Shown piece by piece: positions 1 to 64,000 of a DNA stretch of 64,000 nt. This stretch comes from Agelas oroides (Eukaryota > Porifera > Demospongiae > Agelasida > Agelasidae): assembly GCA_949130485.1 (NCBI GenBank), contig OX422189.1, forward strand, positions 9,119,220 through 9,183,219, in the 5' to 3' direction. The notes under the pieces are model-generated. The model ran no database searches. It worked only from the letters and a program-made list of their open reading frames with translations, and had not been told where the DNA came from. Positions within the stretch are counted from its first letter, which is position 1. The number at the start of each line of letters is the position of its first letter. A program made the position numbers and the translations under genes.

Positions 1-105
1 GCTGCATGTACAATGTATGTATATTGTACTGTATATGTGCACTACTGGAGCTTTTGTATTTTGTAGCGTTCGTTCAGTTTCATGGATCGTGGTGTTGTGT
101 TCAAG

Positions 106-15520
<15,415 letters not shown>

Positions 15521-18500
15521 CTGTATATCACTATACTAGTAAACTGTTACTAATGTCACTGGTATCGTCTTGTGTGACACAATGTGTAGTATGCTAATAC
15601 TTTTTACTTTTTGATTAATAGTTTGATTTTTGTACTTGTGATGTCATGTTATGCTTACACAGGAAGTTGAATTATTGCAACCGTATATAAATTTAATATT
15701 ACCTGTGAAGCACACAGCCCATGCATAGTATTATACAGAGTTTGCCACTGGTGTCTGAAGTTATATTCCAAACCAGAGCTAACAGGAAGTGTTAATTAGT
15801 GAACAAAACACTGTAGCCTACAGAAATTCTGCATTAACAAAGGAAGAAAGTTAGACAGATTTTTTTTAACATACAAGCTGCTTAATAAGTGACAAAATTC
15901 TGAACATTAACAGTGCCCTGACTGTACTGTTCATTTGGCCATGTATCTGTGTCAATTAAAGTTTCCCCTCACTCCTAGCTATAGTCCACTATTGGTGCAT
16001 GTGTCAAAGATTGTTTCTGCACTGCTCGGTCAGAGTGACTCCAACCTCAGACGATCACTGGCCACCATTGCCAGCTATGTTGGTCAAGATGAGAGAGTAC
16101 AGGTAGGCACAACACATCAGCATATAGCTCAGTCACAGTCCTAATCCCCAGAGCAATCCCCTCACCTCCCCTGCTGTATCCCTAACCATTATGCCTTGCC
16201 TCATGTTCTGAGAGCTATCATAAATGATGTAACAAATTGCATAGTGTTAGAGGTACTTTATTCTCCCTCTCCCCCCTCCTCCTCCCCCCTCCTCCCCCCT
16301 TCTCCTTCCCTTTCCTCCTTTATTCTTTCCCTTCATGCCCCCTCTCTCCCTCCACAATTTCATTCCCTATATCCCACCCCATGTATTGTACCCTTACCTC
16401 ACCCTCTGAAAGCTATCATAAATGATGTAACAAATTGCATACCATCAAAGGTGCTCTGTTTTCCCTCTCCCCCCACCCCTCTCTCCCTCCCTTCCTCCCT
16501 CCTCAATTCCGTCCTTTCTCCTTCCTTCTCCCTCCCCCAGAACACACCCTTCCCAGCCGAGGTGAAGGACCTCATGAAGAGACTGAAGACAGTGCTCAGT
16601 GCTACTGCCCAAATGAAGGTACTCATTCACCACCCACCACCCCTCACCCCTCACTCATCACCCCTCACTTATCCTCACCACCCCTCAGTTATCACCCACC
16701 ACCCCTCACTTATCACCCACCACCCCTCAATATTATCACCCCTCACTTATCACCCCTCACTCATCACCCCTCAATTATCACCCACCATCCCTCACTCATC
16801 ACCCCTCAATTATCACCCACCACCCCTCACTTATCACCCACCATTCCTCACTTATCACCCCTCACTTATCACCCCCCACACCTCCTCATCCCCTCCCTCA
16901 CTCATCATCCTCCACTCCTCTCTTAGCACCACGCACTTTTTACGTCCCCTCACACTGCATACTCCCACATTCCACTCTTCCATCTCTCATAACATCCACC
17001 ACACACCACACATTTTTCCCCCAATCCAAGCCTAAAATGTCGAAACATTCTGTCCAAATTCTCTCCCCATCTATCCATCCACCTCTTCACCTCACCACCC
17101 TTCCACCACACCAGCCTTCCACCTCTCACCCCTCCACCCTTCCACTTTTCCACTCTTCTACCCCTCCTTCCCCCCCTCACCCCTTACAGCATGTTACAGG
17201 CTCACCAGAATGACCCTGAGAAGCTGGTGGACCTCCACTATAGCCTGGCCAAGTCGTACGGTAACTCACCAGAGCTCAGACAGACGTGGCTAGACAGTAT
17301 GGCTACACTGCACCTCAAGTATGGCAACTACTCTGAGGTATGCAATGACATCATCATGATGTAATGGTGTTTAGCCTTCACCTTGTAGTATTATGATGAT
17401 TCCTCCTGCAGGCTGCTCACTGCTGCATACACATAGCAGGTCTCGTGGCACAGTACCTCAAGATCAAAGGTATACCCCTCCCCTCCCCTCTCTTCCACTT
17501 GCCTCCCTTCCTGTCCTCCCCTCTCCTCTTCCTCTGTTCCTCCTTTCATCCTTTTCCTTCCTCCCATGCACAAATGATACAAAATGTACAAATATAGGTT
17601 CAATCATATGGGATTTCAAATAGTTAAGACATTTTGGGGTTGCTTAGGGAGTCGACCCAGAAATCTGAATGGACAAAGTTATGTTCTGGATGTTGCATCC
17701 CTATGTGAGAGTACATCTTCCTGTTTGAGGCAATTGTGTTTCACCTGCAGGTAAGTACCCGGCTGGCTGTGCTGCCTTTCGCCTGGTCTCACCCAACGTT
17801 GAACTGGAGGAGAGCGGGATCAAAGAGGACAAGGAACAGTCTGAGGAACAGACATATACTGAGGTGAGGATGTGAGGGTGTGTGGGGTGAGGAGAGGGGG
17901 AAGTGAGTGTGAGGGTGTGGGGATGTGAAGGTATGGGGGGAATTAAGTGGTCTTGTTCCAGGCTCTCCCCAAGCATGAGTGAAACTGCTAAGAACAAGGC
18001 TAGGGGAGAAGGGTGCGTGAATTACGTGGTTTTGTCATTAGCTCTCACTTCTCCTTTCTCCACTTTCTACGCACCAACACAACACACCTCATGTGCACAC
18101 ACACACACACACACACTCACAGCATAATCTTCAACTACCTGGAACACGCTGAGAGGTACGAAATGATGGCAGAAGTCTTCAAACTACTGCAGCCATTCTA
18201 TGAGAAACAGAGAGACTTTAAGGTAGGGGAAATTCCCTTCTTGTCTAATTTCATTTTATATTAACTTTTCTGTACAGTGGTACCTTATACGTTGTGGTTC
18301 TGATAGAAGTACTTTACTAAAAAAGTAGACAAATGTCGCTAAATCTGTTTTCTTGTCACCCTCCTTTTCTCCTCCACTCCTCCGAGTTCTGTCCCCTCTT
18401 CTCCCCTCCCCTCTCCTCCTCTTTTCTCCCCCCTCCCTTCCCTCTACCTTCCCTCACTCCCTCCCTCTCTTTCCCTCCCCTCTCCACAGCACATGACAGA

Positions 18501-19619
18501 GATGTATGGCAAGCTACATTCTGCCTTCAGGAAGGTGGTAGACATTATGGCTACAGGGAAGAGATACCTTGCCACCTACTCAGTCAGGGTTGCTTTCTTT
18601 GGCAAGGTGGGCCATGCAACAGTTGACCATCAGAGTACCTCACTAGCTTGTTCAAGAACTACTGTAATCCCCTCCTCTCCTGATCCTTCCTCTTCCTCTC
18701 TTCTTCACTCTCCTTCTCTCTTTCTCTCTCCCTCCCTCTTCTCCCTCCATACTATTAAACAATGTTCAAATGCTGCTGTATTCAACTTCACTTCTCTGTT
18801 AATCTTTCTTTTTTCCTTTGTTTCTTATGCTCCTCTGCCTCCTCTCTCCCTCCCCACACCCTCCCCTCCCTCCTCTCCCTCTCCTCCCTCCTCTTCCTCC
18901 CTCCTCTCCCTCCTCTCCCTCCTCTCCCTCCTCTCCTCCCTCTTCTCCAGCCATTTGGAGACGACCATATGAGAAACAATATATCTACAAGGAGCCACAC
19001 GTCACTACCCTAGCAGAGCTGACTCTGCGACTGCAGAAACTCTACTCCAAGAAATTTGGAGCTGAGCTCGTTCACATCATTCAAGAGTCAGGGAAGGTGA
19101 GGGTGTGAGGGGAGAGTGGGTGCAGCGTGTGTAGGAGTGTATGAGATGTAGGTGTGTGTTTGTGTGGGGGTGTGAGTGTGTGTGTAGGAGGTGTGTGGAT
19201 GATTGTGTGGGGTGTGGGTGTGTGAGTGTGTGTGGAAGGTGTGTAGATGCATGTATGATCGTGTGGGGTGTGGGTGTGTGGGAGTGTAGATGTGTTGGTG
19301 TACAGGTACAAAGTGAGTGGAGTAGCTTCTCATCAAATTCTGATAGTAGTATGGAATTGAAATTGCATCATCCTCTCATTCCTTCCCACACACACTCACA
19401 GGTAAACCCCTCCTCCCTGGAGCTAGACCACGCCCACATCCAGATCACCTATGTGGAGCCATACTTCACCTCAGAGGAGCTTCAGGAACGGAGGACCAAG
19501 TTTGAGCGGGAAAATAAGATCAGTCGGTTCGTCTTCGAGACTCCCTTCACCCCTGACAGTAGAGCACACGGCCAAGTCACACAACAGTGCATGAGGAAGA
19601 CCATTCTTACCAGTATGTG

Positions 19620-19976
19620 CAGTGGCCATTCATTCCAGTGGTTCCATTCCATTCAGTGCAGTGATTCCATTCCATTCATTGCAGTGGTTCCATTCCATTA
19701 AATGCAGTGGTTCCATTCCATTAAATGCAGTGGTTCCATTCCATTCAGCGCAGTGGCTCCATTCCATTCAGTGCAGTGGTTCCATTCCATTCAGTGCAGT
19801 GGCTCCATTCCATTCAGTGCAGTGGTTCCATTCTATCCAGTGCAGTGGTTCCATTCCATTCAGTGCAGTGGCTCCATTCCATTCAGTGCAGTGGTTCCAT
19901 TCTATCCAGTGCAGTGGTTCCATTCCATTCAGTGTGGTGGTTCCATTCCATTCAGTGCAGTGGTTCCATTTAGTGT
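19620..19976. repeat. 23-bp minisatellite, expanded allele (about 15 units)
   Basis: The unit TTCCATTCCATTCAGTGCAG with TGG variants; its counterpart at 10,120-10,196 has about three units. ORFs reading FHSIQCSGSIPF are translations of the repeat. Confidence 0.9.
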
Positions 19977-20091
19977 TGTTTAGTTAATTCTGCAAGTAAA
20001 TAGCTCAGGAGAGAATCCATGCTGAGTGGTTTTCTCAGTCTAAATGCTTAGAACTCTTGCCTCATATTGGAATAAAGATGTTTTGCTGTAC

Positions 20092-20215
20092 ATAATTATA
20101 GAGGATTGTGAGGGCTGGTGGTTGTCCGGTTGCCGTAGCTCAGTGGCAGAGTACTGGCTACACAAGCCAGAGGTTTCCTGGTTTCGATTCCCGGCGACTG
20201 CCAGCCTTCACATTT
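20092..20215 (+). mobile_element. tRNA-derived SINE-like element, copy 3 (core 20129-20199)
   Basis: Best preserved copy: acceptor GTTGCCG/CGGCGAC pairs throughout (one G-U), A box TAGCTCAGTGG, B box GGTTTCGATTCC, anticodon stem CTGGC/GCCAG. The 7-nt loop TACACAA lacks U33, which argues against a working tRNA. Confidence 0.6.
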
Positions 20216-20821
20216 TCCTCTATTTTCACCTCAAAACATCTAAATTCTCTGTATTCCAACATGAGGCAAGAGTTCTAAGCAAGCACGTGCAGTGTTGTTT
20301 TTAGATGTGTACTGTACTTCAACAATGTTACATCGTACAGCCTAGCTTCAAGCTGTGTTTAGAAATTTGCACAGGGGAGCACACAATTGTGTACACATAT
20401 TTAAATCATCATCGCTAATGACAAACATACATGCATGCCACATAGCTAGTTAGCTAATACTTTTAAGAGCATAGTCTACTTTGTATAAGCTCCTGCCTTA
20501 CTGCAGTTTGATGTATTCCCTACTCTCGTGAATACATTAAACTGCACTGTGAGTTACATTCCCTAGACAGAGCAGCACGAGCCTGAAAGGTGAATGCTGT
20601 TCCGTATCTGTGGGATGTTACCCCTAGCAACCCACTGCCACACCCTTTATCACCACCCATTTCACTTCATGTTATTCAAGTTCAAAGATTTGGTTGCTGA
20701 GCAACAAAGGATTACAAATTTCATACACCCTATAGAATCCCATGGTGCACGCATGTACACATACAAACACACACACACACACAAATCCAAGGGTATGCTT
20801 TTACTTTGATGCACACCATCT

Positions 20822-22585
20822 CTACTGGACATACACTTCTAGTAGTTCCAGTGCTATATCAGACCAGTAATTGGAGGCAGTCAAGCATAGTCGCAGCTCG
20901 ATTCTATCTGTGGTAGGACTGGTTAGGTTCTTGGTGAACCATGGTGGATTGTTGAACTGACAGCATGTGCCACCACCCTCACAAACCTGGCCATCCCAGA
21001 GTGTGGCATCCGGATAGAAGCGATACCCTCCATTCCAAGTACTTTCTGTTCGTGTACCCTCACAAAAATAGTCATTACCCACAAAAGGAGGTGAACGGTA
21101 GGTGTTACCATTATCACATGGACATCGATATCTTTGGTGGTTACTGCTATGACTTCCAGTGAACAAGCCACTAGCAAATGTCCAGATGTGGTGGCGTGAA
21201 CCAGAAGCTCCATGAGTCAGAGACAGACCATCCACATACTGACCATCAATGCCTTGGCTACTTGCATGGTACCCATAAAAAGCATAGTTTAGACCCCACT
21301 GGTAAGCCAGTGCCCTGCCACACACTCTCCTGTACTGAGAGCCACCCACACTGAATGTAGTGGACCAACAACTACCACTACTAGAGTTAGCTCGTCCACA
21401 TGTCCTCCTTGAATAAGATGTGAGCTTAAGTCCTGCAGGACAGTCATGGCTGGGGTCTGTCATGTTAAGAAATACAACTCTCCTCCATTCTCCTGTACCT
21501 CCACATGACCAGGTCATACCAGGTGGACCTTGCTCTCCTTTCTCACCCTTATTGCCTTGAATTCCCTTCATGCCTTTTGTGCCTGCTTCACCTTTTTGTC
21601 CCACGTCTCCCTTTTCACCAGTTTCTCCTCGTTGACCTGGAGGTCCCATATCACCCTTGAGGCCTCTCTCTCCCATGTCACCTTTAGCTCCAACTACTCC
21701 TTGTTCCCCCTTTGATCCATCTTTACCTTGTATCCCAGGAGGACCCTCTGGACCTGATGGACCTGGAGGACCAACCACACCTTGCTGTCCTTTCTCACCC
21801 TTGAAGCCTGTGTGGCCAACATTTCCCTTCATGCCTTTTGTGCCTGCTTCACCTTTTTGGCCTATGTCTCCTTTTTCACCAGTTTCTCCTCGTGGACCTG
21901 GAGGTCCCATGTCACCCTTGAGGCCTCTCTCTCCCATGTCACCTTTAGTTCCAACTACTCCTTGTTCCCCCTTTGATCCATCTTTACCTTGTACCCCAGG
22001 AGGACCCTCTGAGCCAGATGGACCTGGAGGACCAACCACACCTTCTCTACCTTTCTCACCCTTGTAGCCTGGGTACCCAACATTTCCCTGCATCCCTCTG
22101 CTGCCTGGTTCACCTTTCTGGCCCATGTCTCCTGGTTCTCCCTTTGTTCCTTTCTCAGCAGGAGGCCCCTCTGGTCCCTGAAGTCCTTGCGGTCCAACTG
22201 GCCCTCTTTGGCCAGCTATTCCTTGTGGTCCAGGTGGTCCAGTGTCACCTGGTTCTCCCTTGGGTCCTGGCTTGAGGGTGCATTTGGTGTGATTGTACTC
22301 ATTCTTGTTGCAGTCCATGTAGGATACCAATTTCATTTCAATGATCTCAGTCAGGGCATTGCTCAGAATTTCTGTAGCAGAAAGCATGTCAGGATCTTCA
22401 TCAGCTTGTCGTACATTTCGCTTGAGTTGACCTTTGACCAGCAGCTCTCCTGGAAGCTTACGTAGCAGTTCATTTTGTGTATCTGCCAGCTCCTTGGCTA
22501 CTTTTGACAGCTCATTTCCCACACACTTGATCAGAATCAGACTATAACACAACAACAATACAAAAAACACAACAATGTCTTGCAA
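20822..22585 (-). CDS. Collagen-like protein B (duplicate of A), start codon not apparent
   Basis: An open frame of about 587 codons closely matches collagen A: same signal/anchor, KRNVR motif, Gly-X-Y region and Cys-rich C-terminal domain ([18 protein letters not shown]). It has an extra collagen block ([17 protein letters not shown] appears twice more) and no TAPPT linker. A deletion of about 50 bp removed the segment that in copy A carries the ATG. The frame here begins with TTG, and the upstream in-frame sequence, running through the 12-bp repeats to a TAA near 22,718, has no ATG. The first internal Met lies after the anchor. Either an upstream coding exon supplies the start or the gene is dead. 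The body has no stop or frameshift. Confidence 0.7.
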   Translation of the reverse strand: MQDIVVFFVLLLCYSLILIKCVGNELSKVAKELADTQNELLRKLPGELLVKGQLKRNVRQADEDPDMLSATEILSNALTEIIEMKLVSYMDCNKNEYNHTKCTLKPGPKGEPGDTGPPGPQGIAGQRGPVGPQGLQGPEGPPAEKGTKGEPGDMGQKGEPGSRGMQGNVGYPGYKGEKGREGVVGPPGPSGSEGPPGVQGKDGSKGEQGVVGTKGDMGERGLKGDMGPPGPRGETGEKGDIGQKGEAGTKGMKGNVGHTGFKGEKGQQGVVGPPGPSGPEGPPGIQGKDGSKGEQGVVGAKGDMGERGLKGDMGPPGQRGETGEKGDVGQKGEAGTKGMKGIQGNKGEKGEQGPPGMTWSCGGTGEWRRVVFLNMTDPSHDCPAGLKLTSYSRRTCGRANSSSGSCWSTTFSVGGSQYRRVCGRALAYQWGLNYAFYGYHASSQGIDGQYVDGLSLTHGASGSRHHIWTFASGLFTGSHSSNHQRYRCPCDNGNTYRSPPFVGNDYFCEGTRTESTWNGGYRFYPDATLWDGQVCEGGGTCCQFNNPPWFTKNLTSPTTDRIELRLCLTASNYWSDIALELLEVYVQ

Positions 22586-22593
22586 AATTCCAA

Positions 22594-22657
22594 TGACCTG
22601 ACTGATAACCTGACTGATAACCTGACTGATAACCTGACTGATTACCTGACTGATAAT
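22594..22657. repeat. 12-bp minisatellite, short allele (about 5 units)
   Basis: Same CTGACTGATAAC unit as 12,814-13,594, in the same place upstream of the collagen frame. Confidence 0.9.
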
Positions 22658-22919
22658 GTGGCAAAAAAACCCACCAGTCCAAAGTGAGCCAGTTAGTAAT
22701 GTGACGTGTGGATATTGTTAGTTGTATCAACAGTAGTAACGTGTGGTAGTGCTCACTACTGAAAGATGTGGTACTGTGTGGAATTCATTGTCAATCTGTT
22801 TCATGTCAAATACTGTATGTGTACTTCTATTGTGAGAAGAGCAAGTGAAGATAAGCAGTTGCTTTTGTCTTCTGTTGTGAAGCACATAGGAATGCCAGAT
22901 ATCTTGTTTCATTATCTCA

Positions 22920-22956
<37 letters not shown>

Positions 22957-23506
22957 CCTCTCACTGGTTTCCATATGTGAAGAAGCGTATCCAAGTGATT
23001 GACCAAGAACAGTTTGAACTCTCAGCCATTGAGGTGGGTCGGTCATGATACAACAGTTGTAACACTACTAACATGTACTGTCTTGGTTCAGAAAATAGCT
23101 TTGATAGAAGTTGGCTGTGTTGTTACTCAGCAGACATTCCTTCTTGCCGGCCTCGTATCAGAGGCAAGGTTGGACCTTATCGCAGACACGATTTACTCTC
23201 TCCCATGCATGAACTGCTTTCTGTGGAGTAGCTAGCTGGTAAAGAAGCCAGACCATTGTGTATTCTGCATAGCCCCATGAGATCACCTTCCCTTTACACT
23301 CCATCTCCCCCCCTCCCCCTCCTCCCCTCCCCACCTCCTCACTTCTCCTTTCTCTCTCCTCCCAAACAGGTAGCCATTGAGGCAATGGACAAGAAGATGT
23401 TTGACCTGTCCTCCACTGTCCAGATGGACCCTCCTGACCTCAAGCGACTCCAACTACTACTCCAGGGATCCATCAGCACACAGGCAAGAGCAACAAAATT
23501 TGGGGG

Positions 23507-23538
<32 letters not shown>

Positions 23539-23565
23539 TGGAAATATTAATACAAGTTGGACCAG

Positions 23566-23627
<62 letters not shown>

Positions 23628-24001
23628 TTTGTCTGTTTGTCTGTGTAGCCTTGCCCCACCCAGCGTTTGGAAAGGAGGCCTGGGACACGATCTCACATGC
23701 ATGACCTAAAATCTTTGTTCTTCATGGGTACTCTGAAATGATTCTCACTTTTCACAATCTGGTTCCGGCTTCACAACTGGTGATTTATTTCAACTTTCTT
23801 TCCTCTCTTGCAGGTCAACCAAGGAGTACAGGAGTACACCATCTTCCTCCGTGAGCCACAGCTAGCTGCACAGCCCAAGAAACACACTGAACGTCTCAAG
23901 GAAGTGTATAGGTAGGTGTTTGTGTGTGCATGTGTGTGATGTGCTTGTGCATGTATAGTACATTATATAGGTGTGCATGTGTGTATGTGTGTACGCTTAT
24001 G

Positions 24002-24041
<40 letters not shown>

Positions 24042-24871
24042 TGTAGGTGTGTGCATGGTGTACTTATACAGTTATGCACTTCTATGCAACACAATCAACC
24101 CTCCCCTTACCCTCCCCTCCCCCTTGTCCCCCCCCTCCCTCACAGGTCTTTCATGCAGGTATGCCAGGAGGCTCTTGACCTGAATGGCCACCTGATCTCC
24201 ACTGACCAGCTGATGTACCAGGACGAGCTGAGGAACAAGTTCCAACAAATGCAGGCCACCCTCACACCACTGCTCCAGGCAGAGGAGAAGGTGTGTAGTG
24301 TGTCTGTCTCTCTGTCTGTCTATCTGTCTGTGCATGCTATTTGTGCAGTTCATTTGTGTACCAGGAGTGTATGTACACAGTAAGGGTAGCACAATTGGTA
24401 TGATATACTGCTGTGTATAAATGATCCACACAAAGACAATATTAATCTAAGTGTTCATCCAATTCCCCCCCCCCCCCCCCCCCAACCCCGCACACATACA
24501 CACACACACACACATATACTCCAGCCCACGTTGTCTTCCTCACAGAGCGACACATTCCCCTGCAACAAAAGGTCTCCCATGAAAGCGGACCCCCATCGGA
24601 TGTCCACCATTTTATTCCACTCCATCAGCGGAAGCAAATAACTGTATATCACTATACTAGTAAACTGTTACTAATGTCACTGGTATCGTGTTGTGTGACA
24701 CAATGTGTAGTATGCAAATACTTTTTACTTTTTGATTAATAGTTTTGATTTTTGTACTTGTGAAGTCATGTTTATGCTTACACAGGAAGTTGGATTATTG
24801 ACGGTTTATAATTACCATAATTAAAAGCTTGTTACCTGTGAAGCCTGTGTGTGTGTATACATGTTAATGCT

Positions 24872-24938
24872 TAGTCTCGCAAGCCACACCCTTCACAATT
24901 AAGAGGAAGGGTGCGGAGAGTGTGGCTTGCAAGACTAG
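24872..24938. mobile_element. Short palindromic element (AGTCTCGCAAGCCACACCC family)
   Basis: The left arm TAGTCTCGCAAGCCACACCC and the right arm GTGTGGCTTGCAAGACTA are inverted repeats around a short loop. A second member with a longer interior is at 60,069-60,323. It is absent from the equivalent position of duplication copy 1, so it inserted after the duplication. Confidence 0.75.
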
Positions 24939-25575
24939 TTAATTCTATGTGGGCAGCAGCAGTGTTACTAGTGCCACTGTAGTATGATGACTTGTATAAG
25001 TACATAAGGTAGGCACCCAAGTATATTGATAGTTTGTGATGCTCACACTGTTGTCACAATTAATTATACAATGACATACAAACCTACGTCTAATCATATA
25101 TATAGCCAGCCCACGCACCTTGCCTTTTTTCTTTTGTTTACATATTGGTTTCTAAGCTGCACTGCTTGTAGAAGGAAAACACCCTAATTTGGATGCCCCA
25201 TCCTCAACTCTAGGGACCATGCAAGAAGCCGCCATGTGTGTACAGAACACATACATACAGAGGGGAGGGGAAGTTTCAATCAAATGCTGTCATTTTGTGC
25301 TTGTCTGTTTTTCATTATGCAAGCAAACAACAACAAAAAAACAGTCCAGTGATAATTAAGTTGGATTGATGAAAATATGTACAGTCTTAAAAACACATGC
25401 CGATGTATTGTCCCCAAAACTTTTGAATTTATAAAAAAAAAACAAAAAAAAACAAATTATGTATTAAAAAATTATGTATAAAAAATATTTACCTGAACAA
25501 ATAACCACTTGGTATCTACAGCAAACAAGTACAATAATCACCTACAAGCTACACTATGGATGCATGAATGTATAC

Positions 25576-25833
25576 CACTGTAAAAACAGATTGGTTGTTT
25601 TAACCACAGAGTGGTTACCCTGATTTCATGTCTTAATTTGGTAATTGTAAAGAACAACCAGAGAAGTAGTTTCCTCGTTGTTTCCTCCACTTTTCCTCAT
25701 TTCAGAATAAAGAAAAGAGGAAGAAACAACAAGGAAACTGGTTGTCTTATACAATTGGCCTATAGTACCAAAGTAAACCATGCAACCTGGGTAACCACTC
25801 TCCAGTTAAAACAACCAATCTGTTTTTACAGTG
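25576..25833. mobile_element. Foldback MITE with about 29-bp terminal inverted repeats
   Basis: The ends CACTGTAAAAACAGATTGGT and ACCAATCTGTTTTTACAGTG are perfect inverted repeats with possible ATAC flanks. The interior is itself partly palindromic (GTTTCCTCGTTGTTTCCTC versus GAAACAACAAGGAAAC). No ORF. Absent from duplication copy 1, so it is younger than the duplication. Confidence 0.85.
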
Positions 25834-25869
25834 ATACAAACAGTGAAATTAGGAAGAAAGACTGATTTT

Positions 25870-26250
25870 TTAACATACAAGCTGCTTGATAAGTGACGAA
25901 ATTCTGGCGAGTCCTACAGATGAACTTTGGTTACGCGCAACTTCTAACGATTCCAAAGACGAATTGGTGGCCAAGGCCTTTCCAATCACTTCAATGTCTC
26001 GGTCATCGAGTCCACACTCATTCATACTGAGATGAATGAGTGCATCAGCTTTTCATATCAAGTTTCCGAGGGCTTCAATGTCACTATGAAGAAGTCTCGT
26101 ACTAAGATTAGCGTTAGGCCAGTAGGACAGGATTTTGAGGTTAGCAACCCTTTTGTGAAAGCAGTCAATGCTCCAGCGTCAAGTGTGCATGATGTGGCAT
26201 CAAGAGCAAGTGGCACCGGTAGGTGACCCTTGCCCAAGATTCTCCCTAGC
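25870..26250 (-). pseudogene. LRR remnant of an NLR (frameshift and stop)
   Basis: Minus-strand translation gives leucine-rich repeats of ribonuclease-inhibitor type (ALIHLSMNECGLDDRDIEVI, then GKALATNSSLESLEV) ending at a TAA at 25,870. An in-frame TGA lies just upstream (after LGNLI), and a one-base shift separates the 26,090-26,250 part (LTLILVRDFF). It is downstream of, and on the same strand as, the NACHT gene at 26,813-28,660, so it is probably that gene's former LRR tail. The last roughly 35 bases belong to the duplicated unit. Confidence 0.65.
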
Positions 26251-26812
26251 ATGCCAAGGTCTTGGCAGCCTAGTTTGAAATGCCTCTTTACCGACCAATG
26301 ACGCGTTTTAGCGTCATGAAATTAGTGTTCCTGTATGACCAATGACGCGTTTTAGCGTCATGAATACATACCTGTATTTTCAAGTCTTTTCCCCAAGATA
26401 GCGGTGAATTACGGATTTCCTTCTTCGGTAACTGTATTCATTACACCTACCGGAAGCTAAATTGGGCGCACTTGAGGTGTAATAGCGTACGTATGAGCCG
26501 GAAGTTCAACGTAGCGAACCGTGTGATGCTATCGCAGACGAAGACGCGATCTTTATCGAAACCGATCTCAAGAAGTAAATAAGGTACAGAGATGAAACTA
26601 AAAGCTACAAATAGCTAAAAGAAAGCTCTAACCTCGCTGCAGATTCCAAAGGAAACAGGGCTGTAACAGCAAAGTTACAAGTGTCAGAAGATACCGAAGA
26701 CCGCGACTTCCGGTTTGAAAAGTTTACGTTTATCTGCAGGCTTTTGCTTCAGTGGTAAGCTTCAAAACTACAGCGTAGCTAGGCAAAGCCTAGGGTTATC
26801 CATTGCTTTTTA
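26251..26812. other. Spacer between NLR ORF and LRR remnant, with hairpin repeats
   Basis: It contains a 45-bp direct repeat (26,287-26,366). Each unit carries the palindrome TGACGCGTTTTAGCGTCA. No coding sequence is recognisable. It could be an intron of the NLR gene or an insertion that cut the LRRs off. Confidence 0.5.
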
Positions 26813-28660
26813 CTAGAAGTTTGTAGCTGGTTTACAGCTGGAGATATAAAACGGAGTACATATTAAACACATCGTCTTGACCGCTTCGTCCGCAATTTTT
26901 ACGGTCATCCGCGTAATATTGCAATAACGCGCTACGGTCGGTAAAGAGAAAGCAAGTTTGGTGCACCCACAAGATTGAATCGAATCATGGAAGAGTTGAA
27001 GTAAGTCCTCTGACTGAGCCTCAAATGTGCATCTCATGAGTAGACGAAACAAACGTTGACTGTCAACTGAATGGGTACACAATTGAAGAAAATCGCACCA
27101 GAGTTTCTGAAAAGTAGAGCTGCAGTTCAGGCCCTTCAATCCGGCTATGAAACCTAATATTTCCATTCGATCTGGGTGATTTTGAATGATGCTGGATAAA
27201 GCCTCACATTGCTTGTGAGGTGATTCTATTTGATCACTCAGGTAACATGCAGCCATGTACTCCTGAAATGTCAAGTGTCTAAATGTGTAACTTTTATTAA
27301 GTCCTAGGCTTGTGTAGACAGGATTTACAATCATCAGGCCTTGAGTATGATCCAGGCCAGTTACATCAATATCATGGTATGCAAGGGAGGAGAGTTTCCT
27401 AAAGACTGACTTAGAGGACTCGGGCAATTCCTCTAAATCATCCATTTCACTTCGTCTTTCAGCTTCTGAAAGCAGGAGATATGTGGTTAGGTTGGTGTAC
27501 AGTTCGGTTTGTGTTTTTGGAAGGGGGTTGTCTTGTGCACGCCTTGGATCACGCAGCAAGCAGGATACAAGTGAAGCATTGACTGGAAGGTCACAAAGTG
27601 CAAGGAATTGCTCATTTTGTCTTGCGTATTCTTCGACATCAATGATGGAGAGATTAGTGTGCTTAGTAAAATAATCTGTGATTTGCTGCGGAGAGAAGCA
27701 CTTGATCTCAATATGTTTTGGGGCAATTCCACGAACTATGGTAGTTCCAATTGAACGAGAGGTGACAAGGAACTTGGTTCGTGGCAAAGAATCTCCTATC
27801 TTCCCAGCCAGAAGGTTGTAGATGTATGATCTTCTCTGGTATTGGTAGGGTACTTCATCCCAGCCATCCCAAATGAAACAAACTCCTGCACCAAATTGCT
27901 TCTTCATGTGAGCCACAACAGCTTGCTTCAGCTCATTGTCGGGGCAGGGAATGATATCCACAAGAGCTTTTGCCATGTGATACTGCGGATCACGGAGATT
28001 GATGCTGATGAGGAGCTGAATCTCAGGATAAAGTTCACCTCTTGCCCATCGCCGCTTTATCTCCCACACCAATGTGCTCTTTCCAGAGCCAGCAGCACCT
28101 TGGATCAGAGTAACCTTCCTTTCCTCCTCTCCATAAGTAAACAGGTCTTCTATCTCCAGGGATTTTACCGCAGTTCTTACCCTTGTTTGTAAAGAAAGCT
28201 TGACGTAGTGAAAGTCGTGTGCTGGGATGAATGGAAACTCGGCAGTTCCTGGTGGTAGTTCTTGAAGATATTGCTCAACAAGGTATTGATGGTACCTGTC
28301 TAGCTCGTTCTTCATCTGCGGAGAAATGGAAGCCACTAGCTTCATCATTGTAGCCACCTTGTAGCTTAGATCTACATCTCCAGCTTTGTAGAAGATTTGA
28401 ATGAGGTGTTGGTAGGTTGCCTTGTAACTGTACTTTGCCTTCCATTTCCGTAAGCAGGCAAGCTTTTGCTGGTGGTAGGTACGATTGTCAGATCTGATTT
28501 CTTCTTCTTCAACTTCTTCAATTGACATGTAGGGGGCAAATTTTTCCCATTGAACAATCTTGCTGGCAATGTCTGCAAGATGCTCATCTGTGCAAGGTCT
28601 CCCGAGTTCGCTTGCTGACACACCTCGAAGTAGGTCATGCAGCCCTGGTTGTGCCTCCAT
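26813..28660 (-). CDS. NLR-like receptor: death-like domain + NACHT, no LRR in ORF
   Basis: 615 aa, single exon, ATG at 28,660 with purine at -3. Residues about 10-110 form a death-fold domain (KLACLRKWKAKYSYKATYQH is the typical DD core). NACHT follows: Walker A GAAGSGKST at 188-196, the RDPQYHMAKALVDIIPCP segment, Walker B FIWDGWDE with D265/D268/E269, sensor-1 VTSR, the LPKTQTEL winged-helix region and FRHLTFQEYMAAC. All NTPase residues are intact. The last 45 or so residues look like read-through into non-coding DNA, and no LRRs are in frame. An LRR remnant lies about 570 bp downstream. Likely a cytosolic pattern-recognition receptor of the sponge NLR expansion, either spliced to LRR exons I cannot place or truncated. 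Confidence 0.85.
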   Translation of the reverse strand: MEAQPGLHDLLRGVSASELGRPCTDEHLADIASKIVQWEKFAPYMSIEEVEEEEIRSDNRTYHQQKLACLRKWKAKYSYKATYQHLIQIFYKAGDVDLSYKVATMMKLVASISPQMKNELDRYHQYLVEQYLQELPPGTAEFPFIPAHDFHYVKLSLQTRVRTAVKSLEIEDLFTYGEEERKVTLIQGAAGSGKSTLVWEIKRRWARGELYPEIQLLISINLRDPQYHMAKALVDIIPCPDNELKQAVVAHMKKQFGAGVCFIWDGWDEVPYQYQRRSYIYNLLAGKIGDSLPRTKFLVTSRSIGTTIVRGIAPKHIEIKCFSPQQITDYFTKHTNLSIIDVEEYARQNEQFLALCDLPVNASLVSCLLRDPRRAQDNPLPKTQTELYTNLTTYLLLSEAERRSEMDDLEELPESSKSVFRKLSSLAYHDIDVTGLDHTQGLMIVNPVYTSLGLNKSYTFRHLTFQEYMAACYLSDQIESPHKQCEALSSIIQNHPDRMEILGFIAGLKGLNCSSTFQKLWCDFLQLCTHSVDSQRLFRLLMRCTFEAQSEDLLQLFHDSIQSCGCTKLAFSLPTVARYCNITRMTVKIADEAVKTMCLICTPFYISSCKPATNF

Positions 28661-30009
28661 TTCCCGTCTGTCCCAGGCCGTGTGGGCATGCGCAGTAGAA
28701 TATGCGTACAGTATAACAGCGGTCTAAAAATAACAGTAATCGTACTAACAATAGAAGATAGTTCCACTTCAGTGTGGCCATCGTCCAGCTTGGTTCAAGC
28801 GCGGGACATGAGTTTCTGTGTAAGTTGAAGAAGTTTGTTGTGGTTAGACATAGCCATGATCATGCAGTTTAATATAGGGGTCCCAAGGAAAAATGACTAT
28901 ATTAGTGACCTTGTTAAAGTTGTTTGTAAACTACAGTTATAATAGTTTCTATGACTTTCGTTCTTCCGAAAATATATAATGCGAACAGAAGGTTATGTGC
29001 CAAAATATAGCCATTATGGGATTTTTGATTTTGGGGATTATATATGGACATACCAGATGTCCAGCTATTTTAATACTCTACCAATGGTAAATAATCAATT
29101 GCACTGGTGCTTGCTAAATTTACTTGTCAAAAGTCACTTCAAACCATCAATTATTCTTCTATGAGAGAAATGTATTGCAACATAAAATAACAACTAATAT
29201 AGTCTCTTGACAGCTATAAACTTGAGTGGTCCAGGCACAAGATACATCAAGTGAAATCCATCAGTAATACTAGTTTCATAGCAAAGTTTCAAAAGTTGGA
29301 CTTCAGTAGCATTTTATTTTGTCTCAGAATGGTCTCAGAAGTGATCTCAGAGCATCTAATTCGTAAAAATCCCCAAGACCTCCCTAGCTGTGTTGAAAGG
29401 TTATGTGCACATGTATGTGCTTTGCACACTAACATATATGGATGCCTTAGACTGCAGGCCAATTGAAAAATTGCTTCCTATGGGCTTGCATCCACAGAAA
29501 TGTTGTGCACTAAAAATTATCAAATTTCTATCTGAAAAGACCTCTGTACAATTGGTTGGTAGAGGAGTTAGCCACTAGCTCTTCAATATCTGAGTGTTTG
29601 AAATTTTAAAATCCTATAGATTTCATTACGATGGCATGGATTTTCAATCACATGATCAGCAAAGAATGGAAACACTGACAGCAAATGGAGAAACAGAGGT
29701 TTCGGATTTCAGATTTTTGACAAAGATTTGTAGATTTCATGATTGAGAATTTAGTGAGGATTTCTGAACAAAATGTTCAAGATTTCGGCCAACCTCTGAT
29801 CGAGTTTAAGTGTGCAAATGCTATCTATAGCCGCCAACTTCCTATGTATGCATAAATCTCTGCTTCACTGCTACTTCCCTTACTATAATGGAATGTAACT
29901 GATCATGTCACCTTGTGTGTGGGTGGATCAAAGAAGCTACACTCACTTTAAGGAAGCAAGCTAGCTTGTGAACCATGCTTTATACGGGTGTGAAGGTTCT
30001 TTTTACTGA

Positions 30010-30172
30010 GTGGAGTGCACTGTATCAGTTATTGTTCTCGACAAGATTTATTTTCAATGTGCCAGTTATTAGTTATTCTGGACAAGACTCTACATGCGAG
30101 TTATTCAGTTATTCTGTTTCAACATGCCAGTTATTCAGTTATTCTGGACTAGACTGTTTTCAACGTGCCACG
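30010..30172. repeat. Imperfect 50-60-bp tandem repeat, three copies
   Basis: Repeated phrase GCCAGTTATTCAGTTATTCT followed by GGACAAGACT and TTTTCAA(T/C)GTGCCA. Confidence 0.6.
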
Positions 30173-31269
30173 AGATAATCACATGAAAACTACAAATAGC
30201 CCATCATGAACATATTGCAAGTGCAAGTATTGCATGGTTTCCATTGTAAACCACAGATATGAAACAGAATTCTAATTACTATAGTAGATCTTATCCCAGG
30301 TAACTCAATACAAACTTACACTGGGATATTATGTATTTGTGAAAGGTTGTGGTTACTAGCAGTAGTAATTAAGGTATAGGCACTGAGCCAGCTTGGGTTA
30401 CCAGGGTTATCATCAGAGGTACTCCTCATTTTAGGGTTAGGGTTTAGTTTGGGGGTAATTGCCTGTCTTGCCTAAATTAGTGATTCGATAATACATTCAT
30501 AAACCCCAGTTCTCACTTGGTAGACATCCAACCTGCTACTCTGCATAGCATCCTATCCTCGAGCAAGCTTCAGGTCAAATTACACATGCCCCAAGTGCAT
30601 CCAACTGCTTATGCTCCTGTTTATGTGAATTACTGCATGTGCTTAGCCTTTTATTGCCAACTTCCATAAATGAAAGATATGATGCATGCGCTTAATTATC
30701 ACTGATTTAGGCATGTGTTCATCAGTGGGAGGGTACTAATGACACTTTCAAAGTCACATGGTAGATTGTACGAGGTTGCTGTTCACTGTTTAACGTTCAA
30801 CATAATCATGGCTTTGACTAGATATGCATCTGATGATGGATTATGCTTGGCGGATGTGTGGGCCGGAATTTTGCAATTCTGCACCCCAGATACAAAAGCC
30901 TATATGTAGGATAATTACCAGTTACACCCACATAATGCGGACGCTTGTCGACCGCTTTCGTAATGCCACCGTCGCTGGATTCAAAGACCGAGCACTATAT
31001 TAGCACTATTGCTCATCGTGCTAGTCTTTCTTGTCAGCGTAAAGCAATGGAGAGGTCCGAAAATGCGCGGCGTTCAACAGCCCAGCCGATCACAGATTAC
31101 CACGCTATATACGGATACCTCCGTATTCCGAGCCCGCAGCGGTGGTCCTTCATATAAGCATCATTTTCATGATAGTAGAGTTCCTCTTGCCATCTTGCTA
31201 TTGAAAAAAAAAAAAAAACATCAAAATGAAGCAGAATATTAAGTGTTATTTAAGAAATTTCCAATAGGT

Positions 31270-31356
31270 TTACACGAAAACCTCCGAGAAGAGGACAACC
31301 TCTCTAAAAGGGACAACTGGCCTGTCCCCAATGTGTCCTTTGTTCGGAGGTTTTAC
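31270..31356. mobile_element. Small palindromic element
   Basis: Inverted ends AAAACCTCCGA and TCGGAGGTTTT enclose about 60 bp with an inner GAGGACA/TGTCCTT pair. Confidence 0.6.
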
Positions 31357-32345
31357 AGTATTGTGATGCTGCAGTAGTATGAATATTACAAAGAGGTGGG
31401 TGGGAGTGGGAGAAACTTTGCAGCAGAGAAGCTAGCAACCCAACTGCTGGTAGAAAGTTGCTATGGTGCAGAATGCACGTTCATCTGGCCCAAGCGCAAT
31501 TCGCCATGCATGCGCTTGCAGTGTGCATGTGCGTTGTCTGATGTTGAGCAAGGTCATGCATGTTAACTCAGTTTAACTACATTAAACTGTATATTAAACT
31601 GTAGTGAACTAGCCTACCTAGCTATCTTGAGTAGGTCTTACCTTGGCGCCTTTGGCAAACAGCCTTGCGCTATTTACTGGTGAAGAACGTCAGAAGAATG
31701 GGCAGACGGAATTCCATGGCGATTAAGTGCATGCGGCGAACGGCTGAAACCAGGCCCTTTCTCCTCCTCTTTGGGCCTGGGAACGAGGCTATGCAGTAGT
31801 GTACATGTATATCCACATACCTGACATTTGTTTGTATAGTAACAGGTGGGTATTTATCCCACTCACCCTTGTATCCTAGGTAACAGCTTGGGTTTATAAC
31901 TATTCATTGATACAGATATCTCCTGGTAGTTGTAATTCTTGCAATCTGCAATAGCACCTAAAGTTGCCATTTTTGGCAACTTTTGGGAGGGTAGTTTTGC
32001 CATTTCCAGAATTGGGAATAAAAATCTAGCAATGCATAAAATATGCCAAAAATGGCTTCTGAACATAGGTCCTTAATGGACACCCCTCAACACAATATAT
32101 CGGACAATTCCAAAAGTCCTGACTGTCCTTCCATTCACTTCAATACTTAAGCAACCCCTGAACAGCAGACATCCCGCTACTTCGTATAACAGACAGTTTT
32201 CGCGTAAGGTGCTCCGCCCATGGGCGCTCTTTCACGAGACTGCGGAAGAAGATATAGACAATTTTCTGTTTTCACCACAAGTGTGGGGCTCGCTTATGCC
32301 CGTCCCAATAACCACCCTTGTTCTCAAGCCCCACCCTCCGAGTCG

Positions 32346-32564
32346 GGTGGTTATTGACTATAAATCCCAAGCTACCATATACAATCTACTACAGGAAGTT
32401 CTAAATGATGTTGCCTGTGACAAATAACAACAAGGACCAAGTAGGCTGGAGAATCATTCTAACGCATGATCTACAAGCCTATTTCCCAGTGCTGAGGGAA
32501 GGGAACTATGCAGCTACATAATAAATAATGCATTGTGGCCTGGGATTTATGATCAATAACCACC
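32346..32564. mobile_element. MITE-like element with 24-bp inverted ends
   Basis: Ends GGTGGTTATTGACTATAAAT and ATTTATGATCAATAACCACC are inverted repeats about 220 bp apart. No ORF. Related half-copies occur at 32,300 and 32,815. Confidence 0.7.
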
Positions 32565-33306
32565 TGAATTCTAGGAGTCCAAGGCTGGCCCATAAATCCC
32601 AGACACTAGCAAACATGTATTATCCTCCAACCTGATTGGTCCTTGTAAACAAACAGGATAGTTAACACTGTAAACAAGGTACAGTTTATAGGAAACATCA
32701 CTTAGCTATATGAAACAGAATCTACAACTTCCTGTCAGTATATGAAAATGATACCCACCTGTTACTAAAGAAACAAGGGTGAAGTGGAGAATATATATGA
32801 TTCATAACCACCTTGACTTGGGTGGTTATTGACATAAATCCCTGTCTGTCATGCATAACTGTGGTAAGTGTGGTATACTGCAGTACAGCCTATAATGAAG
32901 TTGTGTGAAAACAACTATGTCAAGTTGGTATAAACTCTTGCGCAGATACAGTTGTGCCTGTAGGTGTCACATGGATTCAAGTGCATGCTAATCATATACT
33001 TTCTGGCTTTGAAACTGAATGACAACACTTTGTCCACTGGATGTGTGCGTGTGCATTTTAGGGGGAAAGATACTATGGATGAATCCGTATTTTATAGGTG
33101 ATTTAGTTCTGGATATTGGAAAAGAGCCCACCCCCCTTTTTGAAAAACCACTAAAATACCCATGGGTTATTTTGGTACTGTACTTTTGGGATAGGTAATT
33201 TCTTTGGCAGTTTATGCAATTGCAGAAATTGGCAGTATAAAGGTTTGATGCAGCGCAATTTACTTAATTTGCAGGAATGGTGTGATAAAAGTACACAGCA
33301 TAAATC

Positions 33307-36300
33307 ATGGATGCCCAACTTTCTACAATACTGGAGGCCATATCAACACAGAAACAAAATGAAATATGTACTGATCTCTTTTTGAGTGCTACTGCAAACA
33401 TAATGGAGGGGGGAAAAGACTATGGACCCTTTTGTAATGAAGGTCCGGAGTGGGGTGTGATTGTGGAGAAAATTTTTATGAATGATGAAGCTCATAGGTA
33501 TACTGCTTTGAAGTTGTGGAAAGAAAGGAGAGAGCACAAAGCAACCAACCGGGAACTTATTGGGGTCATGGTAAGAAATGGGAATTTTCAGCTAGCACGT
33601 GAAGTTGCCAGTCTACTTGCTTCAGGACCAACACCGGAGTTAATAATGGAAGTACTTAAAGGGTACCTAGCCAAGTATTACAACATGCTGTTTCCACCTG
33701 CTATACCCACCCACCCCCATGAAGTTCCACTTGGGTTTGTTGGAGGTTGCCCATTTACTAAGAGAATGATTCCACAAGTAGCTCTTGTGCGAGATGGTGA
33801 GGAGATTCACCATATCCAACTTGAAAGTTGTGGTGATATTTTCCAGTCAAGTAAAGTTGCAAGAGCAAAGCTTCATGGGAAAGTAGCTACTGGCCAAGAG
33901 TTCAATCATGTCACCATTGTAGAAGGTGTTGCTGGGTCAGGTAAGAGTGCAATGTGCTGGTATATGAGCCACGAGTGGCATAAGCAAAAGCTGTTTCAAG
34001 AGTTCCCACTCTTTGTGTTCATATCACTTAGTGATCCAGCAATACGGTCTGCCAAGATCCTTGCAGATTTTGTACCACACCCTTGTGAAGAAATGAGGAA
34101 AGCAGTTGCTGATCAGATCAGTAGAACTGAGGGAGAAGGCCTAGCCTTGGTTGTTGATGGTATTGATGAGGCACCACTATCCTTTGATAACCTTGGCTAT
34201 CCTTTTCTAGAGGTGCTTATTGATGCTATCTTTAGCTGGAAAAAGGCAGCTGTACTTGTAACATCTCGCCCATGTAGTCCCCAGTTGAAGTTTCTGACAT
34301 CATGTATGGAAAGCTACGAACAGATTTTCATGTGTGGCTTTTCACTAAGTGGTGCAATACTGTTTACACTTTCTTGCAACCCTGAAGTACCCTTGACCAA
34401 AATCTTACAAGAACCCAACAATTTAGGTCTTTTATCTTCATCTCATCTTCCATTTAATGCAGCTGTTGCTGCACAGATAATTAGAGAGGCAACTGACTGC
34501 AGCAATTTGCCCCAGACCCAGACTGAACTTGTTCTAGCGTTTCTTCTTCAGTTTTTTCAGAAGTGCACTGAAGGAGACCTGACAACCGACAAGATCTGTG
34601 AGATGGTAAAAACACCTCATCACTGTATTAACTGGCTCCTTCCCAATACACTGAAACAAGCCTTCAGGGATTTTGGTGAAATTGCCATGGATATGAAGGC
34701 TTCAGGAACAACTACAATATTTGCCAATCAGAAACCAGACACTATGTCAACAGAGCTCTTCACTGGCTTGATGCAAGGAACTACTTCTTTTGACTATAAG
34801 CATGCTATTGACTCACTGCAGCAAAGGCAATATCGATTTCCACACAGCATCATCCAGGACTTTTTCATTGCCTTTTCACTGCAGTATATGGAATCAGAGA
34901 AAGTAGTCCAGTACTTGCAAAATGAAACTAAGCAATGTGTCCTCTCACCAGTGCTCTCATTTTATGCTGGTCTTACTGGTCTACGAAAGCTTTCATGCCT
35001 TAATCCTTTGTTTCAGCAGTTGGCTCCTAATCCTTCCACTGATATTAGTATTCAGGTAGTAATGTCTCTTCTTCTAAGTGCTGTTTATGAGTCACAATCA
35101 CGTGAAGTTATCCAGTATGTAATTTACCAAATCAGTGCGAAGCATGACTTCCATACTGGGCCTGTTAGGCTGGAACTATCATCACTTCCACCTTACATTC
35201 CTCATACCATTTATTACCCCCTAGCTTACTTTCTTGGCAATGTGAACTTTGACAACAAGCTTTTGACTGTGAACTTAGCCAATAATTCAATTGGTGACAA
35301 ACTTTTTGATACAATAGTGGATTTTTTCAGAGCCATCAAATCAAATACTGCAAAACTGCCTGTTAGGCACTCTGATTTGAACTCAGTCATTGTGATGCTA
35401 CTAATGGACAACAATGCATTAACACATCAGTCCAGTTGCTACCTATTTGAAACTGTGCGGAAATGGGAGAAAAACACTATGGAATTTGGTTTTTTGAGCC
35501 TACGAGGAAACTGGCATAAGGAAACAACTATTATCCATGAAGCATTGGAGTCTCTTGTGTTGTCTGTTTCCCAGACTCCAGCCCTACAGGGTTTAGACAT
35601 TAGTGGAAATGAGATCACCGGTGACCATATAAACTATATTACAGTTCTGCTTGAAGGATCTGGTATGCTTCGATCCCTTAATCTTTCTGATAATGACATT
35701 GGCAGTGAATTCAACTCACTAGCACCAGCACTTTCGAGAAGTTCCTTACGTGTTCTCAGCTTATCTCGGTCCCAGGTTAGTGACAGTGCCCTTGAACTTC
35801 TTGGAAATGTTCTAAAAGAAAACCAGTCACTAGAGTGCCTAGATGTCTCATTCAACCAGGCCATCACTACTGGTGGACTTACAAAATTCCTAGCCTGCCT
35901 AGCCAGAAATGATGTGTTGAATTTTCTGTATGGAGTGGGTCTTCCTTGGGTGCAGCAGCACAGATCTATTCTTGATGTGATCAAGGCTCAAAGGCTAATA
36001 AGAGGAGTCAAAACAAAGTTATCAGTTGAAACCTCTTCAAGCTTGGATCTGGCTGAAAATTTTCAGTTAAATGCCAGTGCCATGCTGTGCGACTACATTA
36101 TCCAAAAATCCTCTAAACAAGTGTGTACTTTGGAACACCTAGAAATGGTTGCAGATAAGATCACTGCACCGGAAGCTATGGTAGCAGGTATGGGAATACA
36201 CTTTGAGAGAAACTCCTCTCTCCCTCCTGAGGCAATAGCTAAAGCAATTTTGATAAAGGTTTGGACAACGAATAAAGTGACTTATAGTGATATCATGGAG

Positions 36301-39300
36301 ATACTATCCCTCACTGGAGAACATGCAGCTATTGCAAAACTTCATTCCCTTCTAAGTCAGACGAGGCCAGGAATTGAACATATGGTGACTACATGCCTAG
36401 TAGAATCATACAAACAACAACCTTACTTTGAACGAAGTTTAGTTTCAGAGAGTTTTCCTGACAGAGATAGCATCCTCTTCGCAGTTGACTTGAACCATTT
36501 AATCACTGGCTCACATGGTGAAAGGGAAAAAGTTTCACTGAGACAACTGGTCCAACAAGGTAAAGTGGTCCTATTTGAAGGAGTATCTGGGTCTGGGAAA
36601 ACCACTCTTTTAGCTCACACCTGTATTGGATGGTCTTTGTCTGTAGGGCCTTGGTTCAGAGATTTCAAGCTTGTTATTAAAGTACCTCTTGATGATCCTA
36701 CAATACAGAGAGCCAGTTGTCTGGCAGATCTGATTCCCTTTTCTTATGATGAACTGCGTGAAGCTACCGCAGAATACATTGCGCAGAGACGTGGAAAAGG
36801 TATTGTATTTCTGCTTGATGCATTTGACTGTGTGTCATCTGAACTCTTGCAGTCTTCATATTTGGCTCATCTCCTCAACATATCTTCCTCGTCAATTCCG
36901 CTGGCAGCTGTTATCATTGCAACACAACCAAGAACAAGTAACCTTGGCCCCTGCATAATTTCCAACAGAGCCTCACTCCCAGACCTTGCTGAAGAGAGCA
37001 GAAAGTTTGTGTTTAATGAGACAGTTCACTCAAGCAATCTTTTTACAACTCCTGCCATGAATTCCCTTTGTGCAATTCCACTCTATGCTTGTGTTATTGC
37101 CCATCTTCTGAAGTTTACCGGAGATGTAAATTGTATTCCAGAAACCAGAACCACTATAGTAAAGTGGTATCTGAACACCAAGATTATAACATTCTTGAAG
37201 TGCTATTTTCCTGTGCATACACTGCCAGATTGCAGCCATGACTTCACTTCAGTTGAAGACTTTGGAATTCTTCCCAAAAAGGTGTTTTGGATTCTGAAAG
37301 GGATATGCAGAATTGCTTTTCAAACACTCCAAGACACCCAGAGTGTATTCACAGAACAGCATGAGTTGGGCATTGCTGATACACCAGTCATTTCTGCTCT
37401 TTGCAGCCTGGGAATCATACAAGTGACCCAGCATGATAAACTGAAATATGAGTTTGCTCACTCCATATTTCAGGAATATCTAGCAGCTCTTCACCTAGCA
37501 TCACACTCCCAAAGTTGCGAAGTCAATCTTGTATTACAGCTGATTATGTCTTCATCCTTCATCTTACCCTTCCTTAGTGGACTGGTAGGTACTCACATTA
37601 CTCCTATCGAGGTCACCACATCCTTGACTAACTCTCTCCACACTTTGGCAGAGGTTTTGCCTAAAGATGGCTATCACCATAGGCTGCTTACCTTCCTTCA
37701 TTGCATTTTTGAGTCAAGGTCAATGGCCTGGTGTGAAAAAATATTTCAGCAGTTGCAAATAGTTGAACCACAAAATGGCTTGAAGTTGTGCCTGGGTGAT
37801 GCATCACTGAGCATAAGTGACTGCACAGCCATCAGACACTTCTTTGAATTGTGTCTCAAGAAAGAAATGAATGTCATGATTGATGCTCAGTCTTGTGAAG
37901 TGGATGAAAAAGGACTAGGAAGTTTATGTGAGGTAGATCAATATGTAACCAATGCCTCTTATGCATGCTTGTTGCTTCCTAGAAAACAACTTGACACTCA
38001 ACAAGCTAGCAATGTGTCCTGGCAGGAATTATCTGACCAAATCTTGATGACAGCTTTTGCTACCTTGCTTTACAGTAAAAGAGATGAAAACTCATTACAG
38101 CAGACAATCAATGGATTGTTGCAAGATCTTTCATCTGAACAGCTTAACAAGCGCTGTAGCGATCTTCACCTTCTAGGCATTGCTAATGAAATGGAGAAAT
38201 GGAAAAGTTTTGCATCAGCTTTTCTTGCTGAAAGTGATGCTCACCTTATTGAGGAGCACTTTAAGATATCAGAGCACCAAAAGTTTGTGATGCTTAAGAG
38301 GTGGAAAGATGTAAATGGTGAGAAAGCAACTTACAATGAGATCATCAGGATACTGGTATTTACACAAAGAGAGCTTCATCTAGGGAGTTGTGTAAAGAGC
38401 CTACTCCTCACCAAGCCATCACGACAGCAAGCATTTGACTTTTTTTGCCAGTACCTTCACAAGTGCTACCTACAGGTGCCTCCACCTCAATTCTCTTGCA
38501 CGTCAGCTTTCCACTTCATTGAACCACAGCTTTTATTTTGCTATAACAGCAATGAAGACAGCAGATTACACAAAGTGTTTGAGCATGATGCTGTAGATGT
38601 TGTTCAGTATTCCATCCCTGTTGCTGAAATTTTTAATGCTGGCCAAATTAAATCAGAGTTTGCAAATTCTTCTGTAGGCACAAAGCCCATCATATTGCTT
38701 GAAGGTCTTGCTGGTTCAGGCAAAACTACTCTTGTATGGTACATGTGCCAGAAATGGGCAGAAAGGAAGTACTACAATGATTTTAAACTACTGCTGTTGA
38801 TTTCTTCTAGAGATCCAATGACACACTCAGCAAAGTCCCTTCCAGATTTTATCCCACATCCAAGTGAACATGTGAGAAACCTTGTAGCCAAATATATACA
38901 AGAGAAAAGAGGAGAAGGTGTGGCCTTTATAATAGATGATTGGTCACAAATGTCTGTTCACTCTTTGCCTGCTATTATTAAACTTCGTGATGCCTATCTT
39001 GAAGGCAATGATCTCAACAGAGCAGCCATGCTGATAGTTTCCTGTCCAGGCACAAGTAGAATTTCTGTACCAACCAAATATCAGAAAGTTGTGTTACAAG
39101 GTTTTACTCCTCAACAAATGTATAGCTACCTCTGTAATCATCCAGAGCATTCCTCCTCAAAGCTAGAACAAAACTTGAAAAATAACCCTTCGTTTGGAGC
39201 AATGTGTCAGCTTCCTTTATATGCTGGACTTGCTTTGCAAACCAGTGAGATGTTACAAAACTGCCCTCCACCTGAGACACAAACTGAAATGATGAAAAAT

Positions 39301-42300
39301 CTTATACTACTGAAGACAAAATTATTATATGGGAATTATGGTGTTAGTGTAAGTACCTTTGCTGATATTCCTCCTTATATTCGCGTAGCCCTTGACAGGA
39401 TGGGACGCTTGGCACTCTATTTTAATACAGCTTCTACAATTGTAGAAATGGCAACATATCCTGAGTATCAGAATCATATTCACACTTCATTAAGCCTCGG
39501 GTTGATGGAAGCTTGCAGTGGTACAGACTATTGCTATCTAACTCGGCCCTTAATGTACAGATTTGTACATCGTACTTTTGAGGACTTTGTAGAGGCTTAC
39601 GCAATGTGTGACTATACTTATGCTGAAGCAACTTCTCATATTTCCTGGTTGACTATGGATATGTCCCCTTGCAGGAATGTGCTACAGTTTTTTGCTGGTT
39701 TGAGTAGATTACATGCTGGAATGGATACTTTATGGTTCTTAAAACAAGTGATTGAGGTTGCTGTTGATGGTGACTGCCAAACACACTTGAAAAAACGTTT
39801 ATGGCTGCTAGTCTTTGAAAGTATCTACGAAGCCAGATTGAGCTACCTGTGTCAGTATGTTCTCTGCCACCTCATGCAAGACCTCCCAGAGTATCTTGCC
39901 ACAATCAGTTTTGGTAACATTCCAGAGATGGTTTCTCAAGTAACAGTTAATGCCATTGGTTACTTTCTGTCTAATATATATTCCTCAGCCACCATTTTTT
40001 TGGACTTGACTAATAACTATCTTCAAGATGAAGGGGTATCACTCCTTTTCCATCACATTATGCAAAAGGCTAAATCATTGACCTCTAATAGCCTCAAGTC
40101 GCACAAACCCATTGAATTATTTCTTGGTTTAGCAAAAAATGCTATTTCCCATCAAGGCACTGAGAGCCTCTGCAGGCTCATTCAGCAGTACCCCTTCATC
40201 AGCTGTATTGACCTCAGTGGAAATTGGAATTCCCCTAATTATCCCAGTATACAAACAGACATTGATGCTGCACTGAGCTGCCTGGTTGAAACTGTATCAA
40301 CTTCAACAAATTTGAGACTGCTTGACCTCAGTGCAAATAACATTACTCCAGCTAACTTGCCACATTTGAAAGCTATTGTGGAAAGATGCACATCACTCAC
40401 TACTCTCTACCTCTCAGATAACAACATTGGCTCAGAGGGTACAGTGCTTGTGAAAGCCCTCAAGAATAACTTGTGCATCCAGGCCATTAGTTTTCAAAAC
40501 TGTAATATTGATGACAAGTTTATTTCAGAACTTGGGTACTGTGTACTGTCAAACAAAGTTCTGAGAAGGTTGGACATTTCACTAAACCCAGCAATTACTT
40601 TTGAGGCTCTTCTCTCCTTTGTCAAACTCCTAAAACAGAATGCCAGCATAGAGACTTTATTTGTCACCTGTTCAGAGGCTGAATTGCTATTGCTGAAAGA
40701 TGTTGCAGATGAAATTGATCGACTTAGATCAGATGTCACTTCCCATTTTGAGCTCTTCAACTGCCCCACTGGTATGTATGCACAGCAAAAAAGTGTGCAC
40801 ATCTTCACAAAGGAAAGTTTTCTGGATCTCCAAACTTCTGGTAAGTGTCTCACCATTTGTAGTGATGAGGATCTTCATGAAGTAGCAGAAGATATTGGAT
40901 CAGAGCACACACTGACTCTTCTGCTTGGTGGTGAGGGCAAAATTAGTACCATTAAAGAATTATATCCAGAACAACTAAGCAGGCAGAAGTATAGCGCTCT
41001 TAGCCAATGGAAGGAATTGCAAGGGAGCAGTGCTACCTACAAAGCCTTGAATGCTATATTTGAGAAATGCCGAGAAGCAAAAGCAACCAGCAAGCTCTTT
41101 CAAATCCTCAGGAGACCATCCCTGAGCCAACTTTCAAATGTCTCAGCTTATGTCAAGGACTGCTATCTGCAGCCCTGGACATCTGGTATAATTACAGCCT
41201 CTGCTGATGTGATGGTCAACTATATTCCACTAACTCTAACCTCAAAAAAGATTCGCGAAAGTCAGTTCATATCTGAGGTAGTAGCAGAAAGTGATATATT
41301 ACATCCAGCTCAGACAATTCTCATCGAAGGCATTGCTGGTGCAGGGAAGAGTACCCTGGCGCAGTACATGGGAAAGAAATGGGCTGATGGAGGTCTCTAC
41401 CACAGCTACAAACTTATAATTTGGGTATCACTTGGAGATCCAGAAGTCCAGTCTGCTGAGTCATTGAGGGATCTTATCCCCTTTCCAGTGCAAGAAGAGA
41501 AATCTGCAATAGCAACTCAGATACAGAGCACGAAAGGAGAAGGTGTTGCTTTTATATTTGATGGGCTGGATGAGTTGCCTTGTGACTCAAGTTACACACT
41601 CCATTTCTTGAAAGAGTTTCACATATATCTTCCAGAAGCAGCTGTTACCATATTATCCCGTCCTGGATCCCTCAAACGTCTCACCTCAAGTCATCGAGAC
41701 TGGAATGCTGTGAACAAAGTATCCTTGCAGGGCTTCAACAGATCTCAGCTTGGTGCTTACTTTCACAAGTGTTTGGAAGATGCTGATGCTTGTAAGAGAG
41801 CTGATGAATTTCTGGCTGAAAACCACACCTTACAGGATGTGTGCAAGATTCCATTTTATGCTACCATTATTGCATGCTTGTTACAGTTTTCAGCTACTGA
41901 AATCCCACAGACAAGGACTGGTTTATTGAAGTCACATTTGAAGTACTTACTTCTAAATCACATAGACACCCATACTTCTTGGGACCAGCCACTTGATCTT
42001 TTACCAGGAGATTTCCATTGTCTCCAGCACTTGAAATCATTTCCTGTTTATGAAAACCTTGTGAAGGTCTGCAAGCTGGCTTTTATAACCCTCCGAAGTT
42101 CTCGAACTGTCTTTGGAACTGAAGAACTCAATCAAGTAAAAATCTCAAAGGTATCTGAGTGTATGGGTCTTGTATCCAGCACTAATATGCACATCACACA
42201 ACTCGGGGGTGGAAGTAAGCATGTTACACAAAAGGTTCAGTTTGTGCACTCGGTTGTACACCAGTTTCTTGCTGCACTTCATCTCACCACTATTGACTTG

Positions 42301-43083
42301 AAAGAACAGACCAAGAACATGATGTCCTTCATCGAAGCCAATCCACCCTTATTTTCACCTGCCTTCCTAGCTGGCATCGTCAGTGGAAACAGTAATGAGC
42401 AGGCTTATTTCGATTCACTTCATGCCCTATTAGTTGGAACAACTGCACAACAGCTGAGTCCTTCAAGTGCTCAAGAAAGGCTATTGCTTTTACTTCACTG
42501 TGTGTTTGAATCCCACTCATCTGCTATGGTGAAGGTAATAACAAAAAGCCTGGACCTCGATAAGCAGCTAAGTGCCGGAGTCAAAATAGAACTTAGTGGC
42601 TTGGAAGTTACCATGGATGAAACGGATTTTGCAGCTGTTGGTTACTTCCTGGCTAAACTGATGTCTGAACTTCCTTCAACCATTCCTGCTATGGTCGTGT
42701 TGAATTCCTGTGACCTGAATGATACAAATGTCAGTGCAGTCAGTTATCACTACTGCAGAGATCTTCCATCATGCAAGCTTATTTTAGGGCTGAAAGACAG
42801 CCAACTCTCCAATAAGGCTGAGCGTGTATGCTTCCACACACCCGCACTTGTTTGGTACGATATGACCCCTGCTACTGTTGGAAGCAAGAAATTCTTTCTT
42901 TGTGATCCACTGAAGCAACTACTAGAAACTCTCTCAAGAAAGTGTAAAGCTGAGCAAGCTATTCTGCTGTCTCTTCACACAGACCTACACACACATGCTG
43001 CTATTAGTGGGCAGCATACTCAATCCACTCCTATCCAAACTTCAACCCCAGTTTTTTGGAAAGAGCTACACAATATTTACTGA
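33307..43083 (+). CDS. Giant four-NACHT NLR (four death-like/NACHT modules, two LRR blocks)
   Basis: 3,258 aa in one uninterrupted exon; ATG context is good (A at -3, G at +4). Module 1: death-like about 25-105, NACHT Walker A GVAGSGKS 207-214, Walker B DGIDE 284-288, sensor VTSR (R321), LRRs about 655-865. Module 2: death-like about 939-1018, Walker A GVSGSGKT 1092-1099, Walker B DAFDC 1171-1175, sensor ATQP (Q1207), no full LRR block. Module 3: death-like about 1600-1700, Walker A GLAGSGKT 1800-1807, Walker B DDWSQ 1877-1881, sensor SCP (C1913), LRRs about 2229-2450. Module 4: death-like about 2515-2602, Walker A GIAGAGKS 2675-2682, Walker B DGLDE 2752-2756, sensor SRP (R2785), C-terminal tail with vestigial LRR. 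Standard NLRs have one NACHT. No signal peptide or TM; expected cytosolic. Function is inferred as innate sensing or scaffold; the ligand is unknown. Confidence 0.9.
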   Translation: MDAQLSTILEAISTQKQNEICTDLFLSATANIMEGGKDYGPFCNEGPEWGVIVEKIFMNDEAHRYTALKLWKERREHKATNRELIGVMVRNGNFQLAREVASLLASGPTPELIMEVLKGYLAKYYNMLFPPAIPTHPHEVPLGFVGGCPFTKRMIPQVALVRDGEEIHHIQLESCGDIFQSSKVARAKLHGKVATGQEFNHVTIVEGVAGSGKSAMCWYMSHEWHKQKLFQEFPLFVFISLSDPAIRSAKILADFVPHPCEEMRKAVADQISRTEGEGLALVVDGIDEAPLSFDNLGYPFLEVLIDAIFSWKKAAVLVTSRPCSPQLKFLTSCMESYEQIFMCGFSLSGAILFTLSCNPEVPLTKILQEPNNLGLLSSSHLPFNAAVAAQIIREATDCSNLPQTQTELVLAFLLQFFQKCTEGDLTTDKICEMVKTPHHCINWLLPNTLKQAFRDFGEIAMDMKASGTTTIFANQKPDTMSTELFTGLMQGTTSFDYKHAIDSLQQRQYRFPHSIIQDFFIAFSLQYMESEKVVQYLQNETKQCVLSPVLSFYAGLTGLRKLSCLNPLFQQLAPNPSTDISIQVVMSLLLSAVYESQSREVIQYVIYQISAKHDFHTGPVRLELSSLPPYIPHTIYYPLAYFLGNVNFDNKLLTVNLANNSIGDKLFDTIVDFFRAIKSNTAKLPVRHSDLNSVIVMLLMDNNALTHQSSCYLFETVRKWEKNTMEFGFLSLRGNWHKETTIIHEALESLVLSVSQTPALQGLDISGNEITGDHINYITVLLEGSGMLRSLNLSDNDIGSEFNSLAPALSRSSLRVLSLSRSQVSDSALELLGNVLKENQSLECLDVSFNQAITTGGLTKFLACLARNDVLNFLYGVGLPWVQQHRSILDVIKAQRLIRGVKTKLSVETSSSLDLAENFQLNASAMLCDYIIQKSSKQVCTLEHLEMVADKITAPEAMVAGMGIHFERNSSLPPEAIAKAILIKVWTTNKVTYSDIMEILSLTGEHAAIAKLHSLLSQTRPGIEHMVTTCLVESYKQQPYFERSLVSESFPDRDSILFAVDLNHLITGSHGEREKVSLRQLVQQGKVVLFEGVSGSGKTTLLAHTCIGWSLSVGPWFRDFKLVIKVPLDDPTIQRASCLADLIPFSYDELREATAEYIAQRRGKGIVFLLDAFDCVSSELLQSSYLAHLLNISSSSIPLAAVIIATQPRTSNLGPCIISNRASLPDLAEESRKFVFNETVHSSNLFTTPAMNSLCAIPLYACVIAHLLKFTGDVNCIPETRTTIVKWYLNTKIITFLKCYFPVHTLPDCSHDFTSVEDFGILPKKVFWILKGICRIAFQTLQDTQSVFTEQHELGIADTPVISALCSLGIIQVTQHDKLKYEFAHSIFQEYLAALHLASHSQSCEVNLVLQLIMSSSFILPFLSGLVGTHITPIEVTTSLTNSLHTLAEVLPKDGYHHRLLTFLHCIFESRSMAWCEKIFQQLQIVEPQNGLKLCLGDASLSISDCTAIRHFFELCLKKEMNVMIDAQSCEVDEKGLGSLCEVDQYVTNASYACLLLPRKQLDTQQASNVSWQELSDQILMTAFATLLYSKRDENSLQQTINGLLQDLSSEQLNKRCSDLHLLGIANEMEKWKSFASAFLAESDAHLIEEHFKISEHQKFVMLKRWKDVNGEKATYNEIIRILVFTQRELHLGSCVKSLLLTKPSRQQAFDFFCQYLHKCYLQVPPPQFSCTSAFHFIEPQLLFCYNSNEDSRLHKVFEHDAVDVVQYSIPVAEIFNAGQIKSEFANSSVGTKPIILLEGLAGSGKTTLVWYMCQKWAERKYYNDFKLLLLISSRDPMTHSAKSLPDFIPHPSEHVRNLVAKYIQEKRGEGVAFIIDDWSQMSVHSLPAIIKLRDAYLEGNDLNRAAMLIVSCPGTSRISVPTKYQKVVLQGFTPQQMYSYLCNHPEHSSSKLEQNLKNNPSFGAMCQLPLYAGLALQTSEMLQNCPPPETQTEMMKNLILLKTKLLYGNYGVSVSTFADIPPYIRVALDRMGRLALYFNTASTIVEMATYPEYQNHIHTSLSLGLMEACSGTDYCYLTRPLMYRFVHRTFEDFVEAYAMCDYTYAEATSHISWLTMDMSPCRNVLQFFAGLSRLHAGMDTLWFLKQVIEVAVDGDCQTHLKKRLWLLVFESIYEARLSYLCQYVLCHLMQDLPEYLATISFGNIPEMVSQVTVNAIGYFLSNIYSSATIFLDLTNNYLQDEGVSLLFHHIMQKAKSLTSNSLKSHKPIELFLGLAKNAISHQGTESLCRLIQQYPFISCIDLSGNWNSPNYPSIQTDIDAALSCLVETVSTSTNLRLLDLSANNITPANLPHLKAIVERCTSLTTLYLSDNNIGSEGTVLVKALKNNLCIQAISFQNCNIDDKFISELGYCVLSNKVLRRLDISLNPAITFEALLSFVKLLKQNASIETLFVTCSEAELLLLKDVADEIDRLRSDVTSHFELFNCPTGMYAQQKSVHIFTKESFLDLQTSGKCLTICSDEDLHEVAEDIGSEHTLTLLLGGEGKISTIKELYPEQLSRQKYSALSQWKELQGSSATYKALNAIFEKCREAKATSKLFQILRRPSLSQLSNVSAYVKDCYLQPWTSGIITASADVMVNYIPLTLTSKKIRESQFISEVVAESDILHPAQTILIEGIAGAGKSTLAQYMGKKWADGGLYHSYKLIIWVSLGDPEVQSAESLRDLIPFPVQEEKSAIATQIQSTKGEGVAFIFDGLDELPCDSSYTLHFLKEFHIYLPEAAVTILSRPGSLKRLTSSHRDWNAVNKVSLQGFNRSQLGAYFHKCLEDADACKRADEFLAENHTLQDVCKIPFYATIIACLLQFSATEIPQTRTGLLKSHLKYLLLNHIDTHTSWDQPLDLLPGDFHCLQHLKSFPVYENLVKVCKLAFITLRSSRTVFGTEELNQVKISKVSECMGLVSSTNMHITQLGGGSKHVTQKVQFVHSVVHQFLAALHLTTIDLKEQTKNMMSFIEANPPLFSPAFLAGIVSGNSNEQAYFDSLHALLVGTTAQQLSPSSAQERLLLLLHCVFESHSSAMVKVITKSLDLDKQLSAGVKIELSGLEVTMDETDFAAVGYFLAKLMSELPSTIPAMVVLNSCDLNDTNVSAVSYHYCRDLPSCKLILGLKDSQLSNKAERVCFHTPALVWYDMTPATVGSKKFFLCDPLKQLLETLSRKCKAEQAILLSLHTDLHTHAAISGQHTQSTPIQTSTPVFWKELHNIY

Positions 43084-43866
43084 AAGTTGCAAATTTAGTG
43101 AGCTACTAGCTAGTGTTAGTGTAGGACATCCACTTTTTTGGTTAGCACTTTGAGTTCAAGTATCCGTGCATGTACATATTATGTAGTATGCAATCTGCAA
43201 TTAGTATTAGCTATACTATGTATACTTGTATTGGAAAGTTTTTGATACTCCACTGAAATCTGAATCTCCTACAATGGCTTGCGTGTACCATGCCACAGTA
43301 TGTTCATGCAAGGCATGCTGCAAGATCATTACTGTATCTGTGGTGTACATTCTGTTGAGGAAACTGCTGAATTAAGGTCAATTGTTTATGTGGGTGAGAG
43401 GGTGGAAATCAAGGAGTGTACACTTCATATGGGTCCTATTGACTGTTTTCTAGCTGCATGTGCTGTTGCAATAAGCCAGCCATCTAGCTGTAAGTTTTGT
43501 CCTTTTCGTTCTACTGCTTCTATACATTAATTGTCAGCAGGTTTTGGAGACTGACTACTTTTAGTGCATGAAGAACACTCACCCAATCAGCAGCATGGCT
43601 GACAAGTTATATATATAATACCGCAATATACTGCTGAATGCACACCAGTACATTAAACATCTGCATGTAATAAGCTTGTAGGTGTGTAAGATGTAAGAAG
43701 TAACTAGATGGAGCTCATGAAAAAGACAATTCCATAATACTAGCTTCGATTGGAAAAGTTTCCATGTGCTCCAGCTTGTATCTTGGCCATCTGAAAGTAC
43801 TCACTGCAAGATACATTGAAAACCACAAGCATGCAAAAGTAATCTTATGACACACAACACATACAA
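43084..43866. other. Intergenic, convergent 3' ends
   Basis: About 780 bp between the stop of the four-NACHT gene and the stop of a minus-strand sulfotransferase. I see no coding sequence or repeat; an 83-codon ORF at 43,279-43,530 has no recognisable motif. Confidence 0.6.
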
Positions 43867-46662
43867 TTATACATCATCCCACAGAAATCTTCTGTCACCA
43901 AGTGCCTTTGCTAGTTGCTTGTTGAAAGGTTGGAAGAACTCCCTGAGAACGGTCCTGGTCTCTGGCAACATCCCAATCCCTTTTGTCCATGTGTCCTTGT
44001 TGCTGTTGGCATGACCAAACAGTACATCTGCAAGATCATAAGGCGACTGGATAGGCACCTCTAGAAATCTCCACACCCTCTGCAGCAAAGAGTAGGGACA
44101 CTTCTCCAAATCTTCAGTCCTCAGAAACAGCATCTGTTGCCTCGGAACAAATCTTAGCCATTTGGCTACATGAACATAATAGAAGCTTATTCCCAGACGC
44201 AACACTTGCACTGTACCAGTAACATTGGTACCACTAAGAACAACTTCTGCACAGACTTCCAGGGGATACATTCGTGAACAAGTGTGAAACTCCTTCAGTT
44301 GAAGTAACACAGTTTGGTGAAAGATCTTGGGCATGTCTGTAAACAGTCTTGACTTGTTTATCACAGCTGCTGTGTGTGCAGTGCGGTTAAGCTTCAGTCT
44401 GCTCAAGTAGAGAAAGTCTGAATACAGTCTTTCAGCTGGCTCTCTCATTATTATAACATACTTTGCATTTGGTACTACACTTGACACAAGAAATGGCATG
44501 ATGCACGGATTATCCAACTTGCGTGTATCCCACACTGTCGACTGGCTACCGTCAATTGTCAGAACTTGAGGATGAGTAGAAATAAACTTGGAGGCAGAGG
44601 CAAAATACATTAGGTACTTCAGCACTGCAAGAAGATTGTGGGGAAATCGTGCATTGAAGGGGTACCTTGTCCACCAGTGCACCTCCTTTCGCAACCCTGG
44701 AACTATATTTCTATGCTTTACAAGCATTTCATAAAGTTGAGTGCTTCCACTTTTCGGGAAACCAATGAGGTATATTTTAGGAAGGCACACAAGGTGTTGA
44801 CGTGACGAAAAAGATAGAGCATAGCTCAGTACATTGGCTGCTTGCTTATCTGTGAAGTTGACTGCTGTTTTTAATATCCTGGCAAGTCTGGACGGTTCGG
44901 CAATGTGCATGTACCAACAGGGGTTACGAAATTCAGGGGAAAAGTCAGATGCGGCAGGAATGATGGTGTGTAAGGCATTTAAAAATGACTCCACGTCTCT
45001 CGGTTCTGTCTTGTTTGCTATCATGTCCACAGTGGATATATTGGGGTTACTGCACACCTCAAAGTTACGGGTGAGATCAACTGCTCTGCTGTGGTGTGGT
45101 TGTACAGCAGTTGCAATGTGAGCATGAGAAGACACTGCATCTGTGGCAGGAACAGTGATGAAATCATAAACATTACTAAAGACCTTGCATGATGGAAAGC
45201 ATATATACAACATCAACAGTACAGTTGGATGTACAGTAGAACCCGACTTACAGGACACTCCTAAATAAAGGACACCTTGCTAATCATGACACTTGACCAA
45301 TTCCCAACATCATATAAATAAATACGTAAGGACACCTCACTAATCAAGACAAATATTTCGGTACCAAGGGTGTCAGTATTAGGAAGGTTCTACTGTATAC
45401 AAGTTTCTATTGATTTGTGCTATTTGATATTATTTTATAAGCTGTTGTATAGCAGCTCACTGTAGAGTACATCTCTTTAATGTCTAAACGACATAAAGGC
45501 CAACCAAGCAAAGTTGATTCATGTTTATCATTTTCACCCACATGCTTTTCTTCCCTAGCTATGGCAGCAGCATTGTTGCCTTTTATATAATGCTTATACA
45601 ATGTACTCCAAATACACACAATAAAACGAAAGGCCACCTACACACTATCTGCAGTGGAGGTGAATGAAAAATCACACATCAACTAGTAGTGCTTATACAA
45701 ATGTACTCCAAGCCACCCACTCACTATCTGCAATGAAAAATCGCACATCAACTTTTGCCTGGTCATGCAAGCAAACTAACTATTATGCCAAGTTGATGCA
45801 CTCTTTGTATTTTTTTTACTCATGTGCAACCAGTAGCCGGTCCTCCCACGCATTGTAACTCGCCTCGGAATGAGGCAACGGTTTAACATCAGGTAATTGC
45901 GGGGCTCTTGTGCTTTTTACGTGAGTTTGGCTTCATGAGACTACACAAGCGGGTCTTTAATGTTGCAAAATTTCACCAGGTTTGTATGCCACGCCCATAG
46001 TATTATACATGTGCGGCATGCGCATGGAGCAAATTCACGAAATTATTTCAACGAAATCTAATTAAGACCCTCGAAAATTTAGTGCTACAATCAAGTATAT
46101 GGTATATTTCTCATGTTATTGAAGACAGTTTTCTTTAACACTACAAGTAACAAAAGCTGCATGGGGTGGAGGTCTAGGGGCTAAGGGTGATCTATGCAAT
46201 CAACTCCCCTTGGCGCCCAACCTAGTCCCACAAGCCAGACCTGGGTTGCGATACTAGGCCCAACCATGCAAAGCGTCGTACCCAACCTCAAGCTGACATA
46301 TAGGTGAGATCAACTATTCTGTTGTGTGTAGTTCAATATACACAGTAGTTACAATGCGTGCAGACACGGAGTCTAATCTGTGGCAGGCACAGTGACGAAC
46401 ACATGCATGATGGTGGACTAATAGTCATACCTATATGCGCCAACACACCTTGGATTGGGGTGATGGCACGCGGCAGAGAGAAATTGAAGTTAAAGGTGTC
46501 GTCCATGCTCAGACTACGTCGCTGCCTCCTATCCCGTACAACAAAGGTGTGCATCGGATCAGGTTTTTGCTGTGTCCATAACACACTCAAGCTGTACAGG
46601 TTCAGCATGACGGACAGAAACAGCAGCCCCATCAACACGTATCTCCACGTACGGGTTCGCAT
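43867..46662 (-). CDS. CHST15-like: CHST15-like sulfotransferase A (type II Golgi membrane protein)
   Basis: Two exons: 46449-46662 (ATG at 46,662) and 43867-45140, joined by a phase-1 intron (CAA G / AT GCA); about 495 aa. Exon 1 encodes a short cytosolic tail and one TM (YVLMGLLFLSVMLNLYSLSV). Exon 2 encodes the catalytic domain: 5'-phosphosulfate loop GFPKSGSTQLYEML, KEVHWWTRYPF, STVWDTR, 3'-phosphate loop YVIIMREPAERLYSDFLYL, and the C-terminus LREFFQPFNKQLAKALGDRR. These match the N-acetylgalactosamine 4-sulfate 6-O-sulfotransferase family, which transfers sulfate from PAPS to chondroitin/dermatan chains. KEVHWW replaces the usual KEPHWW. The acceptor sugar in this animal is not determined by sequence. 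Head-to-head with the paralogue at 47,265. Confidence 0.85.
45232..45397. mobile_element. MITE-like element with TACAGTAGAACC inverted ends
   Basis: Perfect 12-bp inverted ends TACAGTAGAACC / GGTTCTACTGTA, 166 bp, with internal AAGGACACC(T)(T/C) direct repeats. It lies in the intron of sulfotransferase A. End sequences of this type are common on pogo/Tc1-derived miniature elements (from memory). Confidence 0.7.
46300..46410 (-). pseudogene. Relic duplicate of the sulfotransferase A exon-2 start
   Basis: About 100 bp resembling 45,062-45,160: GTGAGATCAACT, then CTGTGGCAGGCACAGTGACG versus CTGTGGCAGGAACAGTGATG. It includes the CTGCCACAG acceptor, followed by ATTAG, an immediate stop. It is therefore a decayed partial exon in the intron between exons 1 and 2. 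Confidence 0.6.
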
Positions 46663-47264
46663 CTCCGTTCTCTCTGCTCTTTTCTCATCGTAAAAACATG
46701 GGACTTCAGCTTTACCCAACCCTTTCTGTGTAATATCTGAGGCAGTTCTTCAACAAAGAGCCGGCCTTCAATAGGTATACGCCCACACACATCCGTGCAC
46801 GTGTTCTGCAATCGCTAAGTACTTCTGCGGAAAGTGGTCGTGTTTGCTTAACCACCAGTTCCGGTGTCATTGACTATTAGATTTTGGCCATATAAGTATA
46901 CTTCCAGCAAACAGCTGGGTGCAACCGTCATGTTAAACAAAGCAGCCACAGCCATTTCCGTTAATTAATAGCAGTGATTTTTGACTGATTGCTTGCATCA
47001 AGAAGCAATTTTCACGTGCAGTAGCGATTATGAGTAGCGGTTGCAAGGTTTTAGGAAGTTACTTTGAACCTCCTTTACAGCCCGCATTTCTGCAGCCCGC
47101 ATTTCTGCAGCCCGGCTCGAGCTCCACCCATTCTTGAGCAGCTTCATGTACGTTCTTGACGGAGCAAGTCGTTGCTATCGTGAGCCAGCTATCTTCATCA
47201 CTTCACACGATTATTCAGCAACTAAAAAAGAGAAGAACTTTAATACTTCTGATAAATGTAGGTG
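46663..47264. promoter_or_regulatory. Candidate bidirectional promoter region between sulfotransferase paralogues
   Basis: About 600 bp separates the two divergent start codons and has no other gene. No clear TATA box was identified. It contains a CCCGCATTTCTGCAG direct repeat (about 47,082-47,110). Shared regulation is inferred from the arrangement only. Confidence 0.45.
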
Positions 47265-49528
47265 ATGTTCAAGATGGGCATACACTCGAAGCTCAGCTTC
47301 AAGTTTCTAGTGAGTCTGTCGTTGCTAGTGAACGGCATTTTTCTCGTACGGATGTTACTGAGCCACTCGGAGAGTGTAAAGCTGGTGTCTGTCAACTCCT
47401 TAGAGCTAGAGCCTCCACGACTGTCACACCGCATGTCAAGCCCTGGTAAGCTAATCCATAGATACGTAATATGACACGGATCTAAGGCTAATCAGCGTAA
47501 GTGTGTACATACATGTACATGTACATGTACATGTACGTGTCATCTTGCAGTGGTTGGATATGGATATATGTAGGTAGATGTACATTCTGTGACAGATAGA
47601 TGTATAGAATTGTCATGACTTATTGCTACCTGTCTTCTCAGATCTGGCCTAAGTTTCCATCAGTTTCATCAGTTCCCATATATGGCATGGCAAGCAACAA
47701 AAGCTAGGCAGTGGCCTGGGAATGAGTCACGTGTACTGAACATGTACTGCTATAGTCTGGAGCTAGCATAATTCATTTTTCAGGCAGGAGAATATTCCTC
47801 TCAGTAGGCTTTTACACGTATGAATACTGAATGCCAGAAATCAAGGCGAAGAAAATCCTTCACCAAAAGTGAGAATCAAACCTGAAACTTTAGTCCACAA
47901 TAGAAAACCTGTTACGTATTTACTAACACTTTATAAACTGACAGTCATAGTGTATGCAATACACAACTCAGTCTCCTGTTGTATTGTGGTACCACTGAAC
48001 AGTTAATTTTGTTTGTGGTACCAATAGTGCAGAATCAGTGCTGGCATTCGCAATTCATGCAAATTGACGGCTTTCTGACTCCAAAAATAAAAGTTGCACC
48101 AATTCAAGAAGCTAAGGGAATAGAGAGTTTACGAATGTAAGCTCTCAGTCTGTACCATAACACGACCAATGTCTACAAGCCTGCTAAGTAGCCTGTTTGA
48201 TTGATCGTCTATTAACGCCGTTGTCCATTACTGAATGGTTAATATTCTTTCTTGTTTTCTCAGGTGCAGACGAAACTCATTCAGATAACGACTACCACTT
48301 CCAGGCTGGTGCCATCCTCAAAGATGTCCATCCCTCAGAACTGGACACATGCACTGTGAACGACTCCTCACTCCCTCACCACACTAGGAACCTTAACAAT
48401 TTTATAAACACCTTACAGACCATAATCCCAGCTCCAACTGAATTCTTTTCACAGTATAAAAATCCTTGCTGGAATTCAACCATCTCAATTACAAACAAGA
48501 TCCAGAAATTATTCAAACATAAAGGAGGATCGTTAACCGACGCTGAGGCTTCCTATATCATGAGTGAAATGTTTAGTCCAGATACAAGAAACCAGAGGCG
48601 AGTAGAACAGTCTCTAGTCTGTATTCCTAAAGTCTTCTTTATTGGTTTTCCGAGGAGCGGAAGCACGCAGCTCTACAGAATGTTGACTCGACACCCCCAG
48701 CTTGTTGGTGGAGCTAACAAGGAGCCACACTGGTGGACTAAATTCTCCTTCACAGCAAAATTCCCTCACAATATCCTTGCCGTTGTCCGTTACCTAATTC
48801 ACTATCAAGAAGCAGCTAAGCATGTGGCACAACACCATGACAGTTTGCTCATTGATGCCAGCCAGTCAACTGTATGGGATACTCGAAGTACCAAGAATCT
48901 CTGCATACTGCCCACTCTCATCTCCAGCCTGGTACCCTCTGCCAAGTACATTGTATTGATGAGAGACCCAGTTGGCAGATTGTACTCTGATTTCACTTAC
49001 ATTTGTAGTGAATACTGGCGGGTTCACAAAGCACAGCCACCCTTGCAGTACACAAAGCATAGTCCAGAAATGTTCCACATTGCTGTGCAAAGAGAGTTGC
49101 AAGGATTTCAGAAGTGTTTAGAAAGCCATCCCTTAGATGTGTGCACACATTTTGCGCTCCAGGGAAGTGAAGACAAATCAATATCTGGATGTGGGCGGGT
49201 AAGGTTAGGAATAAGTTTGTACTTTGTGCACCTTGTTAAATGGCTCAAGGCCATTCCACGAGACAACTTTTTGTTGTTAAGAACCAATGATCTTGAGAAA
49301 GATCCGTATGCCATTTTGAAGGAGATATGGAAGTTTCTGGGGCTTCCTCCACAGTCTACAGTCGAGTTACATGACATACTCTACAATCACACTCACAGCA
49401 ACCTACTCTCACAAACCAGGATGCAGCCTCAAACACAACAGATGTTACAAGAATTCTTTAAACCCTACAACAGAAAATTGGCAGAACTTTTGAAAGATGA
49501 CAAGTATTTATGGCAAGACAGCTCCTAG
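47265..49528 (+). CDS. CHST15-like: CHST15-like sulfotransferase B (type II Golgi membrane protein)
   Basis: Two exons: 47265-47445 and 48264-49528, phase-1 intron (CCT G / GT GCA), about 481 aa. Exon 1 encodes a short cytosolic tail and TM (FLVSLSLLVNGIFLVRMLL). Translation may instead start at the ATG at 47,274. The catalytic domain has GFPRSGSTQLYRML (5'-PSB), NKEPHWWTKFSF, STVWDTR, YIVLMRDPVGRLYSDFTYI (3'-PB), RLGISLYFVHLVKWL and QEFFKPYNRKLAELLKDDKY. It shares exon structure and domain order with gene A, which shows that the pair arose by inverted duplication. Predicted reaction: PAPS-dependent sulfation of glycosaminoglycan in the Golgi lumen. N-glycosylation sequons in the stem and catalytic region agree with lumenal location. 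Confidence 0.87.
47514..47537. repeat. (ACATGT)n short repeat
   Basis: Four units of TACATG in the intron of sulfotransferase B, self-complementary. Confidence 0.8.
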
Positions 49529-50150
49529 TGCAGTAGCAGAGTTCAGATCAGATGTACAGCCTTAATTCATGTCCAGAAAATTTTATCATGATGGCTACCT
49601 AGTCTCCATATTATGAGAGTCTGGCCATGCGGGACTAATGGCTAGCACCTTCATTCTACAATCATACTACAGAAAATTTGATTACTTTGCCATATACGTA
49701 TGGCAGTTTTGGATCTACATTAAATTTTCATGTGTATTACTATCTAGTATACAGCTACAGCATACATGTATGTCCTCCAATGCATGGTTGTACTAATCGC
49801 TTACTCTCGGGTAGCTATAGCTACAGGCATGGGTATATACATTCTGTGCTTTTGCAAGGGGTTAGTCACTTACTGGTTGCCTGTTGAAGCATTTGCAACT
49901 GGGATCAGTCAGTGAAAATCACTTGATATTGATTTTGATCCTGGTCACAAACACTTTAGCACATGACCTATAACTGCTGACCTCTTGTTTTGTGCAGTGC
50001 TATATACTGTGACTATTATACTCAAAATCTGATTGTATTGTTAGTGCACCTACTCCAACTGATCCTTAACAGTCACACCAAACAAATGCAGTCATCATGG
50101 AGCTCTACAATGTACACCAATGCATCAATAATTAAGCAACGCATGAATAA

Positions 50151-50378
50151 TTGAAGGACTGAGAAGCATAGTGGTCTAACCCACAAATGTTGAGTTAGCC
50201 CCCCCTAACATGGAAATACTCTTAAAATGCATTTCAGAAGATGCTGAACATTTAGGAATTTGAAATTTCTGACCACATGTTCATATGGTATGTATGTTTT
50301 TTATTGCATATTTGCACAATTCATGCAATTTTCAGTACTTCATTTTGGGTTAGACCACTATGCTTCTCAGCCCTTCAA
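50151..50378. mobile_element. Palindromic MITE-like element
   Basis: Inverted arms of about 33 bp, beginning TTGAAGGACTGAGAAGCATA and ending TATGCTTCTCAGCCCTTCAA, are 228 bp end to end. It interrupts a duplicated flank: CCAACTGATCCTTAACAGTC occurs on both sides (about 50,055 and 50,413). Confidence 0.8.
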
Positions 50379-50446
50379 TTGACTATTATGCTCAAGATAG
50401 TCCACCTACTCCAACTGATCCTTAACAGTCACACCAAACAGTCATC

Positions 50447-50672
50447 ATGGAGCTCTACAATGTACACAATGTTTTACGTGTGTCACCAGGAGCTTATGAA
50501 CCGCCCGGACGTTAGTGGTCCATGGAGCTCTACAATGTACACAATGTTTTATGTGTGTCACCAGGAGCTTATGAACCGCCCGGACGTTAGTGGTCCATGG
50601 AGCTCTACAATGTACACAATGTTTTATGTGTGTCACCAGGAGTTTATGAACCGCCCGGACGTTAGTGGTCCT
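50447..50672. repeat. 75-bp tandem repeat, three copies
   Basis: Unit CATGGAGCTCTACAATGTAC through CGCCCGGACGTTAGTGGTC, three nearly identical copies. The 75-bp period keeps frames open in both directions, giving artefactual repeat ORFs. Confidence 0.9.
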
Positions 50673-51029
50673 TGTGGCCACAACCACTTTCTGGTGCTCA
50701 TAAGCTCCTACTGGTGGCTCCACTCGCAACTTTCAGTAGAACACCATGCACTTGTTTTAGTATGCTGGTATTATGCTCAATGCTTCCAGCATTTCATAAT
50801 GGATAATTAGCAACGCTATCTACGTGGTTGTGTCCAAGTGTCTCATAGCTTTGTGGATAATCGGAGGGTACACCTGTCATAGTAGAGACTGGGGAATGGA
50901 AATACAAGAACATGGTTGAGTTCTCCCCACATGCAATCCTAACATGTATGTAGCAGAAAATTACTCTTTTGTGGAGATATTTCTGTAAGTGATTTATAAA
51001 TAAGTCAAGCATAGAAGCATGCCCAGTGG

Positions 51030-54000
51030 CTATTTGAGTACTGAAGAAAGTACTGGAAAGGGGTTCTGTTTGCTGACGACCAGTTTCTGGTGTTGGTGAG
51101 ATATGTAGCCCCTGATGTACGCCTGTGTGTAGGAAGAGAAATACAGTGAGGGTGACATATTTCAGTTCTCTTGGAATACTGAAGCTGTACAGAGTTTGTG
51201 GCTGATAAGTTTTGTAGTTGATTCAATTACGCCCACTTGAGGTGGTATTGAACTAGCCTTGTTCCCAGGCTCATTTCCTCTTACACGAGAGGAAATGAGC
51301 ATGGGAGGAAATGAGCATGGGAGGAAATGAGCCTGGGAACGAGGCTATTATGAACGATGAATGATGAACTAGACTTGTGTTCAAAGGGAGTTTGTAGATG
51401 TGTGTGTAAGCATGTAGCAAAGGTAAAGTGAAGTTGAGTGTAGAGGTATGTTAGCCTCATTCCCAGGCCACCCGGGAATGAGGCTACTGTGTGTGTAGGT
51501 ACTGAATCCATGGCGTACATGTACCTTATCAATGAGGTTAGCAACGATGCACTGGACTTCATCAATGTCAATCTCTGTTTCTCCCAAGAATTGTAAGGAT
51601 CCTTCAAACGCCTTCAGTGGCAGCTGGTGGGTCCCCAAAAGAAGGTACCTAATGGGAGGGGCCAAGAGGGAGGAGAAAGGACAGTATTAGAAAAAATCTG
51701 CGTTGTTTATGTACTAGCTTTTCTACTTCTCTCTTCTCCCATTGCTACCGTCCCCTTCCTGCTTATCACCTTTCCCCTTTTTCCTTACCACAATCATATT
51801 CCCTTTCTTATTGCTAAATCCTTCCCTTCCACCTTGCTACCTTTTTCCTAGTCTCTGAATCATACACTCCCCCTTTTTGTTACCTTCTCCCCTTCCTTCT
51901 CACTACATCCTCCTTCCTTCTCGCTACATTCTCCCTTCCTTCTCGCTACATTCTCCTTGCTATATCCTCCCTCCCTTCTTGCTACATTCTCCCTTCCTTC
52001 TCGCTACATTCTCCTTGCTATATCCTCCTTCCTCCTTGCTATATCCTCCTTCCTCCTTGCTATATCCTCCTTCCTCCTTGCTATATCCTCCTTCCTCCTT
52101 GCTATATCCTCCTTCCTCCTTGCTATATCCTCCTTCCTCCTTGCTATATCCTCCCTCCCTTCTTGCTACATTCTCCCTCCCTTCTTGCTACATTCTCCTT
52201 GCTATATCCTCCCATTTCACTTTGCTACCCTCCTCTTCCTCCTCCCCTTACACTTTCTTGAAGAGGTTTCTGTATGCAATGATCTTCAGCTTCTCAAGGA
52301 TGAGGAAGATCCGGTAATGGATGAAAAACTCCTGTGCAGAAGAAAGTAAACCCACTGGCATTCACAGAGAATCAGGGGCACATTGACCAGGCCTTTGGTT
52401 CAATACAGTTTTTTTCTCGCACAATGTGGAGTTTAAAAGCAACTGAAAGCAACAAAAGCAAGAGCGGAAATGTCTACAAAAAGTATGCTTTGTGAAAACT
52501 GTAGAAAAGGCTACCGTATAGCCGGAAATATTGGCGGTCTTTAAATTTGGCGGTTTGGCCCTAAACCGATCGTAAAAAAATATTAAATTTGGCGGTGGCA
52601 TCTCAGGTCCATTCATCAAGGGTTGTTATCGTCTCTCGGTTGAGGTACTTGAACAAAGCCATGTGTTTGCAAATTTACAAGAAATAAAACTGGCAGCGCA
52701 CTAGCGCCGAGCTAGCTACTTGTACAGCCACATAGAGGGGCACCAGACAGGACCAAGAGCGCTACTGCACGCATTATGTCATTACGCGTTGCGTACGAAA
52801 TAATGTTGGTAGATTTTAATTTGGCGGTTTCAACCCCGACCGCCAAACCGCCAAATTTAATTCCCCGTCAAATTTTCCGGCTATACAGTATATTGGACGC
52901 TTGTTGGACTGCACACGGCTAGCAAAGAACTTTTCTGCTGGCAACATTTCTCGTACGTTTTGTTACTCATCTTTTGTCCAATATGATGAGCAACAAAGCA
53001 TACTCGAAACGTTGCTAAAAGAGCAATTCTAATTTTTTTCCCCAGCCGTGTGCAATCCAAACAAGCGTTCAATAACGTTTACATTTACTACTGTTCTGGT
53101 TCTCGGTAATCAATTGTGGAACATCTTCACATAGATGAGACCCAAGTTATCACAGAAATATTTCGAATGCACAAAATGCTCTGTACCTCATTCTTCTCCA
53201 ATGCTTCTGAGAACAGTAGTAAATTCCCCTGGCTAGCAGAGAGGAAACATGACACCATCAACTGCTGTCTAGTCTCATTCCCAGACCAAATCTGGGCATG
53301 AGACTAGCAGCACTCTTGCTTAGTGATACAACACTTAAGATTTTAAGAATATAGAACGCTTTGTAGTTTCAGTCCCAGATGCAAAACCAACCCCATGCAT
53401 TGTAATATATGTACCAAGTGAGGTCTGGGAATGAGCGTACCTGATTGCTCTAGCCACGTCCACAAACTGAAGTAAATGATATTTCCTCAGTAACTCTAAC
53501 TTGGGTAGTTGGCCCTAGAGGGAGAGAAGGAGTACATGCTACAATAAACTCTGAGTTTCCTTGGTAACATAGTGCACCATAATCCATACCAGCAACATCC
53601 TCACTGGGATGAGGTAGATTAAGATTAGCCTGTAGAAAGAAGGATGATGTACGTTACACTAGTCTCAATCCCAAGTTCAGAGAGGAGGAGGAGACTTAAG
53701 GGTTAACCACATGATCCTGACATCATGATGATGTCGTCAGCTAACTGTTCAGCATGTTTACCGTTTGTTTTGTCGTGCTGACAAGTGGCATCTTATGAAA
53801 GCAAACTCCAAGTATTCTGCAGCTAGTGGATAACAGATAATGAGGGGTGTGAAGAAGGCTCTGTCACCAAATGTAGCTACTAAAAGATACTATCGAGTTC
53901 TGACAAGTGCACATCCTACTATAGCTCTAGCATCTTTTCCAGGCAGCAGCCTCATTCCTGGGCTCTCCCATTGACCCTGGCGAAAAATGAAGGAGAGTTA

Positions 54001-57000
54001 GGATTTGTCAGCTAGGGCAGAGGGGAGAGCCTGAGAACGAGGCTCAATCTTTCACTGGTAGTCCACTAAGCATTAGAAAGCTTGTGAGTGAGACACTAAG
54101 GTATGGAAGAGTGTCTGGCTATACATGTAGCTACAGATGTCAAGTGTATGAGTATTGTCCTACCTAGCTTAAAGTCACTGTCAAACATGGCTTTCTTCCC
54201 AACAAAATACCTGTGTGTGTAAATGTGTGTGTGTGTGTGTGCAGAATAGCAGCAAATAGTCACATGTCTCACTTGTTGGCAACATAGGGAAAAAATGGCA
54301 CAAAATGAGTAAAAGTGAGAAAGAAGGGAGGAGAGGGGGGAGGAGGGGAAGGAGGAAGGGGCAGAGGGAAAGGAAGGAGGGAGAACTATACCTACACAAA
54401 ACAAACAATGGCTGACACTCATCCTCACCTGTATGTAACCAGCTGCGCAAGACTGAACCTGTCCTTAATGTCTGAGCTGTCAATGGCTCGAATGAGAGGT
54501 TTACACAAGTGGAGCTTGTTTATCTGAGGGGGAGAGGAGATAGAAAGGAGGTAGAGAGGAGGGAGAGAGGAGGTAGAGAGGAGGGAGAGAGGAGGGAGAG
54601 AGGAGGGAGAGAGGAGGTAGAGAGGAGGTAGAGAGGAGGTAGAGAGGAGGTAGAGAGGAGGGAGAGAGGAGGGAGAGAGGAGGTAGAGAGGAGGTAGAGA
54701 GGAGGGAGAGAGGAGGGAGAGAGGAGGTAGAGAGGAGGGAGAGAGGAGGGAGAGAGGAGGGAGAGAGGAGATAGAAAGGAGGTAGAGAGGAGGGAGAGAG
54801 GAGGGAGAGAGGAGGGAGAGAGGAGGTAGAGAGGAGGGAGAGAGGAGGTAGAGAGGAGGGAGAGAGGAGGGAGAGAGGAGGGAGAGAGGAGATAGAAAGG
54901 AGGTAGAGAGGAGGGAGAGAGGAGGGAGAGAGGAGGGAGAGAGGAGGGAGTTGAGTAAAAGAGAACTTTGATATAGTTGCACATATATAATCTCCCGAAA
55001 AAGACTGATTTTAACATCGATGTACACTAGCACTAAAAGAGATCGAAAGACCACACAAAATAGGATCTTAACAACTAACTGTTAACAATCGATAGCACTT
55101 AACACTAACTCTGAAATAGATCTTGAAGAGTTGGTTCACTAGCGCCAGTGTTCCCCACCGCTTAGAGTTTTCCAGTGATGTACGACTAGAGATAAAAATC
55201 AAGAAATCAGATCAACATCAGAATGAAATGAGGACTACAAACATGGGAGTGACTCATTACCTGTCACTGACGCACAATCTAAAGCATGCCATGATTTGAT
55301 CAGCTGCTTTCTCAAGCATCTCCCCTGGCTTGGTGTGACCAACGGATGTCCGCTGTGCTTCTGCCTGTGAGAGAGATGAAAGAATGAAGAGGTAGAGAGA
55401 AGGAAGGTGGGAGGGAGAGAGGGATCAAGCGAGGGTTAGGAAGGGAGAAAGGGAGGATGTCGGAAAGGAGGAATGGAAGGGTGAAGAAGAATAGGAAGGG
55501 AGGAGAAAGAGAGAATGGAGAGAGAATGGAGAGAGAATGGAGAGAGGACGATGGTGGGTAAGGGAGGAAGAGAAAGGGAGGATGGGTAGGGAAGGAGGGA
55601 TGGAAAAACGAAGGAGGGTAATCCAGGAAGAGCAGGCAAGTAACAAAGGAGGGGGGGCAGTGGAATGAAATAGAGAAAAGGATTTACCCTCCTGACTTAT
55701 CATCATGCATACACACCTTCAGTGCAAGGAGTCTCAGGTCAAGAACCACGGTTTGTAAGGTGGGCAACCCCCTGCAAGGAGAACACGAGGTCACCTCTAA
55801 TGCATGTCATACTCTTACCAGAAGTTACTTTGTTGTTCAGAACACACCACAAATCATTGCAACTTGGACAATATCTTCAATACATCCTTGTAATGTAACC
55901 AAGGTCGAGGCTGCAGACATTGCTCGTACAACAACTACGACATAAACACTCACCAGTTTTCTTCCTTCTGGGATTGAAACACTTTCAGAAATGATCTTAA
56001 GCCAGTTAAGGTCTACATGCAAGACATCCTGAACAAAGCAAGTGTCATGGCTCATTACTCCTTCTCCTTCACAAACTAGAAATTCATTGATATTTTTTTG
56101 AAGAAGAAAGAGTGATGTATCACAACAATGACCAAGGACCCCCTCAGAGAAGAACTTCGTGAAAGTAGCTGTTCCAATGCTTCAAGTAGCGCTTGTGAAT
56201 AGTGGAGCTTTCATGGGGAAATACATGAATCAAATAGCTGTTGTTACACTCACCTCACAGGATATGTGTATACTTACTACTTAACCTCGTTCCCAGGCTC
56301 TCCCCGCTGGGAACGAGGCTACTTACTAATGTAGCTGATCAGTAGATTTCACCATTGAATACTTTAGTCACATACAAAATTTGAACGCTTAAAGAAGCTG
56401 GTTGGTGGCCTGAAGATGTTCCATCTTAGACCGGTAGGTCAGCTGCTGAAAAGAATTTCCAACAACAAACAAAAGAACTGTACGGTTTCGCATGGAGGAT
56501 ACTGTACCACAACTGACTGACAGGCAAAAGCATCCAGCAGGTCTCCACTGGAAACTGCAGCGGCACACCTGGGGTCAAGGTTCAGAGGTCAAAGGTCACA
56601 CCAGATAACCAGCCAAATTTTGATGGAGAAATGTAATATATACCTAATGTGTGCGGCAAATATTTCATCATAGGGAGGTTCCAGGTAAGTCTGACACTGT
56701 TCCTCAAAATTCACCTGCAGAATAAGGTGGTAAAAATAACAAATTCTGTCCATTATGTCTTTTTTCATCAGGGACATGCCCTGAACATATGGTGGGAAAC
56801 TTTTGCAGGAGAAAACTTTCACAAATTGGCGAAAAATAAGATTTTTGCAGAGAAAACTTTTGCAGATTGCTTGCTGGTGCTGCCAGAGGACACCACACCG
56901 CCAAATTTTGCGGAGAAAACTTTCGCAAATAGCCACAAAACCTCGAAATTTGCGAAAGTTTTCTCTCTCGAATGTTTCCACGGTATGAAGCTGGCCAGCT

Positions 57001-58573
57001 ACCATCATTAAGGCAGTACCATCATGCTACAATTTTTGCATGTATTTAAGTTTTCAGTGTTTATAGCAATACAAAAAATAATGCAATATTTACAGATTTT
57101 GTATTAAACTAGCAAGTAACTCTTGACTATTACTGCGGCATGCTCTGTGGGAGGGGCTAAGCATATTCACAAAGATAAAATCACGAATAATTTAGCTCAC
57201 AATGGTAAAATCGTAGAGGTACACGAACATTGTTGTAGTGTTAGAGTAACAACAAACGCTGTACCTGGAGTCTTGGGTTCTGGGCATGGGGATGCTGGAA
57301 TGAGATGAACTCCTGCAATAGGGCAAAAACGGGTACTCAAATACTAGTCTCGCTCCCAGACCCTTCTGAAAAGTAGATAGTTTCAAACAGCGTCTGGTGT
57401 TCTAAGTGACATTTCTCATCACATGAGATGCAGCTGTACTGTGCAAAGTTTTATAACCAACCAGGATCGATCTTGACTTCCTGACAGCTTCATACACAGA
57501 CTGCTGCATAGCATGGTTTACTCAAGAAGGCTACATAGCTTCCCGAAACAGCCAGCGAGACAAGTCTTCCCTACGCCCAATTTAACTCGGGATAGATACT
57601 TATACTAGTTCACACTCACTATGTGTTCTGCCATCTGATTGAATTTCAAGTCATGTGACAAGACGTGTTACTCAGAACACCATATCCTCTTGTAACGTGT
57701 GGGAGGGTCTGAGCGTGAGACCAGGATCGTACAAGGTGTTGGTATGGAAAGAGTGCTCACACGAAAGCTGACACAGTTACTCTTACCGACAAAATTTCTC
57801 CATCACATTCCTGAATTGCTCTGTTGACCTGCAGTGTATATGTATGCAGACAGACCGACAGACAGACAGACCGACAGACAGACAGACAGACAGATGGACG
57901 GACAGACAGACAGACAGATGGACGGACAGACAGACAGATAGACAGATGGACGGACAGACAGACAGATAGACAGATGGACGGACAGACAGACAGACCGACA
58001 GACAGACAGATGGACGGACAGACAGACAGACAGACGGACAGACAGACGGACAGACAGACAGATGGACAGACGGACAGACAGACAGACAGACAGAGGTAGT
58101 AGCTCATACTAAGCTCTTAACCTGGGTATAAGGCTAACTTACGGGGGAATGCTAAATGCATACACAACATTTTTCAGAGTGGCAATATCAAGGTGTTCAC
58201 TTCCATAAGTGCAGTAGTGTAATATATTTGTGGGTCATAATTTACTAGATTCGACCCCGTAACTCAGAGCTTCCTTTGAGCTCACTGCATGTTAATCTCG
58301 TGTAGCCAAACTAGGAGAGTCTGGCTATGCACGACTACCTAAAAGAGGTAGACTGCAAAGTTGCTTGTGATTGTGACTATGGCAAATATTCCCCATCACT
58401 TTAACCGCGAGTAGACTGTATTATTTTCTTCTCTCAGAGAGTCTGGCACTGCATGAAAGAACTTTAGCCTCTTGCAAGTCAGAACCAGGAAGTAAGTCTC
58501 ACTTGCAAGACTAATTCAACTTGAGCTAACATCATACCTGCTGTAGGTAGCGATTCAGAGCGCCATAGGCCAT
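51030..58573 (-). CDS. PCID2: PCID2 (PCI-domain subunit of TREX-2 mRNA-export complex), complete
   Basis: Eighteen exons on the minus strand, 399 aa, the same length as the human protein as I recall it. Exons 5' to 3': 58538-58573, 57787-57828, 57265-57312, 56644-56714, 56503-56568, 55954-55995, 55717-55771, 55261-55364, 55110-55185, 54429-54523, 54164-54210, 53762-53822, 53590-53629, 53441-53514, 53187-53232, 52252-52331, 51525-51648, 51030-51122. Every junction keeps phase. Diagnostic stretches: [95 protein letters not shown]. The C-terminal half is the PCI winged-helix platform. The family partners GANP/SAC3, ENY2, DSS1 and centrin at the nuclear pore for mRNA export. Introns hold many repeats but no frame damage. 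Confidence 0.95.
51254..51347. mobile_element. GTTCCCAGGC-family palindromic element
   Basis: Begins TAGCCTTGTTCCCAGGCTC and ends GCCTGGGAACGAGGCTA, with GAGGAAATGAGCATGG direct repeats inside. It lies in the last PCID2 intron. A minimal 34-bp member follows at 51,452-51,485. Confidence 0.8.
51452..51485. mobile_element. Minimal GTTCCCAGGC-family palindrome (34 bp)
   Basis: TAGCCTCATTCCCAGGCC followed by its near-perfect inverse ending GGGAATGAGGCTA, with essentially no loop. Confidence 0.8.
51880..52215. repeat. 21-bp minisatellite (PCID2 intron)
   Basis: Pyrimidine-rich field in which CCTTCCTCCTTGCTATATCC repeats at a 21-bp period about six times (52,010-52,160), with diverged units either side. 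It produces an artefactual FLLAISS-repeat ORF. Confidence 0.85.
52512..52890. mobile_element. TIR element, 379 bp, with GGCGGTTT subterminal repeats
   Basis: Ends TACCGTATAGCCGGAAA and TTTTCCGGCTATACAGTA are inverted repeats. TTTGGCGGT motifs recur near both ends in opposite orientation, as in subterminal transposase-binding arrays. No ORF. PCID2 intron. Confidence 0.8.
52891..53074. mobile_element. TIR element, 184 bp, abutting the previous one
   Basis: Arms of about 30 bp, from TATTGGACGCTTGTTGGACT to AGCCGTGTGCAATCCAAACA then AGCGTTCAATA, with an inner palindrome (GTTACTCATC...GATGAGCAAC). It shares its border TA with the element at 52,512-52,890. Confidence 0.8.
53269..53307. mobile_element. 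Minimal palindrome CTAGTCTCATTCCCAG
   Basis: About 39 bp: CTAGTCTCATTCCCAGACC then ATCTGGGCATGAGACTAG. It is related to the GTTCCCAGGC family and lies in a PCID2 intron. Confidence 0.7.
53950..54044. mobile_element. GTTCCCAGGC-family palindromic element
   Basis: CAGCCTCATTCCTGGGCTCT at the left and AGAGCCTGAGAACGAGGCT at the right, inverted, in a PCID2 intron. Confidence 0.7.
54536..54953. repeat. 11-bp purine minisatellite (GGAGGKAGAGA), about 38 units
   Basis: A pure purine strand over about 420 bp immediately upstream (in PCID2 orientation) of the acceptor of the exon at 54,429-54,523. It forms that intron's very long polypyrimidine tract. The LSPSSLPP- and [12 protein letters not shown] ORFs are repeat artefacts. 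Confidence 0.9.
56282..56321. mobile_element. Minimal GTTCCCAGGC-family palindrome (40 bp)
   Basis: TAACCTCGTTCCCAGGCTCT then CCGCTGGGAACGAGGCTA, in a PCID2 intron. Confidence 0.8.
56795..56965. repeat. GAGAAAACTTTYGCA repeat block
   Basis: At least four copies of GAGAAAACTTT(T/C)(G/A)CA in direct orientation and one or more inverted (GCGAAAGTTTTCTC), within a PCID2 intron. Probably a degenerate mobile element; ORFs here are not conserved. Confidence 0.6.
57848..58093. repeat. (GACA)n microsatellite with GGACG interruptions
   Basis: About 245 bp of CAGACAGACAGATGGACGGA repeats in PCID2 intron 2. Confidence 0.95.
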
Positions 58574-58861
58574 CTCTCATGAGCACTCCCTGGTGTCTCT
58601 CAGCTGATTACTGCCTGCTGATTTTCATAGGTTCTCCTCCAATTAGAGCCCACCAACACCTGACATCCTCGTTCCCAAACGCAGACCCCTTGGATTGTTG
58701 TCGTTGCGCGTAGAGGTGGATAGAGTGGGATCGCAGAGACAATGAGTCAGTGGTGAGAAAGCTCTGTGTTTGTATGAAACGATTCAGTACACCAGTGTAG
58801 CCAGTAAGGTTGGTCCTGGCTGCTAGCTGGCTACTTCTCCCAGTCAAACATACATACCTGA
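58574..58861. promoter_or_regulatory. PCID2 upstream region
   Basis: Sequence immediately 5' of the PCID2 ATG; no TATA box recognised. It should contain the PCID2 promoter. It ends at a transposon-like element at 58,862. Confidence 0.4.
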
Positions 58862-59591
58862 AGGGCTGTCACGCCGTGGATGGTCTCCCCTCAAAAACGG
58901 TCCCCCCGGACCGTCCGTAGCAGAATAAATGGTCCCCCCGGACCGAATATCGCGGCCATACCTGGTCCCCCCCTGCCGCGAATGGTCCCACCCTTGGCAT
59001 GGCGAGTGTCGAGGCTGAGAAGTGGACCAGGAAGGCTGAAGCTGACTATGCAGTCAGCCTTACCCTTAGGCTAGGTTTTCGAGGCGAGCTAAACAATGTG
59101 TATTCGTGTATGTTCGAAGCTATGCGGGACTCCATGGCAGTTCCCTTCAGCTACACACGCAGTATCCCTCGGCAGGTAGTAGAGTCTAGAGTGGAGTCTG
59201 TACTATGGCAGGAGGATGGCAGAGTGCACTGGTGGAGAAGGCATATTATTATCTCGCTGAAAAGAGGTAGCCAGCTAACTATACACGAAGAACGACAAGC
59301 GCAGTATTCGATCGAGAAGCTGTGCGGCATCTATCGACTATTGTCGTAGGCCCTCTGCGATAGTTTGTGACATGAAGACGAAGTTTGAACTACTTGAGTA
59401 AGCTATCTCGATACGTAGTTGACTGTGTAGTTCACATTTGTAACTTATAGTGAAGTAGAGGGGGGGACCAATTATAGCGAGGGGGGACTGTTTACAGCGC
59501 CGCAGATGGTCCTAGGGGGGACCATCTACAGTGCCATGGATGGTCCGGGGGGACCACTTTTGGGGGGGACCACTTATAGTATGACAGGGCT
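58862..59591. mobile_element. TIR element built of GGTCCCCCC motifs, carrying a 116-codon ORF
   Basis: The left flank has three or more GGTCCCCCCGGACC palindromes. The right flank has the inverted series (GGTCCGGGGGGACCA, GGGGGGACCA). Outer ends AGGGCTGTCA and TGACAGGGCT are opposed but imperfectly complementary. It sits between PCID2 and SYNRG. The arrangement of terminal C/G-run arrays around a small ORF suggests a DNA transposon or its derivative; no transposase motif is visible. Confidence 0.6.
58999..59349 (+). CDS. Unknown 116-aa ORF inside the GGTCCCCCC element
   Basis: ATG at 58,999, stop at 59,349. Begins MASVEAEKWTRKAEADYAVS; basic and Trp-containing in the middle (WRRHIIISLKRG). 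No family recognised. Base composition is even and coding-like, unlike the C/G-run flanks, which supports a genuine element-encoded or captured reading frame. It may also be a 5' exon of something spliced; I cannot decide. Confidence 0.4.
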   Translation: MASVEAEKWTRKAEADYAVSLTLRLGFRGELNNVYSCMFEAMRDSMAVPFSYTRSIPRQVVESRVESVLWQEDGRVHWWRRHIIISLKRGSQLTIHEERQAQYSIEKLCGIYRLLS

Positions 59592-59615
59592 ACTGTAGTC
59601 ACTTATGTGTCCCGT

Positions 59616-59825
59616 GTAGAAGCATTTGCGACCGGGATCAAAATTCAATCAAGTGATCAAAGCCCTTTTGGGGGTCGATCAAGGGATCAAGGTGACCTCT
59701 GAACTGCCAAAATCAACAGATCAAGAACGGCTGGCTGCAATTTGACCTTTAACCCTTGGAAATCAAGAGGTGAAGCACACTTCGCCGATCAAAAAAACTT
59801 GATCACGGTCGCAAATGTTTCTACA
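59616..59825. mobile_element. TIR element (GAAGCATTTGCGACC family)
   Basis: GTAGAAGCATTTGCGACCGG at the left and its inverse GGTCGCAAATGTTTCTAC at the right, 210 bp apart, with GATCAAG direct and inverted repeats inside. A degenerate relative is at about 49,884-49,960. Confidence 0.75.
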
Positions 59826-59874
59826 GGCGACATGTGACTACCCCGGCCCTTGATACCTCTCCATATATTTTCAG

Positions 59875-62800
59875 GTATCCGAACCAGCAGCAGTGGGTGG
59901 GTGGAGTTCCAGCCCAATTCAACCAATCACAGCAACAGGTTTGTGGGCTGAGCAAATTATCCTCACTTCCACTTATACACAAACCTGTGTAGTTCCCTTG
60001 TCATTTATTGTGGCAGGCTGCTTCAGTGTCTGGAATGGAAGTGAACAAAAATCGGGTGGTACTAGCTATAGTCTCGCAAGCCACACCCTTCACAGAGAGG
60101 AAGGGTCTGGTCACGCTGCAACCATCGAGTTGTCGCCATGACAGAAACTTGTGAGATCCGTGCATCCGTTGTCATGGAGCAGCAATTACGTTACGTGTTT
60201 AGCGGATGTCAGCATCTTATTATCTAACGGCGCTGTTTGATAATTGCATTCTTCGGCGACAACTCGTCAGCTGCAGCATGACCACACCCTTCCTCTCTGC
60301 AAAGGGTGTGGCCTGCGAGACTAGGGTCTTACCTAATCTTTACATGATTCCCAGGGTGCAGTGTGGCCAGGCCAGTGGCAACAACAGCCAACCCCTCCTC
60401 CTCCCCACCAGCAGCAGAGTGGCTACTATGGCCCTCAGCCACCACAAGGAGGGTTCCCACAACAACAGTTCCCCACGCCTCACCAGTTTGGCCCCACCCC
60501 CCAGCAGCCTCTGGCACCAGCCCAGACCTTTGTTTCTCACCAACAACAGCTACAAGCCATGCAACAAAAACAGGTGAAACCAGTTCCAAATATGTTACAC
60601 TAGATATCCACAAGTACATTTTTATTTCCAGTTGTGTCAAGAAAAGATACCAGGCCCTCTCCCGCTTTTCCGTACTGCAAGCGACGGAAAGCTGGGCGGG
60701 GCCTCGGAACGAGGCTATCAAGGTAGTATAAGGTGAAACTAGAACTAGTATCAGAGACACTTACAATGTAGTACATGTAAAGGTAGGCTCTTCCTGGAGG
60801 AAGAGGGTGCGAGACAGTCTTTGGCGACTGGTGCCGCACTGTCTGCGGCTAGGAAGAGTGTACTTCACTCAAGTGAAGGTGTGAGGGGGTGGAGTGAGTG
60901 TGTGAGGGAGTGAAGTAGCTGGGCAGTGGCCTGAGAACAAGACTAGGAGTGAAGAAGTGAGTGGTCAATTTGCAGAATAGTGTGTTTCAGCTTTACCAGC
61001 ACAGTGGTTCAAAGTTCTTTACTTCAGTATTAGTTTGACTGTTTTTCTGATCTCTAGCTGGCAGAGCAACAGCGACTGGCCAGGGAGGAACAGAAGAGGC
61101 GGGAGTTTGAAATCCAGAAACGTCGACTACAGCACATCAATGTTGTAAAGCCGGCCGCTGCCAATCCTGTTGATGATCTGTTTGGCAAGAAGCTGCACTC
61201 TGCACCTCTGAGCCAAACTGGAACCACCCCCACAGGCGTGAGTCCCACACCATCGTCAACCGCCTCCACCCTTCCTCCGCCTCCTCCTCCTCCTTCCCAG
61301 CAGCCTCCAGTTGCGCTCAGTTCTGAGCAACCACAAGGACACCCATCTTCTCAAGTAGCAAGCTCAGAACAGAAAGGAAATATTGAGCCTGGTGAGAAGA
61401 GGGAAGTCCAGTGTGCAAAACCTGACCCAGGTATGTACAATTTGCTAAAAGTCACTCATCATTCTGAAATAGCTTTTGCTTCATGTTGTCTTAACCCAGT
61501 CTCGGTCCCGGGCCCTTAGCTCCTTCCTCCCAGTCTCGGTCCCGGGCCCTTAGCTCCTTCCTCCCAGTCTCGGTCCCGGGCCCTTAGCTCCTTCCTCCCA
61601 GTCTCAGTCCCGGGCCCTTAGTTTCTCCCAATCTCGGCCCCAGACCCAAAACTAACCCCAGCGTAGATCACTTTCAGTTTTGCGCACAAGATCTCGCAGG
61701 CCTTCCCTCTCTGTATGAGCATGATAGTAAGCAGGAGACCAGCAACAAGCAGGAATACTTAAAGTTCAAGTAGTTCAAGTGACTGTTGGAGTGGAGCCAA
61801 AGGACACACCCAAAGGGCACAGTGCCCTTTGGAAAAGGCCTAGCGAGAACCCTGCTGCACATTGTGTATGAATTGGCTACCTTTCATTTTGCAGCTGAGA
61901 CGTATCAGAAACTGATGGCAGACTCACTGAGCAACTTGAGCAAACCTGCAGCGTCTATCAGAAAGAAAATGGAATTTAAAACGTCTTCTACCCACCTCAA
62001 GTCATCTCAACGAGCACCTAAACCAGTCCCTCAATCTGTAAAATCTCGAGAGTGGTGTGCAGACACGAGTGAATTTGCTGGTATGTTTGCAGTACATACC
62101 CAGCAGCAGGAGACACAAGAGGAGGACAGCTTCGGAGAGTTCCAGTCGTCAATTGATCGGTCTGGTTTGCTAGAGCAGGGCGAATTCCAGGCTGCTCCTC
62201 TTCTCCAATCACAGCAACCCCTCGGGGTGCAACCACCTCTTCAGAATCAGTCTGGCCTAGGACAAGGTAGCTTTGTCCCAGGACAAGCTACTATCATCCC
62301 ACCACCCAGCCTCAGTACGGTCACACTAACCAGCTCTTACACACGCCCGATAGTGGCCACCAGCGTATCAGGGCCAGTCAGTGACACTATCACTACCCAT
62401 GGACAAACGTCCATCGGTGCATCGGGTGAAACTCGTGGCATTGGGTTCCAAGCTCACAGCAGTGGTTCAGCTCTGACCAGCATCGAAACAGTCCCTAGCA
62501 CTACTGTTCCAAGCCACCCTCCTTCCAGCGTCCCTACCACTTTGGATCCCTCTTGTTTCCCACCAGTTTACCAGGAAGTCTACAAGCGGTGCTCCACACC
62601 TGGTGATTCCTTCCTCCGCACAGAGCTGCTGTTTCCAATCCTGACCTCTAGTCAGCTCCCACGAGACGTCCTTCGTGACCTCTGGACCCTCGCCAACAAA
62701 ACTGTTCCTGGGAAACTGAACCAGACAGAGATGTTTGTGTTACTGGGTTTGATTGGACTGGCACAGGTGAGATAGATAGCCGCATAAACAGACCTCTCCC

Positions 62801-64000
62801 ACTTCCATGCACTGAACTTCCTGTAGAATGGAAGTATTTTATTAGTTACTCAACTGTCTGTCCCCAGAAGATCCTTCTTCATGTACGTATGGAAGTACAC
62901 ACTCACAGCAGCATTTTAATCTTTCCACTTACAGGGTTTCATACAAAGGGGGGGCAAGTAGTGGGATTTCCCCCCCTCCCCAGAAATTTGAAAATTATAT
63001 ATGATGTCATGATTGGCTCAACAGCTACAAAGCATAATTATGTATTATCACCTCACACAGAGTGGCCACCCCTCTCCGTCACTGGAAGCTCTCAAGCACA
63101 CCCCTCATCCTCCCATCCCCAGGCTCTCCGCCCTCCCAGAGTTCACCTCCACCACACTGGGACCTCCCCCAACATCAGGAAACCTGCAAAGTGAGATCAT
63201 CGATAAACACTTTTATTATGTGCATTTTATGTAAATGTCCACAACTAGAGTCCCAATTGATGCACACCAACAATAACATACTGAGTTGTAGTCTCGTGAC
63301 CAGCCGGAAAATCTGTCTAGTAACATTGCACATTGTATCCGGCTGCATGGTTATGAGACTGAGTTGAGTCCTCAGCCTCATTCCAGACCTTCTCTGCCAG
63401 TAGCTTTATCTTGATCACTTGAAGCAAACGATCCAAAACTTGAGGCAGGGGGAAGGCCTGGGAACAAGGCTACCTTCAGTTATGTGTTAGCTCACCTGTT
63501 TTGAGTGAGTTTTATGTGATATTGTTTTACAGCTGCTGATGATGACTTTGGAGAGTTCCATGGGACAGCTCCACCCCCTAGCTCAGGACCGCTGCCTAGC
63601 AACCCCCCACTTCCTGTTCCCCCACTCCCCCAACAACAAGCTGGTCCCCCACTCCCCCAACAACAAGCTGGTCCCCCACTCCCCCAACAACCAACTGTTC
63701 CCCCACTCCCCCAGCAACCAACTGTTCCCCCACTCCCCCAGCAACAAGCTGGTCCCCCACTTCCCCAACAACAAGCTGGTCCCCCACTCCCCCAGCAACA
63801 AGCTGGTCCCCCACTCCCCCAACAACAAACTGTTCTCTCAATGAAGGCAGCTAGCGAACCAGTTGAACTGCAATTTCCAGCCCAATCAGTTCTCAAACCA
63901 TCTGTTGACGATTCTGCTAAAGTACACGACAAGTACAGCGCATTTGAAGAGTTACAAGGAGCAGGTTTGATCTCAGTGGGTCAAGACGCTTCCTTGAGTT
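59875..64000 (+). CDS. SYNRG: Gamma-synergin (SYNRG) homologue, partial, runs off window
   Basis: Exons in phase: 59875-59938, 60355-60573, 61058-61430, 61895-62766, 63061-63190, 63533-beyond 64000. The first visible exon begins in phase 2, so at least one upstream coding exon is missing. Order: Gln/Pro-rich N-terminus; charged coiled-coil-like LAEQQRLAREEQKRREFEIQ leading to INVVKP; acidic SFGEFQSS; an EH domain (about 62,540-62,766; LPRDVLRDLWTLANKTVPGK is its signature); ADDDFGEFHG, a typical gamma-adaptin-ear binding motif; a PPLPQQQAG repeat; and DKYSAFEELQ as in vertebrate synergins. The family binds AP-1 gamma-ear at the trans-Golgi network and endosomes in clathrin-coated vesicle formation. 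Confidence 0.88.
60069..60323. mobile_element. Palindromic element (AGTCTCGCAAGCCACACCC family), long member
   Basis: Left end ATAGTCTCGCAAGCCACACC and right end GGTGTGGCCTGCGAGACTA are inverted. The interior contains an inner inverted pair (CGATAGTTGTCG-type CGAGTTGTCGCC / GGCGACAACTCG). It lies in a SYNRG intron just before the exon at 60,355. Confidence 0.75.
61496..61628. repeat. 34-bp tandem repeat, four copies
   Basis: Unit CCCAGTCTCGGTCCCGGGCC followed by CTTAGCTCCTTCCT, in a SYNRG intron. The half-site resembles the GTTCCCAGGC palindromic family. Confidence 0.85.
63373..63472. mobile_element. GTTCCCAGGC-family palindromic element
   Basis: CAGCCTCATTCCAGACCTTC at the left and GAAGGCCTGGGAACAAGGCTA at the right are inverted, in a SYNRG intron. 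Confidence 0.7.
63620..63835 (+). repeat. 27-bp coding repeat in SYNRG (PPLPQQQAG), about eight units
   Basis: CCCCCACTCCCCCAACAACA then AGCTGGT, repeated in frame about eight times, alternating QQQAG and QQPTV versions. It encodes a Pro/Gln linker next to the DDFGEF motif. Confidence 0.9.

What the first reader, a model, noticed from the sequence alone, without database searches (positions are those of the whole stretch)
33307..43083. One gene, four NACHT modules: a 3,258-residue tetra-NLR
A single intronless frame carries four complete P-loop NACHT modules. Each is preceded by a death-like domain of about 80-100 residues, with LRR blocks after modules 1 and 3. Known animal NLRs carry one NACHT and oligomerise after ligand binding. 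A covalently linked tetramer would be a pre-assembled receptor or scaffold with fixed stoichiometry. I know of no described family with this layout, though I cannot search.
Basis: partly seen in the sequence, partly recalled or inferred. Interest (0 to 1): 0.92.

Follow-up and report, generated by a model that had tools for sequence, protein, structure and literature searches.

The report
Conserved four-in-one NLR immune receptor gene
A single animal gene encodes four complete NLR immune-sensor modules fused head to tail, also found full length in other public sequences, with two modules keeping and two losing their ATP-splitting residues, which suggests a receptor complex that comes pre-assembled.

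Summary
Confirmed and strengthened. Frame 33307-43083 (+) is open for 3,258 codons and carries four [Death]-[NACHT-helical-winged helix] modules. LRR blocks follow modules 1 and 3; short LRR-like stubs follow 2 and 4. It is not a mis-join: three further full-length sequences (85, 84, 53% identity, 3,264-3,269 aa) lie on other contigs, and searches with modules 1, 3 and 4 found no second copy in this 259 Mb genome. Trees give (M1,M3),(M2,M4) within one clade: one gene became an A-B pair, then A-B-A'-B', before these four proteins diverged. New here: the modules are not equivalent. Walker A and the winged-helix histidine are kept in 16 of 16; Walker B and sensor-1 arginine are intact in M1 and M4 but degenerate in M2 and M3 (M3's arginine in three of four). 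Each A-B pair thus holds one hydrolysis-competent and one pseudo-ATPase module. No other protein with more than one complete NACHT appeared among 72 examined, and my paper searches found no description. Best reading: a covalently pre-assembled, asymmetric NLR tetramer presenting four death domains. The mechanism is inferred; there are no RNA or protein data, and no call identified the organism.

The parts
33307..43083 (+). Whole frame: 3,258-aa tetra-NLR, order [Death-NACHT-LRR]-[Death-NACHT-stub]-[Death-NACHT-LRR]-[Death-NACHT-stub]
   Evidence: three sequences covering 100% of its length
33340..33642 (+). Death domain 1 (aa 12-112)
   Evidence: profile-profile 97.8% to N3+N4+neighbour; helical in the AF2 model; no own Pfam Death hit
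33889..34353 (+). NACHT 1 (aa 195-349): Walker A, extended Walker B DGIDE and sensor-1 SRP all intact
34354..35163 (+). HD1-WHD-HD2 region of module 1 (aa 350-619, borders approximate), winged-helix His 513
   Evidence: AF2 model against NLRP3 and NOD2 over residues about 110-900; His
35164..36006 (+). LRR block 1 (aa 620-900)
   Evidence: LRR_6; AF2 strand-helix repeats
36094..36390 (+). Death domain 2 (aa 930-1028), in the least conserved segment of the chain (39% to P0004)
   Evidence: profile-profile 96.3%; identity of N2 segment 901-1084
36544..37002 (+). NACHT 2 (aa 1080-1232): Walker A kept; catalytic Glu replaced (DAFDC) and sensor-1 Arg replaced by Gln, in 4 of 4 proteins
37003..37776 (+). 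HD1-WHD-HD2 region of module 2 (aa 1233-1490, borders approximate), winged-helix His kept
37777..38118 (+). Truncated LRR-like stub of module 2 (aa 1491-1604), about 2-3 strand-helix units
   Evidence: AF2 secondary structure (low confidence at the end); no Pfam LRR in this quarter
38119..38430 (+). Death domain 3 (aa 1605-1708)
   Evidence: Pfam Death stretch 1626-1681 of P0004 lies in the matching segment
38668..39120 (+). NACHT 3 (aa 1788-1938): Walker A kept; Walker B degenerate (DDWS) in 4 of 4, sensor-1 Arg lost in 3 of 4
39121..39897 (+). HD1-WHD-HD2 region of module 3 (aa 1939-2197, borders approximate), winged-helix His kept
   Evidence: homology to module 1 (M1 residues 9-875, E 1.4e-75) and His; not modelled
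39898..40746 (+). LRR block 3 (aa 2198-2480)
   Evidence: LRR_6; LRR chains in the PDB matched by sequence
40834..41136 (+). Death domain 4 (aa 2510-2610)
   Evidence: Pfam Death best stretch 2543-2600
41293..41751 (+). NACHT 4 (aa 2663-2815): Walker A, DGLDE and SRP intact; the most conserved segment (96, 98 and 72% identity to P0002, P0003, P0004)
41752..42576 (+). HD1-WHD-HD2 region of module 4 (aa 2816-3090, borders approximate)
   Evidence: NOD2_WH hit 2918-2956; His kept; not modelled
42577..43080 (+). Short LRR-like stub and C-terminal tail of module 4 (aa 3091-3258)
   Evidence: reading of the sequence and homology to module 2; no Pfam LRR; not modelled
26813..28660 (-). Neighbouring single-NACHT gene (Death-NACHT, 615 aa, no LRR detected), a single-module relative

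Best explanation
This is a real gene for a tetra-modular NLR. It arose when a Death-NACHT-LRR gene duplicated in tandem and fused into an A-B pair (B's LRR shortened), and the pair then duplicated in frame to A-B-A'-B'. Proposed mechanism: the chain is a pre-assembled, asymmetric NLR complex. Modules 1 and 4, with intact hydrolysis residues, act as the ADP/ATP switches. Modules 2 and 3 can still hold nucleotide but should hydrolyse poorly, and serve as standing acceptor or scaffold subunits (compare CED-4, described as constitutively ATP-occupied and non-hydrolysing). A signal read by LRR 1 and/or LRR 3 releases M1, which packs on M2 in cis; M4 does the same on M3. The four death domains are thereby brought together, about one turn's worth of a death-domain helix (turn size recalled), to nucleate a death-domain adaptor or caspase without waiting for oligomerisation. 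Shown by sequence: the gene, the domains, the duplication order, the fixed asymmetric degeneration, conservation. Inferred: the biochemical consequences, cis packing, ligand and downstream partner.
For: Four NACHTs and four death-like domains. Three further sequences at 85, 84 and 53% identity over 100% of the query, every gap in the alignment 12 residues or shorter. No second copy in a 259 Mb genome with modules 1, 3 and 4 as queries; next best hits 29-31% identical. (M1,M3) 100/98, (M2,M4) 96/93 and all sixteen modules 98/94 with own-genome singles included. Constraining (M1,M2) or (M3,M4) is disfavoured (p-AU 0.0017 and 0.0007; 0.013 and 0.014). Walker A and winged-helix His in 16 of 16 modules. 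Canonical Walker B plus sensor-1 Arg in 65 of 69 single NACHTs, Arg in 69 of 69, against degenerate M2 and M3. AF2 models of M1 and M2 match NLRP3 and NOD2. CED-4 analogy: a passage of PMC7583971.
Against: No transcript, protein, ligand or partner data. One conserved copy is unlike fast-turning pathogen sensors. P0004 keeps the sensor-1 Arg of M3 and has Glu in place of Gln1881, so M3's degeneration is less complete there. The need for hydrolysis differs among NLRs: the same review says recombinant NLRP1 showed no hydrolysis and that a Walker A mutant of NLRP1b was more active, so motif loss need not mean what I infer. The model of M2 has mean pLDDT 66.5 and neither model reports on inter-module packing. 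In a tree holding a spurious 42-residue row the sixteen-module clade and (M2,M4) were not recovered, though not rejected (p-AU 0.138 and 0.15); with nine singles the sixteen-module support was 87/85, and long branches meet at both pairings.
Confidence: 0.5

Rival explanations
1. A constitutive scaffold or buffer, not a switch: the chain recruits death-domain partners or caps single-NACHT NLRs by hetero-oligomerising with them, and the canonical residues in M1 and M4 are kept for folding and nucleotide binding.
For: Two of four modules lack hydrolysis residues; many single-NACHT relatives exist in the same genome, at least 105 NACHT places, among them relatives alignable from Death to LRR on C16, C18 and C23.
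Against: M4's NACHT is the most conserved segment of the protein and keeps every catalytic motif in 4 of 4 proteins, which is hard to explain without ATPase function.
Confidence: 0.22
2. A conserved housekeeping or developmental NLR (self-monitoring or guard) rather than a pathogen sensor; the linkage fixes stoichiometry for a structural role, as NLRP proteins may do in the oocyte cytoplasmic lattice.
For: One copy found here, conserved at 53-85% elsewhere, beside a large single-NACHT repertoire; PMC12909245 (abstract) reports sponge NLRs grouping mainly by species; cytoplasmic-lattice entries with NLR chains are among the structural matches.
Against: Four death domains and NOD-type NACHT-LRR modules are a signalling architecture; structural matches to lattice entries only reflect the shared NLR fold.
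Confidence: 0.2
3. The frame is expressed as a polyprotein or through internal promoters and works as four separate NLRs.
For: Modules are separable, each with its own death domain; the death-to-NACHT linkers of both models are of low confidence.
Against: Linkage and total length (3,258-3,269 aa) are kept down to 53% identity, although separate genes would do.
Confidence: 0.06
4. Assembly artefact or read-through of a decaying array.
For: The genome's NACHT places include pairs with equal scores and frame lengths (C4:963900 and C4:981518), where mis-joins could happen.
Against: Three further full-length sequences on other contigs; modules only 24-28% identical to each other, so reads are not confused between them; conservation across all segments.
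Confidence: 0.02

Closest known systems
Sponge NLRD genes (DEATH-NACHT-LRR; PMC12909245: abstract, passages and section 3.4 seen)
   Same: Each A module is a Death-NACHT-LRR unit
   Different: In what I saw of that paper the categories are single Death-NACHT-LRR units; here four units in one chain, with LRR-short B modules and two degenerate NACHTs
NOD2 / NLRP3 / NLRC4 (solved structures)
   Same: Fold of NACHT-HD1-WHD-HD2 (and LRR in module 1) in the models of modules 1 and 2
   Different: Single module; CARD or PYD rather than Death; oligomerise in trans (recalled)
CED-4 (PMC7583971, passage; PMC10320015, search listing)
   Same: Precedent for an ATP-occupied, apparently non-hydrolysing STAND subunit
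   Different: CARD, one module per chain, trans oligomer; NB-ARC type (recalled)
Plant CC-NBS-NBS-LRR proteins such as BPH18 (PMC5041133, search listing only)
   Same: More than one nucleotide-binding domain per chain
   Different: Two NBS with one CC and one LRR, not repeated full receptors; plants
Wheat tandem kinase-pseudokinase proteins (Pm24; PMC6997164, search listing only)
   Same: Active and pseudo-enzyme copies fused in one immune protein (works-like analogy)
   Different: Kinases, unrelated fold

Membership tests
NLR (NACHT-LRR STAND receptors) | NACHT domain with Walker A | tested here: met
   Four NACHT stretches over cut-off; Walker A in 16 of 16 modules
NLR (NACHT-LRR STAND receptors) | Intact extended Walker B and sensor-1 Arg | tested here: inconclusive
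   Met in modules 1 and 4 (4 of 4 proteins), not met in modules 2 and 3 (M3 of P0004 keeps the Arg); mixed within one chain
NLR (NACHT-LRR STAND receptors) | HD1-WHD-HD2 with winged-helix His | tested here: met
   His in 16 of 16 modules; models of M1 and M2 match NLRP3 and NOD2; M3 and M4 not modelled
NLR (NACHT-LRR STAND receptors) | C-terminal LRRs | tested here: met
   LRR_6 after modules 1 and 3; only stubs after 2 and 4
NLR (NACHT-LRR STAND receptors) | Canonical layout: one NACHT per chain (legend in PMC5094078) | tested here: not met
   Four NACHTs per chain: a multi-module variant built of family members. Oligomerisation was not testable
NLRD subclass (N-terminal Death) | Death domain before NACHT | tested here: met
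   N1 and N2 by profile-profile comparison only
NLRD subclass (N-terminal Death) | Signals through death-domain partners | not testable with these tools
   needs binding or cell assays
Plant dual-NBS NLR | Two NBS (NB-ARC) domains with one CC and one LRR | tested here: not met
   Each module has its own death domain; NACHT 187.3 bits against NB-ARC 34.1

The most novel reading that the evidence does not exclude
A 'pre-wired inflammasome': one chain holding two switch NLRs and two pseudo-ATPase NLRs in the fixed order switch-pseudo-pseudo-switch, so that A-B and A'-B' work as cis sensor-acceptor pairs and four death domains are assembled in one activation step. It would be an animal NLR whose oligomer is encoded in the gene; I know of no other.
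Probability: 0.4. Interest if true: 0.9.

Novelty: new variant of a known kind. Interest (0 to 1): 0.76.

Why it matters
NLR oligomers are normally formed after activation, so how stoichiometry and subunit asymmetry control signalling is hard to test. A natural chain with fixed order and with hydrolysis-competent and degenerate NACHTs in set places would make that testable, for instance by mutating one Walker B at a time. It also gives a route (A, A-B, A-B-A'-B') from single receptor to linked complex, and a conserved gene to compare among otherwise fast-turning NLR repertoires.

Tried and rejected
Assembly artefact: rejected on the three further sequences and the genome searches. Missing upstream exon: an in-frame TAA lies two codons before the ATG; a splice-acceptor-like TTTGCAG just upstream allows a 5' UTR intron, untested. 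Codon-usage test of the frame: reference too small, weak signal (other frames scored as high in some blocks), not used. Other multi-NACHT frames: the five longest other frames among the 105 places (1,475-2,268 aa) have one NACHT each; the rest were not opened. P0020 has a partly repeated P-loop stretch, counted as two by the local profile, and I do not count it as multi-module. Relatives in viral and prokaryote contigs: none confirmed. Self-BLAST of the whole chain printed no internal matches and was replaced by module-by-module comparison.

Trees. One search used 16 of the other sequences; nine, without the long-branched ones; one search lacked most own-genome singles because my script read one strand and asked for a canonical P-loop; one search held a spurious 42-residue row for C2 and no C16, and there the sixteen-module clade and (M2,M4) were not recovered (not rejected: p-AU 0.138 and 0.15); one search is the corrected tree, with 5 other rows (4 of the 68 database singles and the neighbour) and 11 own-genome singles chosen by me. 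The AU pairings were named after a first tree had been seen, and treekit warned that long branches meet at M2/M4 and M1/M3.

Structure comparison covered about residues 110-900 of M1 and 120-704 of M2, so the death folds were not tested by structure; the NLRC4 match to M1 has rmsd 16.9. Papers: phrase searches for several NACHT domains gave 0, 10, 0 (at least three of six terms) and 0 papers; of the 10 I opened passages of two and judged the rest by title and abstract start. The papers most likely to hold a precedent, on Amphimedon and (by recalled DOI) Acropora NLRs, are not in the library, and supplementary tables could not be read.

Full report
WHAT IS THERE. The frame 33307-43083 on the + strand is open for 3,258 codons. 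From the window's base composition such a frame has a chance probability near 10^-74. Pfam NACHT matches it four times (E 2.4e-55 for the chain) and once in each quarter (E 8.4e-11, 2.8e-12, 1.9e-11, 2.2e-17). P-loops start at residues 207, 1092, 1800 and 2675. LRR_6 is found in quarters 1 and 3 only. An in-frame TAA two codons before the ATG argues against a coding extension upstream.

DEATH DOMAINS. Pfam Death matches the chain in two stretches (best 2543-2600) and matches three of the five N-terminal segments scanned singly (four modules plus the neighbouring NLR). That call lists only module 1 in full, and it has no Death match; the three are most likely modules 3 and 4 and the neighbour. 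A profile of the five segments finds death domains of Fas (E 1.7e-6) and RIPK1 in the PDB, ankyrins and THOC1, with unrelated chains such as pentatricopeptide proteins from E 0.04 up. N1 and N2 match the profile of N3, N4 and the neighbour at 97.8% and 96.3% probability; three control segments of the same chain score 0.1-0.2%. Pairwise the picture is uneven: N1-N4 78.2%, N2-N4 89.3%, N1-N2 only 3.1% (same call).

FURTHER SEQUENCES. A search over the whole chain against 5.8 billion proteins gave four matches at E 1e-5 or better among 6,883 candidates: P0002 (85% identity, 3,264 aa, cluster of 15 sequences), P0003 (84%, 3,269 aa) and P0004 (53%, 3,264 aa), each covering 100% of the query, and P0005 (24%, 13% coverage, one NACHT). 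They lie on contigs of different lengths; their species, and whether P0002 and P0003 (81.5% identical to each other) come from different genomes, are not shown. The four tetra proteins align end to end (P0004 55% to P0001 in that alignment) with gaps of at most 12 residues. A second search with modules 3-4 gave 58 proteins (7,992 best-sharing candidates scored) and a third with the conserved part of P0004 gave 12, nine of them new. Counting NACHTs with local profiles in all 72 proteins, the window's own included: 4 have four, 67 have one, and P0020 shows a partial repeat. No two-module intermediate was seen. The searches rank by shared words and the database may favour intronless genes, so absence is weak evidence.

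THE GENOME. The window lies at C7:9119220-9183219 of a 259 Mb genome in 141 contigs with at least 105 NACHT places (105 of 314 candidates scored, all over cut-off; none of the four NACHTs of this gene is among them, so the list is a lower bound; in the control the family rings in 11 of 14 genomes, over the cut-off in 3). None of the three module searches that were answered finds a second copy: next best are 31% (M4; C16), 29% (M1; its own module 3) and 29% (M3; its own module 1). Module 2 did not complete. P0002-P0004 are therefore not from this assembly. The five longest other NACHT frames (1,475-2,268 aa) hold one NACHT each. Single-module relatives alignable to module 3 from Death to LRR sit on C16, C18 (three), C23 and C4 (death-like N-termini printed), and a Death-NACHT gene without detected LRR lies 4.6 kb upstream in the window at 26813-28660 (-).

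ORIGIN. Module 1 aligns to module 3 through Death, NACHT and LRR (M1 residues 9-875, E 1.4e-75) and module 2 to module 4 (E 9.9e-45). In the corrected tree of 32 segments (P-loop to about 345 residues on) with own-genome singles, M1+M3 has 100/98, M2+M4 96/93 and the sixteen modules 98/94 support; each module is a clade across the four proteins. Constraining M1+M2 or M3+M4 is disfavoured (p-AU 0.013, 0.014; 0.0017, 0.0007). Searches agree; the sixteen-module clade has 87/85, with a faulty row, did not recover that clade or M2+M4 but did not reject them. The simplest history is one gene, then A-B, then A-B-A'-B', all before these four proteins diverged.

ASYMMETRY. Walker A and the F-x-H of the winged helix are present in 16 of 16 modules. 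In 69 single NACHTs (68 database proteins and the neighbour) the sensor-1 Arg is present in 69 and full Walker B plus Arg in 65; the exceptions are P0038, P0056, P0070 and P0072. M1 (DG[IV]DE, SRP) and M4 (DGLDE, SRP) are canonical in 4 of 4. M2 lacks the Glu and the Arg in 4 of 4 (DA[FI]D[CH]; Gln for Arg) but keeps both Asp. M3 lacks the second Asp in 4 of 4 (DDWS[QE]) and the Arg in 3 of 4; P0004 keeps Arg and has Glu in the last place. The lesions are fixed while the rest of M2 and M3 stays conserved (NACHT2 57%, NACHT3 65% to P0004, against 67% and 72% for NACHT1 and NACHT4). The A copy is the intact one in pair 1 and the B copy in pair 2.

HOW IT MAY WORK. [quoted passage not shown] it also reports NLRP1 without measurable hydrolysis, so the rule is not uniform. 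By analogy M2 and M3 would be nucleotide-holding acceptors and M1 and M4 the switches. Each A-B pair would close in cis and the four death domains would cluster to seed a death-domain assembly. This is inference; a scaffold role or a conserved housekeeping role is not excluded. One conserved copy, set beside the species-wise grouping of NLRs reported for sponges (PMC12909245, abstract), in fact favours a conserved ligand or self-monitoring over an arms race.

KNOWN OR NEW. Phrase searches found no paper describing a protein with several NACHT domains (0, 10, 0 and 0 papers; of the 10, passages of two were opened, and the rest judged by title and abstract start; the one 'three NACHT domains' hit is a figure legend of an oligomer model). 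PMC12909245 (12 of 13 places), PMC11797021 (12 of 19), PMC5094078 (6 of 6) and PMC2575513 (12 of 18) were searched for NACHT-related passages: none of the passages shown describes a multi-NACHT protein; supplements were not read. The Amphimedon and Acropora NLR papers are not held. I file it as a new variant of the NLR family.

Noticed in passing
P0003 around residues 1996-2080 (P0001 numbering): A local stretch of module 3 is only 28-49% identical to P0001 in P0003 while P0002 stays at 87%: a patch of replacement or gene conversion in the HD/WHD region.
   Followed up: partly
window 43867-45258 (-) and 48197-49528 (+): Two sulfotransferase frames in opposite orientation downstream of the giant frame.
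   Followed up: no
window 11118-12758 (-) and 20822-22585 (-): Two collagen-repeat frames; the second holds tandem units of 261 bases.
   Followed up: no
window 12819-13594: A 12-base tandem array of about 65 copies (95% matches); two overlapping frames run over it and are probably spurious.
   Followed up: no
window 54526-54950: GAGGGAGAGAG array (38.6 copies) inside the strongly strand-skewed stretch at 54-56 kb.
   Followed up: no
P0009, P0013, P0015, P0017 and others: 30 of the 58 listed relatives carry PF07679 (an immunoglobulin family, name recalled) besides NACHT, by my count.
   Followed up: no
G000:C18:717545-731357: A tandem trio of single-module Death-NACHT-LRR relatives, among the nearest in the genome.
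   Followed up: partly
P0020: A protein with three GRPGSGKT P-loops about 50 residues apart, a partial internal repeat.
   Followed up: no
window 6627-6698 and 20129-20202 (+): Two tRNA-like matches, the second weak (32.7 bits against a gathering score of 29).
   Followed up: no
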